NCBI RefSeq assembly: GCF_900119735.1
Contig: NZ_FPJW01000002.1
Location: forward strand, 186,001-250,000
DNA: 64,000 nt
DNA from: Marinospirillum alkaliphilum DSM 21637
GTDB taxonomy: Bacteria > Pseudomonadota > Gammaproteobacteria > Pseudomonadales > Halomonadaceae
Direction of reading: 5' to 3'
The notes under the pieces are model-generated. The model was not told the origin of the DNA and did not search any database. It worked only from the letters and a program-made list of their open reading frames with translations. The translations under genes were made by a program, and so were the position numbers. Position 1 is the first letter of the stretch; every line of letters starts with the position of its first letter. Shown in pieces: positions 1 to 64,000 of the stretch.

Positions 1-76
1 ATTCCGTGGCCCAGCGCTGTTCAATATCGGCAGGCTGATAAGTCTTGTCGAGGGAGGCTTCTGGCTTGCTGGTCAT
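1..76 (-). CDS. valS: Valine--tRNA ligase, N-terminal fragment
   Basis: Only the first 25 codons are inside the window; the gene runs off the left edge. The translated start contains DKTYQPADIEQRW, which matches the opening of gammaproteobacterial ValS (DKTY-P--IEQ-W). The enzyme charges tRNA-Val in the cytoplasm. The holC-valS neighbourhood (holC lies at 685-1113 on the same strand) is common in gammaproteobacteria, but here an opposite-strand gene sits between them. A TATAAT box about 54 bases upstream suggests valS has its own promoter. Confidence 0.85.
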   Translation of the reverse strand, partial: MTSKPEASLDKTYQPADIEQRWATE

Positions 77-129
77 GGATTTTCCGTTGCGTTTTCGGTT
101 GTTCTGGACAAAAGTATGAGTTGCGCGGG

Positions 130-135
130 ATTATA
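130..135 (-). promoter_or_regulatory. Candidate -10 box of valS promoter
   Basis: Read on the minus strand this is a perfect TATAAT, 54 bases upstream of the valS start codon. No convincing -35 lies at 17 bases; a TTGACG is present but about 23 bases upstream, which is too far. It is a plausible sigma-70 promoter with a weak -35. Confidence 0.4.
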
Positions 136-267
136 GCTTTTTGCTTGTGCGGCTGCATCGTCAAAAACCCCAATGCTGTTGGCTGCAAAACAGGGCCATT
201 CAGGTTATGCTTACCAGATGTTGCCTTTTTTACCATTTGAAACAATCTTCTGGGTGAAGACTCAACC

Positions 268-645
268 ATGCATGAAGCCAGTGTAGTGCTCACCATTCAT
301 CCGCCTGCTCTCACCCGGGGCGCGGTGCGTGTGGAAATCAGCCAGCTGACAGCGGTGATCCTGCAGCGTTTACTCAAGGAAGATCCGATGGTGGCTTTAC
401 CGAATGAGCAACTGAAACTTTATCTGAATGGTGTTGGAATGGATTTTCCAGATCCGCTGCAGCTTCGTGCGTTGATCAAGCAATTGCGTGAAGACATGCG
501 CCTGGTGGGTGTGGATAATCCAGTGTTGCAGGTAGGTGGCGGCTTGATGTTAAACCGCCATGTGAAAGTGATCTGTGATGAGGAGGATGGTCCGGATCTG
601 CTGGATGTGATTTATACGGGATTGATGCCTCCGCAGCGCCACTAG
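268..645 (+). CDS. Small protein of unknown function, possible winged helix
   Basis: A 125-residue soluble protein with no signal peptide or membrane segment. I do not recognise the family. Residues about 26-95 have the spacing of an OmpR/PhoB-type winged-helix domain: an LTAVILQRLL helix, a second helix near LPNEQLKLYL, then ALIKQLREDMRL followed by VLQVGGGLML, which resembles the recognition helix and wing (xxIRRLRxKL...xxVRGVGYRL). No receiver or sensor domain is attached. It is divergent from valS and convergent with holC. Its codon use looks like the neighbours'. It could equally be an unrelated conserved small protein; the fold call is inference only. Confidence 0.7.
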   Translation: MHEASVVLTIHPPALTRGAVRVEISQLTAVILQRLLKEDPMVALPNEQLKLYLNGVGMDFPDPLQLRALIKQLREDMRLVGVDNPVLQVGGGLMLNRHVKVICDEEDGPDLLDVIYTGLMPPQRH

Positions 646-649
646 AAAG

Positions 650-682
650 ACCCTGCTGATAGCATTAAATCAGGGGCTTTCG
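650..682. terminator. Possible bidirectional terminator
   Basis: Between the convergent small gene and holC there is an imperfect hairpin (CCC-TG-CTGAT ... ATCAG-GGG) flanked by AAAGA on the left and CTTT on the right. The stem has a two-base bulge, so it would be modest in either direction. Confidence 0.35.
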
Positions 683-684
683 GC

Positions 685-1113
685 TTATTTCTGGCGCATG
701 TCGTTGGTGCGAACCGGATAACCCCTTTCCTTGTAAAACTTCCAGTCGGCCCGCTTGGGCTCTCGCACTGCTTCGCTGTCATCAATGATTTCTGCCACTC
801 GCTGAAAGCGTGAAAAATGCATGGGCACTTTCAGGTCCAGGTTCAGCAATACATCATGGTGATCACCGGGATCTTCCTGCCAGCCGATTTCGACCGGTGA
901 TGGCGGTTGATTGCCAATTAACCCGTGAGGAATAAAAGCATCGGGTTTAAAGCTCCAGAGCTTTTCATCCAACGCACGGGCCTGCTGTTCATCACCGGTG
1001 TGGATGTACAGTCGGTGGCCCTTGCGCCAGATGGTCTCAGCCAGGCGGCAGGCAAAATCAATGCGGTTACTCTCGTTGCCTTCCGGGAGCAGGTAGAAGT
1101 CCACCTGGGTCAT
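685..1113 (-). CDS. holC: DNA polymerase III chi subunit
   Basis: A 142-residue protein matching HolC throughout: the start MTQVDFYLL, the middle RLYIHTGDEQQA-LDE-LW, and the end DWKFYKERGYPV. Chi bridges the clamp loader (through psi) to the C-terminal tail of SSB on the lagging strand. The start codon shares one base with the pepA stop (TGATG), so it is translationally coupled to pepA, the usual pepA-holC arrangement. Length is normal for the family. No holD is in the window. Confidence 0.95.
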   Translation of the reverse strand: MTQVDFYLLPEGNESNRIDFACRLAETIWRKGHRLYIHTGDEQQARALDEKLWSFKPDAFIPHGLIGNQPPSPVEIGWQEDPGDHHDVLLNLDLKVPMHFSRFQRVAEIIDDSEAVREPKRADWKFYKERGYPVRTNDMRQK

Positions 1114-2630
1114 CAGACAGCCGTTTCTCTGACTTCTGCACTGGCTTCCTGCATCAGCAGGTATTGCACCAGCAGACCAACCGGACGACCGGTGGCACCT
1201 TTCTGTTTACCGGAATGCCAGGCCGTACCGGCGATATCCAGGTGTGCCCAGCGGAAGTTTTCGGCAAAACGTGACAGGAAACAGGCTGCTGTGATGGTGC
1301 CTGCCGGACGGCCACCGATGTTTTGCAGGTCGGCGAAGTTGGAGTCCAGTTGTTCCTGATATTCTTCCCACAGTGGCAGTTGCCAGGCACGATCTTCAGC
1401 GTCCAGACCGGCTTTCAGCAGTTCTGCGGCCAGGTCTTCATCGTTGCTCAGCAGCCCGGTGGCCTGGTGGCCCAGTGCAATGATGCAGGCACCCGTGAGG
1501 GTGGCAATGTCCACCACGGTTTCCGGGTTGAAGCGTTCGGCGTAGGTCAGGGCATCACAGAGCACCAGACGGCCTTCTGCATCAGTGTTGAGCACTTCCA
1601 CGGTTTTACCCGACAGGGTGGTGTAGATGTCACCGGGTTTGCTGGCGCGTCCGGAGGGCATGTTCTCGGCAGCGGCAATCATGAACACCAGGTTCAGTTT
1701 TGGCTTGAGCTGGCGCACGGCTTCCAGGGCACCCAGAACACTGGCAGCACCACACATGTCGAATTTCATTTCGTCCATGCCTTCACCCGGCTTCAGGCTG
1801 ATGCCGCCGGTATCAAAGGTGATGCCCTTGCCAAGCAGTACATGGGGGCGGGCTTCAGGGTCCTTGGAGCCCTTGTATTCAACCACAATCAGTCGTGGTG
1901 GCTGGTCACTGCCCTTGCCAACGGATAACAGACTGTTCATGCCCAGCTCTGCCATCTGCTGTTCATCCAGAATGGTGGCAGTGAACGCCGGGTCTTTTGT
2001 TATCAGTTCCAGTGCAGTGTCTGCCAGGTGAATCGGAGTGCAGACATTGCCGGGGCGATTGCCGAGGGTGCGTGCCAGGTTTTTACCCTGGCCAATGGCT
2101 TGCCCGATGGCCAGTGCTTTTTCCCCATCCTTGCCTTCGTGATTGTCTGGCCACCAGAAGTTGATTTCGGTGGGTAAATCTTCGTTGGCAGCAACTGACT
2201 TGAATTCAGTGAAACGATAAAAACTGGTTTCGGCCATTTCTGCCAGCAGCCGCAGTTTCCAGGCGGAGTCCCGCTGCTTCAGGGGTGTGTCAGCCAGTGT
2301 GATCAGGCAGTCATGCAGGCTGAGCTGGGCCAGGTGGTCATAAGCAGCCTGACAAGCTTTGCGGAATTTGCTGTCGGTGAGCTTGTTTTCTTCCCCCATG
2401 CCAACCAGCAGGATGCGCTGTGCTTCAGCACCGGGTGCAAAAGGCATCAGAAAGGTCTTGCCGAGTCTGGCCTTGAAATCACCGCGTTCAATCAGCTGGC
2501 GCACCAGGGATTCGGTGGCCTTGTCGAGGGCTTCACCGGCAGGGGTCAGGCTACCATCCTGCAGCACCGGAAGCACCACGCAGGCGGTTTCCGTCAGGGC
2601 GGGAGATTGGGTAACCAGTTTGAAGTTCAT
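1113..2630 (-). CDS. pepA: Leucyl aminopeptidase (M17)
   Basis: A 505-residue cytosolic aminopeptidase A. The C-terminal catalytic domain is complete: the metal-binding lysine stretch GKGITFDTGGISLKPG, the family signature NTDAEGRLVL, and the segment VDIATLTGAC. It removes N-terminal residues from peptides; the E. coli protein also acts as a DNA-binding accessory factor in Xer recombination and carAB control. I chose the ATG at 2630, which has GGAG six bases upstream and begins MNFKLV; an upstream in-frame start would add 19 unlikely residues. It is divergent from lptF, with about 120 bases between the starts, as in many gammaproteobacteria. Confidence 0.95.
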   Translation of the reverse strand: MNFKLVTQSPALTETACVVLPVLQDGSLTPAGEALDKATESLVRQLIERGDFKARLGKTFLMPFAPGAEAQRILLVGMGEENKLTDSKFRKACQAAYDHLAQLSLHDCLITLADTPLKQRDSAWKLRLLAEMAETSFYRFTEFKSVAANEDLPTEINFWWPDNHEGKDGEKALAIGQAIGQGKNLARTLGNRPGNVCTPIHLADTALELITKDPAFTATILDEQQMAELGMNSLLSVGKGSDQPPRLIVVEYKGSKDPEARPHVLLGKGITFDTGGISLKPGEGMDEMKFDMCGAASVLGALEAVRQLKPKLNLVFMIAAAENMPSGRASKPGDIYTTLSGKTVEVLNTDAEGRLVLCDALTYAERFNPETVVDIATLTGACIIALGHQATGLLSNDEDLAAELLKAGLDAEDRAWQLPLWEEYQEQLDSNFADLQNIGGRPAGTITAACFLSRFAENFRWAHLDIAGTAWHSGKQKGATGRPVGLLVQYLLMQEASAEVRETAV

Positions 2631-2752
2631 GTCAGCTCCGTCAGATTCAGTCAGAAAAAGGGCAATTTGTCCTGTGCGGCAAGACAACCCTGATGCGCTG
2701 TAGGATAATGGCTTTGATTAAGAAATGCATCGTCTGTCTGTGGGAGTTTTGC

Positions 2753-3811
2753 TTGATTCTCTACCGCTACATCGCACGGGAAGTATTGATCACAACACTG
2801 GCTGTGAGCAGTGTGCTGCTGCTGGTGATTGTTGGCAGCCGCTTTGCACGTCTGCTGGGGCGAGTTGCCTCGGGCCGTGTTTCCCTGGATGTACTGGGGC
2901 AACTGACCTTTCTTTATCTCCCTTATGCGGCCCAGTTGATTCTGCCGATCAGTTTTGTGCTGGCGCTGATGCTGACTTTTGGTCGCTTGTACATGGAAAG
3001 TGAGATGTCGGTGATTCAGTCCAGTGGTGTCGGGCAGCGCCAGTTATTAAAGATGGTGCTGGTTCTGGCCTTGCTGGTGGCGAGCATCACAGGACTGGCC
3101 AGTCTTTATGTCACACCGCTGGCGCAGCAGGCCAGTACACTGGTGATGCAGGAGCAGCGGGATCGCACCGGTTTTGAATCCATCACCCCGGGGCAGTTTG
3201 TACAACTGAATCGCCAGACGGTTTATGTGGATCGAATCAGTGAAGACAAGGCTGAGTTGCAGGGGGTGTTCATTGCTCAGACCGGGCGAGGTGAAAACAA
3301 TCTGGCTCTGGCGCAAACCGGCCAGCAGCAGTTGGATGAATTGACCCGCAGTCGTTTTTTGCTGCTGGAACAAGGGCATCGTTATGAGTTGCCAGGTGAA
3401 ACCCTGTCCATGACAGACCTGTCATTTGAGCGTTATGCCATCCGGCTGGGTGTTTATCTGCCACCCTCGGTGCGAGAACAGGTCTCCAATATGTCGGTGG
3501 CTGAATTGCTGGTGTATTCCAGTCGACCGGCATTGGTAGAGCTGCAGTGGCGTCTTGGTTTGCCATTGATGCTGGTGGTTATGGTGTTCATTGCCTTGCC
3601 CCTGACGCGCGTGAATCCACGGCAGGGGCGCTTCATGACCATTCTGCCGGTGCTGCTGTTGCAACTGCTGTTTCTGGGCGGATTGATGTCACTCCAGGAT
3701 CTGGTTAATCAGGGTAAGCTGCCGCTGTGGCCGGGGCTCTGGTCAATGCACCTGCTGTTTTTGTTGCTGGGCCTGCTGATCTGCTGGCGCAAGGGAGTGT
3801 TTATCCGATGA
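2753..3811 (+). CDS. lptF: LPS export ABC transporter permease LptF
   Basis: One of two half-permeases of the LptB2FG transporter, which extracts lipopolysaccharide from the inner membrane and passes it to LptC/LptA. About 352 residues with the family layout: three N-terminal membrane helices (near residues 10-30, 55-80, 95-120), a periplasmic beta-jellyroll of about 140 residues, then three C-terminal helices. I prefer the TTG at 2753, which gives MILYRYIAREVL, the usual LptF opening, and has GGGAG six bases upstream. In-frame ATGs at 2693 and 2708 would add up to 20 residues rich in Cys and Lys and unlike the family. It overlaps lptG by four bases (ATGA). Confidence 0.9.
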   Translation: MILYRYIAREVLITTLAVSSVLLLVIVGSRFARLLGRVASGRVSLDVLGQLTFLYLPYAAQLILPISFVLALMLTFGRLYMESEMSVIQSSGVGQRQLLKMVLVLALLVASITGLASLYVTPLAQQASTLVMQEQRDRTGFESITPGQFVQLNRQTVYVDRISEDKAELQGVFIAQTGRGENNLALAQTGQQQLDELTRSRFLLLEQGHRYELPGETLSMTDLSFERYAIRLGVYLPPSVREQVSNMSVAELLVYSSRPALVELQWRLGLPLMLVVMVFIALPLTRVNPRQGRFMTILPVLLLQLLFLGGLMSLQDLVNQGKLPLWPGLWSMHLLFLLLGLLICWRKGVFIR

Positions 3812-4875
3812 GGTTGTTGGGACGCTACATTGCTTCTTCGGTGCTTTGGGCCACTATCAGTGTACTGCTGGTGATTGTGGCGCTGGATCTGGTGTTTTCC
3901 TTTCTGGATGAGCTGACATCACTGACGGGTGATTATGGCGCACTGGATGCCTTGATCTACATGTTACTGCGCCTGCCTGAACGTTTTTACATGTTTCTGC
4001 CGATTGCGATTCTGGTTGGTGTGTTGATTGGATTGGGCAGCCTGGCTTCAACCAGTGAGCTGACCGTGATGCGTGCTGCGGGTGTGTCCATTCCCCGACT
4101 GATACTGCAGGCATCACGCCCGGTGGCCGTGCTGCTGGTGCTGGCAATGCTGGTGAGTGAATTTTTCATGCAGGGCTGGGCGCAGACCGCTGAAACCTGG
4201 CGCTGGGAAAAACGTTCCGGCCAGCAGCAATCCGGTGTGAATACTGCGCGAGATCTCTGGTTGAAAGAGGGGCAGTGGTTTTATCGCATCAATCTGGCTC
4301 GTGATGACGGGCAATTGCGTGGCCTGACGCTGTTTGAGTTGAGTGATGACTGGTCTCTGAAACAACTGGTGACTGCTACCCGTGCCGATTATCAGGATGA
4401 CCAGTGGCTGCTGCAGGAAGTGCGCAGCATTCACCTGGAGTCTGAACGATTGTTGCAGGCACAGGAAACTGAAGTGTTGCGTCATCTGCCGGTTTCACCG
4501 GAGTTTGTGGCGCTGCAGGTTTTGTCCCCTTCGGACATACCGCCCAGTCGTTTGTGGCGTTATGCGCGCTATCTGGAGCAGATAGGCCAGCCCGCCGGGT
4601 TTTACTGGCTGGCTTTCTGGCAGAAGGTGCTGTTGCCGATCACGGTGTTTGCGGTGGTGTTGCTGGGTGCTTCTTTCACTTTTGGCCCGCTGCGTTCAGT
4701 GCCTGCAGGTACACGGGTGTTTCACGGTATAATCATTGGTCTTTCAGTGAAGTTTGCTCAGGATTTACTGGGCCCCAGTGCGCTGTTGTGGGGGTTCACT
4801 CCGGCACTGGCGGTGCTTTTGCCTGCTGCTTTCTGTACGGTCTGGGGTTTGTGGCAGATACGTCGCACTGGCTGA
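3808..4875 (+). CDS. lptG: LPS export ABC transporter permease LptG
   Basis: A 355-residue partner of LptF in LptB2FG. It starts MRLLGRYIASSVL, typical of LptG, and has the same plan: three helices, a periplasmic domain from about residue 125 to 265, then three helices. The phrase RLPERFYMFLPIAILVG matches the conserved second helix. The ATG overlaps the lptF stop (ATGA), so the two subunits are coupled, which suits a 1:1 complex. The ATPase gene lptB is not in the window; it normally lies elsewhere with lptA and lptC. Confidence 0.95.
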   Translation: MRLLGRYIASSVLWATISVLLVIVALDLVFSFLDELTSLTGDYGALDALIYMLLRLPERFYMFLPIAILVGVLIGLGSLASTSELTVMRAAGVSIPRLILQASRPVAVLLVLAMLVSEFFMQGWAQTAETWRWEKRSGQQQSGVNTARDLWLKEGQWFYRINLARDDGQLRGLTLFELSDDWSLKQLVTATRADYQDDQWLLQEVRSIHLESERLLQAQETEVLRHLPVSPEFVALQVLSPSDIPPSRLWRYARYLEQIGQPAGFYWLAFWQKVLLPITVFAVVLLGASFTFGPLRSVPAGTRVFHGIIIGLSVKFAQDLLGPSALLWGFTPALAVLLPAAFCTVWGLWQIRRTG

Positions 4876-4915
4876 TTCATCCATCTTTATCATCTTTGTG
4901 GTTTAACGAGGAAAC

Positions 4916-5359
4916 ATGACTCGCGCTTTTTCACATCTTAACGATATCTATGTGGCTGGATTATTCCGGCGTCTGGCAGCCATGGTGTACGACCTGTTCT
5001 TGCTGGCGGCATTGTTTATTCTGGCTGGCTTTATCGGTGTGGCACTGACCGGTGGCGAAGCCAACGAACATCCGCTGTTCCAGTTGCTGGTGTGGACCGT
5101 CCCTTTCCTGTTTTATGGTTTTTTCTGGCGTCGCAGTGGTCAGACACTGGGTATGCTGGCCTGGCGTATTCGCGTGCAGACATTGCAGGGTGGCCCGATC
5201 AGCACCACGCAGACCTTTCTGCGCCTGATTGGTGGGCTATTGTCCTGGAGTTGCCTGGGGCTGGGTTATCTGTGGCTGAAATTTGACCGTGAGCAGCGCA
5301 CCTGGCCGGACCTCCTGTCCGGAACCCAGGTGGTGGTGGTACCCAGAAAAGGTGATTAA
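4916..5359 (+). CDS. RDD family membrane protein
   Basis: A 147-residue integral membrane protein with the RDD layout: an N-terminal helix beginning FRRLAAMVYDLFLL, carrying the conserved Arg and Asp, a second helix near residues 55-75 ending FYGFFWRR, and a third near 105-125. The WR..GQTLGMLAWRIRV segment between helices two and three is the standard RDD signature. RDD proteins are poorly characterised; some are proposed ion or osmolyte transporters. GAGGAAAC just before the ATG is a good ribosome site. It lies 40 bases after lptG and often accompanies lptFG in gammaproteobacteria, probably by co-transcription only. Confidence 0.85.
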   Translation: MTRAFSHLNDIYVAGLFRRLAAMVYDLFLLAALFILAGFIGVALTGGEANEHPLFQLLVWTVPFLFYGFFWRRSGQTLGMLAWRIRVQTLQGGPISTTQTFLRLIGGLLSWSCLGLGYLWLKFDREQRTWPDLLSGTQVVVVPRKGD

Positions 5360-7014
5360 GCCAGTTCCTGGCGGATCACTTTTTTATTGAGTTTGCCGAC
5401 GCTGGTTTTTGGAATCTCATCAACCAGCAGAATCTTCTCCGGTATGGCCCATTTGTTGATCTTGCCCTGATCCACAAACTGCTGCAAATGCTGTTGTATG
5501 GCAGGAGCTTCTGGTGGTCTTGATGGGTCAGCAGCCACGATGAGTGCAGCTGGACGTTCTCCCCATTGGGTGTCGGCAATACCCACCACTGCGACTTCAC
5601 TGATGCCGGGATACTGGCTGATCAGGTTTTCCAGTTCCAGAGAGGAAATCCACTCGCCGCCTGTTTTGATCACATCCTTGATGCGGTCACGGATCTGTAA
5701 AAAGCCGCGTTCATCGAGGGTGGCAACATCACCGGTATGCAACCAGCCATCACGCCAGAGTTCTTCGCTGCGAGTTTCTTCCTTGTAGTAAGCCTGGGTC
5801 AGCCAAGGGGCACGTACTCGAACTTCGCCAACACTTTCCCCGTCCTGTGGCAGTGGCTGGCCGGATTCGTCCACCACCTGAAGATCCACAAAAGGTACGG
5901 CGACACCAGCCTTGCAGCGCCAGGGCAACTGGGTGGCAAAGTCGGCTTCATTGATGTCCCTGGGCAGGATGTCAGCGGTCAGCAGTGGGCAGGTTTCGGA
6001 CATGCCGTAGGCGCTACGGGTATCGATACCAAGTTCCCAGGCTTTGCTGGCCAGTCCTTGAGGTAGTGCACTACCACCAACCAGCACTTTCCATCCATGT
6101 AATTTCACCTTGCCGGACAGGATGGCTTCAGCAGAAACGACCATGTTCAAGAGGGTTGGAACGCAGTGCGAGAAATCCACCTTCTCAGTGACCAGTAATT
6201 TGACCAGCATTTCCGGTTCATAACGCCCCGGATACACCTGAGTGGCCCCCATCAGGGTGGCTGTGTAGGGCACACCCCAGGCATGAACATGGAACATCGG
6301 GGTGATGGGCATGTACACCTTGTCCCGGTTCAGCAGGTCAAAGCCGGGGGTCTGGAATACATTGGCCTCACTGAGGGTGTGCAGCACCAGTTGCCGATGC
6401 GTGAAAAAAACGCCTTTGGGGTTGCCTGTGGTTCCGGTGGTGTAAAACAAGGTGGCAACAGCATTTTCATCAAAGGTGGGAAAGTCGTAATGTGTGGGTT
6501 GTTGTGCTAACAGGGCTTCATATTCACCCGCCAGTGCCAGCGGGGTGTTGACTGGCTCTGGGGTGTCCTGGCACAGGAGATAACCTTTGATTCGAGGTAA
6601 TCTGGATGCCAGTGGTTCGAGCAAGGGTAAAAAATCCTGATGGCTCAGCACAAAAACATCTTCAGCGTGATCCATGGTGTAGAGAATCTGGTCAGGTGCC
6701 AGGCGTACGTTAACCGTATGCAGTACGGCACCAATCATCGGGATGGCAAAAAAACATTCCAGATAACGATGGCTATCCCAGTCCAGCACTGCCACCACGT
6801 CGCCAGCCTGAACGCCCTGGCTGGTAAGCAGATGTGCCAGTTGGTGTACACGCTTCTGGAATTCCTTGTAACTGTGGCGACTGAGGTCCCGGTAAACAAT
6901 GGGATTATCACCTGCCATCCGCACACCGGATTTCAGGATATCGCCAATCAGTAAAGGAGGATTAACGGCGGAAGGTGTTGCGGGCAATACCTTCGGGTGA
7001 GTCAGTGCTGTCAT
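5356..7014 (-). CDS. Fatty acyl-CoA ligase (AMP-forming)
   Basis: A 552-residue ANL-superfamily ligase that activates a carboxylate to acyl-AMP and then to acyl-CoA. Motifs: the P-loop YTTGTTGNPKGV (191-202), the aromatic motif YGMSETCP, GWLHTGDVATLDERGF, the hinge DRIKDVIKTGGEWIS, and the C-terminal catalytic lysine in KTSVGKLNKK. The overall look is AlkK/medium-chain or DmdB-like rather than acetyl-CoA synthetase; the substrate cannot be read from sequence. It is last in a minus-strand operon with a thiolase, a dehydrogenase, a second ligase and a binding protein. It converges on the RDD gene with a four-base overlap of the stop regions. Confidence 0.9.
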   Translation of the reverse strand: MTALTHPKVLPATPSAVNPPLLIGDILKSGVRMAGDNPIVYRDLSRHSYKEFQKRVHQLAHLLTSQGVQAGDVVAVLDWDSHRYLECFFAIPMIGAVLHTVNVRLAPDQILYTMDHAEDVFVLSHQDFLPLLEPLASRLPRIKGYLLCQDTPEPVNTPLALAGEYEALLAQQPTHYDFPTFDENAVATLFYTTGTTGNPKGVFFTHRQLVLHTLSEANVFQTPGFDLLNRDKVYMPITPMFHVHAWGVPYTATLMGATQVYPGRYEPEMLVKLLVTEKVDFSHCVPTLLNMVVSAEAILSGKVKLHGWKVLVGGSALPQGLASKAWELGIDTRSAYGMSETCPLLTADILPRDINEADFATQLPWRCKAGVAVPFVDLQVVDESGQPLPQDGESVGEVRVRAPWLTQAYYKEETRSEELWRDGWLHTGDVATLDERGFLQIRDRIKDVIKTGGEWISSLELENLISQYPGISEVAVVGIADTQWGERPAALIVAADPSRPPEAPAIQQHLQQFVDQGKINKWAIPEKILLVDEIPKTSVGKLNKKVIRQELA

Positions 7015-7050
7015 GGTTCAACTCCTTGATATTATTGTTGGAAAACAGCT

Positions 7051-8238
7051 TCAGTTGCAGCGCTCAATGATCAGTGCAATGCCCTGGCCACCACCGATGC
7101 AGAGGGTGATCAGGCCGTAACGGCCGTTGATCCGCTCCAGTTCATACAGGGTTTTCACTGTCAGGATGGCACCTGTGGCTCCCACAGGATGCCCCATGCC
7201 TACGGCACCGCCGTTGGGATTGAGTTTGTCTGTCGGGAAGTCCAACTCCTGTGCCACGGCCATGGCCTGGGCGGCAAAGGCTTCATTGGATTCAATCACA
7301 TCCAGATCACTGACTTTCAAGCCAGCCTGCTCCAGGCAGCAACGCACAGCCGGTACGGGCCCCATGCCCATCAGTTGTGGATCTACACCGGCAAAGGCAC
7401 AGGCCAGAATGCGGGCGCGGGGTTTCAGACCCAGTTTGCGGGCTTCTTCGGCATGAGCCAGCAGCAGGGTGGCAGCACCATCATTGATGCCGGAAGCATT
7501 ACCGGCGGTCACCAGGCCGTCTTGTTTGAAGGCGGGTTTTAAACGGGCAAAGTCTTCGGCGCTGGCATTCTGGCGGACATGTTCATCCTCGCTGAACTCC
7601 ACCTGTTCACGGCCTTTTTTCACTGAGACAGGTACAATCTGGTCAGTAAACCGACCTTCTGCAATGGCCGCCGCCGCCTTCTGGTGGCTTTGCAGGGCAA
7701 AGGCATCCACCTGCTCACGAGTGTAGCCATATTTCGCGGCGATGTTTTCTGCGGTGATGCCCATGTGACCGCTGCCGAAGGGATCGCTGAGTACACCCAG
7801 TGTCAGATCCACCACTGAACCATCACCCATACGCAGTCCATTACGGGCTTTGGGCAGCAGGTAAGCGCCCTGGCTCATGGATTCAGCGCCACCGGCCAGT
7901 GCCAGGCTGGAGTCTCCTCCCTCAATCAGCTGAGCAGCAGAAATGATGGCCTGCAAGCCGGAACCACACAGGCGGTTGACGTTGAGCGCTGCGGAGCTTT
8001 GCGGCAAACCGCTGTTGAGGGCAATGTGACGGGATAAATAGGCATCCTGCGGGGCCGTGGTGATGATGTGGCCATACACGGCATGATCAATGTCGGATGC
8101 CTGCACGCCGCTGCGTTGAATCACTTCTTTTGCTGTTGCAGTACCCAGCTCAGCTGGGTTGAGTGCTGACAGGCTGCCACCAAAACCACCGATGGCAGTG
8201 CGTACACCTTCAATAATGACCACTGAATTGAATTTCAT
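7051..8238 (-). CDS. Acetyl-CoA acyltransferase (thiolase)
   Basis: A 395-residue thiolase that either condenses two acetyl-CoA or cleaves 3-ketoacyl-CoA. The catalytic set is complete: nucleophile Cys91 in NRLCGSG, His350 in GMGHPVGATGA, and Cys380 in TLCIGGGQG; NEAFAAQ (318-324) is also conserved. The length fits the biosynthetic/acetoacetyl-CoA class (PhaA/AtoB-like), but its place behind an acyl-CoA dehydrogenase suggests the final cleavage step of a beta-oxidation-like route. No enoyl-CoA hydratase or hydroxyacyl dehydrogenase is in this operon, so those steps must be encoded elsewhere. Confidence 0.93.
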   Translation of the reverse strand: MKFNSVVIIEGVRTAIGGFGGSLSALNPAELGTATAKEVIQRSGVQASDIDHAVYGHIITTAPQDAYLSRHIALNSGLPQSSAALNVNRLCGSGLQAIISAAQLIEGGDSSLALAGGAESMSQGAYLLPKARNGLRMGDGSVVDLTLGVLSDPFGSGHMGITAENIAAKYGYTREQVDAFALQSHQKAAAAIAEGRFTDQIVPVSVKKGREQVEFSEDEHVRQNASAEDFARLKPAFKQDGLVTAGNASGINDGAATLLLAHAEEARKLGLKPRARILACAFAGVDPQLMGMGPVPAVRCCLEQAGLKVSDLDVIESNEAFAAQAMAVAQELDFPTDKLNPNGGAVGMGHPVGATGAILTVKTLYELERINGRYGLITLCIGGGQGIALIIERCN

Positions 8239-8266
8239 CTGTTGATCCTGTTGTGGATGAACCGGG

Positions 8267-9409
8267 TTATTTGCCCAGCAGGGAACGGGCGATCACTTCT
8301 TTCATGATTTCGGAGGTGCCGGCATAGATGGTCTGAATGCGGGCATCCACATAAAAACGTGAAATCGGGTATTCCAGGGTGTAACCATAACCACCGAATA
8401 ATTGCAGGCATTCATCAATGGTTTTGCACTGCATTTCACTCAGTTGCAGTTTCAGGATGGCGGCATCGGTCGGAGTCATCTGCCCCTGACGGTATTTGCT
8501 GACACAGCGGTCAAAATAGGCGCGGGCCATATCGATCTGGGCGCGAACTTCGGCCAGCTTGAAGCGGGTGTTCTGGAAATCGGCAATGCGCTGACCAAAG
8601 GCTTTGCGCTCTTTGACGTAATCCAGTGTGAGTGCCAAAGCACCTTCCATCGCACCCAGTGCCTGGGAGCCAACCCCCAGGCGCTCACGGGGAAGTTCCT
8701 GCATCAGGTAGCCAAACCCCGAGCCTTCCTGACCCAGCAGGGCATCGTCCGGCAGGATCATGGCATCAAAAAACAGTTCGGCAGTATCGCTGGCGTGCTG
8801 GCCGATTTTGTTGATGGCCTTGCCGCGGGAAAAACCGGGCAGGTGGGTATCCACCAGAAACAGCGAAACGCCTTTGGCACCGGCAGACGGATCGGTTTTG
8901 GCACAGACAATCACCAGGTCGGCCATCATGCCGTTGGTGATGAAGATTTTGGAGCCATCCAGCTGCCAGCCGCCTTCAACCTTCTGGGCACGGGTTTTCA
9001 TGGCGGCCAGATCACTGCCGGCACCGGGTTCGGTCATGGCAATGGCACCCATGACCTCTCCGGTAGCCATGCGTGGCAGCCACTGGTGTTTCTGAGCTTC
9101 TGTTGCCAGATGCTCCAGGTAGGGAATCACAATGTTGGAGTGAATGTTGTAGCCACTGGCCAGGCCGCCAAAACCGCGACGGGAAATCTCTTCAATCACC
9201 AGCTGGGTGATACCAAAATCAGCGCCTGTGCCGCCGTAGTCTTCGGACAGATCAATGGCCAGCATGCCGGCTTCACCCAGCTTCAGCCAGAAATCACGGG
9301 GTACCTGGTGTGCTGCTTCCCAGTTGTCATAATGTGGATCAGCCTCCTGTTCCAGAAAGCGGCAGATCATGTCATGAAAAAGCTGGGTGTTTTCGTCTGT
9401 TGCGGTCAT
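8267..9409 (-). CDS. Acyl-CoA dehydrogenase, LCAD/AcdA-like
   Basis: A 380-residue FAD enzyme that introduces the alpha-beta double bond into acyl-CoA. FAD/substrate motifs MTEPGAGSDL and KIFITNG are present, and the C-terminus has IYAGTSEIMKE. The usual catalytic Glu of short/medium-chain enzymes (YEGT) is Ala here. The helix-G segment QELPRERL (237-244) supplies Glu242, the position used by isovaleryl-CoA and long-chain dehydrogenases, so the protein should be active and of that subgroup. It overlaps the upstream ligase by four bases (ATGA). Confidence 0.92.
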   Translation of the reverse strand: MTATDENTQLFHDMICRFLEQEADPHYDNWEAAHQVPRDFWLKLGEAGMLAIDLSEDYGGTGADFGITQLVIEEISRRGFGGLASGYNIHSNIVIPYLEHLATEAQKHQWLPRMATGEVMGAIAMTEPGAGSDLAAMKTRAQKVEGGWQLDGSKIFITNGMMADLVIVCAKTDPSAGAKGVSLFLVDTHLPGFSRGKAINKIGQHASDTAELFFDAMILPDDALLGQEGSGFGYLMQELPRERLGVGSQALGAMEGALALTLDYVKERKAFGQRIADFQNTRFKLAEVRAQIDMARAYFDRCVSKYRQGQMTPTDAAILKLQLSEMQCKTIDECLQLFGGYGYTLEYPISRFYVDARIQTIYAGTSEIMKEVIARSLLGK

Positions 9410-10995
9410 TCCTGTGTTTCCTTAGAGAGTTCCTCGGATGTTTCTTCAGAGAGTTCTTTGCGCAGATTGCGTTTAAGAATTTTTCCTGCGGTGCTTTTAG
9501 GAAGCGTGGTACTGAAAAGAATTTTTTTCGGCAGCTTAAAAGGTGCCAGATGCTGACGAGCATGTTGAATCAACGCCTGTTCGGTTGTTTCCGAACCTTC
9601 CTTTAAAACAACCACTGCAGTGATGGCTTCAATCCACTTGTCATCAGGTAAACCTATGACGGCTACTTCTGAGACGGCCGGGTGGGTGAACAAGGCTTCT
9701 TCAACTTCCCTGCTGGCTACAACGACGCCACCAGTGTTAATGACGTCTTTGATGCGATCAACGATGTAGAGATAACCTGCTTCATCCATGTAACCCACAT
9801 CACCGGAATGGAACCAGCCACCCTGAAAGGCTTCTGCTGTCATCTCTGGTTTGTCCCAGTAACCGGTGAGTAACTGCGGGGAACGATGAACAATTTCTCC
9901 TTGTTGCCCCGGCGGTAAATCGTTCATCTCCAGATCCACAATGCGGGTTTCCACGGTGAGGATCGGGCGTCCTGCCGAAGCCGGGCGTTCGGCATGTTCC
10001 TCCGGCCGTAATACCGTTGCCAACGGGGCTATTTCACTTTGACCATAACAGTTGTAGAGCCCGACACCGGGCAGTCTTTGCTGGAGTTCCTGCAACACTG
10101 GCACCGGCATGATGGAAGCACCGTAATAGGCTTTTTTCAGGCTTTGCAGATCGCGTTGGTCAAAATCCGGATGGCGCAGCAGGGCAATCCAGAAGGTGGG
10201 CGGGGCAAAAAAGGAAGCAATGTTTTCCTGTTCGATCCAGTGCAGGCACAGATCAGGCAGAGGGCTTTCCATCAGGCGTATTGTTGCGCCACGTAAAAGC
10301 ACAGGCATCAGAAATACGTGCATCTGAGCCGAATGGTAAAGGGGCAGGGCCGCCAGCACCGGCTCGCCGGGTTCGATATCCAGCTCCACCATGCAGGCAA
10401 AATATTCTGCCATCAACGCCTTGTGCGTCATCATCGCGGCCTTGGGCGCTGCTGTGGTACCCGAGGTATACAAAAGCTGAGCCAGGTCATCGTCCTTGAT
10501 GCTGACCGGTGGAGCGCTGGCCGGTGTTTCGGCCAGTGCCAGCTGCAGCAGGCTGCTTTGCTGTGAATCCGTATGAAAATAAGTGCTGACGGCCAGTGAA
10601 AGGCCTTCGCAGGCCTGTTGAACTGCTGCCGAAAGGCTGATGTCGCTGACCAGTGCCCTGGCGCCGGACTGTCGCAGCACATAACGCAACTCTTCCGCGC
10701 TCAGGGCAAAATTGGTGGGCACATGCACCAACCCTGCACGCAGGCAGGCCAGCCAGGTGATGACATAGGCATCAGAGTTTTTGCCATAGGCCACCAGTCG
10801 GTCACCCTGCTGTAGCCCTTGCTGCAACAGGTGGTTGGCAACCCGGTCGGCTGCGGTGATCAGTTGTTGATAAGTCCAGGTACGGTCAAGAAATCTTATT
10901 GCCGTGCGTTGTGCATTCTTGCGCAGGCTGCGATTCAGGGCACTGCTGATGGTATGGGCTTGAGGCTGAAGATCAAGAGAAGCAATGGATGTCAT
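9406..10995 (-). CDS. Acyl-CoA synthetase (AMP-forming), FadD-like
   Basis: A second ANL ligase of 529 residues, clearly distinct from the one at 5356-7014. It has YTSGTTAAPKAA (176-187; the usual Gly after Thr is Ala), YGQSEIAP, GWFHSGDVGYMDEAGY, DRIKDVINTGG, and the C-terminal lysine region STAGKILKRNLR. It then carries a short acidic tail (SEETSEELSKETQE) that is not needed for the fold. It probably activates the acid that enters this operon's oxidation route. The next gene, the dehydrogenase, starts within its stop codon. Substrate unknown. Confidence 0.9.
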   Translation of the reverse strand: MTSIASLDLQPQAHTISSALNRSLRKNAQRTAIRFLDRTWTYQQLITAADRVANHLLQQGLQQGDRLVAYGKNSDAYVITWLACLRAGLVHVPTNFALSAEELRYVLRQSGARALVSDISLSAAVQQACEGLSLAVSTYFHTDSQQSSLLQLALAETPASAPPVSIKDDDLAQLLYTSGTTAAPKAAMMTHKALMAEYFACMVELDIEPGEPVLAALPLYHSAQMHVFLMPVLLRGATIRLMESPLPDLCLHWIEQENIASFFAPPTFWIALLRHPDFDQRDLQSLKKAYYGASIMPVPVLQELQQRLPGVGLYNCYGQSEIAPLATVLRPEEHAERPASAGRPILTVETRIVDLEMNDLPPGQQGEIVHRSPQLLTGYWDKPEMTAEAFQGGWFHSGDVGYMDEAGYLYIVDRIKDVINTGGVVVASREVEEALFTHPAVSEVAVIGLPDDKWIEAITAVVVLKEGSETTEQALIQHARQHLAPFKLPKKILFSTTLPKSTAGKILKRNLRKELSEETSEELSKETQE

Positions 10996-11006
10996 GGCCT
11001 GGCTCC

Positions 11007-12221
11007 TCAGTTGTTAACCATTTTGCAGACACTTTCTGACAGGGGACGGAAAGCCTCTTCTGCTGGAATGGTGCGGACAATTTCAAACAGGTCATCAGCG
11101 TTTCTGGACTCAGCCGGAGATTTCACACGCACCAGGTACATGTCATGAACCATGCGGCCATCCTCACGAATGTAGGCATTCTGAGCAAAGATGTCGTTCA
11201 CAGGGGTTTTCATCATCTGTTGACGAACGGCCTGGGTGTCATCCGTGCCAGCGGCTTTGACCGCTTGCAGGTAGTGCAAGGTGCTTGAATAAAGGCCGGC
11301 ATGCACCATGGTCGGCATCTGGCCGGTTCGTTCCTTGAAGCGTTCGGCCCAGGCACGAGCTTCCGGATTGATGTCGTAGTACCAGGCTTTGGTGAACTGC
11401 AAGCCCTGAGCAGTTTCCAGTCCCAGGCTGCGGATATCGCTGCTGAACAGCACCATGCCTGCCAGGATCTGGCCGGATTGAGTGATACCGAACTCACTGG
11501 CGGTCTGGATGGCATTGATGGTGTCATGACCTGCATTGTTGAGGCTGATGACCTTGGCACCTGATGCCTGAGCCTGCAGCATGAAAGATGCAAAATCAGT
11601 GGTTGGGAAGGGATGGCGTACCTTGCCAAGCACTCGCCCGCCACTTTCCTTGACGACTCGTTCAACATCAGCTTCGAGTGCATGACCGAAAGAATAGTCA
11701 GCACTTAGCAAAAACCAGTCTTTGTTACCTTCCTGGGTAATGGCGCGGGCTGTACCGTTGGACATCGCCCAGGTGTCGTAAACCCAGTGGAAGTGATTAG
11801 GTCCGCAATGCTGATTGGTGATGGCAGAAGACACGGCTCCGTTGACCAGTCCCAGTTTGTCGTTTTCTTCCAGTAAGCGAATGGCAGCGAGGGTTACTGA
11901 TGAAGCGACCAGTCCTGTAACCATGTCGACATTGCGCTCATCAATCCAGCTCCGAACCACGCTGGAACCCACATCCGGGCTGTTACGATCATCAGCACTG
12001 AAGGTGACAATTCTTGCGCCATTGATTTCACCGCCCATGTCATCAATGGCCATCTGGATGGCGTCCATCCCCCTTGGACCGATAGGATCACGATAAGCAC
12101 CTGTCATGTCAGCCAGATAACCGATGCGGATTTCATTATTGCTGTAGTTGGCTGATGCAGGTGCACTGGCTACGAAAATACTTGCCAATGCTGCCAATAC
12201 GATGTTTTTCTTGAGGTTCAT
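11007..12221 (-). CDS. Periplasmic substrate-binding protein, Leu/Ile/Val-type family
   Basis: A 404-residue type-1 periplasmic binding protein of the branched-chain amino acid ABC class. The ATG at 12221 is chosen because GGAG lies six bases upstream and it gives a clear signal peptide (MNLKKNIVLAALASIFVASA, cut near residue 23). The mature protein begins with IRIGYLADMTGAY, the usual first strand and loop. Two alpha/beta lobes follow. No permease or ATPase gene is nearby. It leads an operon of two acyl-CoA ligases, a dehydrogenase and a thiolase, so the ligand is probably a carboxylate that is then activated; such family members bind aromatic or fatty acids in other bacteria. Identity of the ligand is unknown. 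Confidence 0.9.
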   Translation of the reverse strand: MNLKKNIVLAALASIFVASAPASANYSNNEIRIGYLADMTGAYRDPIGPRGMDAIQMAIDDMGGEINGARIVTFSADDRNSPDVGSSVVRSWIDERNVDMVTGLVASSVTLAAIRLLEENDKLGLVNGAVSSAITNQHCGPNHFHWVYDTWAMSNGTARAITQEGNKDWFLLSADYSFGHALEADVERVVKESGGRVLGKVRHPFPTTDFASFMLQAQASGAKVISLNNAGHDTINAIQTASEFGITQSGQILAGMVLFSSDIRSLGLETAQGLQFTKAWYYDINPEARAWAERFKERTGQMPTMVHAGLYSSTLHYLQAVKAAGTDDTQAVRQQMMKTPVNDIFAQNAYIREDGRMVHDMYLVRVKSPAESRNADDLFEIVRTIPAEEAFRPLSESVCKMVNN

Positions 12222-12417
12222 TGCAAACTCCATTTTCTGCTGTTGTTTTTGTTTTTCCGGTAGGAATTCCGGTTTTTTCGGGGTTATACCGCCGATAGTT
12301 GTTTTTATCTTGTATGGCCTGGTCCATACTAGGTGGAAATCAAAGTCAGTGTTTGGCGTTTTGAGACATAAAATTTGCATTTCATGCCAATCTGTTCTGC
12401 TTTTCTGGAAGTGATCA

Positions 12418-13440
12418 ATGGAGCGTTACTCAGCCACTGTCCCCATCCACTTTGTCCACAACCTGTTGCAGGGGGTGGTGTTAAGCGATGCCCGGCGCAG
12501 ACGTTTGCTGTTGCAGGCAGGCATTCCCTTTTTTCTGCTGGATGCGCCGGGTGGCCGGGTGACGGTGGAGCAGTTTGCGCGACTTTATCGACTGCTGGTG
12601 AATGATTGTGATGATGAAACCCCCGGTTTTTTTTCGCGCCCCTTGCGAGGTGGAACGCTGAAGTTTCTTTGTCTGGGTTTGCTGGATGCACCCAATCTAC
12701 AGGTGGCGTTGCACCGTTATTGCCAGTTTTTCCGGGTGTTGCTGGATGATCTGGCTTATCGGCTGGTGGTGGAGGAAAAGCATGCAACCCTGCAGTTGAT
12801 CGAACATCGGAAGCCTTGTGGTCATCGTGTACTGGTGCACGAGCTGATGTTGAAGCTGGTGCATGGCATTGCCTCCTGGTTGATTGCTGAAAAGATTCCG
12901 CCGCAAGGGATCAGTTGCGCCTATGAACAGCCGGGGCACAGTTCTGAGTACCTTTATTTTTATCCGGGCCAGGTTCAGTTTGATCAGCCTTTCACTGCAC
13001 TGAGCTTTGATCGCGCCTTGTTGCGCAAACCCATCCGTCAGACCCGCAGGGAGCTGGGGTCTTTTTTACAGCGCGCACCGGCGGATTGGATTTATGTCTC
13101 TTTTGGTGATCGCCTGGTGGCACACCGGGTACGCGACTATCTGAGTGATGCTGAGCAGGTGGGTGCCAGTGTTGCTCAGGTGGCTGAAGCCTTGCACATG
13201 TCGGTGCGAACCCTGTCGCGCCGTCTGGCAGCAGAAGGCACCCGCTTCCAGTCGGTCAAGGATGAAGTTCGCCGTGATCTGGCGGTGCAACAGTTGACCT
13301 GCAGTGATTTGCCGCTGACACGTTTGGCGGAACAACTGGGTTTTGAAGACCTGCCCTCTTTCAGTCGAGCCTTTCGCCAGTGGACCGGCAGTACGCCGGG
13401 CAGCTACCGGCGTGGATTGTTGTACGGAAGGCTTGACTGA
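12418..13440 (+). CDS. AraC-family transcriptional regulator, OruR/arabinose-binding-domain type
   Basis: A 340-residue regulator. Residues about 20-200 form the ligand domain typical of the OruR/GbuR/ArgR-like group, and residues about 235-335 the double helix-turn-helix: VAEALHMSVRTLSRRLAAEG is the first and LAEQLGFEDLPSFSRAFRQW the second, with the usual TPGSYR after it. It is divergent from the binding-protein operon with 196 bases between the start codons, so it most likely activates that operon when the substrate is present. The signal molecule is unknown. Confidence 0.9.
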   Translation: MERYSATVPIHFVHNLLQGVVLSDARRRRLLLQAGIPFFLLDAPGGRVTVEQFARLYRLLVNDCDDETPGFFSRPLRGGTLKFLCLGLLDAPNLQVALHRYCQFFRVLLDDLAYRLVVEEKHATLQLIEHRKPCGHRVLVHELMLKLVHGIASWLIAEKIPPQGISCAYEQPGHSSEYLYFYPGQVQFDQPFTALSFDRALLRKPIRQTRRELGSFLQRAPADWIYVSFGDRLVAHRVRDYLSDAEQVGASVAQVAEALHMSVRTLSRRLAAEGTRFQSVKDEVRRDLAVQQLTCSDLPLTRLAEQLGFEDLPSFSRAFRQWTGSTPGSYRRGLLYGRLD

Positions 13441-13474
13441 TCCATTCATCCCTCGCTGTGCTTCTGTTTGCTGG

Positions 13475-13515
13475 AAAGACTTGAGCTATTGTATTAGTAT
13501 ATTATAAATTAGATT
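13475..13515 (+). promoter_or_regulatory. Promoter and AT-rich operator, copy 1
   Basis: Upstream of the MMPL operon. AAAGACTTG leads into a -35-like TTGAGC (13481-13486), then 16 bases, then a -10-like TATAAA (13503-13508). The 24-base element 13492-13515 (TATTAGTATATTATAAAT... ending AGATT) differs by one base from the element at 18490-18513 in front of the ArsR-family gene. It covers the spacer and the -10 box, the position expected for a repressor site. Confidence 0.65.
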
Positions 13516-13589
13516 GTTTTCATTTAATGGTGGTCAGTCTGCATGGTCTGCAGCACACCGTTCTGTATTGAGCTGAGAAGGGGTTACAA

Positions 13590-16175
13590 ATGGGCAAGAC
13601 GCTGGCCTTCTGGTGCATGGATCGATCTCGAGCCGTTTTTACGGCCGTGATACTTATGGTTCTGGCGCTGGGGATGATGATTCCGAAAATCATGATCGAT
13701 ACTGATCCGGAGAACATGCTTTCTGCCGAGCAGCCGGATCGCGTCAAGCATAATGAAATCAGGGACCGTTTTGGCCTGCATGACATGATTGTGGTGGGTC
13801 AGGTCAACACTCAGCACGCGCAGGGCGTTTTTAATCCGGAGTCTCTGGCGGCTCATTACGCCTTGACCCGCGCCATCGAACAGATGGATGGGGTGATTGC
13901 CCGTGATCTGATGTCCATGGCGGCTGTGGACAATGTTGAGCAGGCCGGTGTTGGCACCATCGCTTATGACTGGCTGATTCCATCACCCCCCGAGACACAG
14001 GAAGAGGCAGATCGCATCCGTGCGGCTGTTGAGCGTCTGCCCATGTATCAGGGTACGCTGGTGTCCGAGGATGGCCAGGCTGCTGCCTTGTTTGTTCCGC
14101 TTGAAAGCAAGGACATCAGTCACCGCATTGCCATGGAAATCCGGTCCGTGGTTGAAGGCCTGGGTGTGGCTGACGAGTTTCACATTACCGGCCAGCCGGT
14201 GGCTCAGGATACCTTTGGTGTGGAAATGTTCCAGCAGATGGCCATTTCCGCACCGCTGGCAGGTCTCGTGATCTTCCTGGCGATGCTGTATTTCTTCCGC
14301 AGCCTGCCACTGGTGATTGCACCGATGCTGCTGGCGATGGCTACGGTGATTTCCACCATGGGCCTGTTGATTGGCATGGGTTACACCGTGCACATCATGA
14401 GTTCGATGATTCCCATCTTTCTGATGCCGATTGCCGTGGTTGCCTCGGTGCATGTGCTGTCGAACTTTGCGGACCGTTATCGTCCCGGTGATGACCCCAG
14501 AGAGGTGATGGGTGATGTCATGGACAAGCTGTTCAAGCCGGTGTTGTTCACTGCGTTGACTACAGCCGTGGGTTTCCTTTCGCTATTGACCACGCCCATT
14601 CCTCCTGTGCAGGTGTTCGGTGGTTTCATTTCCTTTGGTGTGGTGGTGGCGCTGTTGCTGACTCTGGGTTTTATTCCCGCCTATACCGTGTCCTTGAAGC
14701 GTGAAACCCTGGACCGGATGGCTGAGAAGTTCCGCCGGAAAGAACTGGCTGATCAGCAGGCCAATAAGGACGGTGGTTTACTGGGTCGTATGGGGCGTTT
14801 CCCTGCACGCAAGCCCGGTATGGTGATTGGTCTGGTGGTGGCCGTACTGGTGGTGTCGGTGTATGGCATTCAACAGATCCAGATCAACGACAATCCAACG
14901 CTCTGGTTCAAGGAAGATCATCGCATTCGGATTGCCGACAAGGTTCTGAATGAGCGCTTTGCCGGTACCTATGAGGCTTACATCAATTTGCGCCAGACGG
15001 GCATTGAGCAACAGGTTGATGAGCTGCGCCGCTCCATTCAGCTGACGCTGGATGAGGCAGCTCGAGAAGGATTGGATCTGCGTTCAGCCTGGTCAGGCAT
15101 GTGGGAGGATTCAGCGGGTGCAGCTTCTCCCGGTGATCGTCTGGAAACGCTGGCAATGCTGATTGATGACCATCTGTTTGATGCTGAGCCGGAAGCACAG
15201 GATTACTGGATGGAGATTCTGGATCAGGTTGAAGCAGGTCGCACGGCAACGCGTGCCTTTCAGAATCCCGGTCATCTGGCCTGGATGGATGAGTTGAAAA
15301 ACCACCTGGAAAAAACCGGTGTAATCGGCAAGGCCAATTCGTTGGCTGACCTGGTGAAGACCATTAATCGTGAACTGGTGAGTGGTGACATGCAGGACTA
15401 TGTGTTACCGGATCGTGCCAATGGTGTGGCACAAACGATTCTCAGCTTCCAGTCTTCGCAGCGTCCGGATGATCTGTGGAACTTTGTGACCCGTGATTTC
15501 ACTCAGGCCAGCATCTGGTTGCAACTGCCCAGTGGTGACAACCAGGTGATGAGCCGGGTGGTTGATGCGGTTGATCGTTTTGTTGCCGACAACCCGCCGC
15601 CGGCAGGTGTTGAACTGGAATGGGGAGGTGGAACTTACATCAACCTGGTCTGGCAGGGTGAAATGGTGGAAGGCATGCTCTGGGCGCTGGGTTCAGCATT
15701 CATTGTGGTGCTGATCATGATGATTGCGCTGTTCCGCAGCCTGCTGCTGGGTGTGCTGGCGATGCTGCCGCTGACCATCACCATTGCAGCCATTTACGGG
15801 GTGATGGGTCTGATTGGCAAGGATTACGACATGCCGGTCGCTGTGCTTTCGTCTCTGTCTCTGGGACTGTCGGTCGATTTTGCGATTCACTTTATTCAGC
15901 GTTTGCGTATGGCGCTTGATGATGTCGGAGGTGACTGGAAGGCTGCCATGGATCAGGTTTTTGATGAGCCTGCCCGCGCCATTGTGCGTAATGCGGTGGT
16001 CATTGCCATAGGTTTCCTGCCCTTGCTGGCAGCGCCTCTGGTGCCCTACATCACGGTTGGTGTGTTCCTGGCCAGCATCATGGCAACTTCTGCGCTGGTC
16101 AGTCTGTTTGTGTTGCCTGCTTTCATTGCCCTGGCGCCGCGTGCAGTACTGGGTAAAGCAGTCAAAAGCGTCTGA
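13590..16175 (+). CDS. MMPL/RND-family transporter
   Basis: An 861-residue inner-membrane transporter with two repeated halves. Each half has one helix, a periplasmic domain, then five helices: residues about 15-32, 221-236, 240-262, 272-291, 318-334 and 345-365 in the first half; the second half begins near 410 and its cluster lies near 685-850. Helix two to four carry the sterol-sensing-like SMIPIFLMPIAVVASVHVLS and the second-half LSSLSLGLSVDFAIHF, with Asp and His where MMPL/HpnN-type proteins place proton-relay residues. It is first of three co-directional genes with a LolA-like protein and a beta-barrel, so it probably exports a lipid or other hydrophobic molecule. The ATG has AAGGGG seven bases upstream. 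Confidence 0.9.
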   Translation: MGKTLAFWCMDRSRAVFTAVILMVLALGMMIPKIMIDTDPENMLSAEQPDRVKHNEIRDRFGLHDMIVVGQVNTQHAQGVFNPESLAAHYALTRAIEQMDGVIARDLMSMAAVDNVEQAGVGTIAYDWLIPSPPETQEEADRIRAAVERLPMYQGTLVSEDGQAAALFVPLESKDISHRIAMEIRSVVEGLGVADEFHITGQPVAQDTFGVEMFQQMAISAPLAGLVIFLAMLYFFRSLPLVIAPMLLAMATVISTMGLLIGMGYTVHIMSSMIPIFLMPIAVVASVHVLSNFADRYRPGDDPREVMGDVMDKLFKPVLFTALTTAVGFLSLLTTPIPPVQVFGGFISFGVVVALLLTLGFIPAYTVSLKRETLDRMAEKFRRKELADQQANKDGGLLGRMGRFPARKPGMVIGLVVAVLVVSVYGIQQIQINDNPTLWFKEDHRIRIADKVLNERFAGTYEAYINLRQTGIEQQVDELRRSIQLTLDEAAREGLDLRSAWSGMWEDSAGAASPGDRLETLAMLIDDHLFDAEPEAQDYWMEILDQVEAGRTATRAFQNPGHLAWMDELKNHLEKTGVIGKANSLADLVKTINRELVSGDMQDYVLPDRANGVAQTILSFQSSQRPDDLWNFVTRDFTQASIWLQLPSGDNQVMSRVVDAVDRFVADNPPPAGVELEWGGGTYINLVWQGEMVEGMLWALGSAFIVVLIMMIALFRSLLLGVLAMLPLTITIAAIYGVMGLIGKDYDMPVAVLSSLSLGLSVDFAIHFIQRLRMALDDVGGDWKAAMDQVFDEPARAIVRNAVVIAIGFLPLLAAPLVPYITVGVFLASIMATSALVSLFVLPAFIALAPRAVLGKAVKSV

Positions 16176-16198
16176 TAACCCCGTAAGGAGGAGAAACC

Positions 16199-17002
16199 AT
16201 GAATTTGTTAAAAATCACCAGTGGTCTGGTCGGAGGCTTTGCCCTGCTGATGAGTGGCAGCCTGGTATTGGCTGCACCACCGGTCAGTGAAATCATCGAA
16301 CGTGCCAATCAGGCTTCTTACTACGCTGGCAGGGATGGTCGTTCCGAGGCGCGGATGCGGATTGAAGATAACCGTGGTCGTACGCAGACTCGCCAGTTCA
16401 GTGTATTGCGTAAGAATGTTGAAGGCAGTGATGAACAGAAGTATCTGGTGGTGTTCAGTCGTCCATCAGAGTTTCGTGGCACCGTATTCCTGGTTCATAA
16501 AAACCCTGCCGCAGACGATGATCGCTGGTTATATCTGCCTGATCTGGATCTGGTTCGTCGTATTGCACCCGGTGACAAGCGTACCAGTTTTGTTGGCGCA
16601 CATATCTTCTACGAGGATATATCCGGCCGGAATCTGAACGAAGATCGCCATGAGTTGCTGGAGGAAACCGATCAGCATTATGTGCTGAAATCCACTCCAA
16701 AGGCACCGGGGTCGGTGGAGTTTGCCAGCTTCCAGACCTGGATTGACAAGGAAACCTTCCTGCCGGTTCGCATCGAATACACCAATGCTGTCGGCGAGGT
16801 TTACCGCATCATGGAAAACGCCAATATCGAGGTGGTTGATGGTTATCCAACACCGATGATGATGCGAGTTCAGGATCTGCAATCCGGTGGCAATACGGTT
16901 GTTCAGTTCCGAGGTGTCAGTTATGACCTGGGTATTCCTGATGCGGTGTTCACCGAGCGCAGTTTGCGTAATCCCCCCGCCGAGTGGCTGGATCGGAGGT
17001 AA
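16199..17002 (+). CDS. LolA-like outer membrane lipoprotein-sorting family protein
   Basis: A 267-residue exported protein: signal peptide 1-24 ending SLVLA, then a fold resembling LolA/LolB and the family labelled outer membrane lipoprotein-sorting protein (COG2834). Recognisable phrases are RMRIEDNRGRTQTRQFSVLR near the start and KYLVVFSRPSEFRGTVFLV, then DRWLYLPDLDLVRRI. Such proteins accompany MMPL transporters in many gammaproteobacteria and may carry a hydrophobic cargo across the periplasm. It follows the MMPL gene by 23 bases and its stop lies two bases before the next start. It is not the housekeeping LolA. Confidence 0.88.
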   Translation: MNLLKITSGLVGGFALLMSGSLVLAAPPVSEIIERANQASYYAGRDGRSEARMRIEDNRGRTQTRQFSVLRKNVEGSDEQKYLVVFSRPSEFRGTVFLVHKNPAADDDRWLYLPDLDLVRRIAPGDKRTSFVGAHIFYEDISGRNLNEDRHELLEETDQHYVLKSTPKAPGSVEFASFQTWIDKETFLPVRIEYTNAVGEVYRIMENANIEVVDGYPTPMMMRVQDLQSGGNTVVQFRGVSYDLGIPDAVFTERSLRNPPAEWLDRR

Positions 17003-17004
17003 GC

Positions 17005-18369
17005 ATGGGTGCTGAACAACTCAAGGGGTTGCTGGGTGCGGCTGTGATGGCTCTTGGCCTGGCCGCTTCTCCCTTGTCGGCAGATGACTGGGCTGGTTCC
17101 GGAGATGACTGGGGGGGTGACTGGGAGGATGAGTCTGAGTCTCGCTTTCCATTCCGGGTCGGTGGTTTCATTGAGGCCGCCGGTGGCATGCACCTGTATG
17201 ACAACAAGGCGGTTGATGATCGTATCGGCAAAAACTACAACCTGGGTGAAACCCGTTTGCGTCTGGATATTGACGGAGACTGGCAGGCACTGGGTTACAG
17301 CCTCAAGGTTGATGGTGTTGCTGATGGTGTTGATGAAGAACTGCGTGCAGAGCTGCGCGAAGCGCTGGTCAGTTTTGAACTGGGTGACCGCACGGATGTG
17401 CGTGCCGGTCGCCAGGTGCTGACCTGGGGAACCGGTGACCTGTTATTCATCAACGATCTCTTCCCCAAGGACTGGCAGTCCTTTCTGATCGGTCGGGATG
17501 AAGACTATCTGAAGGGCCCATCGGATGCATTGCGCATCACTCGTTATGGTGATGAGGTCACCCTGGATCTGGTCTGGACACCGGTTTTCAATCGAGACAA
17601 CTACCCGGACGGGGATCGTTTGTCTTATTGGGGGCAGACAGGAGGCAATGAGTTCGGCTTAACAGCCGAACCCATTTCGGATAATGCCCGGGAACCCGGC
17701 AGCTTCCCCGGTGATGGTGAGGTGGCTTTACGTCTGGCCACACGCCAGTCCGGTGTTGAGTATGCCTTGTATGGTTACCGGGGCTTCTGGCCTCAACCCA
17801 ATGATGCACGCAAGACCCTTGCAGGTGGCAAGCTGGAGCACCCGGTATTGCATGTGTATGGTGCCAGCCTGAGGCGAGGTATGGGGCCGGGGCTGTTCAA
17901 TGCCGAAGTGGGTTATTACGACTCACGGGACTACGACAACGCTGGCTTCAACGCGGCGCTGACACCCAACTCAGAAGTGCGCATTCTGATGGGATATGAC
18001 TGGGAACTGGTCACCAACCTGAATGTGGGTGTTCAGTACTATCTGGAATGGACGCTGGATCATGATGAGCTGGAAAAAGCCTTTCAGGATATGGGTATGA
18101 AAGAAATGGCCGGTGAAGAATACCGCCAGCTGCTGACCACGCGTCTGACCTACACCCAGATGCGCGGTGATCTGATGTGGTCGCTGTTTGCTTTTGTATC
18201 GCCCAGTGATGATGACTTTTACCTGCGTCCGAGTGTGCGTTACCGGGTTTCCGATGAATTGACGGTCAGTGCCGGAGGCAACCTTTTTGGTGGCAAGGAG
18301 GACTACAGTTTCTTTGGGCAGTTTGAAAAGGATTCAAATGTTTACCTGAGGGCCAGGTATCGTTTCTGA
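17005..18369 (+). CDS. Outer-membrane beta-barrel protein, DUF1302-like
   Basis: A 454-residue predicted outer-membrane protein. The ATG at 17005 has GGAGG five bases upstream and gives a signal peptide ending near SPLSA. The mature N-terminus is very acidic and Trp-rich (DDW repeated three times within about 20 residues), followed by a barrel of alternating strands that ends RARYRF, the terminal Phe used by the BAM machinery. The motif RAGRQVLTWGTGDLLFINDL resembles DUF1302/alginate-export-like porins. Last gene of the MMPL operon; it probably provides the outer-membrane exit or entry for the same molecule. Confidence 0.85.
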   Translation: MGAEQLKGLLGAAVMALGLAASPLSADDWAGSGDDWGGDWEDESESRFPFRVGGFIEAAGGMHLYDNKAVDDRIGKNYNLGETRLRLDIDGDWQALGYSLKVDGVADGVDEELRAELREALVSFELGDRTDVRAGRQVLTWGTGDLLFINDLFPKDWQSFLIGRDEDYLKGPSDALRITRYGDEVTLDLVWTPVFNRDNYPDGDRLSYWGQTGGNEFGLTAEPISDNAREPGSFPGDGEVALRLATRQSGVEYALYGYRGFWPQPNDARKTLAGGKLEHPVLHVYGASLRRGMGPGLFNAEVGYYDSRDYDNAGFNAALTPNSEVRILMGYDWELVTNLNVGVQYYLEWTLDHDELEKAFQDMGMKEMAGEEYRQLLTTRLTYTQMRGDLMWSLFAFVSPSDDDFYLRPSVRYRVSDELTVSAGGNLFGGKEDYSFFGQFEKDSNVYLRARYRF

Positions 18370-18404
18370 TCTCCTGGTTGGATGTTGCATTGAGACCGAT
18401 TGAG

Positions 18405-18435
18405 CAAGGGTCAGCCTGAGTCAGGTTGGCCCTTG
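18405..18435 (+). terminator. Strong hairpin after the beta-barrel gene
   Basis: A near-perfect inverted repeat: CAAGGGTCAGCCTGA pairs with TCAGGTTGGCCCTTG through 15 positions including two G-T wobbles, with almost no loop. It lies 36 bases after the beta-barrel stop and before the next promoter. No U-tract follows, so it may stabilise the 3' end of the transcript rather than terminate alone. Confidence 0.5.
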
Positions 18436-18471
18436 TGCGTTGTGGGGTGGCGGTTATCAGCAATGTTGAAA

Positions 18472-18513
18472 AAAGACTTGCACTTACTATATTAGTATAA
18501 TATAAATTAGATT
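18472..18513 (+). promoter_or_regulatory. Promoter and AT-rich operator, copy 2
   Basis: Upstream of the ArsR-family gene. AAAGACTTG runs into a -35-like TTGCAC (18478-18483), then 17 bases and a -10-like TATAAA (18501-18506). The element 18490-18513 is the near-identical partner of 13492-13515. Within it 18489-18503 is a perfect inverted repeat, ATATTA-GTA-TAATAT, as expected for a dimeric winged-helix repressor. The start codon is only 28 bases downstream of the element. This suggests the regulator represses itself and the MMPL operon. Confidence 0.7.
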
Positions 18514-18540
18514 ATTGTCTATTTTCTGAGTTTGTGACTG

Positions 18541-18837
18541 ATGGATATTGAAACCATGCAATGTCAGGCCCGGGCAGCAACCGAGTTGCTGCAGGCTTGT
18601 GCCCATCCTGCTCGTCTGGTGCTACTCTGCCAGTTGAGCCAGGAGGAACTGAATGTGGGTGAGCTGGAGCAGCGACTGGGTATTCACCAGCCGAGCTTGT
18701 CCCAGCAGTTGGGCGTATTGCGCCGTCAGGGGTTGATTGAGGGGCGGCGTGAAGGGCAGTTGATCTTTTATCGGCTGGCCAATGAAGAGGCTCGTGAGTT
18801 GATTCAAAGCCTGTACCGCATCTATTGCAACAAGTGA
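18541..18837 (+). CDS. ArsR-family regulator of the HlyU/BigR/SqrR/YgaV type
   Basis: A 98-residue winged-helix dimeric regulator. The phrases LLQACAHPARLVLLCQL, VGELEQRLGIHQPSLSQQL and QLIFYRLANEEARELIQSL follow YgaV, HlyU and BigR closely. It lacks the CxCxxC metal site of ArsR/SmtB. Cys30 (in LLCQL) and Cys96 (in IYCNK) are 66 residues apart, the same spacing as the redox pair in SqrR (41/107) and BigR (42/108), which form a disulfide or polysulfide link with sulfane sulfur and leave DNA. Cys8 and Cys20 are extra. It is first in an operon with an RND adaptor and pump. The ATG at 18541 has only a weak ribosome site. The sulfur-sensing role is inferred from the cysteines. Confidence 0.88.
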   Translation: MDIETMQCQARAATELLQACAHPARLVLLCQLSQEELNVGELEQRLGIHQPSLSQQLGVLRRQGLIEGRREGQLIFYRLANEEARELIQSLYRIYCNK

Positions 18838-18861
18838 CGTCTGACACCGGAGAAATTAAAG

Positions 18862-19878
18862 ATGAAAAGATCCTGGTTGGGTCTGGCAGTGGTGATGCTG
18901 TCAGGCTTTTCATTACAGGCTCAGGCACTGGAAAGCCAGCCGGTGCAGCGTGCACCTCTGACTGAAAGCATTCAGCTGGATGGTGTGATTGAGGCTGTGC
19001 GTCAGGCGACGGTATCGGCCCAGACCAGTGGTCAGGTGCGTCGCATTCACTTTGATGTGGATGATGCGGTGGCACCGGGTCAGGTGATTGTGGAGCTGAA
19101 TGATACCGAGCAGCGTGCCCGCCTGAATCAGGCTGAAGCCGGTTTGCGTGAGGCAGAAGCCGGGCTGAATGATGCCCGCCAGAATTTCAGTCGTGTGGAA
19201 GGACTGGTGCAGCGTGAGCTGGCGCCGCGAGCCCAGCTGGATCAGGCCCGTAACCAGTTGAATGCGGCGGAAGCGCGCCTGAGTCGTGCTCAGGCAGCGG
19301 TGGCCGAAGCGCGTCAGCAACTGGCTTATACCCGGGTGATTGCACCCTATGGTGGCATCGTGACAGCTCGCCATGTGGAGGAAGGCGCTTCAGTGAACCC
19401 CGGCCAGCCGTTGATCAGTGGCTTGTCGCTGGAGGAGCTGCGTGTGGTGGTGGCCCTGCCGCAGCGTTATGCGGCTTCAGCCCGGCAGCAGCGTGAGGCT
19501 CAGGTGATGTTGATGGATGGTCGTGTGCTGGAAACGGACGGCATGACTTTTTATCCCTATGCTGATCCGGCCACTCATACCTTTCGGGTGCGCATGAACC
19601 TTAAAAATCCTGAAGGGGATCTGTTCCCCGGCATGCTGGTGAAAGTCAGCCTGCCGGTGGCTGAGCGCTCTGCCTTGTGGATTCCGTCTGCAGCACTGGT
19701 GCAGCGCGGTGAACTGCGTGCCGTTTATGTGCTGAATGCTGAAGGCCAGCCACGCCTGCGTCAGGTGCGTGTTGGCAGTCGTGCCAATGGGCAGATTGAG
19801 GTGTTGTCCGGTCTGGGAGAGGGCGAGCTGTTGGTGTTGAACCCAGCGGCCGCTTTGGCACGTCTGGAGGCTGAATGA
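18862..19878 (+). CDS. RND efflux periplasmic adaptor subunit
   Basis: A 338-residue membrane-fusion protein of the AcrA/MexA class. Signal peptide 1-21 ends LQAQA. The lipoyl halves are near residues 45-75 (TVSAQTSGQVRRIHFDVDD, then GQVIVEL) and near 155-185 (TRVIAPYGGIVTARHVEEG); between them lies a helical hairpin rich in Glu, Ala and Arg. Beta-barrel and membrane-proximal domains follow. There is no N-terminal lipobox Cys. It joins the inner-membrane pump encoded next to an outer-membrane channel; no TolC-like gene is in this operon. The start is 24 bases after the regulator gene, with GGAG upstream. Confidence 0.93.
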   Translation: MKRSWLGLAVVMLSGFSLQAQALESQPVQRAPLTESIQLDGVIEAVRQATVSAQTSGQVRRIHFDVDDAVAPGQVIVELNDTEQRARLNQAEAGLREAEAGLNDARQNFSRVEGLVQRELAPRAQLDQARNQLNAAEARLSRAQAAVAEARQQLAYTRVIAPYGGIVTARHVEEGASVNPGQPLISGLSLEELRVVVALPQRYAASARQQREAQVMLMDGRVLETDGMTFYPYADPATHTFRVRMNLKNPEGDLFPGMLVKVSLPVAERSALWIPSAALVQRGELRAVYVLNAEGQPRLRQVRVGSRANGQIEVLSGLGEGELLVLNPAAALARLEAE

Positions 19879-22800
19879 TGAGCGAATCACCGCGTCTGGG
19901 TCTGTCCGGCCGTATTGCTGCGGCCTTTCAGACCTCCCGTCTGACCCCGTTGCTGGCACTGGCCGGTCTGCTGATGGGGCTGTTTGCCGTGACGGTGACG
20001 CCCAAGGAAGAGGAACCCCAGATTGATGTCACTATGGCCGATGTGTTCATCGGTTTTCCCGGTGCCAGCCCCGTGGAAGTTGAACAGCTGGTGGTGATTC
20101 CTGCCCAGCAGGTGCTGAGTGAAATGGCCGGTGTGGAGCACGTCTACTCTGTGTCCCGGCATGGCATGGGCATGGTGACGGTGCAGTTTGCCGTGGGTGT
20201 ACCGCGTCAGGAGGCCCTGGTCACCCTTTATAACCAGATTTACTCCAACCAGGACTGGCTGCCGCAAAATCTGGGCACCCTGCCACCCTTGATCAAGGCC
20301 AAGGGCATTGATGATGTGCCAATCATGGCGCTGACCCTGTTCAGTGATGATCCGTTGGTGACTGCTGAAGACCTGACCCGTGTGGCACATACACTGGAAA
20401 CAGAGCTTAAGCGCATTCCCGGAACCCGTGACATCTATACCCTCGGGGGTGTTCGTGATGAACTGCAGGTGATCTTGGACCCTGCGCGTCTGCGGGGTTA
20501 TGGCCTGGAATTGAATGACCTTCAGATGGCATTGCAGGCCGCCAATGCCACCTCTCAACAAGCCTGGGTGGTACAGGATGGTGTGGCGATTCCGGTGCAG
20601 GCCGGCACCCTGTTGACTCAGGTTGAAGAAGTGCAGCGCCTGGTGGTTGGCATGCATGACGGTGCGCCGGTATTTCTGGAAGATGTGGCAGAAGTGGTAC
20701 GTGGCGGCAAGGTGCCATCGGCGGGTGTGATGACTGGTTTTGGTCCTGCCGGTGAGCGCTCGGCGGGTCATCTTGCACAGGCTGTGACGCTGGCGATTGC
20801 CAAACAGCCCGGCCAGAATGCCATCGACATCACCCGTGCCATCGGTGACCGTCTGGAATTACTGCAGGATCGGGTGATTCCTGAAGGTGTTGAAGTGCTG
20901 GTGACGCGTGATTACGGTTACACCGCAGCCGACAAGTCCAATACCCTGATCACCAAACTGCTGTTTGCCACCGGATCGGTGGTGATTCTGGTGCTGGCTG
21001 CACTGGGCTGGCGCCAGGCATTGATTGTGGGCATTGCGGTGATCATCACCCTGGCCATGACCTTGTTTTTCTCCTGGGCCTGGGGTTTCACCCTGAACCG
21101 GGTATCCCTGTTTGCATTGATTTTTTCCATCGGCATTCTGGTCGATGATGCCATCGTGGTGGTGGAGAATATCCACCGGCACCTGCAGCTGGGTGCCAAA
21201 TCCCTGGTGGAAGCCATTCCAAAAGCAGTGGATGAGGTGGGTGGCCCAACCATTCTGGCAACCTTCACGGTGATTGCAGCCCTGCTGCCCATGGCTTTTG
21301 TATCCGGCCTGATGGGCCCTTACATGAGTCCGATCCCGATCAATGCCTCCGCCGGTATGCTGATTTCGCTGATCATTGCTTTTGTGGTGACCCCCTGGTT
21401 GGCCGTTAAGCTGATGAAGCATGAACACCACGACAGCCATGGTGCCGGTGAAGCGCAGGGTGAGCAGGCCTCAGGCAAGATGCTGCGCCTGTTTGAAAAA
21501 CTGATGCGTCCTTTCCTGGGTGACAACCGCAAGCGGCGCTGGATGCTGGGTGGCTCGGTGGTGGGTCTGACCCTGGCCGCAGCGCTATTGCCCGTAACTC
21601 TGGCGGTGGTGATGAAAATGCTGCCGTTTGATAACAAGTCTGAGTTTCAGGTGATTGTTGACATGCCGGAAGGTACACCGGTGGAGCAGACCCAGCGGGT
21701 GCTGCTGGCACTGGGTGAATACCTGGAAACAGTGCCGGAAGTGATGCACTGGCAGTCTTATGCCGGTACTGCTGCACCGATCAACTTCAATGGTCTGGTG
21801 CGTCAGTATTACCTGCGTGCCGAGCCCCACATGGGTGACTTGCAGGTGAACCTGGTGGATCGTCGTGATCGCAAGCGGGAGTCACACCCGATTGCCTTGT
21901 CGGTGCGTGAACCACTGCAGCGTATTGGTGCGGAATTTGGTGCCAATGTCAAAATTGTGGAAGTGCCACCGGGCCCGCCGGTACTGGCTCCCATTGTTGC
22001 TGAAATTTACGGACCGGATGCTGAGGTGCGTGCTGCGGTGGCGCGTCAGGTTGAGGCTTTGCTGCAGGGAACTGAGGGTATTGTTGATGTGGACACCACC
22101 CTGGAAGCACCGGCCAGCCGCTGGCTGATCGAAGTGGATCGTGACCGGGCGGCACGTCTGGGTGTGGCGCAGGCTCAGGTGGTGCAGGCACTCTCGATGG
22201 CGTTGGGCCAGGTGGAAGTGAGCTTCCTGCATGATGAAGGCATGAAGTATCCGGTACCGATTCGTCTGCAACTGGCCGAAGGCGACAAGGCTCAGGCATC
22301 CCGCTTGCTGTCCCTTGCGGTGCGCAGCCGCAGCGGGCAACTGGTCAGTCTGTCTGAGTTTGCCAGGGTCACACCCACCGATTGGCAGGGTGCCATTTAT
22401 CACAAGGATCTGTTGCCGGTGACCTATGTCACTGCTGACATGGCCGGTCGTCTGGATTCGCCGCTGTATGGCATGTTTGATGCGGTGTTTACGCTGGCAG
22501 GCCAGCCGAATGCACCTCAGCAGTATTTCATCAGTCAGCCGGACTGGCCTGCCACAGCCGCCATCAAATGGGATGGTGAATGGCAGATCACCTATGAAAC
22601 CTTCCGTGACATGGGCATTGCTTATGCCGTGGGTATGATCCTGATTTACATGCTGGTGGTGGCACAGTTCAAGTCTTATCTGGTGCCGCTGGTGATCATG
22701 GCCCCGATTCCGCTGACGCTGATTGGCATCATGCCGGGGCATGCCTTGCTGGGTGCACAGTTCACCGCCACCAGCATGATCGGCATGATTGCACTGGCTG

Positions 22801-23090
22801 GCATTATCGTGCGCAACTCCATTCTGCTGGTGGATTTCATCAACCAGCAGCTGGCGGAAGGCAGCAACTGGGAGGATGCAGTGATTCAGGCCAGTGCCGT
22901 GCGTGCCCAACCGATCATCCTGACGGCTTTGGCAGCCATGGTCGGTGGTTTCTTCATCATTGATGATCCGATCTTCAACGGTCTGGCCATTGCATTGATC
23001 TTCGGTCTGCTGGTTTCCACCCTGCTGACGCTGGTGGTGATTCCGCTGTTGTATTATGCGTTGTATCGTCACCGGGGTGTGCCGGGTTAA
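19875..23090 (+). CDS. RND efflux pump, inner-membrane permease
   Basis: A 1071-residue proton-driven pump of the AcrB superfamily. The fourth-helix relay motif GILVDDAIVVVENIHRHL carries the paired Asp residues; GFPGASPVEVEQLVVIP marks the first porter subdomain. Twelve helices and two large periplasmic loops are evident, with a His-rich cytosolic loop (HEHHDSHGAGE) between the halves. It looks more like the VexK/heterogeneous HAE1 pumps than AcrB itself. Substrate unknown. It overlaps the adaptor stop; ATG codons at 19875 and 19878 are both possible, the second with better spacing from GGAGG. A perfect terminator follows. Confidence 0.93.
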   Translation: MMSESPRLGLSGRIAAAFQTSRLTPLLALAGLLMGLFAVTVTPKEEEPQIDVTMADVFIGFPGASPVEVEQLVVIPAQQVLSEMAGVEHVYSVSRHGMGMVTVQFAVGVPRQEALVTLYNQIYSNQDWLPQNLGTLPPLIKAKGIDDVPIMALTLFSDDPLVTAEDLTRVAHTLETELKRIPGTRDIYTLGGVRDELQVILDPARLRGYGLELNDLQMALQAANATSQQAWVVQDGVAIPVQAGTLLTQVEEVQRLVVGMHDGAPVFLEDVAEVVRGGKVPSAGVMTGFGPAGERSAGHLAQAVTLAIAKQPGQNAIDITRAIGDRLELLQDRVIPEGVEVLVTRDYGYTAADKSNTLITKLLFATGSVVILVLAALGWRQALIVGIAVIITLAMTLFFSWAWGFTLNRVSLFALIFSIGILVDDAIVVVENIHRHLQLGAKSLVEAIPKAVDEVGGPTILATFTVIAALLPMAFVSGLMGPYMSPIPINASAGMLISLIIAFVVTPWLAVKLMKHEHHDSHGAGEAQGEQASGKMLRLFEKLMRPFLGDNRKRRWMLGGSVVGLTLAAALLPVTLAVVMKMLPFDNKSEFQVIVDMPEGTPVEQTQRVLLALGEYLETVPEVMHWQSYAGTAAPINFNGLVRQYYLRAEPHMGDLQVNLVDRRDRKRESHPIALSVREPLQRIGAEFGANVKIVEVPPGPPVLAPIVAEIYGPDAEVRAAVARQVEALLQGTEGIVDVDTTLEAPASRWLIEVDRDRAARLGVAQAQVVQALSMALGQVEVSFLHDEGMKYPVPIRLQLAEGDKAQASRLLSLAVRSRSGQLVSLSEFARVTPTDWQGAIYHKDLLPVTYVTADMAGRLDSPLYGMFDAVFTLAGQPNAPQQYFISQPDWPATAAIKWDGEWQITYETFRDMGIAYAVGMILIYMLVVAQFKSYLVPLVIMAPIPLTLIGIMPGHALLGAQFTATSMIGMIALAGIIVRNSILLVDFINQQLAEGSNWEDAVIQASAVRAQPIILTALAAMVGGFFIIDDPIFNGLAIALIFGLLVSTLLTLVVIPLLYYALYRHRGVPG

Positions 23091-23100
23091 CACAAGATGA

Positions 23101-23130
23101 AAAAATGGCCGGGTGATCCCGGCCATTTTT
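23101..23130. terminator. Bidirectional rho-independent terminator
   Basis: A perfect 13-base inverted repeat, AAAAATGGCCGGG and CCCGGCCATTTTT, with a TGAT loop. It has a T-run on both strands and lies between the convergent RND pump and rpoS genes, serving both. Confidence 0.92.
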
Positions 23131-23153
23131 ATGAGGGGTTAAAGGTCTGAGAA

Positions 23154-24167
23154 TTATTCGCTGATCACCGCTTCCAGGTCGATGCCTTCACGGTCGAGCA
23201 TTTTTCTCAGGCGTTTCAGGGCTTCCATCTGGATCTGGCGCACCCGCTCGCGAGTCAGGCCGATTTCCTGCCCGACTTCTTCCAGGGTGGTGGCTTCGTG
23301 GCCCCGTAGACCAAAACGACGCACCACCACTTCGCGTTGTTTTTCACTCAGCTCATCCAGCCACAGCTCCACACTGGTGCAGATGTCTTCATCCTGCACC
23401 TGATGGATGGGATCACTGGCTTCTTCACTGGCCAAGGTTTCCAGCAGGGGTTTGTCGGCATTCTGGCTGGCCGGGTAATCAAAGGAGGTGTTGCGTTCAT
23501 TCAGTCCCAGCAATTTTTTGACACTTTCCACCGGCTTGTCGAGGTGCACGGCAATTTCTTCCGGGGTGGCTTCGTGGTCCAGTTGTTGAGACAGTTCACG
23601 CCCTGCGCGCAGGCAGGTATTCAGTTCTTTAACCACGTGAATGGGCAGGCGAACAGTGCGCGTCTGGTTCATTAATGCCCGTTCAATGGTCTGGCGAATC
23701 CACCAGGTGGCATAGGTTGAAAAGCGGAAACCCCGTTCGGGATCAAATTTTTCCACTGCGCGTATCAGTCCCAGGTTGCCTTCTTCAATCAGATCCAGCA
23801 GGGACAAACCACGGTTGTTGTAACGCCGGGCAATTTTCACCACCAGTCGCAGGTTGCTTTCGATCATGCGCTTGCGACCGGCAGCATCCCCCTTGCGTGC
23901 CAGACGACCGAAGTGGACTTCTTCTTCCGGTGTCAGCAGGGGTGAAATGCCAATTTCATTCAGGTACAGCTGGGTAGCGTCCAGCGAGGTGTTGGGGGTC
24001 AGGGATTCATTTTCCAGTGCCAGCTCAAAGGCCTCATCTTCATTAAGGTCTTCTGCTGCTTCCATCAGCTCAGGATTGTCCTCGTCGTCAAAGGCACTGA
24101 CTTCCAGTTCTGCCAGGTCTTCATCTGGCAGTGGGTGGTGTTTTTGTTGTTGTTCATTTCTGGCCAT
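23154..24167 (-). CDS. rpoS: RNA polymerase sigma factor RpoS
   Basis: A 337-residue sigma-70 family factor, the general stress and stationary-phase sigma. Region 1.2 begins [11 protein letters not shown]; region 2 has [29 protein letters not shown]; region 2.4 reads [18 protein letters not shown]; region 4.2 [20 protein letters not shown]. There is no long region 1.1, so it is RpoS rather than RpoD. The N-terminus is highly acidic. I chose the ATG at 24167 (MARNEQQQ), which has AAGGAGT upstream; an earlier in-frame start would add 17 unrelated residues. The gene follows DUF368, pcm and surE, the usual RpoS neighbourhood except that nlpD is missing. Confidence 0.96.
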
Positions 24168-24251
24168 AACCCGACTCCTTGTGACGGTGGAGGGTGCAAC
24201 ATGAACATCATGAAACAAGCAATTTATATGCCGTAAAAGGTTGAAAAAAAA

Positions 24252-25160
24252 TTAATGATTTCTTGGTGCCAGCAGCAGTACCAGTATCCAGCCGATTAGT
24301 GCCAGTAATGTGACAGAAATAAAAAAAGAGGGTTCCCCGGTAATCTGGGTAAAGTGCCAGGGAAGTAACATTTGTGTGTCCAAAGGAAGCACTTTGCCAT
24401 CTTCACTGATGCGGTAACGTGTCAGCAGTTGCCAGGGCCAGATGTGGGGTAGTGAGCTGATCACAAATCCGAACAGGGTGGCAAAGGTGGCGCTGCGATA
24501 ATGATCAAACAGCCAGCCCAGCAGGTGAGAAAAGGCCAGCAGACCAACCCCGGCCCCCATGGCAAAAGCCAGCAGCAGCGTGGACTGCAGGGTTTTGACG
24601 GCTTCCACCAGCGGAGCATAAAGCCCCATCACCAGCAACAGAAAACTGCCGGAAATACCGGGCAGGATCATGGCGCAGATGGCAATCATACCTGCCAGGA
24701 AAAAGGTGGTGGTGCTGATGGTGCCGATGGCAGGCAGAAGCAGGGTTAACAGGCTGGAAACCAGTGCGCCTAGGCCAATGAACAGGATGCGACTGAAAGA
24801 CCAGTGAGGCACCTGACGCGAAATGATGATGGCAGAACCGGCCACCAATCCAAAAAAGAATCCGTTCAGGTGGTGCGGCCAGGTGACCAGCAACCAGCTG
24901 ATCAGGTGAGCCAGCAGCAGGATGCTGCTGAGGATGCCACTCAGCAGGGTCAGCAGGAACAGGCCATCCACGGCTTGCCAGATGCCTCGCAGTCCCTGCT
25001 GTTTCCAGACGCCCCATAGGCGTTGATCAAAACTGCGCAGGCTGTTGATCAGTCGCTCATAAATGCCGGTGATGAAGGCAACGGTTCCACCGGAAACACC
25101 CGGTACCACGTCTGCGGCCCCCATAAACAGGCCACGCAGATAAATCTGCCACAGCTTCAT
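24252..25160 (-). CDS. DUF368 membrane protein, PopT-like
   Basis: A 302-residue polytopic inner-membrane protein. The N-terminal signature GLFMGAADVVPGVSGGTVAF and the repeat-like ICAMILPGISGSFLLLVMG are diagnostic of DUF368. Members (PopT) were shown to help recycle undecaprenyl phosphate across the membrane, returning the carrier used for peptidoglycan and O-antigen. About eight to nine helices. It overlaps pcm by four bases (ATGA). It sits where nlpD lies in many relatives, between pcm and rpoS. The specific activity here is inferred from family. Confidence 0.88.
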   Translation of the reverse strand: MKLWQIYLRGLFMGAADVVPGVSGGTVAFITGIYERLINSLRSFDQRLWGVWKQQGLRGIWQAVDGLFLLTLLSGILSSILLLAHLISWLLVTWPHHLNGFFFGLVAGSAIIISRQVPHWSFSRILFIGLGALVSSLLTLLLPAIGTISTTTFFLAGMIAICAMILPGISGSFLLLVMGLYAPLVEAVKTLQSTLLLAFAMGAGVGLLAFSHLLGWLFDHYRSATFATLFGFVISSLPHIWPWQLLTRYRISEDGKVLPLDTQMLLPWHFTQITGEPSFFISVTLLALIGWILVLLLAPRNH

Positions 25161-25831
25161 TTTTCTGCTCCGGGCAGCAGGGGCACAAAACGCACCGGTT
25201 CAATATCCTGTCGCAGGATGCGTCCCTCTTTTTTATCAAACAGGCTTAACATCTGCTCTCGATCACCCACCGGCAGTATCAGCCGTCCACCCTCAGCCAG
25301 TTGTTCCAGCAAGCCTTCCGGCAGTTCACGGGGAGCAGCAGTGACCAGGATGGCGTCAAAGGGTGCCAGATCCGGCAGTCCAAAGTTGCCATCGGCATGT
25401 TTGATCCGCGCATTGTGCAGTTGCAGGTTTCTCAGACGTTGGCGTGCTTTCTGCAACAGTGGGTCAAGACGTTCCACACTCCAGACTTCCGGTACCAGGC
25501 AGGCCAGCAGGGCACACTGAAAACCTGAGCCGGTACCAATTTCCAGTACCTTCCGGGGTTGTACTTCCAGCAGCAATTCGGTCATGCGTGCAACGATATA
25601 AGGCTGGCTGAGGGTTTGCCCCAGACCAATCGGCAAGGCTGTGTCCTCATAGGCGCGGTGAGCCAGTGCTTCATCCAGGAACAGATGGCGGGGCAGGTGG
25701 CGCAGCGCTTCCAGAACCCGGCCATCCGTGATGCCTTGCTGTATCAGTCGCTCCACCATGCGATTACGGGTGCGCTGGGAGGTGAAACCGATACCCTTCA
25801 GTTGCGGGTTTAATTGCAGGAATTCAGCCAT
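25157..25831 (-). CDS. pcm: Protein-L-isoaspartate O-methyltransferase
   Basis: A 224-residue SAM-dependent repair enzyme that methylates isoaspartyl residues in aged proteins. The SAM site is [16 protein letters not shown], preceded by the substrate-side [18 protein letters not shown], both standard for Pcm. It overlaps the end of surE, its usual partner gene, by 22 bases. No signal peptide; cytosolic. Confidence 0.95.
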
Positions 25832-26571
25832 CGGCTCACCTGATCAAGGCTTTCGTGACGGGTCATGTCAAACTGCAGCGGCGTGATGGAGACATAGCCT
25901 TCACTGATGGCATGAAAGTCCGTGCCGGGACTGGATTCGGCAGCGTCTCCGGCGGCGGCAATCCAGTAACGGCTTTTGCCGCGTGGATCAGTGATCTGCA
26001 AAGGGGCCGGTCCCCTGTGGCGATGCCCCAGGCGAGTGACCTGATAACCCTTGAGGGCAAACAGGGGCACATCCGGTACATTCACGTTCAGCAGGCTGCG
26101 TGGTGGCAGTTGCAGGCCTGATGCCTGTTCGGTGAAGCTGCGTACCAGTTTGCGCACCACTTCAGCGGCAGTGGCAAAATGGGTTTCACCGGTCAGGGAA
26201 ACGGCAATGGCTGGAAGGCCCAGAAAACGTCCTTCGGTGGCTGCTGCCACGGTGCCGGAATAAAGCACATCATCCCCGAGGTTGGCACCGTGATTGATGC
26301 CGGAAATCACCAGATCAGGAAGACTGCCAAAGACACCACCGACGGCCAGATGCACGCAGTCTGTGGGTGTGCCATCCACAGACCAGAAGCCATTGTTTAA
26401 CTGTTGTGGGTAAAGCGGGCGATCCAGTGACAGGGAATTGCTGGCACCACTGCGATTGCGATCCGGTGCCACCACCAGCAGTTCACCCAGGTCTTCCAGG
26501 GCTGCAGCCAGGGTGGCAAGGCCTGCGGCATGAACGCCATCATCGTTGGATAGAAGCAGTTTCATGGTCAT
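25810..26571 (-). CDS. surE: 5'/3'-nucleotidase SurE
   Basis: A 253-residue stationary-phase survival phosphatase. The metal site is complete: [14 protein letters not shown] at the start, the Ser in NRSGASNS and the Asn in [19 protein letters not shown]. It dephosphorylates nucleoside monophosphates and short polyphosphates. The ATG at 26571 overlaps the truD stop (ATGA); an ATG two codons later is also possible. Gene order truD-surE-pcm is conserved in gammaproteobacteria. Confidence 0.95.
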
Positions 26572-27689
26572 GATTCCGGGGCTGAAATGCCGGACACTTT
26601 AGCATAATCCACCTGCATGGCATCACGGGCTTCCAGCAATTCCCTTAACAGACTGGTGGCAAAACAGCCACTTGGCAGGGTGAAGTCCAGTGTTAACCAA
26701 GGCGCTTGCCACTGCAATTGTGTTTCAGTGGGCAGCATGCGCAGTGGTCGGTATTCCAGTTGCAGGCCCTGAGCTTCCAGTGCCTGCCAGAGCGGCTTCC
26801 AGTTTTCTTGAAAAGCGGCTTCAGCCAGTGCTGCCTCACCACAGCTTTGCAGCTTGCCACGACCAGCCAAGGGGCCAGCCGGATGCAGGTCACCCTGCTG
26901 CAGGCGCTGTTGCAGGGTTTGTTGCTGGGCTTGTTGCTGGCTTTCAGACTCACCAGCAAAGTAGCTGCGTGTGCCCTGCAGGTTAAAACAACTGCCAGGC
27001 AGTGGATTGAGCCATTGCCCCTGTTCAATGCACTGGCTCAGCCAGCGGTTGAACAAGGCGCTGCGCACAGCAGATAACCACAGGCTTTTATCCTGACGTC
27101 TGGGTGGTTTCTGAGGAGGATCGGCCAGCAGCCACTCCAGTCCACGCTGCAGATTATTGCCCTGCAGACCAAAGCGCTGCGGGCCAAAATAGTTGGGCAC
27201 ACCCTGAGTGCAGATGCTTTGCCAGCGTTCTTGCAGCCAGTCTGCGGTACTGGTGTTGTATGCATCCAGTTCAAGCCGCAGTGTGAAGTGATTGCTGCGG
27301 TGCGTGCCACGTTTGAGTTTGCGTGGATGACGAGCACTGCGCAGTACCTGCCAGCCATCGCCTTGCAGTTGCTCAGAACCGGGATCGGCCTTGCCGGGTA
27401 AATGCAGGCAAAACCACTGACGGGTCACCGCATGGCGATCCTTGAGGCCGGAATAACTGACTGCTGCCGGGTGTAAACCAGCCTTGCGGGCCAGCTCCTG
27501 AGCAACAAAAACCGTGTTGGTACCGGTTTTTTCAATCCACAGGTAAAGGTGTTCACCCTGACCTTCTGGCTCAAATCCCAGGGTTTCCTCCACCACAAAG
27601 TCCCTGGCAGCCAGCCGGTAACTGCCCTGCAGGGATGAAACAGGCAGTGCCTTGGCAAGGGGTTGTTGCAGTTGCTCCAGCAGGGTCAT
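26568..27689 (-). CDS. truD: tRNA pseudouridine(13) synthase
   Basis: A 373-residue TruD, which makes pseudouridine at position 13 of several tRNAs. The catalytic Asp lies in the diagnostic [22 protein letters not shown] and NHFTLRL are also family motifs. A Gln-rich stretch (around residues 250-270, with many QQ pairs) lies in the family's insertion domain. The start overlaps the ispF stop by four bases. Confidence 0.95.
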
Positions 27690-28159
27690 GTGCGCTCCAG
27701 CAGTACCACTGCCTGGGCGGCAATGCCTTCACCACGACCGGTGAAACCGAGCTTTTCAGTGGTAGTGGCCTTGATATTGATGCGATCCAGGGTGGTATTG
27801 AGGTCTGCTGCCAGTTTGTTGCGCATGGCAGGCAGGTGGGGTGCCATTTTCGGAGCCTGAGCAATCAGGGTCAGGTCGGCATTCACCAGTTGATAACCTT
27901 GTTCCTGCACCGAGGCCATCACCCGGCGCAGCAGGATGCGGCTGTCCACGCCGGCAAAGGCGGGGTCGGTGTCCGGGAAATGATGGCCGATATCACCCAG
28001 GCAGCAAGCGCCCAGCAGCGCGTCACAGAGTGCATGGATCAGTACATCCCCATCCGAGTGAGCGACCAGCCCCTGGCTAAAGGGAATTTGTACGCCGCCC
28101 AGGGTGATGAAGTCACCGGGACCGAATTTGTGTACATCAAAGCCTTGTCCAATACGCAT
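27686..28159 (-). CDS. ispF: 2-C-methyl-D-erythritol 2,4-cyclodiphosphate synthase
   Basis: A 157-residue enzyme of the MEP isoprenoid pathway. Metal ligands Asp8 and His10 lie in GFDVHKF and His42 in [18 protein letters not shown]. Length and motifs are standard for the trimeric IspF. It is 12 bases downstream of ispD and overlaps truD, part of the compact ftsB-ispD-ispF-truD-surE-pcm run. Confidence 0.96.
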
Positions 28160-28171
28160 GAGGTGCTCCGT

Positions 28172-28891
28172 TTAACCCTGCTGCTGGCTTTGCAACAACA
28201 GTTCAGCCAGGGGCAGGTCTTCGGGGTGGGTGATTTTTATATTGTCGCGCCGACCTGTCACCAGTAATGGCTGGTAGCCGGCAGCTTCAAGGGCAGAGGC
28301 TTCATCAGTGATGGTCAGCCCCTGTTGTAATGCCTGCTGCAGGGCAGCCTTCAGCAGGCCATAACGAAATATCTGAGGGGTCAGGGCATGCCAGAGCTGC
28401 TGGCGATCCACAGTGCCTAACACCTGGTTTTGTGCATCACTGCGTTTCATGGTGTCTGCCACCGGTGCTGCCAGCAGGCCACCAACCGGATGGTGATGCA
28501 ATTGTGACCAGAGGTTGTGTAAATCTGTCGGTGTAACACATGGTCGAGCCACATCATGCACCAGTACCCAGTCATCGGCAGCAGCCAGACCTTCCAGAGC
28601 CTGTAGGGCACTGAGCACTGAATCAGCCCTTTCCTGCCCACCGGGTACGGGCACCAGTTGCAGGTTCGGGCAATGTTGTTGCAGGCGTTCTGCAGCAGCA
28701 GGCCACCAGTGATCCTGTGGGTGCAGGGGAATATATAAAGGGCTGGCCGGAAAGGCTTGATGCAGGCGCTGCAAGGTGACTTCCAGTAGGGTGCGGCCTT
28801 GTAGTGGTAGGTATTGTTTGGGACGGTCAGCAGCCATGCGTTGGCCGATGCCTGCCGCAGGCAGCACACACCAGAGGGCAGCAGTAGTCAT
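28172..28891 (-). CDS. ispD: 2-C-methyl-D-erythritol 4-phosphate cytidylyltransferase
   Basis: A 239-residue MEP-pathway enzyme that joins CTP to methylerythritol phosphate. The nucleotide loop is LPAAGIGQRMAADRPKQYLPL, slightly longer than 20 here split over the first strand and helix; WVLVHDVARPCV and APVADTMKR are further signatures. Start overlaps the ftsB stop (ATGA). Confidence 0.95.
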   Translation of the reverse strand: MTTAALWCVLPAAGIGQRMAADRPKQYLPLQGRTLLEVTLQRLHQAFPASPLYIPLHPQDHWWPAAAERLQQHCPNLQLVPVPGGQERADSVLSALQALEGLAAADDWVLVHDVARPCVTPTDLHNLWSQLHHHPVGGLLAAPVADTMKRSDAQNQVLGTVDRQQLWHALTPQIFRYGLLKAALQQALQQGLTITDEASALEAAGYQPLLVTGRRDNIKITHPEDLPLAELLLQSQQQG

Positions 28892-29226
28892 GGTTTGCCT
28901 GTTTCCTCGAGGCTTTTTTCCTGATCTGCAAACAAACGAAACTCGGCAGGTGGTTGGCCAATTAACCAGAAAAAGGTTTCCTGTTTACCAATCATGCCCA
29001 GATCAAAGCGTGCACGCTCCTCAACCGCGTCCAGACCACTTTTCAGATCCTGTACCTCAGCATTCAGCCTTTCATTGCGTTTGCGCAGTTGCTGGTTTTC
29101 CTGCTCCTGATGCGCTACCAGGCGGCCAATCTCGCGGTATTCCAGCAGGCCGTTCTCACCCCACCAGAGGCGATACTGGGTGATCAGCAGCAATAACAAC
29201 AGTGTATAAGTCAGTAGTCGGAACAT
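28888..29226 (-). CDS. ftsB: Cell division protein FtsB
   Basis: A 112-residue bitopic protein of the FtsQLB subcomplex, which activates septal peptidoglycan synthesis. One N-terminal membrane helix (residues 3-20), then QYRLWWGENGLLEY, the conserved juxtamembrane motif, then a coiled coil to about residue 75, then EERARFDLGMI, matching the FtsB end. I chose the ATG at 29226 (MFRLLTY), because an in-frame start seven codons earlier adds residues not seen in the family. Adjacent to ispD as in most gammaproteobacteria. Confidence 0.92.
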   Translation of the reverse strand: MFRLLTYTLLLLLLITQYRLWWGENGLLEYREIGRLVAHQEQENQQLRKRNERLNAEVQDLKSGLDAVEERARFDLGMIGKQETFFWLIGQPPAEFRLFADQEKSLEETGKP

Positions 29227-29260
29227 GCATAAACCGGTTGGCAGCAAAAGCAGTGATTAT

Positions 29261-29289
29261 AAAGAAAAACCACCCCGAAGGGTGGCTTG
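29261..29289 (-). terminator. Rho-independent terminator of the small outer-membrane protein gene
   Basis: On the minus strand CCACCC-TTCG-GGGTGG is followed by TTTTTCTTT, a short GC stem with tetraloop and U-tract, 33 bases after the gene at 29322-29783. It separates that gene from ftsB. Confidence 0.8.
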
Positions 29290-29321
29290 ATGCTGTGATG
29301 GTTGATGGGGCTGCGGAGGGA

Positions 29322-29783
29322 TCAAAAAGCAAAGGCAAAGTAGAGTGAAGGCAAAAAGAAAGGCGACTCACCCATGCCAATGGCATCATCAATACCGGCC
29401 ACCATTTGTACGGAGCCACCTGCCACCACGTGTTTTGCCAGACTGCGCTCATAGCCGATGGCAGCCATCAGGCCCAGATCATCATCATTGCGTCCATCCC
29501 ACCAGGCACCACCTACTTCATAAAACACACCTTGATGGTAGCGATCGATATAACCCTTGTAAGTCACTTCCAGAATGTTGAGATTGTCACCGGAAGAATA
29601 GGAGGCGCGCACGGCTGAGCTGCGGCTCAGTGAGCCTTGCCAGAAGAGGTTGAACATGCCGTCATCCATGTTGTTGTCGATCAGACGTACAACATCCGTG
29701 CCGATGGTGTGTGTCATCGCTGAAGCATGAAAAGGCAGCAGGACAGCCACAGCGAAGCACAAAGCGCTCAGGAGTTTTTTCAT
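29322..29783 (-). CDS. Small outer-membrane beta-barrel protein, unknown function
   Basis: A 153-residue exported protein. Signal peptide 1-22 (MKKLLSALCFAVAVLLPFHASA). The mature part has short alternating strands (VRASYSSGDNLNILEVTYKGY, split by turns; FYEVGGAWW; LMAAIGYERSL; YFAFAF) and ends in Phe, as barrels recognised by BAM do; probably about eight strands. It somewhat resembles YfaZ-like/opacity-type small barrels. I do not recognise the family with certainty. It has its own terminator and GGAA ribosome site and lies between eno and ftsB, which are adjacent in many relatives. Confidence 0.8.
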   Translation of the reverse strand: MKKLLSALCFAVAVLLPFHASAMTHTIGTDVVRLIDNNMDDGMFNLFWQGSLSRSSAVRASYSSGDNLNILEVTYKGYIDRYHQGVFYEVGGAWWDGRNDDDLGLMAAIGYERSLAKHVVAGGSVQMVAGIDDAIGMGESPFFLPSLYFAFAF

Positions 29784-29925
29784 GGTAGTTCCTTTTAATG
29801 ATTAAAAAACCGGGTTGGTCCTGATGCAGGCAGTTGAAAATCCCACAAGTAATACAGCGATTTTACTTTAGTCGTAGTGGCTGGGTAAATGTCTTGAGAT
29901 GTGAACAGGCGTGAACTGGCGCACA

Positions 29926-29951
29926 AAAAAGCCACCGCGAGGGTGGCTTTT
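29926..29951 (-). terminator. Rho-independent terminator of eno
   Basis: AAAAGCCACC and GGTGGCTTTT form a perfect 10-base stem with a short loop. Read on the minus strand it ends in a T6 run, 20 bases after the eno stop. It would also work on the plus strand. Confidence 0.88.
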
Positions 29952-29971
29952 GAGTTTGATGGCAACGGCTT

Positions 29972-31294
<1,323 letters not shown>

Positions 31295-31319
31295 TCAGGT
31301 TAACGTTATGAATCGAAAG

Positions 31320-33838
<2,519 letters not shown>

Positions 33839-33842
33839 TCAG

Positions 33843-33866
33843 GTTCCGCCCCTTCAGGGCCGGAAC
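33843..33866 (-). terminator. Hairpin in the pyrG leader / tilS end
   Basis: GTTCCGCCCC-TTCA-GGGCCGGAAC folds with one C-C mismatch. On the minus strand it lies after tilS and 26 bases before pyrG, followed by CTGATCTATTTTT. It could terminate tilS or act as an attenuator for pyrG; it does not resemble the Gram-positive pyrG leader. Confidence 0.4.
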
Positions 33867-33943
33867 AGAAAACAGGGAGGAAAAGCTTTTAGATGGGAGC
33901 GCAGTTTAACAGAACGACTTGAAAATCCAAAGCAGGAAAGTGC

Positions 33944-35242
33944 TCACAACTGCCGTTGCCAACCCGTCGCTACCAGCAGGTCACTCACGGCCACCAATTG
34001 ATCCTGATGCCAGATGAAAGGCAGTTGTTGGCGCTGCCAGGGTGGCAGGTTCAGTTCCTGCAGCAGGCGTTTGACATCCCGCTGGCCACGTTGAGCCAGC
34101 TTAATGGATTCACCGCCCTGGCGTGACCGCACAGTCAGTTTGATCGGGTGGCTGGTATCCGGCAGCAGACTTGAAGTTTCTGGCCTCAGTTGCAGCGACA
34201 GGCATCTGCCATCAGGCAGCCATAAGGGTGTCTGACCATCCCAGTCGACCTGCCAGTCGGTTGGCAGTGGCTGAAAATGGCTGGCCAGCGCAATGAACAA
34301 TCTCTGCCGGAAGCGACGGGCTTCGGTACGGCAATCACCTTCACCCCAGCCCAGTAACGGGCTGGCGTCGTTCCGTGCACAGCAAAGGCGTTCGAGTTCG
34401 TCCCAGTATTGATGACCGGGCAGGGGCAGACTGTGTTGCTGCAGCCAATGGCGCAGCAGGTTGATGCGCCGGTGTCTGGAAAAGGACATCAGTCCGGTCA
34501 GATCCAGGCTGTGTGCATCAGCCTTACAGGTTTGCAGATCCAGCTCAGCCAGTTCCTGTTGCAGTTGTTCACTCTGTTGTGCCAGTTGGGTCACGCGCAG
34601 CAGATTGTTTGAGGTAGCAGGGAAGCGAGCCTGAAGCTGTGGCAGGATTTGCAGGCGCAGAAAGTTACGGTCAAAGTGAGTCTGCTGGTTGCTTTCATCT
34701 TCAATCCACTGCAACTGAAGGCTCAGGGCAAAGGCTTGCAATTCTCTACGCGGAATGTCCAGCAAGGGACGTAACAGACGACCTGCTCCCAGTGCTCGCT
34801 GTTGTGGCATGCCACTTAATCCCTGGGTACCGGCACCACGCAACAGGCGTAACAGCAGTGTTTCCACCTGATCATTCTGATGGTGGGCTTGCAACAGGAT
34901 TTCTCCGGGTAACAAGACTTGTTCAAAAAAACGGTAACGGGCCTTGCGTGCGCGGTTTTCCAGACTGGCGCCGGACTCATCCCTGATCTGAAGTCGGCTG
35001 AGTGTCAGTGGCAGATTCAGTGATTGGCAGACATCAGTGCAGAAACTGGCCCAGTGATCAGCCTGAGGTGAAAGGTTGTGATGGGCGTGCAGGGCTCTGA
35101 TCTGCAGTTCAGGGCGTATCTGACCCAGTTGATGTGTGAGTTCCAGCAGGACACGTGAGTCCATGCCACCACTGAAGGCTACACCAAGGTGTTTGGCATT
35201 GGGTGGCAGGCATTGCTGCAGGTGTTTCAGGAGTGCATGCAT
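33944..35242 (-). CDS. tilS: tRNA(Ile)-lysidine synthase
   Basis: A 432-residue essential enzyme that converts C34 of the AUA-reading tRNA-Ile to lysidine. The PP-loop is AFSGGMDSRVLLEL (SGGxDS). LHAHHNLSPQADHW and the HHQNDQVETLLLRLLRGAG helix are standard. The C-terminal TilS domains include RSRQGGESIKL and the end region. It follows accA by 82 bases across a small hairpin. Confidence 0.94.
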   Translation of the reverse strand: MHALLKHLQQCLPPNAKHLGVAFSGGMDSRVLLELTHQLGQIRPELQIRALHAHHNLSPQADHWASFCTDVCQSLNLPLTLSRLQIRDESGASLENRARKARYRFFEQVLLPGEILLQAHHQNDQVETLLLRLLRGAGTQGLSGMPQQRALGAGRLLRPLLDIPRRELQAFALSLQLQWIEDESNQQTHFDRNFLRLQILPQLQARFPATSNNLLRVTQLAQQSEQLQQELAELDLQTCKADAHSLDLTGLMSFSRHRRINLLRHWLQQHSLPLPGHQYWDELERLCCARNDASPLLGWGEGDCRTEARRFRQRLFIALASHFQPLPTDWQVDWDGQTPLWLPDGRCLSLQLRPETSSLLPDTSHPIKLTVRSRQGGESIKLAQRGQRDVKRLLQELNLPPWQRQQLPFIWHQDQLVAVSDLLVATGWQRQL

Positions 35243-35284
35243 GGCTGCAGGGACAGGTCAGAACAAATGTCAGAGCCAATGAAA

Positions 35285-35304
35285 GAGGCGGCACTGGCCG
35301 CCTC
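35285..35304 (-). terminator. Hairpin after accA
   Basis: GAGGCGG-CACTGG-CCGCCTC is a perfect seven-base stem 20 bases after the accA stop. On the minus strand it is followed by TTTC, a weak U-tract. Confidence 0.5.
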
Positions 35305-35324
35305 GGGTGTTGCTGTCAGCTGTT

Positions 35325-36287
35325 TCAGCCCAGCTCCTGCAATGAGGAGTAGCTCATCAGGCGCTGGTAACGCCGTTCCAGCAGGGCATCAGTGTCTTTC
35401 TTGTCAAGCTTGTTCAGTGCTTGCAGCAGGGCAGTGCGCAGGCTGGCCACCATCTGCTCAGGGTTGCGGTGAGCACCACCCAGGGGTTCGGGGACCAGCG
35501 TATCAACCAGTCCGAGCTCTTTCAGGCGACCGGCAGTCAGGCCCATGGCTTCTGCCGCTTCGGGAGCCTTGGTGGCACTCTTCCACAGGATGGAAGCACA
35601 GCCTTCCGGTGAAATCACCGAATAGGTGGAGTATTGCAGCATCATCAGTTCATCACAGACACCAATGGCCAGAGCGCCACCGGAACCACCTTCACCAATC
35701 ACTGTGGCAATGATCGGGGTTTTCAGGCGGGACATCACCGCCAGGTTAAAGGCAATGGCTTCGGACTGGCCGCGTTCTTCGGCATCAATGCCGGGGTAAG
35801 CGCCGGGGGTGTCGATAAAAGTCAGGATCGGCATCTTGAAGCGTTCAGCCATTTCCATCAGGCGCAGGGCCTTGCGGTAACCTTCTGGACGCGGCATACC
35901 AAAGTTACGACGCACCTTTTCTTTTACGTCACGGCCTTTCTGGTGGCCAATCACCATCACCGGGCGACCTTCCAGGCGAGCCATGCCACCAACAATGGCG
36001 GCATCGTCAGCAAAATGACGATCACCGTGCAACTCATCAAAATCATCAAACATCAGATTGATGTAGTCCAAGGTGTAAGGACGCATCGGATGACGGGATA
36101 ACTGGGAAACCTGCCAGGAGCTGAGGTTGGAAAAAATCTGTTCAGTCAGCTTGTAGCTTTTTTCCTGCAGACGGCTGATTTCATCGCTGAGATTGACGTC
36201 TGAGTCGTTACCTACCAGACGCAGTTCTTCAATCTTGGCTTCCAGGTCGGCAATGGGCTGTTCAAAATCGAGAAAATTCAGGTTCAT
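35325..36287 (-). CDS. accA: Acetyl-CoA carboxylase carboxyltransferase subunit alpha
   Basis: A 320-residue subunit that, with AccD, transfers the carboxyl group from biotin to acetyl-CoA to make malonyl-CoA. Start [22 protein letters not shown] (split), then [20 protein letters not shown] and the oxyanion loop [12 protein letters not shown], all typical. Full length. It follows dnaE by 70 bases as in E. coli and Pseudomonas. Confidence 0.96.
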
Positions 36288-36357
36288 GGTGTTTTAAACG
36301 GAATCAGGAAGGAAAATTTGCCGCAACTATAGTCGAAAGCGGCCCCGGACTCAAAAA

Positions 36358-39300
36358 TTATGCGGTAATTTTTTGCTGATGGTTGGTGTTTTCACCTTCA
36401 TTCAAGTAAACCAGGTGTACGGCATCCCGCCCCAGCTGCTGCATCAGCTCTTCCAGCAACTGCTCGCTGGGTACCACACGCCAGTGGTCTGCTGGGCGTA
36501 ACCAGGCCTGGCCATCACTGCAGGTGTAGTGAATCTGCACTGGCAGTCCTTCACCTTGCAGGTGGTATTTTTGTAAGCTCTGGGCCAGCAGTTCGGCCTG
36601 TTGCGGTTGAAAGCTGGCTTCGTGGAAGCGGATTTCCAGTGCCTTGGCAAACTTGCTGCGCGCTTCGGCAATCGGGGTGATGTCCTTGCAGCGCATGGCC
36701 AGGCCACCGGTGAAACTGTCTTCCCGGACTTCGCCTTCAATGATCAGCAGGGCATCTTTCTGCAATTGTTGCCGGTAACGTTCATAGTCTTCACCGAATA
36801 CGGAAATCTCGATGCGCCCGGAGCGGTCATCCAGGGTCAGGAAGGCCAGGGTTTCTCCCCGCTTGTTTTTCATGGTGCGAAACGCCACCACCAGCCCGGC
36901 AATGCGCTGGGGTTCGCGGGATGCTTGCAGGCTGGCGATCTTGCGGCTGACAAAGCGCTTCAGTTCCTGCTCGTATTCATCAATGGGATGACCGGTCAGG
37001 TACAGGCCGAGAGTATCCTTTTCTCCAGCCAGGCGTTGTTTTTCAGTCCATTCGGGTAAATGACGGTAAGCGGCATAAGGGTCAGTGGTGCCAGTCTTGT
37101 CATCTGCCTCAGCGGTTAATTCACCAAACAGATCCATCATGCCCAGGCTGGCGTTGCGATTGGCCTGGTCAGCAGCCTTGACGGCATCTTCCAGTGCCGC
37201 CATCAGCAGGTGGCGACCCTTGGCCAGTTGATCCAGTGCGCCGCTGCGGATCAGTGCTTCAATGCTGCGCTTGTTCAGGCGTTTCATGTCGACCCGCTGA
37301 CAGAAGTCAAACAGGTCAATGAACGGACCGCCGGTATCCCGGGCTTCCACGATGGCTTCCACCGGGCCTTCCCCAACCCCCTTGATGGCACCCAGACCGT
37401 AGATGATTTCCTGTTCCGAGCTGACGGCAAAACGCCAGCTGCCCTGGTTGACGTCCGGCGGGGTGATGTTGAGCCCCATGGCGCGACACTCCTCCACCAG
37501 CATCACCACCTTGTCGGTGTTGTTCATTTCGGTGGACAGTACTGCTGCCATGAAGGCTGCCGGGTAGTGGGTTTTTAACCAGGCCGTCTGGTAGGAAACC
37601 AGACCATAAGCAGCCGAGTGGGATTTGTTGAAGCCGTAACCGGCGAATTTTTCCACCAGATCAAAAATTTGCCCGGCCAGTTCACGATTGACGCCATTTT
37701 TTTCCGAACCATCAAGAAAGATGCCACGCATCTTTTCCATTTCTTCCGGTTTCTTTTTACCCATGGCACGACGCAGCATGTCGGCGCCGCCCAGAGTGAA
37801 ACCGGCCAGTACCTGGGCAATCTGCATGACCTGTTCCTGGTAAAGGATGATGCCATAGGTGGGCTCCAGTACCGGCTGCAGGGATTCGTGCTGGTAATCG
37901 GGATGGGGGTAGGCAATCCTGGCCTGACCATGTTTACGCTGGATGAAGTCGTCCACCATGCCGGACTGCAAGGGGCCGGGGCGGAACAGGGCCACCAGAG
38001 CGATCATGTCTTCCAGGCAGTCGGGTTTGAGCTTTTTGATCAGCTCTTTCATGCCGCGGGATTCCAGCTGGAACACTGCGGTGGTTTCGGCCTTCTGCAG
38101 CAGCGTGTAGGTGGGCTTGTCATCCAGCGGAATAGTGGTGATGTCCAGTGGCGGCTCACCCTTGCGGGCACGCAACCGGTCAACGTCGCGGATCGCCCAG
38201 TCAATGATGGTCAGGGTGCGCAGGCCCAGGAAGTCGAACTTGACCAGTCCGGCTTCTTCCACATCATTTTTGTCAAACTGCACTACCAGTCCCTTGCCTT
38301 CTTCGTCGGCCAGCAGCGGTGAAAAATCAGTCAGTTTGGTGGGGGCAATCACCACCCCGCCGGCATGTTTACCGGTACCGCGGGTGATGCCTTCCAGCTC
38401 GCGAGCCATGGCCCAGACTTCGTAACCCTCCTGATCCAGGGCTTCCAGTTCCTGTTCGGTCAAATCACGTTCGCGGGTGGTCTGGTAGGCCTGCTCCAGC
38501 GCCTTGAGTTCCTCGACTTCGGTAGCAGCTTTTTCGAGTGTCATGCCGACTTCAAAAGGAATCAGCTTGGACAGGCGATCACCAACCGCGTAGGGCTTGC
38601 CCTGGGCACGAGCCACATCCCGCACCACCGCTTTGGCGGCCATGGTGCCGAAGGTGACGATCTGGGAAACAGCGTTGCGACCATAGGTTTCTGCAACATA
38701 GTCGATGACTCGATCACGGCCATCCATGCAGAAGTCGATGTCAAAGTCCGGCATGGAAACTCGTTCCGGGTTCAGGAAGCGCTCAAACAGCAGGCTGTAT
38801 TCCAGCGGGTCCAGATCGGTGATATCCAGTGCATAGGCCACCAGTGAGCCAGCACCGGAGCCACGGCCCGGTCCGACGGGCACGCCGTTGTTTTTGGCCC
38901 AGCGAATAAAGTCCATCACGATCAGGAAGTAGCCGGGAAACCCCATCTGCAGGATGGTGTCCAGCTCAAAATCCAGTCGATCACGATACTCTTTTTCGAT
39001 TTCGGTGAAGTTTTCCGGCCTGGGGTTGTAAAGTTTGTCCAGTCGGCGGGTCAGGCCTTCGTGGGACAGTTGCCGGAAATATTCATCCTGGGTCATGCCT
39101 TCGGGGATGGGGTATTCCGGCAGGAAGTATTTACCCAGTTGCACATCCACGTTGCAGCGTCGGGCAATTTCCACGCTGTTGGCCAGGGCTTCCGGCAGGT
39201 CGCTGAACAGATCGGCCATTTCTTCCGGGCTTTTCAGGTATTGTTCTTCGGTGTAGCGTTTTTCCCGGCGCGGATCATCCAGAATACGGCCTTCGCCGAT

Positions 39301-39951
39301 GCAGACCCGGGTTTCGTGCGCCCAGTAGTCCTTGCGATCCATGAAGCGCACGTCATTGGTGGCGACCAGTGGGCAGTTGTATTGCTGGGCCAGAGCGAGG
39401 CTGGCATGCAGGCATTCTTCATCACCGGCACGGGCGGTGCGCTGCACCTCCAGGTAAAAGGCATCAGGAAACACCTGCATCCAGTAACGTAACCACTCTT
39501 CAGCCTGGCCGGTGTGGCCGGCTAGTAGTAACTGACCGATCTGTCCTTCTCTGGCCCCTGATAAGGCTAACAGTCCTTGCGGCTGAGCGGCGATCCATTC
39601 GGCTTTCAGGCGGGGCTGCCCCAGGTGCTGGCCCTCCAGCCAGGCACGTGACAGGAGTTCAGTGAGGTTACGGTAGCCGGTGTTGTCCATGGCCAGCAGG
39701 GTCATGCGCGCCGGGGGTGCATTTTCTTCCAGTGGCTCCAGCCAGATGTCACTGCCGATGATGGGCTTGATACCGGCACCCTGGGCGGTCTTGTAAAACT
39801 TGACCAGTGCAAAGAGGTTGCTGTCATCAGTGACGGCCAGGGCTGGATAGCCCAGCTTTTCAGTCTGTTTGATCAGCGGTTTCAGTCGCACCAGTCCATC
39901 GTGCAGGGAGAACTCGGTGTGCAGGCGCAGGTGGACAAAGGTGGTCGGCAT
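36358..39951 (-). CDS. dnaE: DNA polymerase III alpha subunit
   Basis: The 1197-residue catalytic subunit of the replicative polymerase. N-terminal PHP domain starts FVHLRLHTEFSLHDGL; the palm has the catalytic aspartates in MPDFDIDFCMDGRD; YGFNKSHSAAYGLVSYQTAW marks the fingers; the helix-hairpin-helix and OB regions (GLVVAFRTMKNKRGETLAFL) follow. Slightly longer than the E. coli protein (1160). It is divergent from the flagellar regulators that begin at 40045. Confidence 0.97.
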   Translation of the reverse strand: MPTTFVHLRLHTEFSLHDGLVRLKPLIKQTEKLGYPALAVTDDSNLFALVKFYKTAQGAGIKPIIGSDIWLEPLEENAPPARMTLLAMDNTGYRNLTELLSRAWLEGQHLGQPRLKAEWIAAQPQGLLALSGAREGQIGQLLLAGHTGQAEEWLRYWMQVFPDAFYLEVQRTARAGDEECLHASLALAQQYNCPLVATNDVRFMDRKDYWAHETRVCIGEGRILDDPRREKRYTEEQYLKSPEEMADLFSDLPEALANSVEIARRCNVDVQLGKYFLPEYPIPEGMTQDEYFRQLSHEGLTRRLDKLYNPRPENFTEIEKEYRDRLDFELDTILQMGFPGYFLIVMDFIRWAKNNGVPVGPGRGSGAGSLVAYALDITDLDPLEYSLLFERFLNPERVSMPDFDIDFCMDGRDRVIDYVAETYGRNAVSQIVTFGTMAAKAVVRDVARAQGKPYAVGDRLSKLIPFEVGMTLEKAATEVEELKALEQAYQTTRERDLTEQELEALDQEGYEVWAMARELEGITRGTGKHAGGVVIAPTKLTDFSPLLADEEGKGLVVQFDKNDVEEAGLVKFDFLGLRTLTIIDWAIRDVDRLRARKGEPPLDITTIPLDDKPTYTLLQKAETTAVFQLESRGMKELIKKLKPDCLEDMIALVALFRPGPLQSGMVDDFIQRKHGQARIAYPHPDYQHESLQPVLEPTYGIILYQEQVMQIAQVLAGFTLGGADMLRRAMGKKKPEEMEKMRGIFLDGSEKNGVNRELAGQIFDLVEKFAGYGFNKSHSAAYGLVSYQTAWLKTHYPAAFMAAVLSTEMNNTDKVVMLVEECRAMGLNITPPDVNQGSWRFAVSSEQEIIYGLGAIKGVGEGPVEAIVEARDTGGPFIDLFDFCQRVDMKRLNKRSIEALIRSGALDQLAKGRHLLMAALEDAVKAADQANRNASLGMMDLFGELTAEADDKTGTTDPYAAYRHLPEWTEKQRLAGEKDTLGLYLTGHPIDEYEQELKRFVSRKIASLQASREPQRIAGLVVAFRTMKNKRGETLAFLTLDDRSGRIEISVFGEDYERYRQQLQKDALLIIEGEVREDSFTGGLAMRCKDITPIAEARSKFAKALEIRFHEASFQPQQAELLAQSLQKYHLQGEGLPVQIHYTCSDGQAWLRPADHWRVVPSEQLLEELMQQLGRDAVHLVYLNEGENTNHQQKITA

Positions 39952-40044
39952 GGGATTCCGGCAGCGGGTTGATCAAAAGACCTATTCTAACCAAAAGGGA
40001 ACAGGCTGTGCGAAAATGGCTGATCGTTGATGGGGAGTTTTGTC

Positions 40045-41127
40045 ATGACAATGATTTCCGATGCAGCTGAAACCCTGTCCGGGAAGGTTGCGGAGCTGGC
40101 CTTGCATGATGTGCTGGCTGCCATTCCTGCCGGTCTGGTGATGCTCGATACCCGTGGGCGAGTCAATCAGGCCAATCCTGCTGCACTGGCGCTGCTGGGT
40201 GAGCCCCTGTTGCAGGAAAGCTGGCTAAACGTGGTGCAGCGGGTGTTTGCGCCGCGCAGTGATGATGGTCACGAAGTATCCTTGAAGGATGGGCGGCGGG
40301 TGAGTTTGTCGATCAACTCCCTATCAGCCAGTGGTGGCCAGTTGATTCTGTTGCAGGACCTGACTGAAACCAGGCGTTTGCAAGAACAGCTGGCGCGCCA
40401 TGAACGGCTGTCATCGATGGGGCATATGGTGGCATCCCTGGCACATCAATTGCGAACACCCTTGTCAACGGCCTTGCTGTATGCCGGGCACCTGCAGAAG
40501 GAAGGGCTGGAGGCAGAGCAGCAGAAAAAGTTCGCGACAAAACTCAAGGGACGATTGCAACACATGGATCAGCAGATTCGTGACATGCTGATTTTTGCCA
40601 AGGGTGAAACCCGCATGGCACGACGTATTTCCCTGACGGAGTTGGTGAATGCCTTGCAGGAGGCTGTACAGCCGGTGATTGAGCGGCATCAGTTGCGGTT
40701 CAGTTGGGAGGTGCAATCGGTTGATGGTGAGCTGGTGGCCAGCCTGGATTCACTGGTGGGTGCGCTGCTGAATCTGGTTAATAATGCCGTGGAGGCGGTC
40801 AGTCCGGCACCGGGCATCACCCTGCACCTGGAGGTGGTGGACGATCTGCCGGGTTTTGAAGGGGCGCACCTGTTATTGTGTGTGGCTGATGATGGCCCCG
40901 GCATTGATGAGGACAAGGTTCAAAAAGCCCAGGAGCCTTTTTATACTACCAAGTCTCAGGGTACCGGATTAGGTTTGGCCATCGTGCGTGCTGTGGTGGA
41001 AGCCCATCAAGGGCGTTTTTGGTTGCAGTCCCGCCCTGGACAGGGTGTGCGAGCCTGGATTGCCTTGCCGATGGAAGGTGGTTTACTGAATAGTGGAGCA
41101 GAAGATGCAGCAGATACTGATCGTTGA
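40045..41127 (+). CDS. fleS: Flagellar sensor histidine kinase FleS/FlrB
   Basis: A 360-residue cytosolic kinase with no membrane helix. A PAS domain spans about 16-110; the phosphorylated His134 lies in SLAHQLRTPLS; the ATPase has LVNNAVEAV, VADDGPGIDED and TGLGLAIVRAVVEAHQG. It phosphorylates the sigma-54 activator encoded next, which switches on the basal-body and hook genes. The ATG at 40045 has GGGGAG eight bases upstream; earlier in-frame TTG/ATG starts lack this. It overlaps fleR by 23 bases. FleQ/FlrA, usually two genes upstream, is absent here. Confidence 0.93.
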   Translation: MTMISDAAETLSGKVAELALHDVLAAIPAGLVMLDTRGRVNQANPAALALLGEPLLQESWLNVVQRVFAPRSDDGHEVSLKDGRRVSLSINSLSASGGQLILLQDLTETRRLQEQLARHERLSSMGHMVASLAHQLRTPLSTALLYAGHLQKEGLEAEQQKKFATKLKGRLQHMDQQIRDMLIFAKGETRMARRISLTELVNALQEAVQPVIERHQLRFSWEVQSVDGELVASLDSLVGALLNLVNNAVEAVSPAPGITLHLEVVDDLPGFEGAHLLLCVADDGPGIDEDKVQKAQEPFYTTKSQGTGLGLAIVRAVVEAHQGRFWLQSRPGQGVRAWIALPMEGGLLNSGAEDAADTDR

Positions 41128-42457
41128 GGATGATGCGGACCTGCGGGAAGCGCTGGAAGATACCCTGGCGCTGGAGGGTTGGTCTTACATCTCGGCTGGC
41201 AACGGTCAGGAAGCCTTGTTGCTGTTAAAAAAACAGCCGGTCAGCCTGATTGTTTCCGATGTCAGCATGCCGGTGATGGATGGGCATCAACTGCTGGATT
41301 CGGTGCGCGAACACTGGCCAGGGATTCCCATGGTGCTGATGACTGCCTTCGGCTCAATTAATCAGGCCGTTGAAGCCATGCGCCGGGGCGCAGCGGACTA
41401 TCTGGTCAAACCCTTTGAGCCGGATGTGCTGGTGAAAGTATTGCGTCCCCTGTTGCAGTCGCGTCCTGCGGCAGGTGTTGAATCTGATGGGCCAGTAGTG
41501 GATGACCCGGCCAGTCGAGAGCTGCTGCAACTGGCTGCACGAGTGGCTAAAAGTGACGCCTCGGTGATGATTGGTGGTGAATCGGGTACTGGTAAAGAGG
41601 TGCTGGCGCGCTATATTCATATGCAGTCTCAGCGGGCTGATAAGCCCTTTGTGGCCATCAACTGTGCGGCCATACCGGAAAGTTTGCTGGAAGCAACCCT
41701 GTTTGGTTATGAGAAGGGGGCCTTTACCGGGGCTAATGCCAGCACACCGGGCAAGTTTGAACAGGCGGACGGCGGTACCCTGCTGCTGGATGAAGTGACC
41801 GAAATGCCACTGGAATTGCAGTCCAAGCTGTTAAGGGTGTTGCAGGAGCAGGAAGTGGAGCGGTTGGGTTCGCGCAAGACTCTGAAGCTGGATGTGCGGG
41901 TATTGGCAACCAGCAACCGCAATTTGCGTCAGGCGGTAACGGATGGGGTGTTTCGTGAGGACCTCTACTACCGCCTGAATGTGTTTCCGCTGGCCTGGCC
42001 CCCGCTGCGGGAGCGGCTGGGAGATATACTGCCGCTGGCGCGAGCCTTGTTGGTCAAGCATGCTCAGCGTATGGGTGTGGCTCGTGCTCCGGAAATTCAT
42101 CCTGATGCTGCTAAAATGCTAAAGCAGCATAGCTGGCCAGGTAATGTGCGTGAGCTGGAAAACGTGATGCAGCGAGCGTTGATTCTGGCGGGTGGTGACC
42201 CGATCACCCCGCGGAGTCTGGTTATTGAGCAGGTGGCAGTACCCGTGACGGGTGTGCCAAAGCCTGAGCTTTCAGGTGGTGGTGGTGAAGATTTGCGTGA
42301 AGACCTCAGGGAGCAGGAATATCGCATGATTCTGGATGCACTGCGTCTGGAAGGTGGTAAGAAAAAAGAGACTGCTGAGCGGCTGGGAATCAGTCCAAGA
42401 ACGCTGCGCTACAAGCTGGCGCGAATGCGGGAAGAGGGTTTTTTGCAGGAAGGGTGA
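41105..42457 (+). CDS. fleR: Flagellar sigma-54 response regulator FleR/FlrC
   Basis: A 450-residue NtrC-type activator. Receiver with phospho-acceptor Asp52 in IVSDVSMPVMDG; AAA domain with Walker A GESGTGKE and the sigma-54 contact loop GAFTGA; C-terminal Fis-like helix-turn-helix ETAERLGISPRTLRYKL. It should act with RpoN at mid-class flagellar promoters, such as the one I see before fliK. The ATG at 41105 has GGAG six bases upstream; a GTG four codons earlier is less likely. Confidence 0.94.
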   Translation: MQQILIVEDDADLREALEDTLALEGWSYISAGNGQEALLLLKKQPVSLIVSDVSMPVMDGHQLLDSVREHWPGIPMVLMTAFGSINQAVEAMRRGAADYLVKPFEPDVLVKVLRPLLQSRPAAGVESDGPVVDDPASRELLQLAARVAKSDASVMIGGESGTGKEVLARYIHMQSQRADKPFVAINCAAIPESLLEATLFGYEKGAFTGANASTPGKFEQADGGTLLLDEVTEMPLELQSKLLRVLQEQEVERLGSRKTLKLDVRVLATSNRNLRQAVTDGVFREDLYYRLNVFPLAWPPLRERLGDILPLARALLVKHAQRMGVARAPEIHPDAAKMLKQHSWPGNVRELENVMQRALILAGGDPITPRSLVIEQVAVPVTGVPKPELSGGGGEDLREDLREQEYRMILDALRLEGGKKKETAERLGISPRTLRYKLARMREEGFLQEG

Positions 42458-42718
42458 TGAAGTGTAATCATGGGTGTGGATGCTTACATTTCGAAACATA
42501 TCAGATCAGTATTTACCGATAAATTGTAGGCGCTTGGTGTAGTCACGCGTCAGGCTTTTCGGTAGAGTAAGCAAGCTGCGCCCTTATTGCAGTCGGGTGT
42601 CTGTGGCTGTATGCAGGGGATGCAAACAAAAAAACATTCAAAACAGCTTTGGCACATGCATAAATGTAACATTTTTTTAATGCGTGCTGAGGCAGATGGG
42701 TAACCAGGGTAGGCCGGA

Positions 42719-43111
42719 ATGATAGAACGCGCTGACATATCAGGTGTGCTGATGCAAATTCGCTCGGCACAAGGCCAGATCAATTCGGGTTTTTCTTCAT
42801 CTGTAGGGCAGGGGCCACTCGTGCACGGCTTGCGCGAAGGTGTTACTGGTCCTGCAGGCGTGCAGGACTCTTTGCCGGTCAAGGAAGTACCGTCTTTTGC
42901 CAGTCTGCTCAAACAGGCCATCGATAATGTGAATGGTCATCAGCAGACAGCCAACGATCTGCGGACTCGCTATGAACTGGGAGATCCGGATGTTGATATC
43001 GTGAACGTGATGATTGCCTCACAAAAGGCAACAGTGGCTTTTGAAGCCATGTCACAGGTCAGGTCACGGTTGGTTGGTGCCTACCAAGAAATCATGCGGA
43101 TGCCGATCTGA
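42719..43111 (+). CDS. fliE: Flagellar hook-basal body protein FliE
   Basis: A 130-residue rod adaptor protein that links the MS ring to the proximal rod. The C-terminal two thirds match FliE: PSFASLLKQAIDNVN, then DPDVDIVNVMIASQKATVAF and FEAMSQVRSRLVGAYQEIM. The N-terminal 40 residues are Gly/Ser-rich and variable. It starts the main structural operon. The 261 bases before it hold no sigma-54 promoter with correct spacing. Confidence 0.93.
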   Translation: MIERADISGVLMQIRSAQGQINSGFSSSVGQGPLVHGLREGVTGPAGVQDSLPVKEVPSFASLLKQAIDNVNGHQQTANDLRTRYELGDPDVDIVNVMIASQKATVAFEAMSQVRSRLVGAYQEIMRMPI

Positions 43112-43150
43112 TCACCCTGGTGATCAGAATGGAATAACTGGGGTTATTGA

Positions 43151-44905
43151 ATGGAAAATGCACCTGCCAATGTTGCGGCTGATTCTGCAGCTAACCTGCC
43201 GGAAGCTGTGCAGGCGGACGCAGGCGGCGTTACTGCGGACAAGGGCGACAGGCAAGGCAAGTCCAGCTTTCTGAAAAGCGGCAGCCGGGCCGAGACCATC
43301 CTGTCCAACTTCAATCAGTTGGACGTATTGCGTCAGATGGCTCTGCTGATTGGGTTTGCAGCAAGTATTGCACTGGGTTTTGCCGTGGTGCTCTGGTCGC
43401 AGTCCGACAGTTACCGTCCACTGATGTCCAGCCTGAATGAAGTGGATTCAGCAGCCATTGTTGAAATTCTTGAGCAAAATCGTATCAAGTACCGAATCGA
43501 TCCTTCCTCTGGTGCTTTGTTGGTGCGTGAAGATGATATTCATCGTGCTCGCATGCAGGTTGCGGGTGCAGACATACGTCAGCCCAACACTGTGGGTTAT
43601 GAGTTGCTGGAGCGTGATCAGGGGCTGGGTACCAGCCAGTTTATGGAAAATGCCCGCTATCTGCGTAGTGTCGAAGGTGAGTTGTCGCGCACCATTTCAA
43701 GTCTCGAAAGTGTAAGGCAGGCACGAGTTCACCTGGCGGTTCCCCGGCAGTCGGTTTTTCTGCGTGATCAACGCAAGCCTTCAGCATCCGTGTTTTTGAA
43801 TCTGACGCCTGGCCGCAGCATGGAGCCGTCCCAGGCGCAGGCCATCATGCGTCTGGTTGCATCCAGCATTCCACAGATGGATGCCAAGGATGTCACGATT
43901 GTTGATCAGCGCGGCAATCTTTTGTCTCAACGGGAAGAAAACGAGACAGACAAGGCGATGGCACGCCAACTGGAACATACCCGTCTGGTTGAACAGCGCA
44001 TTAATGAACGTATTCGCTCCATTCTGGAGCCGGTGGCAGGACCAGGTCGTTTTCAGGCTGCTGTATCTGTAGATATCGATTTTACCCAGATCGAACAGAG
44101 TGCAGAGCTGTTTAATCCCGATATGCCTGCCATTCGTAGTGAACAGACGGTAGATGAACAGCGTTCTGGTGATTTTGGTCCGATGGGAATTCCGGGTGCC
44201 TTGTCCAACCAGCCGCCCCAGGATGGCTTTGCCCCTGAAGAGGCAGCAGGCCTGGGTGGAGGGGCTCAGACACCGACCAACCGCCGTTCACAGGCGACTC
44301 GCAACTTTGAGCTGGATCGTACGTTGAGTTATTCGCGGAATGACTCTGGACGCATTGCGCGCATGACGGTTGCAGTGGTTGTTGATGACCTGATCCAGCG
44401 TAACCCACAAACTGGTGTGGCTGAGCGGCTGCCCTGGAACGAAAACGAAATTGAGCGGATTACCACGCTGGTACGCAACGCCGTAGGTTACAGTGCGGCC
44501 CGTGGTGATAGCGTCAGCGTGATCAACTCACCCTTTGTTGAGGGCATGGTTGAAGAACTGCCCGCACTGCCCTTGTGGGAGCAGCCTTGGGTATGGGATC
44601 TTGCCAAACAGATACTGGCAGGCCTGTTTGTCCTGATTCTGATTTTTGGTGTGTTGCGACCCATTCTCCGCAATCTGGCCACGCGCTCCGATAAGGATGT
44701 GGATGATGCCGAGCTGGATGCGCTGGCACCCTTGGATGGTGGTCTTTCTGATGACCAGGTTACACTTAGCGCTTCAGATGATCCGTTGTTGGCACCACCC
44801 AGCGACCTGTATGAGCGCCAGTTGAATGCCATCAGAGCGTTGATTGCCGAGAATCCCGGGCGCGTTGCCCAGGTTGTGCGCCACTGGATAGCAAATAATG
44901 AGTGA
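43151..44905 (+). CDS. fliF: Flagellar MS-ring protein FliF
   Basis: A 584-residue inner-membrane ring protein. Membrane helices are near residues 58-80 and 478-500. Ring-building motifs between them include YRPLMSSLNEVDSAAIVEIL, LERDQGLGTSQFMENARYLR (second part) and the NFELDRTLSYSRNDSGRI segment. The cytosolic C-terminus (AENPGRVAQVVRHWI) is the FliG-binding tail. Last eight bases overlap fliG. The acidic N-terminal 35 residues are typical of pseudomonad-type FliF. Confidence 0.96.
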   Translation: MENAPANVAADSAANLPEAVQADAGGVTADKGDRQGKSSFLKSGSRAETILSNFNQLDVLRQMALLIGFAASIALGFAVVLWSQSDSYRPLMSSLNEVDSAAIVEILEQNRIKYRIDPSSGALLVREDDIHRARMQVAGADIRQPNTVGYELLERDQGLGTSQFMENARYLRSVEGELSRTISSLESVRQARVHLAVPRQSVFLRDQRKPSASVFLNLTPGRSMEPSQAQAIMRLVASSIPQMDAKDVTIVDQRGNLLSQREENETDKAMARQLEHTRLVEQRINERIRSILEPVAGPGRFQAAVSVDIDFTQIEQSAELFNPDMPAIRSEQTVDEQRSGDFGPMGIPGALSNQPPQDGFAPEEAAGLGGGAQTPTNRRSQATRNFELDRTLSYSRNDSGRIARMTVAVVVDDLIQRNPQTGVAERLPWNENEIERITTLVRNAVGYSAARGDSVSVINSPFVEGMVEELPALPLWEQPWVWDLAKQILAGLFVLILIFGVLRPILRNLATRSDKDVDDAELDALAPLDGGLSDDQVTLSASDDPLLAPPSDLYERQLNAIRALIAENPGRVAQVVRHWIANNE

Positions 44906-45914
44906 CGACGATCTCTATAATGAGAGCCTTTCCTCGCTGGAAAGAGCTGCAATCCTGCTGATGTCTCTGGGTGAGACAGATGCAGCGCAGGTGCTCAAAC
45001 ACATGGGGCCGAAGGAAGTTCAGAAGATCGGTCTGGCGATGTCACAGCTGCAGAATGTCAGTCGTGCCCAGGTTGAAGAGGTGCTGGGTGACTTTCTGGA
45101 AGACGTTGGTGAGCAAACTGGTCTGGGTGTGGGTGCTGATAGTTACATCCGCCGCATGCTCAGCGAAGCGCTGGGTGAAGACAAGGCCAATGGCCTGATT
45201 GACCGGATACTGCTGGGTGGTAACACCACCGGTCTGGATACCTTGAAATGGATGGAGCCGCGCGCTGTGGCTGATATCATCCGTTTTGAGCACCCACAGA
45301 TTCAGGCCATAGTGATGTCCTATCTTGATCCTGATCAGGGTGCTGAGATTCTGCGCTACTTTGATCCCAAGGTTCGCCTGGATGTCATGTTGCGCGTTGC
45401 GGCTCTGGAATCCGTGCAACCTCAGGCACTGCAAGAACTGAACGACATTCTGGAAAAACAGTTCTCCGGTTCGGGTGGCACACAAACCACCAGTATGGGT
45501 GGTGTCAAGGTGGTTGCTGACATCATGAACAACCTTGATAGCACCGTTGAAGGTGAACTGATGGATGCCATTAAGGAAATTGATGAAGCGCTGGGAGAGG
45601 AAATTGAAGACCTGATGTTTGTCTTTGATAACCTTGCTGATCTGGATGACAAGGATCTGCAGACCCTGTTGCGTGAGGTTAAACCGGAAACACTGACGCT
45701 GGCCTTGAAAGGTGCGGAAGCACGGGTACAGGAAAAAATCTTCAAAAACATGTCCAAGCGTGCTGCTGAGCTGCTGCGGGACGACCTGGAGGCTCAGGGT
45801 CCTGTTCGTGTCAGTGAAGTTGAATCTTCGCAGAAAGAAATCCTCGGTGTTGCAAGGCGTCTTGCAGAAGATGGCACCATCAACCTTGCATCGGGTGGTG
45901 ATGAGCTGGTCTGA
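44898..45914 (+). CDS. fliG: Flagellar motor switch protein FliG
   Basis: A 338-residue rotor protein that meets the stator. N-terminal FliF-binding domain (RAAILLMSLGETDAAQVLKH), middle domain with the EHPQIQAIVMSYLDP stretch (EHPQ motif), and C-terminal torque domain with MFVFDNLADLDDKDLQTLLR and the charged ridge LKGAEARVQEKIFKNMSKRA. All normal. Overlaps fliF by eight bases. Confidence 0.97.
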   Translation: MSDDDLYNESLSSLERAAILLMSLGETDAAQVLKHMGPKEVQKIGLAMSQLQNVSRAQVEEVLGDFLEDVGEQTGLGVGADSYIRRMLSEALGEDKANGLIDRILLGGNTTGLDTLKWMEPRAVADIIRFEHPQIQAIVMSYLDPDQGAEILRYFDPKVRLDVMLRVAALESVQPQALQELNDILEKQFSGSGGTQTTSMGGVKVVADIMNNLDSTVEGELMDAIKEIDEALGEEIEDLMFVFDNLADLDDKDLQTLLREVKPETLTLALKGAEARVQEKIFKNMSKRAAELLRDDLEAQGPVRVSEVESSQKEILGVARRLAEDGTINLASGGDELV

Positions 45915-45968
45915 TCTGAGGCCAGCCACCACTCTGAATAAGCCAGGAAACCTTTTGGGGATGTACAA

Positions 45969-47540
45969 GTGCATAACAAAAAGCGCATACCGGCCAGTGC
46001 AAATATTGCTTACCAACGCTGGGAAATGCCGGACCTTACCGGTGTGCGTCGCCGTATTGCCCAGCGCCTGGATGAGCTGAAAGCGGAAGAGGAGGCTTCA
46101 GCCTCTGAGGCTGCTGAATTAGAAGAACCGCATATCCCCACCCCTGAAGAAATTCTTGCCGAACGTGAAGCCGCACGTCTTGAAGGTTTTGCTGAAGGTC
46201 AGGCACAAGGCCAGCTGCAAGGTTATGAGGATGGTCGTGCCCAAGGTTATGCTGAGGGCGAAGCAACAGGTCAGCAAGCTGGTTTTGATGCTGGTTATCA
46301 GCGAGGCCTTGAACAGGCACGTCATGAAGTGGATCAGCAGTTGGCACGTTTGCAAGGGCTGATTGAACAGTTGCAAGGTCCTGTAGCAAGACTGGAGCAC
46401 GAGGTAGAAGAGGCCTTGCTGTCGCTGGTTGACCTGGTCTCCCGAGCCATTCTGCGTCGTGAAATATCCCTTGATCGTACCTTTTTGGCTGATGTACTCC
46501 GCGAGTCGGTGGCTGCGCTTCCTGTGGGCCATCAACGCCTGAGAATTTTTATTCACCCTGATGATCAGGCTTTGGCCGAAGCTGCTTGTCGAGATCTGCT
46601 GGAGGACTACCGGCTGGTTTCCGACCCTGCAATTACACCGGGTGGCGTGCGGGTGGAAACCCTGCAGAGCCTGGTGGACTCAACTTTGGAAAATCGCTAC
46701 AAAAAAGTGATCGATCAGCTGCTCAATGCTGGTTACCGAGTGGATGACTCCAGCCTAAAACCATTGCCAGACGATGTGCTTCCGACCAAAGACACTTCTC
46801 CTCTTGAAAGCCTGGCGTTCACTGAGCCATCCACTACGCAGCTAAGACAAGATATACCGGATCCTGACCATTCTTCGGCAGTAGATCCGTCAGATCCTGA
46901 GGCTTCAAGTATTGATGCAAGTGCGGAAGAGTTGTTGTCGGATGGCGAAGAGGCTGCCGTGATGACTCCTGCTGCAACTGAACCTACGCGGGTAAGCCTG
47001 CAACGGGGAGGTGTACCTCGCAAGCTGCCAGCAGATGCTGGTGCCGCTGGTGCAGCAGCAGTTCCTGATGTACCGGAAGCTGTGCCTCAGGATAATCCTG
47101 CCATGGATGCTGCACTTACTGATGCATCAAGTGTAGTTGATGAGCCTGTAGATGATGTTGTTGAGCCGGCTGAAGCTGATGAAGACGCTTTTTTTGAGCA
47201 GGCATTTGATGCATTGATCCAGCAATCAGGAAACACGGAAGAAAATGTTGCTGAAGATGGCGACCATGCTGAAGCTGAACTGGATGCCTTCCTTGAAGGC
47301 TTTGAAGAAAATCTGGCAGCACCGTCTTTGAAGGCGGATTCAGATGAAGCAGCCTCAATGGATCAGCTTGAGGTGAGTGAGGCTGAGTCTGAGATGGAAG
47401 AAAAAGCCTGGGCGCCTGAGTCGGTACATGATGATCGTTACCTGGAAGATGCCCTTGAAAATGCATGGATGGATGACCTTGAATCCTCATTAAAGGATGA
47501 TGAGTTACCGGAGCTTCCACCCGATCAGGAGCAGCAGTGA
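45969..47540 (+). CDS. fliH: FliH with a long acidic C-terminal tail
   Basis: A 523-residue protein; FliH is usually about 230-280. Residues 1-255 are a normal FliH: the FliN-contact segment YQRWEMPDL (15-23), the glycine-repeat helix with GxxxG steps (73-112), and a C-terminal FliI-binding part ending [13 protein letters not shown]. Residues about 258-523 are extra: acidic, low-complexity, Ala/Pro/Ser/Glu/Asp-rich, and probably disordered, with amphipathic islands [26 protein letters not shown] and [17 protein letters not shown]. It inhibits and docks the FliI ATPase. I use the GTG at 45969; an internal start is unlikely because the WEMPDL segment is conserved. No frameshift separates core and tail. 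Confidence 0.9.
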
Positions 47541-48892
47541 TGACCAGTGCTCTGGCTGATCGGCTAAAAGCTTTTCAGGAGCAGATCAAGGTTGATCGTC
47601 CGCTCGTTGAAGGGCGGCTGGTCAGGATGGTGGGTCTGACACTTGAAGCGGTGGGTTGTAACCTGCCGGTTGGCTCTTATTGTGATATCGAATCCGTGAC
47701 TGGTGAGCCGGTAGAGGCCGAAGTTGTTGGTTTTGCGGGTGACCACGTTTACCTCATGCCATTGAAGACTGCGGAAGGTTTGCGCCCTGGAGCAAGGGTG
47801 ACACCCAATATGCGCGCTTTGAATGTTCCGGTGGGTTTTGGTCTGTTGGGGCGTGTGCTGGATGGTTATGGTCGCCCACTGGATGACCGTGGTCCGCTTG
47901 CAACAGAGGGTGAGGCCAGTCTGAATGGTCGTCCGATCAATCCACTGGACAGACACCCGATCGACACCCCGCTGGACGTCGGGGTTGGTGCGATCAACTC
48001 AATGCTGACGGTGGGTCAGGGCCAGCGTATGGGTTTATTTGCCGGCAGTGGTGTGGGTAAATCGGTATTGCTGGGCATGATGACTCGCTTTACCCAGGCT
48101 GATATCACGGTGGTGGGTCTGGTCGGTGAGCGGGGCAGGGAGGTTAAGGAATTTATTGAACAGATTCTGGGTCCTGAAGGCATGGCCCGTTCTGTTGTTG
48201 TTGCCTCACCTGCAGATGATGCGCCGCTGATGCGTTTGCGCGCAGCTCAGTTGACACACAGTATTGCGGAATACTATCGCGATAAGGGAAAGCGTGTACT
48301 GTTGCTGATGGATTCACTCACGCGTTATGCCCAGGCACAACGTGAAATAGCGCTGGCAGTAGGTGAGCCGCCAGCCACAAAAGGTTATCCGCCTTCTGTT
48401 TTTGCCCGAATTCCGCAATTGGTGGAGCGCACGGGTAATGCTGCACAGGGAAAGGGATCCATCACTGCTTTTTATACGGTGCTCACTGAAGGTGATGATC
48501 AGCAGGATCCTATCGCGGATGCTGCTCGTGCGATTCTGGATGGACATGTGGTGCTGTCCAGGCGTTTGGCAGAAGAGGGGCATTATCCCGCTATCGATAT
48601 CGAAGCATCCATCAGCCGTGCCATGCCCCAGATCATTTCTGCCGAGCATTTGTCCTGGGTTTACCGCTTCAAGCAGCTTTATGCCCGCTATCAGCAGAAC
48701 CGCGACTTGATCAACGTCGGGGCTTATACCCGTGGCAGTGACCCGGAGATAGATCTGGCAATTGCACTGATGCCGGCGATGCGTCAGTTTTTACGTCAGC
48801 CACTGGATGAGCAGATCAATTTGCTGACCAGTCGCCAGCGTCTTGAGCTATTGGCAAAAAACATGTCACCTCAGCAGCCACTGGCAGGGTAA
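47540..48892 (+). CDS. fliI: Flagellar export ATPase FliI
   Basis: A 450-residue type III export ATPase of the F1-beta family. Walker A is [15 protein letters not shown]; Walker B is [19 protein letters not shown], which includes the conserved RYAQAQREI; the family segment [15 protein letters not shown] follows. The ATG at 47540 overlaps the fliH stop (TGATG) with GGAG eight bases upstream. Works with FliH and FliJ at the export gate. Confidence 0.97.
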
Positions 48893-48901
48893 GGAGGATG
48901 C

Positions 48902-49348
48902 ATGGGCCGTGAAAAACGCCTGGAACCTGTATTAAAAATGGCGGAAGCCAAGGTAGATGAAGCCGCCCGCGCACTGGGTTATCTGAACCAGAAAATCGCC
49001 CAGGAAGAAGCGACCCGAGCGCTGCTGAAAAATTATGAAGGTGAATACCTGCAATTAATGCGTGGTGGGGATCAGGCCGGTCGCAGAATGGATGTGCAGG
49101 CAGTCATGCGCTACCAATTGTTTATTCAACGCCTTGAGGCAGCACAAATTCAGCAGAATGAACAGTTGCATCTACTGCAGCAGCAGAAAGCGCAGGTGAC
49201 AGAGCACTGGATTAAAACCCGCGCAAGAGCTCAGGCTGTCAGCAGTGCCATGGATTCGATTCGCAGGGAAGAAGCGGTGCAATCTAATCGCCAGGAACAA
49301 AAGCTGTTTGACGAGCTGAATACCATGCGTATTGCGCGTATGCGTTAA
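48902..49348 (+). CDS. fliJ: Flagellar export protein FliJ
   Basis: A 148-residue, almost wholly alpha-helical coiled-coil protein. It begins REKRLEPVLKMAEAKVDEAA and carries many Glu/Gln/Lys heptads; it is the stalk of the FliI hexamer and links to FlhA. Identity rests on length, coiled-coil character and position after fliI. Nine bases separate the genes, with AAGGAGG upstream. Confidence 0.92.
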   Translation: MGREKRLEPVLKMAEAKVDEAARALGYLNQKIAQEEATRALLKNYEGEYLQLMRGGDQAGRRMDVQAVMRYQLFIQRLEAAQIQQNEQLHLLQQQKAQVTEHWIKTRARAQAVSSAMDSIRREEAVQSNRQEQKLFDELNTMRIARMR

Positions 49349-49361
49349 CCCCTTCCTTATC

Positions 49362-49377
49362 TGGCACACTTTGTGCT
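49362..49377 (+). promoter_or_regulatory. Sigma-54 promoter of fliK
   Basis: TGGCACACTTTGTGCT fits the -24/-12 consensus TGGCAC-N5-TTGCW with the GG and GC dinucleotides exactly 12 bases apart; the one mismatch in the -12 part is G for T. It lies 64 bases before the fliK ATG and after the fliJ stop, and an NtrC-type activator (FleR) is encoded upstream. Confidence 0.72.
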
Positions 49378-49440
49378 GAGTAAATGGCAAAGAAGGCTTA
49401 TGCCCTGTACTTAAACTTGGGCACCTAAGGAATTTTGCCA

Positions 49441-50829
49441 ATGAATTCATCTGCCCCACTAAATTTTCTGCTTGATGTCACACCGGTTTCCACTGATGCA
49501 GTGGGTCGTTCCCAGTCCAGCGCAAGGTCACCACAAGACGGGCAGGATTTTCAAAGCCATCTTGCCAGCCGTATGGATCGTGATGGGCCAACGCAGCCAC
49601 AACACACTCGCCCAACAAATGCATCAACACGCACCGAAGCCCCTTCTCAGGAAAAGGTTCGGTTGCACTCATCTCGTGGTGAAGCAGCCCAACCAGTAAA
49701 AGAAACCGTTGTTCAGGGTGGCGAAGTTTTGCCGCTGAGTGATGAGGCGCGGAATTTTCTTGCCGGTCTTGATGATGAGGTGCGCGACCAACTACTCAAT
49801 GAACTGCATTCCTGGTTGGCAAATTTATCGCCTGAGGCTTTGGAAAACTTGCAGGCTACCCTTGCAGAGGGTGGCTCATTACTCACGCTGTTGCCAGATG
49901 ACTTGCAGCAGCAGATGACCAGTCTTTTACAGCAGGCTGAGGATCAGAATGCACTGTTGGCTGGCTTGAACCAGTTGGTGCAATTGCTCAGCAGCAGGGA
50001 GCTGGACCCAGCAAGATTGGCGGGCACAAGGGTGGTTGCAACAGGTTTGGAGCTGCAGCCAGTTCAGCAGCAAGATGGGCGTCCGCTTGAAGTTCGCGAT
50101 GCCGCACAAAGGGGAGCTGCTCCTTTAGCAGCTGAGCCATCAAAAAATGCGCTGGCTGAGTTGATGTCTGACTCGTCCGGCAACTCCGGACGTCAAACAG
50201 GTTCTGGCAAGCAGCGTCAGGATTCTTTTGCTGACATGGTGTCCAGGTTGAGTCGGGCAGATGGCGCCGCAGTGGCGGTCTCCCCGCGCCAGAGTGGAGA
50301 ATCACTGCAACAGCTATTACAGGCGGCGGGGCTGGGATTGCCCGGTGTTCAGGCTGCAGCAGTTGGGCAGGGTGCGGCGCGCATGGTGGGTATGCAGCCC
50401 GCCTCAATCATGATGCAGGCGGCCGCTCAGGCTAATGCTCAGGCGCTGGCCAGTCGTATCAGCATGATGAATGGCAAGGGGCTGCAAGTTGCCGAAATGC
50501 GTCTGGATCCCCCGCATCTGGGTAGTGTAAGGGTTGAGATACGTATGCAGGGTGAACAGGCATCAGTAGTGTTTCAGGCCCCGAATGCACATGCCCGCGA
50601 GCTTTTGGAACAGTCTTTGCCTAGGCTTAGGGAGATGATGGAGGCAGAGGGGCTGCAGTTGGCTGATGCCCAGGTTTCCGAGGAGTCTCATGACGGTCAG
50701 GGAGAAGATGGAAAGGCTTCCGGGCGGTCAGGATCTGGTTATGCACTCGAAAGCTCGGATGATGACTCACAGCAGGCACAGGTAGTGTTACTCGATCAGC
50801 CTCTGGGTCTGATAGACTATTATGCCTGA
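49441..50829 (+). CDS. fliK: Flagellar hook-length control protein FliK
   Basis: A 462-residue molecular ruler that sets hook length and switches export specificity through FlhB. The N-terminal two thirds are low-complexity and Gln/Ser/Pro-rich, as usual; the C-terminal domain has the diagnostic AEMRLDPPHLGSVRVEI and ARELLEQSLPRLREMMEAEG. Start at ATG 49441, with AGGA upstream; an in-frame TTG two codons earlier is possible. It has its own sigma-54 promoter. Confidence 0.92.
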   Translation: MNSSAPLNFLLDVTPVSTDAVGRSQSSARSPQDGQDFQSHLASRMDRDGPTQPQHTRPTNASTRTEAPSQEKVRLHSSRGEAAQPVKETVVQGGEVLPLSDEARNFLAGLDDEVRDQLLNELHSWLANLSPEALENLQATLAEGGSLLTLLPDDLQQQMTSLLQQAEDQNALLAGLNQLVQLLSSRELDPARLAGTRVVATGLELQPVQQQDGRPLEVRDAAQRGAAPLAAEPSKNALAELMSDSSGNSGRQTGSGKQRQDSFADMVSRLSRADGAAVAVSPRQSGESLQQLLQAAGLGLPGVQAAAVGQGAARMVGMQPASIMMQAAAQANAQALASRISMMNGKGLQVAEMRLDPPHLGSVRVEIRMQGEQASVVFQAPNAHARELLEQSLPRLREMMEAEGLQLADAQVSEESHDGQGEDGKASGRSGSGYALESSDDDSQQAQVVLLDQPLGLIDYYA

Positions 50830-50885
50830 AGCTAGGTTGCCGGATAATCTGTTCCGGCTTGAGTGCAAACCGGAGGAAATGAGTC

Positions 50886-51386
50886 ATGGCTGAAGATGTG
50901 AATGAAGGTGGCAAAAAAAACAAGCTGGTATTGATTGGTGGGCTGGTGGTTGGACTGGCGATAGTGGCCGCCCTTGCAGTTGGTGGAACCTTGTTTTTTC
51001 TGGATCGTTCACCTTCGGAAGAGTCTGCAGGCACCACTTTGCCCGGGACCAGTGGCCGCATTCAGCTGAATACCGCCTTTTATTACACCTTTGAGCAGCC
51101 TTTTGTTGCGCCACTGGTCTCTTCGGATCGCCGTCAACGCTTTCTGCAGGTTTCGCTGGCAGTAAAGGCTGAAAATCAGGCTGCAGCAAATGCCATTGAA
51201 AAACACATGCCATTGATCAAGAACAATCTCAATATGCTCTTTACCCGACAGGATTATCAAACACTGCAAACACCAGAAGGCAAGTTGCAGCTGCAGCTAT
51301 CCGCAGCTGAGGTGGTGCAGGGTGTGGTAGAGCGTGAAGGGGTGAGAATTAGTGAAGTGCTGATCACTGATTTTGTCATGCAGTGA
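50886..51386 (+). CDS. fliL: Flagellar basal body-associated protein FliL
   Basis: A 166-residue membrane protein with one helix (residues about 16-40, LVLIGGLVVGLAIVAALAVG) and a periplasmic domain that surrounds the stator. RFLQVSLAVKAENQ and the terminal GVRISEVLITDFVMQ match FliL. GGAGGAAA lies before the ATG. Confidence 0.94.
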   Translation: MAEDVNEGGKKNKLVLIGGLVVGLAIVAALAVGGTLFFLDRSPSEESAGTTLPGTSGRIQLNTAFYYTFEQPFVAPLVSSDRRQRFLQVSLAVKAENQAAANAIEKHMPLIKNNLNMLFTRQDYQTLQTPEGKLQLQLSAAEVVQGVVEREGVRISEVLITDFVMQ

Positions 51387-51435
51387 CACCAGATAAAAAC
51401 AGTTAGACTGCACCAGACTGATAGGGTGAATTTTT

Positions 51436-52413
51436 ATGGCAGTTCAGGATCTGCTATCGCAGGATGAAATAGACCTTCTTCTCCACGGTGTTGACGATGA
51501 CGATCTTCCTGATCCGTCAGAAGCGGCCGAGGGTGCTGGTGATGTGCAGACCTATGACATCACCAGTCAGGACCGTATTGTTCGCGGTCGCATGCCAACC
51601 CTGGAGATGATCAACGAGCGTTTTGCCCGTTATACCCGTATCAGTCTTTTTAATTTGCTGCGCCGTAGTGCCCATGTGGCATCGGGCGGTGTGCAGATCA
51701 TGAAGTTTGGCGAGTATGTGCATACCCTGTACGTGCCGACCAGCCTGAATCTGGTAAAAATACGTCCATTACGGGGAACGTCCCTGTTTGTCATGGATGC
51801 CAAACTGGTGTTCAAGCTGGTTGATAATTTCTTTGGTGGTGATGGTCGTCACGCCAAAATTGAAGGGCGTGAATTCACCCCGACAGAAATCCGTATTGTG
51901 CAGAAGGTGCTGGAACAGGTTTTTATCGACCTTAAAGAAGCCTGGGCCACAGTTTTACCGCTGAATTTTGAGTACATCGGTTTTGAAGTCAACCCGGCAA
52001 TGGCTAACATTGTCAGTCCCAGCGAGGTTGTTGTTGTCAGCACCTTCCATATTGAACTGGATGGTGGTGGTGGTGACCTGCACATCACCATTCCTTATTC
52101 GATGATTGAACCGGTACGCGAAGAGCTGGATTCCGGTGTGCAGTCGGATGTGGATGATATTGATGAACGCTGGGTACGAGCCTTGCGAGCCGATATCATG
52201 GAAGCCAAAATCCCACTTAATGTGAAGGTCGTTGATAAAAAGCTGACCTTAAGGGATCTGGTGCACCTGGAAGCGGGTGATATTATCCCGGTTGATATGC
52301 CGGATCATGTCACCCTGCATGCCAACGGCGTACCGGTATTCAAATGTAAAATGGGGCGTTCAGGTGAAAATCTGGCGCTGAAAATAAAAGAACAGATCAG
52401 ATTGGTACGCTGA
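51436..52413 (+). CDS. fliM: Flagellar motor switch protein FliM
   Basis: A 325-residue C-ring protein. The N-terminal CheY-P binding helix is LLSQDEIDLLLHGV (residues 6-19). The middle domain includes RIVRGRMPTLEMINERFAR and GGDGRHAKIEGREFT; the SpoA domain (residues about 245-325) mates with FliN. All normal for the family. Confidence 0.96.
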   Translation: MAVQDLLSQDEIDLLLHGVDDDDLPDPSEAAEGAGDVQTYDITSQDRIVRGRMPTLEMINERFARYTRISLFNLLRRSAHVASGGVQIMKFGEYVHTLYVPTSLNLVKIRPLRGTSLFVMDAKLVFKLVDNFFGGDGRHAKIEGREFTPTEIRIVQKVLEQVFIDLKEAWATVLPLNFEYIGFEVNPAMANIVSPSEVVVVSTFHIELDGGGGDLHITIPYSMIEPVREELDSGVQSDVDDIDERWVRALRADIMEAKIPLNVKVVDKKLTLRDLVHLEAGDIIPVDMPDHVTLHANGVPVFKCKMGRSGENLALKIKEQIRLVR

Positions 52414-52457
52414 TCAGTGAGCACTGATCCCGTTTAAACCGCGTTGGGAAAAGGAAG

Positions 52458-52958
52458 ATGAGCGAAGAAGAAAACAACGAAGACTGGGCATCTGCACTGG
52501 ATGAGTCAGGTACTGATGATGACTGGGCTGCTGCAATGAATGAGCAGGGTGGGTCTGCATCCGCTTCCGATGATATGGATGACTGGGGTGCTGCTCTGGA
52601 AGAGCAGGCGAAATCGGATGGTGAGCTGACGGAAGATGATATCCAGTCAGCACCACTGGAGTACCTTGAGGATGACTCGGTAGGCTTTGATGGTGATAAC
52701 CCGAATCTTGAAGTTATCATGGATATTCCGGTGACCATTGCCATGGAGGTTGGCAGCACGGAGATTGCCATCCGTAATCTGCTGCAGCTGAACCAGGGTT
52801 CAGTGATTGAGCTGGATCGCCTCGCTGGTGAACCACTGGACGTTAAGGTGAATGGCACCTTGATTGCTCATGGTGAAGTGGTGATGGTGAATGAAAAGTT
52901 CGGTATTCGCCTGACGGACGTAGTGAGTCCGTCCGAACGTATCAAGCGCCTGCGCTGA
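52458..52958 (+). CDS. fliN: FliN with three tandem Trp motifs in its N-terminus
   Basis: A 166-residue C-ring protein. Residues 86-160 are the SpoA domain (MDIPVTIAMEVGSTEI ... EKFGIRLTDVVSP). The N-terminal 65 residues are acidic and contain EDWASALDES (8-17), DDWAAAMNEQ (21-30) and DDWGAALEEQ (41-50), three versions of one short helix motif. Pseudomonad-type FliN usually has one DEWAAAL-like copy. FliN recruits the FliH-FliI complex and binds CheY-P, so the copies may add binding sites. Confidence 0.95.
   Translation: MSEEENNEDWASALDESGTDDDWAAAMNEQGGSASASDDMDDWGAALEEQAKSDGELTEDDIQSAPLEYLEDDSVGFDGDNPNLEVIMDIPVTIAMEVGSTEIAIRNLLQLNQGSVIELDRLAGEPLDVKVNGTLIAHGEVVMVNEKFGIRLTDVVSPSERIKRLR
52479..52607 (+). 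repeat. Triplicated DDW motif coding repeats in fliN
   Basis: Encodes the three [DE]DWxxAxxE[QS] motifs with central Trp10, Trp23 and Trp43. The copies differ in sequence and are separated by 13 and 20 residues, so they are old and diverged rather than a recent slip. Confidence 0.6.
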
Positions 52959-52966
52959 TCAGCAAG

Positions 52967-53446
52967 ATGCTGTATGCAGCGTTGAAAAACATCAAGGTAC
53001 AGCGGGCAGGGATTTCCTGCCCGCTGCTTTTGCTGTGTTTTTTCAGTCCATCCTTGCTGGCGATGAGTGATCGCCCTGTGCCCAGCACTGCAGCTGCAGC
53101 CACCCAGATCGGGCTTGGTCTGCTTGTGGTGCTGCTGCTGTTGTTTTTTCTGGCCTGGTTGGTGCGGCGGCTTAACCTGGTGCCTGGTGCCATGGGTGCG
53201 GCTGGAGGCATGAAAGTTCTGGCAGTGTTGCCTTTGAGTAACCGCGAGCGATTGATCCTGGTGCAGGTTGGCAGTGAACAGCTCTTGTTGGGTGTCACCC
53301 AGCAGCAGATTAACTTGATCCATCGCCTGGAAGAGCCATTATCGACGGAAGGCTCACAGCAGGCAGCTTTTGCTTCACTGTTGGATTACTGGAAGCAGAA
53401 AACAACCCGACACCGTAAAGGTGATTCAGGAGACGAGGAACGATGA
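52967..53446 (+). CDS. fliO: Flagellar biosynthetic protein FliO
   Basis: A 159-residue membrane protein that helps assemble the FliP pentamer. There is a signal-like hydrophobic stretch (18-32), a membrane helix (about 47-66, [20 protein letters not shown]), and a cytosolic domain with [22 protein letters not shown]. That last motif is the FliO hallmark. The ATG at 52967 has a poor ribosome site; it overlaps fliP by four bases. Confidence 0.9.
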
Positions 53447-54192
53447 AGCGGGTATATGCAATCGGTTGGTTGTTGCCGCTGCTGCTTTTGCCTTTACCGG
53501 CAATGGCACAGTTGCCGGGTGTGGAAGCCTTGCGGATGATTCCCGGGGATGATGGTAGCCAAAGTTATTCGGTGACCATCCAGATCCTGGCGATCATGAC
53601 GGCGCTGACACTCTTGCCGTCGATGTTGATCATGCTGACCAGCTTTACACGTATTATTGTGGTATTGGCCATTCTGCGTCAGGCACTGGGTTTGCAGCAA
53701 ACGCCTTCCAACCAGATCCTGATAGGCCTGACGTTATTCCTGACTTTTTTTATCATGACGCCTGTATGGGAAAGGATTAATGCAGAAGCACTGCAGCCCT
53801 ACATTGCAGAGGAAGTCTCTCCACTGGAGGCTGTTCAGCTTGCCAGGGCCCCACTGCAGGAATTCATGCTGGCCCAGACTCGAGAAGTGGATCTGGATAT
53901 GTTTGCCCGGATTGGCGGTTATGATGTGATCGAGTCACCGGAGGATGTCCCGTTTGTGGTGCTGGTGCCGGCTTTTGTTACCAGTGAGCTGAAAACAGCT
54001 TTCCAGATAGGCTTTATGCTGTTTATACCTTTTTTGATACTGGATATGGTGGTGGCCAGTATTCTGATGGCCATGGGTATGATGATGCTATCTCCTATCA
54101 TTATTTCCTTGCCATTTAAAATCATGCTGTTTGTGCTGGTGGATGGCTGGACACTGGTGATGGGTACCCTGGCGGCCAGTTATGGGTATTAG
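53443..54192 (+). CDS. fliP: Flagellar export gate protein FliP
   Basis: A 249-residue core export-gate protein with a cleavable signal peptide (residues 1-22, ending PAMA) and four membrane helices. Family signatures are [36 protein letters not shown] and [20 protein letters not shown]. Starts within the fliO stop. Confidence 0.97.
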
Positions 54193-54228
54193 CCAGCTTC
54201 AGCCTGATTTAGCGCAAGGAGGTTGCCA

Positions 54229-54498
54229 ATGAGCCCGGAAGTTGCTGTTGACCTGCTGCGGGAAGCACTTTTCATAGTTATCACCATTGTTGCAATTGGT
54301 GTGGTGCCTGGCTTGCTGGTGGGTTTGGCGGTTGCCATTTTTCAGGCCGCCACACAGATTAACGAGCAGACACTGAGTTTTTTGCCACGCCTGATGGCAA
54401 CCCTGCTGGCGCTGATCATTGCCGGGCCCATGATTCTGCGTATGCTGATGGAGTTTTTTCAGCGTCTGGCAGACAGTATTCCCTATCTGATAGGTTAG
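54229..54498 (+). CDS. fliQ: Flagellar export gate protein FliQ
   Basis: An 89-residue, two-helix gate subunit. IFQAATQINEQTLSFLPR and ALIIAGPMILRMLMEFFQ match E. coli FliQ, which has the same length. I chose the ATG at 54229, with AAGGAGG six bases upstream, over a TTG two codons earlier. Confidence 0.96.
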   Translation: MSPEVAVDLLREALFIVITIVAIGVVPGLLVGLAVAIFQAATQINEQTLSFLPRLMATLLALIIAGPMILRMLMEFFQRLADSIPYLIG

Positions 54499-54507
54499 GG
54501 GTGGCTG

Positions 54508-55287
54508 ATGCTGGAGCTGACTGATGCGGAATTAACGGCCTGGGTGGGTAGTTTTTTATGGCCTTTTTTTCGTATTGGTGCCTTTTTTATGGCTGCACCA
54601 ATTTTTGGTGCCAATATGGTGCCTGCGCCTGTGCGCATTGGCCTGTCCTTCTTCCTGACCCTGATGATTTTACCCCTGTTACCACCGGTGCCGGTGATGG
54701 ATGGTCTGTCACCCCAGACCTGGTTGCTGGTGGCACAACAAATTATTATCGGCATCAGTCTGGGTTTCATGGTACAGCTGCTGTTTCAGGTTTTTGTGGT
54801 GTTTGGTCAGATAGTCGCGATGCAGATTGGTATGGGCATGGCCCAGATGGCTGATCCGAGCAGCGGTATTAACGTTACCGTACTCAGTCAGTACACACTG
54901 ATCATGACCAATCTGGTGTTTCTGGCCGCTGGCGGCCATCTGGTCATTATTTATACCCTGGCAGAAAGTTTCACCATTATTCCCGTTGGGCTTGAAGGTT
55001 TAAACCGTGAGCGGGCCTGGCTGATAGCCGCTCAGGGTGGCTGGCTGTTTGCGGGTGCCTTGTTAATGGCCTTGCCGATCATTATCGCCAAGCTGGTGGT
55101 GAACATTGCGCTGGGTGTGGTTACTCGTGCAGCGCCACAGCTCAACATTTTTGTGATTGGTTTTCCGGTTATGATGATGCTGGGCCTTTTGGAGTTGTGG
55201 GTCTGGACCACGGAATACCTGTTTCATTTTGATCGCATGTCACGAGATGTGTTTGACCTGTTGCGCGTTTGGCTGGAGCTGGGCTGA
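54508..55287 (+). CDS. fliR: Flagellar export gate protein FliR
   Basis: A 259-residue membrane protein with about six helices completing the FliPQR channel. Motifs: FFRIGAFFMAAPIFGANMVP, QIIIGISLGFMVQLLFQ, and AAPQLNIFVIGFPVMM, all typical. Its stop overlaps the flhB start (TGATG). Confidence 0.96.
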   Translation: MLELTDAELTAWVGSFLWPFFRIGAFFMAAPIFGANMVPAPVRIGLSFFLTLMILPLLPPVPVMDGLSPQTWLLVAQQIIIGISLGFMVQLLFQVFVVFGQIVAMQIGMGMAQMADPSSGINVTVLSQYTLIMTNLVFLAAGGHLVIIYTLAESFTIIPVGLEGLNRERAWLIAAQGGWLFAGALLMALPIIIAKLVVNIALGVVTRAAPQLNIFVIGFPVMMMLGLLELWVWTTEYLFHFDRMSRDVFDLLRVWLELG

Positions 55288-56426
55288 TGGCAGAGAATCA
55301 GGACGGCCAGGAAAAAACAGAAGAACCCACGTCGAAACGTAAAGAGGACTCGCGACGTGATGGTGAGGTGGCACGCTCCAAAGAGCTGAGTACAACAGTG
55401 CTGTTGCTGGCAGCGGGTATGGCACTATTGGTGTTTGGTGCCTGGATGGGTAACAAGGCACTGGATATTTTTGCCTATAACTTTGATTTAACCCGTCATG
55501 ATGTGACCACTCACGATGCCATGTTCAAGCATTTTACTGTATCGGTATGGCATGCCATCGGTGTGGTGCTTCCCTTCCTGATCGTATTGTTTGTGGTTGG
55601 TGCCCTGTCACAGATTGTGGTGGGAGGGTGGAACCTCACTGCCAAGGCCTTGATTCCGAAGTTCAGCAAGCTTAACCCCATTTCCGGCATAAAACGCATC
55701 TTTTCAAAGAACTCCCTGGTGGAGTTTGTGAAGTCTGTAGCCAAGGTTCTGCTGGTTGGAGTGACCTCGTTCATCATCATCTGGGGACTGAAGGAAGAGT
55801 TTGCCACCCTCGGCGCCATGGCGCTTGAGCCTGCGATCGCCAAGGGCAGTTACCTGATCATCTGGTCGTTTCTGGCCATCAGTCTGTCACTGATCATTGT
55901 GGTGTTGATTGATGTGCCCTGGCAGCTGCATCAGCACAATGAAAAGCTGAAAATGACCCGCCAGGAGGTCAAGGATGAATACAAGAACACTGAGGGTAAA
56001 CCGGAGGTCAAGAGCCGCATACGTCGCATGCAGATGGAAATGGCACAGCGTCGAATGATGGCCGATGTCCCTTCTGCAGATGTGGTCATTACCAACCCAA
56101 CCCATTATGCTGTAGCACTGAAATATGATGAGTCAGGCAATGGTGCGCCGCGAGTGGTCGCCAAAGGTCAGGATCAGATCGCCGCCAAGATCAGGGAAAT
56201 CGCCGATCACTATCAAGTGCCGGTATTGCAACTGCCTCCTTTAAGTCGCGCGATATATTTTTCAACTGAAATAGGGGATGAAATCCCCCATGCCCTGTTT
56301 ATGGCCGTGGCTCAGGTGCTGGCTTATGTGTTCCAGTTGAAGCAATACAAGTCAGGCAAGGCTCGTAAACCTGATGCGCCGAAAAAGGTTGAAGTGCCGC
56401 CAGATCTGGACCCTGAATCCTCCTGA
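55287..56426 (+). CDS. flhB: Flagellar export switch protein FlhB
   Basis: A 379-residue protein: short cytosolic start (TEEPTSKRKEDSRRDGEV), four membrane helices, then a cytosolic domain with the self-cleaving NPTHYAVALKY motif (cut between Asn and Pro) that switches export from rod/hook to filament. The ATG at 55287 has GGAG eight bases upstream; an in-frame TTG six codons earlier is less likely. C-terminus is Pro/Lys-rich. Confidence 0.96.
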   Translation: MAENQDGQEKTEEPTSKRKEDSRRDGEVARSKELSTTVLLLAAGMALLVFGAWMGNKALDIFAYNFDLTRHDVTTHDAMFKHFTVSVWHAIGVVLPFLIVLFVVGALSQIVVGGWNLTAKALIPKFSKLNPISGIKRIFSKNSLVEFVKSVAKVLLVGVTSFIIIWGLKEEFATLGAMALEPAIAKGSYLIIWSFLAISLSLIIVVLIDVPWQLHQHNEKLKMTRQEVKDEYKNTEGKPEVKSRIRRMQMEMAQRRMMADVPSADVVITNPTHYAVALKYDESGNGAPRVVAKGQDQIAAKIREIADHYQVPVLQLPPLSRAIYFSTEIGDEIPHALFMAVAQVLAYVFQLKQYKSGKARKPDAPKKVEVPPDLDPESS

Positions 56427-56540
56427 TTTACAATTCTACGCAGCAAGGTTCCAGACCATGAGTTTATTTCATGGGCAGATGTTGGCATACTTCGGCGTCG
56501 GTGCCACCTGGCGCCGGTGTCTTTTGTTATCAGGTGAAAC

Positions 56541-58661
56541 ATGGATCGAACACAGCTGCAGAATACTTTCCGGTCAGTCGCACAGAGTCAGCTAGCCATT
56601 CCGGTGCTGCTGCTGGCTTTGCTGGGCATGATGACCTTGCCGATGCCGGTATTCCTGCTGGACCTCTTCTTCACCTTCAATATTGCCTTTGCCATCGTCA
56701 TTCTGCTGGTTGCCGTCTACGCCTTGCGTCCTCTGGACTTTGCAGTATTTCCAACCATTCTGCTGGTGGCCACACTGTTGCGTCTGGCCATGAACGTGGC
56801 ATCAACACGTATTGTGCTGCTCAATGGCCATGAGGGTGGTGATGCGGCTGGAAAGGTCATTGAAGCCTTTGGTTCGGTGTTGATCGGTGGTAACTATGTT
56901 GTTGGCATGATCGTGTTCCTGATCCTGATGATCATCAACTTTGTGGTTATCACCAAGGGTGCTGGACGCATTTCAGAAGTCAGTGCCCGCTTCACTCTTG
57001 ATGCCATGCCCGGCAAGCAGATGGCCATCGATGCAGACCTGAACGCTGGCCTGATTGATCAGAAAGAGGCAAAAGAGCGGCGCGAAGAAATTGCCGCTGA
57101 AGCTGATTTTTACGGTTCCATGGATGGTGCCAGCAAGTTTGTGCGTGGTGATGCCGTGGCAGGCATCATGATTCTGGTGATTAACGTGGTGGGTGGCCTG
57201 CTGATTGGTATGTTGCAGCATGGCTTGCCTTTCGGTGTCGCAGCTGAGCGTTATGTGCTATTGACCATCGGTGATGGTCTGGTTGCCCAGATTCCTTCTT
57301 TGATGCTGTCAGTGGCAGCAGCCATCATGGTGACACGCGTCAATTCCTCACAGACGATTTCCAGTCAGGTGTCCAACCAGATGTTTGGTACGCCCAAGGC
57401 GCTGGCAGTTGCTGCTGGACTGATGGTGGTGATGGGTATTATTCCAGGTATGCCACACCTGGCTTTCCTGGGGTTGGCCAGTGTTGCTGGTGGTGGTGCC
57501 TGGTTGATTCACCGGATGATGGAAAAACAGCGCCAGGATCAGGCTGCTGCTGAACAGGCGGCCAGTCAACTGCCGATGACACCTGATCCTGATGTGGTGG
57601 ACCAGAAGGAGCTGAACTGGCAGGACGTGGCTCCTGTTGATTTGCTGGGACTGGAAGTCGGTTACCGACTGATTCCGCTGGTGGATAAAACCCAGGGCGG
57701 CCAGTTGCTTGGGCGAATCAAGGGGATCCGCAAGAAGTTATCGCAGGATCTGGGATTCCTGATGCCTTCGGTGCATATTCGTGACAATCTGGATTTAACA
57801 CCCAACAGCTATCGCATTATTCTCAAGGGTGTCACGGTTGGTGAAGCGGAAGTGCACCCAGAGCGGGAAATGGCGATTAACCCCGGTCAGGTGTATGGAC
57901 CGATTAATGGCATCAAGGGCCGTGATCCGGCTTTTGGTCTGGAAGCAGTCTGGATCAACCCCAGTCAGCGGGAAGAAGCTCAGACGTTGGGTTATACCGT
58001 GGTGGATGCCAGTACTGTCATTGCCACTCAGTTGAACCAGGTGATGCATGATTATGCTCATGAGTTGATCGGTCATGATGATGTGCAGAAGATGCTCGAC
58101 ATGCTGTCACAAAGTGCACCGAAACTGACGGAGCAACTGGTGCCGGATAGCGTGACATTATCAATACTCTTGAAGGTGTTGCAGAACCTGTTGACCGAAC
58201 AGGTGCCCGTGCGTGATTTTCGCTCCATTGCCCAGGCTCTGGTGGAGGCAGCGCATACCACACGCGATCCGATCCAGTTGACCACTGCGGTGCGGGTTGC
58301 CCTATCGCGCTCAATCGTTCAAGCCATTACCGGGCCGAGTGACCATCTGGCCGTTATTACGCTGGAACCTCAGTTGGAGCAGTTGTTGCTGAAAAGTGTG
58401 CAGCAGGCTGCGCAGCAAGGCGGTGAAACGGATCAGCTCATTCTTGAGCCGGCCATGGCCGAGAAGCTGCAGCAGTCCCTGAGTGAAGTGGCTCAGCAGC
58501 AGGAGATGGCAGGCAATCCGGCGGTACTGGTCACGGCGGCCCCTGTGCGGCCAGTGATGGCGCGCTTTGTGCGTTATGGTATACAGAATGTTCACGTTCT
58601 ATCCTATCAGGAAATACCGGATAATAAGCAGATCACCATCGTGGCAACCATTGGCCAGTAA
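56541..58661 (+). CDS. flhA: Flagellar export protein FlhA
   Basis: A 706-residue export-gate protein: eight membrane helices in the first 330 residues and a cytosolic chaperone-binding ring after. Diagnostic phrases are RLAMNVASTRIVLL, the FHIPEP-region GRISEVSARFTLDAMPGKQM with AIDADLNAGLI, and the C-terminal half. Length is normal. The 114 bases before it hold a TGGCAT...GGC pair with one base too few for a canonical sigma-54 promoter. Confidence 0.97.
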   Translation: MDRTQLQNTFRSVAQSQLAIPVLLLALLGMMTLPMPVFLLDLFFTFNIAFAIVILLVAVYALRPLDFAVFPTILLVATLLRLAMNVASTRIVLLNGHEGGDAAGKVIEAFGSVLIGGNYVVGMIVFLILMIINFVVITKGAGRISEVSARFTLDAMPGKQMAIDADLNAGLIDQKEAKERREEIAAEADFYGSMDGASKFVRGDAVAGIMILVINVVGGLLIGMLQHGLPFGVAAERYVLLTIGDGLVAQIPSLMLSVAAAIMVTRVNSSQTISSQVSNQMFGTPKALAVAAGLMVVMGIIPGMPHLAFLGLASVAGGGAWLIHRMMEKQRQDQAAAEQAASQLPMTPDPDVVDQKELNWQDVAPVDLLGLEVGYRLIPLVDKTQGGQLLGRIKGIRKKLSQDLGFLMPSVHIRDNLDLTPNSYRIILKGVTVGEAEVHPEREMAINPGQVYGPINGIKGRDPAFGLEAVWINPSQREEAQTLGYTVVDASTVIATQLNQVMHDYAHELIGHDDVQKMLDMLSQSAPKLTEQLVPDSVTLSILLKVLQNLLTEQVPVRDFRSIAQALVEAAHTTRDPIQLTTAVRVALSRSIVQAITGPSDHLAVITLEPQLEQLLLKSVQQAAQQGGETDQLILEPAMAEKLQQSLSEVAQQQEMAGNPAVLVTAAPVRPVMARFVRYGIQNVHVLSYQEIPDNKQITIVATIGQ

Positions 58662-58696
58662 AACTGGCTGGAAGATCAGGCTGATGAGGATTTTTG

Positions 58697-59977
58697 ATGC
58701 GGGTTAAGCGCTTTTTCGGGGCAGACTCCCGGCAGGCAATGCGATTGGTTCGGGAAGAGTTGGGCGCTGATGCGGTCATTGTCTCCAATCGCAAAGTGGA
58801 AAATGGCGTCGAGATTGTCTGTGCGCTGGATTATGATGAAGCAGACAACCCCGCTACTTTTGCCAGTGCGCTGAAACAGGCTGATCAGGGAGATGCATTG
58901 CAACGTGAGCTGGATGAGGCGCGTCAACGCATTTTGTCAGGTGCACGTTTTGATACAGGCTTGTCCGATAATGCCTTCCAGAAGAAGGCACGCATGCGCC
59001 AGTTGGGCTCGTTATCGGAAGGCCTTTCGCCGGGCGGTTATACCCCAGCGGCCAGCGAAGACTATTCACCCCCTCCCTTGCATACTGGTGGCTCTGCTGA
59101 AGAGCTTGCCATGCGGGCGATGCAATCTGAAATCCAGAGCCTCAGGGATCTTGTTCGCGAACAGTTGCGTGAGCAGGATGCCTTGCGTAATCCGACTGAG
59201 GCGCTGGTGCGCAATCGCTTGTTAAGTGCTGGTTTCAGTGATGCTTATGTACGGCGTCTGTTAAAACTTCTGGTGCTTGATCCGGATATGGACAGCAAGG
59301 CGGCCTGGCGTCAGGTGCTTGACCGTCTAAAGGGTGAAGTACAGACCCTGGACGAGGAGTTTATCGACAAGGGGGGGATTGTTGCCTTGCTGGGTCCCAC
59401 CGGCGTTGGTAAAACCACCACACTGGGAAAGCTGGCTGCGCGTTATGTACTCAAACATGGTGCAGAAGGTCTGGCACTGGTCACCACGGATTGCTACCGC
59501 ATTGCTGCCTATGAACAATTACGCACCTTTGGCCGAATTCTCGGTGTGACGGTGCGGGTGGTCGATGAAAACAACGCCCTGGACATGACACTCAAATCTT
59601 TGCGGAACAAAAGCCTGGTGTTGATTGATACGGCAGGATTGAATGTTCGTGACCCCAACCTGCAGGTGCAGATGGGATTGCTTGGATCAACACAGGCGCG
59701 TATTCGCAGATTCATGGTATTGCCGGCCACCAGCCAGGCGCGTGTGCTGCTGGATACCTATGAAGCCTACCGTGACGCCGGGTTAAATGGTTGTGTGCTG
59801 ACCAAGCTGGATGAGGCTGTAAATATAGGTGAGGTGCTTGGACTGGTATTGGAAAAGCGCCTTCCGGTCAGTTATGTGACCAACGGTCAGAAAATACCTG
59901 ATGATGTGCAACTGGCCAGCCCTACCTCTCTGATTGCACGTTTTGCCAGAGATGTTGAGCGCAGTGAAGAAGCCTGA
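58697..59977 (+). CDS. flhF: Flagellar GTPase FlhF
   Basis: A 426-residue SRP-type GTPase that places the polar flagellum. N-terminal B domain starts VKRFFGADSRQAMRLVREEL; the GTPase has GPTGVGKTTTLGKLAARY (P-loop), TTDCYRIAAYEQL, LIDTAGL and LTKLDEA. Start at ATG 58697, with AGGA six bases upstream. It is followed at once by fliA; the MinD-like FleN/FlhG gene that normally lies between them is absent. Confidence 0.96.
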   Translation: MRVKRFFGADSRQAMRLVREELGADAVIVSNRKVENGVEIVCALDYDEADNPATFASALKQADQGDALQRELDEARQRILSGARFDTGLSDNAFQKKARMRQLGSLSEGLSPGGYTPAASEDYSPPPLHTGGSAEELAMRAMQSEIQSLRDLVREQLREQDALRNPTEALVRNRLLSAGFSDAYVRRLLKLLVLDPDMDSKAAWRQVLDRLKGEVQTLDEEFIDKGGIVALLGPTGVGKTTTLGKLAARYVLKHGAEGLALVTTDCYRIAAYEQLRTFGRILGVTVRVVDENNALDMTLKSLRNKSLVLIDTAGLNVRDPNLQVQMGLLGSTQARIRRFMVLPATSQARVLLDTYEAYRDAGLNGCVLTKLDEAVNIGEVLGLVLEKRLPVSYVTNGQKIPDDVQLASPTSLIARFARDVERSEEA

Positions 59978-59999
59978 AAGGATTGGATGGATGTAAAGC

Positions 60000-60737
60000 A
60001 TGACAGCAGCCAAGGGCCTTAATCTCTATTCCCGCAATCAGCAACTGGCTGATTCGCGTCTGCTGGAGCAGTATGCTGCTCTGGTGCGCAGGATTGCGCA
60101 CCACCTCCTTGCGCGCCTGCCGTCAACAGTGCAGTTGGATGATTTGCTGCAATCGGGCTCGATGGGGTTGATAGAAGCCTCCCGGAATTTCGACGCAGAA
60201 AAGGGTGCCAGCTTTGAAACCTTTGCATCGATCCGGATTCGCGGGGCCATGCTGGATGAAGTGCGCCGACAGGATTGGGTGCCGCGCTCAGTGCATCGCA
60301 ATAGTCGTCGTGTGAGTGAAGCGGTGCGCAATATCGAAGCGCGCACCGGTCGTGATGCACAGGACCATGAAATCGCTCAGGAAATGGGCGTTTCACTGGA
60401 TGAATACAATCAATACCTGGCCGATACGGCAGGTTCTCGCCTGTTCAGCATTGAAGAATTGAGCGGCCAGGAGGATTCAAGTTTTGAAGTGGCGGACGAT
60501 AATGGCTCCGAACCACTGGCAGAAGTGCAGGAGAGCCGCTTTCAGGAATCGCTGGCGAAAGCAATTTCAGCTTTGCCTGAGCGTGAACAAATGGTACTTT
60601 CTCTGTACTATAACGAAGAGCTTAATCTGAAGGAGATCGGGGCGATACTATCGGTCAGTGAGTCCCGGATCAGTCAGATTCTGAGTCAGGCTGCGGCGCG
60701 TTTGCGCGGAAGGCTTGCTGATTGGAAAAATGTATAG
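60000..60737 (+). CDS. fliA: Flagellar sigma factor FliA (sigma-28)
   Basis: A 245-residue sigma factor for late flagellar and chemotaxis genes. Region 2 contains QLDDLLQSGSMGLIEASRNF and FETFASIRIRGAMLDEVRRQ; region 4 has LPEREQMVLSLYYNEELNLK and the helix-turn-helix ESRISQILSQAAARLR. Typical length. The start is 22 bases after the flhF stop, with a weak ribosome site. Confidence 0.96.
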   Translation: MTAAKGLNLYSRNQQLADSRLLEQYAALVRRIAHHLLARLPSTVQLDDLLQSGSMGLIEASRNFDAEKGASFETFASIRIRGAMLDEVRRQDWVPRSVHRNSRRVSEAVRNIEARTGRDAQDHEIAQEMGVSLDEYNQYLADTAGSRLFSIEELSGQEDSSFEVADDNGSEPLAEVQESRFQESLAKAISALPEREQMVLSLYYNEELNLKEIGAILSVSESRISQILSQAAARLRGRLADWKNV

Positions 60738-60806
60738 CATGCCTTTCTTCAGGCTTGGTTGTACTATAATCATTACCGCTGCTTGCAAGGTTTAACGGAG
60801 GTTGCC

Positions 60807-61193
60807 TTGAATAAAGACATGAAGATTCTCATTGTGGATGATTTTGCCACCATGAGAAGGATCATTAAAAACCTGCTCCGCGACCTGGGCTTTAATAACA
60901 CCCATGAAGCGGATGATGGCCTGACAGCCATACCTATGCTGAACACCGGCAATTTTGACTTTCTGGTCACCGACTGGAATATGCCGGGTATGACCGGTTT
61001 TGACCTGCTGAAGCATGTGCGAGCTGATCCTGATCTCAAGGATTTGCCTGTGCTGATGGTTACAGCAGAGTCCAAGCGTGAGCAGATAGTTGCAGCGGCC
61101 CAGGCTGGCGTGAACGGTTATATTGTCAAGCCGTTTACAGCTGCAGTGTTGAAGGAAAAGATCGAGAAGATTTTTGAGCGCATTCAGAAGTAA
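60807..61193 (+). CDS. cheY: Chemotaxis response regulator CheY
   Basis: A 128-residue single-domain receiver that binds FliM when phosphorylated. Phospho-acceptor Asp56 lies in [12 protein letters not shown]; acidic pocket Asp11/Asp12; Thr in [10 protein letters not shown] and Lys in [11 protein letters not shown] prefer the TTG at 60807, which has GGAGG five bases upstream and gives the usual 128-129 residues; the ATG at 60819 (MKILIV) is 17 bases from that site, and gives the pseudomonad length of 124. Confidence 0.95.
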
Positions 61194-61231
61194 TGGCTTG
61201 ATTCCGTTGAAACCAGAGCCAGGGTGGATGC

Positions 61232-62023
61232 ATGTCTGATTCGAGTCGTCAGCCGGAAAACTTCGAGGAACTGCTACGCAGTACCACGGGTGAACTGGTC
61301 AGCAAAATAGAGCAGGGTGATCTGGCGGATGCCGTCAACCTGCTGCAGACGATTAATGATGCACGCAACCGCAACCTCTATCAGGAAGTGGGTCGATTAA
61401 CACGTGCTCTGCACGATGCGATTCGCGAATTTCAGCTGGATACTTCGGCCGTGATCGGGGACAAGGAAGCCATCTCTGATATGGCCGATGCTACAGATCG
61501 GCTGAATTATGTGATCAGCCTGACCCAGAATGCCGCCAACCGTACCATGGACAAGGTTGAAGAGTGTGTGCCGATTGCTGACCGGCTGGGTCGTGATGCA
61601 GCGAGTCTACGCAAAGAGTGGGGGCGCTTGATCCGTCGGGAAATGAAGCCAGACGAGTTCAGGAATCTGTATCATCGTATGGATGCTTTTCTGTCTGAAA
61701 CAGAAACCCACGCTGGTTTACTCGGTAATAACTTCAGTGAAATCACCTTGGCGCAGGATTACCAGGATCTGACCGGCCAGGTCGTGAAAAAGGTGATTAC
61801 GCTGGTGCACGAAGTGGAAGACAGCCTGGTCAATCTGGTGCGTATGGCCAGTCAGGTCGACAGAATAACAGGCATACGCCATGCGGATGCCGACAAGAAA
61901 AAAACAGAGGACATCAACAAGCAACTTCCAGAAGGTCCTGTGATCAATGCCGAGAAACGCGGGGTTGACGTAGTATCCGGACAAGATGAAGTTGATGACC
62001 TTCTCTCCAGCCTCGGGTTTTAA
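61232..62023 (+). CDS. cheZ: CheY-P phosphatase CheZ
   Basis: A 263-residue helical-bundle phosphatase. The catalytic segment is AQDYQDLTGQVVKKVITLV, with the Asp and Gln of the active site. The C-terminal CheY-binding peptide is DEVDDLLSSLGF, at the very end as in E. coli. The presence of cheZ is usual in gammaproteobacteria. GGATG precedes the start. Confidence 0.95.
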   Translation: MSDSSRQPENFEELLRSTTGELVSKIEQGDLADAVNLLQTINDARNRNLYQEVGRLTRALHDAIREFQLDTSAVIGDKEAISDMADATDRLNYVISLTQNAANRTMDKVEECVPIADRLGRDAASLRKEWGRLIRREMKPDEFRNLYHRMDAFLSETETHAGLLGNNFSEITLAQDYQDLTGQVVKKVITLVHEVEDSLVNLVRMASQVDRITGIRHADADKKKTEDINKQLPEGPVINAEKRGVDVVSGQDEVDDLLSSLGF

Positions 62024-62035
62024 AGGAGCCGATGG

Positions 62036-64000
62036 ATGAGTCTCGATGCAGATCAGGATATTCTGCAGGATTTCCTGGTAGAAGCCGGAGAAATTCTGGA
62101 ACAGCTTTCTGAGCAACTGGTTGACCTTGAGCAATCACCCGATGACCCGGAATTGCTTAATGCCATTTTTCGCGGCTTCCATACAGTTAAGGGTGGTGCC
62201 GGCTTTTTACAGATCACTCCGCTGGTGGAGTGCTGTCACAACGCCGAGAACGTGTTTGATACCCTGCGCAAAAACCAGCGCCAGGTAACCCCTGAGTTGA
62301 TGGATACAGTGCTGAGCGCGCTGGATGCTGTCAACGAGATGTTTGAAACCGTACGCTCCAATGAAATGCCTGAAGCTGCAGATCCTGCACTGATTGATGC
62401 GCTTGCCTATTATGCCTTGCCAGAGGATGAGGCCGGTGAAGCGCCGACCGCAACAGCTTCTGCTCCTGCCTCAGAGCCAGCAATTGTAACCTCTGAACCT
62501 GTTACTGCAGATGGTGATATCACCGATGCAGAATTTGAAAGTCTACTCAATGCCTTGAGCCCCGAAGATCGCGCTTCGATGGAAGAGCAGCGCCCTGCAG
62601 CGACACAGGCTCCGGCAGCAAAAACACCATCTGATGACCTGATCACTGAAGACGAGTTTGAAAACCTGCTGGACCAGTTGCATGGCAAAGGCAAAGGGCC
62701 TGGAGCTGCACTAGGTGCTACAAAAGCCTCTGAACCTGCTGCTGCAAAACCTGCAGCAGCAGGCGGTGATGACCTGATCACCGAAGATGAATTTGAAGCC
62801 TTGCTGGATCAGTTGCACGGCAAGGGCAAAGGGCCGGGTGCTGGTGAGATCCAGGCTGCAGCACCTGCACCTGCAGCAAAACCTGCACCGCGCCCTGCTG
62901 CACCCAAGCCGCCTGCCCCTATCGCACGTGATGATGATGATGACAAGCTGCCTGCCACCCAGTCCAAGGTTCCTGCCAAAAAAGAAGCTGCTGCAGACAA
63001 CACTGTAAGGGTCGATACATCCCGGCTTGACGAGATCATGAACATGGTCGGTGAGTTGGTTCTGGTCCGCAACCGTCTGGTGCGCCTGGGTGCTGACAGC
63101 TCTGACGGTGAGCTGGCCAAGGCGGTAGCAAATCTGGATGTGGTTACGGCAGACTTGCAGACTTCCGTGATGAAAACACGCATGCAACCCATCAAGAAGG
63201 TTTTTGGTCGCTTCCCACGTGTTATTCGTGATCTATCCAGAAAAATGAACAAGGAAATTGTTCTGGAAATGATCGGTGAAGACACGGATCTGGATAAAAA
63301 CCTGGTGGAAGCGCTGGCGGACCCGCTGGTTCATCTGGTGCGCAACTCTGCTGACCATGGCATTGAGCTCCCAGAGGTTCGTGAAAAACGAGGCAAGCCA
63401 CGGGTTGGTACGGTGATCCTGGCTGCAGAGCAGGAGGGTGATCATATTCTGCTGACCATCTCGGATGATGGTGCAGGTATGGATCCTGAAGTGTTAAAGC
63501 GCAAAGCCGTTGAAAAAGGTCAGTTGGACCAGGATGCGGCTGATCGTTTAACTGATCAGGAAGCATTTAACCTGATTTTTGCCGCAGGCCTGTCCACCAA
63601 AGATGAAATTTCTGATGTGTCTGGCCGTGGTGTTGGCATGGATGTGGTCAAGACCAAAATTGCTCAGCTTAATGGCACCATTAATGTCTGGTCCGAGCTG
63701 GGTAAAGGCAGCAAAATCATCATCAAGGTGCCGCTGACGCTGGCAATCATGCCAACCCTGATGATCAAGCTGCAGGATCAGACCTTTGCCTTGCCTCTGG
63801 TTAACGTGAACGAAATTTTCCAGCTGGATATTTCCCGTGCCAACAAGATTGATGGCCAGGAAGTAATTATTATCCGTGAAAGAACACTGCCACTGTTCTA
63901 CCTACGTCGTTGGTTGGTCAGGGATATCACCCGCCGTCAGATCTCCAAAGAAGAACTGAAGGAAGCGCACGTGGTGGTGGTATCCATTGGTAATCAGCAG
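62036..64000 (+). CDS. cheA: Chemotaxis histidine kinase CheA, C-terminus beyond the window
   Basis: The first 655 residues are in view; the gene runs off the right edge. P1 phosphotransfer domain with His49 in FRGFHTVKGGAGF; a long Ala/Pro-rich linker (about 125-320) with three acidic motif copies; P3 dimer helix from about 323 (DTSRLDEIMNMVGELVLVRN); P4 ATPase with VRNSADHGIELP, DDGAGMDPE and GRGVGMDVVKTK near 530; P5 coupling domain begins after KIIIKVPLTLAIMPT. There is no standard P2 domain; the linker motifs stand in its place. Start at ATG 62036, with GGAG seven bases upstream. Confidence 0.96.
   Translation, partial: MSLDADQDILQDFLVEAGEILEQLSEQLVDLEQSPDDPELLNAIFRGFHTVKGGAGFLQITPLVECCHNAENVFDTLRKNQRQVTPELMDTVLSALDAVNEMFETVRSNEMPEAADPALIDALAYYALPEDEAGEAPTATASAPASEPAIVTSEPVTADGDITDAEFESLLNALSPEDRASMEEQRPAATQAPAAKTPSDDLITEDEFENLLDQLHGKGKGPGAALGATKASEPAAAKPAAAGGDDLITEDEFEALLDQLHGKGKGPGAGEIQAAAPAPAAKPAPRPAAPKPPAPIARDDDDDKLPATQSKVPAKKEAAADNTVRVDTSRLDEIMNMVGELVLVRNRLVRLGADSSDGELAKAVANLDVVTADLQTSVMKTRMQPIKKVFGRFPRVIRDLSRKMNKEIVLEMIGEDTDLDKNLVEALADPLVHLVRNSADHGIELPEVREKRGKPRVGTVILAAEQEGDHILLTISDDGAGMDPEVLKRKAVEKGQLDQDAADRLTDQEAFNLIFAAGLSTKDEISDVSGRGVGMDVVKTKIAQLNGTINVWSELGKGSKIIIKVPLTLAIMPTLMIKLQDQTFALPLVNVNEIFQLDISRANKIDGQEVIIIRERTLPLFYLRRWLVRDITRRQISKEELKEAHVVVVSIGNQQ
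62510..62838 (+). repeat. Three copies of an acidic motif in the cheA linker
   Basis: Two 71-base copies, 62633-62703 and 62768-62838, encode DLITEDEFENLLDQLHGKG and DLITEDEFEALLDQLHGKG plus KGPGA. A third, older copy, 62510-62557, encodes DITDAEFESLLNAL. The two good copies differ mostly at third codon positions, so the protein motif is under selection. Confidence 0.9.

What the first reader, a model, noticed from the sequence alone, without database searches (positions are those of the whole stretch)
13475..18513. Two transport operons share a duplicated promoter and operator
The promoters at 13475-13515 and 18472-18513 both carry AAAGACTTG, then 8-9 bases, then a 24-base AT-rich element that is 23 of 24 identical and overlaps a TATAAA -10 box. 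Copy 2 contains the perfect inverted repeat ATATTA-GTA-TAATAT. One copy precedes the regulator and RND pump genes, the other the MMPL, LolA-like and beta-barrel genes. A match this long between two promoters is not chance. It suggests one repressor controlling both operons, most likely the ArsR-family protein encoded at 18541.
Basis: partly seen in the sequence, partly recalled or inferred. Interest (0 to 1): 0.75.

Follow-up and report, generated by a model that had tools for sequence, protein, structure and literature searches.

The report
Shared switch for two export pumps
Two neighbouring pump operons in a marine bacterium start with the same short DNA switch, and the way related species have rearranged these operons suggests that one small sulfide-sensor-like repressor controls both; the control itself is of an ordinary kind, but the pumps it governs are unusual targets.

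Summary
A 24-base element (23 of 24 identical) sits in both promoters and nowhere else in the genome at up to 3 mismatches; no other 24-base pair in the window is as close. The genome is a Marinospirillum. In 8 of 8 genus genomes a version of the 20-base core precedes these operons: 10 copies, 9 within 1 mismatch, one (G007) with 4. The operons are shuffled between species and the ArsR gene travels with either one, yet the element stands first each time. The ArsR protein is of the two-cysteine BigR/SqrR/HlyU/YgaV type, both sensor cysteines kept in 8 of 8. Most likely it represses both operons by covering the -10 region and lets go when reactive sulfur species link C30 and C96. Of 69 loci with a relative, 44 have a persulfide-dioxygenase-like gene within 4 kb. 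Four Halomonadaceae loci have the same ArsR-MMPL-LolA-barrel order; two Paraburkholderia loci have a 58%-identical RND permease beside arsR. Binding, repression and inducer are untested. New variant of a known kind.

The parts
13492..13511 (+). E1: 20-base core TATTAGTATATTATAAATTA (24-base match to E2 runs to 13515); presumed operator over the promoter of the MMPL operon; core ends 78 nt before the MMPL start codon
18490..18509 (+). E2: core TATTAGTATAATATAAATTA (24-base match runs to 18513); presumed operator over the promoter of the arsR-MFP-RND operon; core ends 31 nt before the arsR start codon
18488..18504 (.). 17-base perfect inverted repeat TATATTA-GTA-TAATATA inside E2; perfect in 2 of 10 genus copies
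13475..13483 (+). AAAGACTTG before E1; its TTG begins the presumed -35 (TTGAGC, spacer 16 to TATAAA)
18472..18480 (+). AAAGACTTG before E2; its TTG begins the presumed -35 (TTGCAC, spacer 17 to TATAAA)
18541..18837 (+). arsR: 98-aa two-cysteine ArsR regulator of the BigR/SqrR/HlyU/YgaV type (C30, C96); proposed regulator of both operons
18862..19878 (+). RND periplasmic adaptor (MFP)
   Evidence: TIGR01730 237.3 bits (cut-off 94.9)
19875..23090 (+). RND permease (AcrB/AcrD/AcrF family); overlaps the adaptor gene by 4 bases
   Evidence: PF00873 540.2 bits (cut-off 28)
13590..16175 (+). MMPL-type RND transporter; best NCBIfam match HAE3 (TIGR00921, below its cut-off)
16199..17002 (+). LolA-like periplasmic protein (PF17131)
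   Evidence: 188.9 bits (cut-off 30)
17005..18369 (+). probable outer-membrane beta-barrel with signal-peptide-like start (judged by eye); DUF1302 match below cut-off; strand-rich but low-confidence model
18404..18436 (+). strong hairpin (15 pairs, 3-nt loop; the 56-nt piece folded gives -29.9 kcal/mol, z -4.65) between the MMPL operon and E2; no T run and not listed by the terminator scan, so not a canonical terminator
12418..13440 (+). AraC-type regulator directly upstream of E1; precedes the first E in 7 of 8 genomes, no orthologue in G007; considered as the binder of E and held less likely

Best explanation
E is the operator of the ArsR protein encoded at 18541. A dimer binds the AT-rich core that covers the spacer and -10 region of both promoters and blocks RNA polymerase, so it represses its own operon (arsR-MFP-RND) and, in trans, the MMPL-LolA-barrel operon. 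When reactive sulfur species (persulfides, polysulfides) link C30 and C96, the repressor lets go and both export systems are made together. Shown here: the element, its confinement to these operons, its conservation in the genus while flanks diverge, its constant place before arsR, the protein type and the conserved cysteine pair. Inferred: binding, repression, and the sulfur trigger (the last from characterised relatives and from neighbour genes of relatives).
For: Only two copies in the genome at up to 3 mismatches. In 8 genus genomes the ten core copies lie before arsR (8), MFP (1) or MMPL (1); a profile made from them has these ten as its top hits at 20.8-27.9 bits (by construction), the next of 16 listed scores 15.3; no hit at E 0.05 in 56 other genomes of the family. 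Core ends 30-32 nt before the arsR start in 8 of 8 arsR copies. Control upstream regions share less: best 20-mer averages 13.5 of 20 for the arsR paralogue (5 genomes) and 15.7 for the dioxygenase (4 of 7 loci parsed; a T-rich terminator), against 19.3 taking E1 and 18.3 taking E2 as reference (7 other genomes). arsR is with MFP-RND in G000, G002 (contig ends in MFP), G005, G006, G007 and with MMPL-LolA-barrel in G001, G003, G004; in G000 and G001, which have both operons, each has its own E. Best solved relatives by sequence BigR, SqrR, HlyU, then YgaV; SqrR, BigR and HlyU lead by fold; C30 and C96 in 8 of 8. Characterised relatives form disulfide or polysulfide bridges and leave DNA, and BigR binds its -10 region (PMC5823870, passages; PMC10509353, passages; PMC12423496, section 6). 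Of 69 loci with a relative, 44 have a Blh-like dioxygenase gene within 4 kb.
Against: No binding or expression data. NCBIfam's BigR equivalog is missed (116.8 bits, cut-off 155). The usual partner gene, the dioxygenase, is not beside E in this genus (0 of the 4 Marinospirillum loci). A clear dyad, expected for a dimer, is perfect in only 2 of 10 copies. The most divergent copy (G007, 4 mismatches) lies before an ordinary arsR, in the one genome without AraC, which could also be read as E decaying after loss of AraC. Outside the genus the link is not universal: L048 (Halomonas) has dioxygenase and arsR but no MMPL trio, and 6 of 9 order-level MMPL loci show no arsR.
Confidence: 0.77

Rival explanations
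1. The AraC-type protein at 12418, whose gene directly precedes E1, binds E and activates the operon behind it. (The rivals overlap one another, so the odds need not add up to one.)
For: Its gene lies immediately before the first E in 7 of 8 genomes; the one genome without it (G007) has the most divergent E.
Against: G007 (95% complete) has no orthologue but keeps a version of E before arsR; E2 and the second copy of G001 are not next to it; E overlaps the presumed -10, an unusual place for an activator (general knowledge).
Confidence: 0.08
2. E is only a strong, conserved sigma-70 promoter core without its own regulator.
For: It overlaps the presumed -10 region: a TTG hexamer lies 16-18 nt before TATAAA in 9 of 10 copies and before TATCTA in G007.
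Against: The conserved block includes the spacer (TATTAGTATA), which a promoter does not need; close copies occur at these operons only; the two other upstream regions compared are not conserved like this.
Confidence: 0.09
3. The ArsR protein binds E but works mainly as an activator or anti-silencer, as HlyU does.
For: HlyU is a close structural relative and activates hlyA (PMC4330345, passages).
Against: HlyU's site lies about 173 bp upstream of the hlyA start; here the element lies over the presumed -10 region, as described for BigR.
Confidence: 0.08
4. The two copies are a recent duplication within this genome (or gene conversion) without shared control.
For: E1 and E2 share AAAGACTTG before and GATT after the core, which the other eight copies lack.
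Against: The core is kept in 8 genomes, also those with one operon, while flanks diverge; G001 has two copies with different flanks.
Confidence: 0.05

Closest known systems
BigR (Xylella, Agrobacterium, Acinetobacter) regulon
   Same: Two-Cys ArsR repressor type; best solved relative by sequence; BigR recognises the -10 region of its operon (PMC5823870, passages)
   Different: The Xylella/Agrobacterium operon carries the sulfur transferase/dioxygenase Blh, the Acinetobacter one a dioxygenase and two putative transport proteins (PMC7315123, passages); here the genes behind the element are two export systems and the dioxygenase lies elsewhere without the element
SqrR, SoxR, sHdrR and YgaV sulfane-sulfur-responsive ArsR regulators
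   Same: Cysteine pair and fold; PMC12423496 (section 6) notes RND pumps among the neighbours of two-Cys ArsR genes
   Different: The SqrR motif ATTC-N8-GAAT given in PMC9774250 (passages) is not in the core; target genes differ
HlyU of Vibrio
   Same: Fold and cysteine pair; AT-rich site TAATTCAGACTAAATTA (PMC4330345, passages)
   Different: Site far upstream of the promoter and activation of toxin genes; here -10 overlap before pump genes
AmeABCD, HAE3-type RND system of Castellaniella (monoterpene efflux)
   Same: HAE3-type RND transporter with a LolA-superfamily periplasmic protein and a DUF1302 outer-membrane protein (PMC6394551, passages)
   Different: Three genes here, no second periplasmic protein; DUF1302 match below cut-off; the gene order differs

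Membership tests
Two-Cys sulfur-responsive ArsR (BigR/SqrR/HlyU/YgaV type) | ArsR winged helix-turn-helix fold | tested here: met
   PF01022 41.8 bits, cut-off 22; model pLDDT 90.9; top fold matches SqrR, BigR, HlyU
Two-Cys sulfur-responsive ArsR (BigR/SqrR/HlyU/YgaV type) | Conserved cysteine pair, one in the second helix and one at the C-terminal helix | tested here: met
   C30 and C96 in 8 of 8 Marinospirillum and invariant in the 11-row alignment; line up with BigR, SqrR and HlyU cysteines
Two-Cys sulfur-responsive ArsR (BigR/SqrR/HlyU/YgaV type) | Loses DNA binding when sulfane sulfur bridges the cysteines | not testable with these tools
   needs purified protein
BigR in the strict sense (NCBIfam NF040642) | Score above the equivalog cut-off 155 | tested here: not met
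   116.8 bits; relatives beside dioxygenase genes (L047 113.9, L042 116.8) miss it too
BigR in the strict sense (NCBIfam NF040642) | Operon with Blh-type persulfide dioxygenase | tested here: not met
   71%-identical relative of the Halomonas gene at G000:C18:114138, not beside E or arsR; near arsR in 44 of 69 loci of relatives
BigR in the strict sense (NCBIfam NF040642) | Operator over the -10 region of its own promoter | tested here: inconclusive
   position of E fits; binding untested, exact -10 not settled
AmeABCD-type HAE3 system | HAE3 RND transporter | tested here: inconclusive
   best NCBIfam match TIGR00921 188.8 bits, cut-off 351.9
AmeABCD-type HAE3 system | LolA-superfamily periplasmic protein | tested here: met
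   PF17131 188.9 bits, cut-off 30; DUF1329 (AmeB's family) 26.5 bits, cut-off 23.1
AmeABCD-type HAE3 system | DUF1302 outer-membrane protein | tested here: inconclusive
   17.5 bits, cut-off 23.2; strand-rich but low-confidence model, pLDDT 54.4
AmeABCD-type HAE3 system | Second periplasmic protein (AmeC) | tested here: not met
   three contiguous genes, 13590-18369, with no further gene between them

The most novel reading that the evidence does not exclude
One persulfide-sensing repressor has given up the sulfide-oxidising enzymes and become the dedicated switch of two different envelope-spanning export systems that stand in for each other: six of eight species keep only one of the two behind the switch, two keep both, each with its own copy. 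If so, both pumps would answer the same stress, for instance export of sulfur-damaged or hydrophobic sulfur compounds.
Probability: 0.3. Interest if true: 0.62.

Novelty: new variant of a known kind. Interest (0 to 1): 0.42.

Why it matters
Two-cysteine ArsR repressors are best known for switching on sulfide-detoxifying enzymes; their link to RND pumps has been noted from gene neighbourhoods (PMC12423496, section 6). Here nature supplies a comparison: the same switch sits before either or both of two different export systems in eight related species. If the regulator binds, the genus gives a small regulon (two operons found) in which to ask what such pumps export during sulfur stress, and it places the MMPL-LolA-barrel trio, for whose substrate my searches listed no paper on these genes, in a stress-response setting.

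Tried and rejected
Sigma-54 promoter for the Marinospirillum dioxygenase: the GGCAGGG-T block is part of a terminator hairpin (read by eye). Relic of arsR between E and the first gene of the arsR-less operons: only exact matches of 7-10 bases at E 0.14 or worse. A conserved dyad: the best centres give 6.0 of 10 paired positions on average and three centres tie; E2's repeat is not general. Which arrangement is ancestral: the ArsR tree does not resolve G000, G001, G003 and G004. The MMPL trio is not bound to this regulator everywhere: of 9 order-level loci, 6 show no arsR (L204 starts 0.5 kb before the gene, L205 ends inside it), and the ArsR proteins of L200 and L201 lack the cysteine pair. Structure model of the barrel too poor for a fold search, which was not run. 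Rfam and tRNA scans of the window gave nothing, the tandem-repeat scan one short repeat.

Limits: the RND permease was not searched genome-wide; absence of MFP-RND from G003 (77% complete) and G004 (99%) rests on the adaptor search and on the locus; absence of MMPL from G002 (87% complete), G005, G006 and G007 rests. G002's contig ends inside the adaptor gene, so its permease was not seen. Three hits at 3 mismatches and the hit at 15.3 bits (G005:C1:212012, one of those three) were not looked at further. The two-Cys count (55 of 69) comes from a rough pattern that misses true pairs (L056, counted as lacking it, has it); I do not rest on it. The dioxygenase count (44 of 69) includes 4 Marinospirillum loci, none of which has it, and short contigs where it could not be seen. 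The dioxygenases of L047 and L075 score 409.5 and 383.9 bits with the Blh model, below its cut-off of 625, because only its dioxygenase part (from position 140 or 141) is matched. One search printed upstream regions of 50 loci; five (L012, L013, L015, L016, L017) were in the wrong orientation, of which the first four genomes were read anew and L017 was dropped. One search looked at 35 of 69 loci. In one search at most 150 candidates per genome were scored, at most 126 with stricter filters. The dioxygenase control used 4 of 7 loci because the start pattern missed three. Names such as sulfide:quinone reductase and SulP for neighbours of the dioxygenase in L167 were given by eye and come from no call.
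Full report
What was claimed and what is there. It is the only 24-mer pair with at most one mismatch in the window; 20 of 20 Markov sequences of the same length had none, and shuffled versions of the two intergenic regions reached at most 19 of 24 in 200 trials. Genome-wide, the 24-mer with up to 3 mismatches has two places, these two. AAAGACTTG alone is common (16 places, reversed control 45).

Setting. Two of the genus relatives are named records, Marinospirillum minutulum (L039, the genome handled as G006) and M. perlucidum (L051, G001), so the window is from a Marinospirillum (Gammaproteobacteria, Oceanospirillaceae). The order is AraC regulator (12418), E1, MMPL transporter, LolA-like protein, probable beta-barrel, a strong hairpin (18404-18436; the 56-nt piece folds at -29.9 kcal/mol, z -4.65, no T run), E2, arsR, RND adaptor, RND permease. 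The hairpin and the 120 bases between barrel gene and E2 fit two separate transcription units; this is inference.

Footprint across the genus. The core TATTAGTATATTATAAATTA was sought in 8 genomes with up to 3 mismatches: it appears at 0-1 mismatch in 7 of 8, nine copies in all, all in this locus; three further hits at 3 mismatches (one each in G005, G002, G007) lie elsewhere, against two for the reversed control. G007 has a 4-mismatch version before arsR. Aligned on the core, the ten copies keep 14 of 20 core columns invariant and 5 more at 90%, while bases on either side vary; in 8 of 8 copies before arsR the core ends 30-32 nt before the start codon. A profile of the ten copies finds them again at 20.8-27.9 bits, by construction; the next of the 16 hits listed in 8 genomes is at 15.3, and 56 other genomes of the family give none at E 0.05. 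As controls, upstream regions of the arsR paralogue (5 genomes) and of the dioxygenase (4 of 7 loci parsed) share at best a 20-mer averaging 13.5 and 15.7 of 20, against 19.3 (reference E1) or 18.3 (reference E2) over 7 other genomes for the element. The controls cover fewer genomes than the element does.

Shuffled operons. Four arrangements were found. A: AraC-E-arsR-MFP-RND in G005 and G006 (M. minutulum), in G002 as far as its contig reaches, and without AraC in G007. B: AraC-E-arsR-MMPL-LolA-barrel in G003 and G004. C: AraC-E-MFP-RND-E-arsR-MMPL-LolA-barrel in G001 (M. perlucidum). D, the window: AraC-E-MMPL-LolA-barrel-E-arsR-MFP-RND. The adaptor has no close relative in G003 and G004 (best 29% and 33% identity), the MMPL transporter none in G002, G005, G006 and G007 (best partial matches 21-23%, E 4e-10 or worse). 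So arsR occurs with either operon, and in the two genomes with both, the operon without arsR has its own E. I take this as the strongest evidence that the protein of arsR reads E at both operons. E1 and E2 of this genome also share flanking bases that the other eight copies lack, which suggests a promoter duplication or conversion in this lineage. The tree of ArsR does not settle which arrangement came first.

The regulator. By sequence the best solved relatives are BigR (2.3e-26), SqrR, HlyU and then YgaV; the model (pLDDT 90.9) matches SqrR, BigR and HlyU best. C30 and C96 fall on the sensor cysteines of these proteins and are kept in 8 of 8 Marinospirillum proteins and in all 11 rows of a wider alignment, as is QPSLSQ of the recognition helix (helix assignment by general knowledge). 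In the characterised relatives sulfane sulfur or H2S links the two cysteines and DNA is released (PMC12423496, section 6; PMC10509353, passages; PMC5823870, passages). BigR is described as recognising the -10 region of its operon, which is where E seems to lie here: a TTG hexamer stands 16-18 nt before TATAAA in 9 of 10 copies and 17 nt before TATCTA in G007. The simple scan places the -10 of E2 differently, misses E1, and finds no more promoter-like sites than shuffles do, so the promoter reading rests on the genus alignment, not on that scan. NCBIfam's strict BigR model is missed (116.8 bits against 155), so I call the protein a two-cysteine ArsR of this type, not BigR.

Link to sulfur stress. 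Of 69 loci that encode a relative (4 of them Marinospirillum), 44 have a Blh-like dioxygenase gene within 4 kb, none of the Marinospirillum ones; two of these enzymes were checked and match the dioxygenase part of the Blh model, below that model's whole-length cut-off. In four Halomonadaceae loci (L043, L047, L050, L056) the ArsR gene is followed by the same MMPL-LolA-barrel trio, with the dioxygenase gene upstream on the same strand; a fifth (L048) has dioxygenase and arsR but another gene behind. In two Paraburkholderia loci (L070, L075) a 58%-identical RND permease with a less similar adaptor (30-31%) lies on the other strand beside arsR, in L075 behind a dioxygenase gene. Both pump types therefore meet this regulator type outside Marinospirillum. 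In Marinospirillum the dioxygenase is elsewhere and close copies of E are not there. From the other side: of 9 non-own loci with an MMPL orthologue among 145 genomes of the order (E 1e-100 or better), 8 have the trio complete (the ninth is cut off), 3 have an ArsR-type gene divergent from it, and one of these three (L202) has the cysteine pair. The gap of L202 repeats ATTAGTA, a string also present in E; this is suggestive only.

What the pumps may do. The MMPL protein's best curated match is the HAE3 family (below its cut-off). A related assembly, AmeABCD of Castellaniella, takes part in tolerance to and efflux of apolar monoterpenes (PMC6394551, passages). A protein with MMPL and LolA-like domains and a neighbouring porin rise on long-chain alkane in Thalassolituus (PMC6304351, passages). 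Hydrophobic compounds are therefore the likely class; the substrate here is unknown.

Novelty. Seven searches for papers listed, by title and start of abstract, no paper on this element or on a two-cysteine ArsR controlling an MMPL-LolA-barrel operon; only openly licensed papers are held and most listed papers were not opened, so this is weak evidence. That RND pumps neighbour such regulators is in print. I rate it a new variant of a known kind.

Noticed in passing
window 5356-12380 (minus strand): Divergent acyl-CoA type cluster (two AMP ligases, thiolase, acyl-CoA dehydrogenase, substrate-binding protein; names by eye) next to the AraC gene; conserved in G004, G005, G006, but G001 lacks the substrate-binding protein and second ligase at this place.
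   Followed up: no
G007 (L116): G007, 95% complete, has no orthologue of the AraC gene, and its version of E is the most divergent of the ten (4 mismatches); whether the two are linked is unknown.
   Followed up: partly
G000:C13:589369-589653 (L149): A second two-cysteine ArsR gene, 45% identical to the first, with no close copy of E upstream; a match at 45-47% identity is present in all 8 genus genomes.
   Followed up: partly
L202:7109-7291: Between a divergent two-Cys ArsR gene and an MMPL trio in another family of the order, the string ATTAGTA and its complement TACTAAT recur.
   Followed up: no
L047, L050, L056 upstream of arsR: Halomonadaceae arsR promoters carry a long different dyad with outer arms ACAATATAC and GTATATTGT or looser variants, about 40 bases end to end (by eye).
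   Followed up: no
G000:C18:114138-115001 (L167): The dioxygenase gene of this genome lies in what looks by eye like a sulfide-oxidation cluster, without the element E.
   Followed up: partly
window 26908-26940: Only tandem repeat listed for the window: 12-base unit, 2.8 copies, inside the frame of a gene that looks like truD.
   Followed up: no
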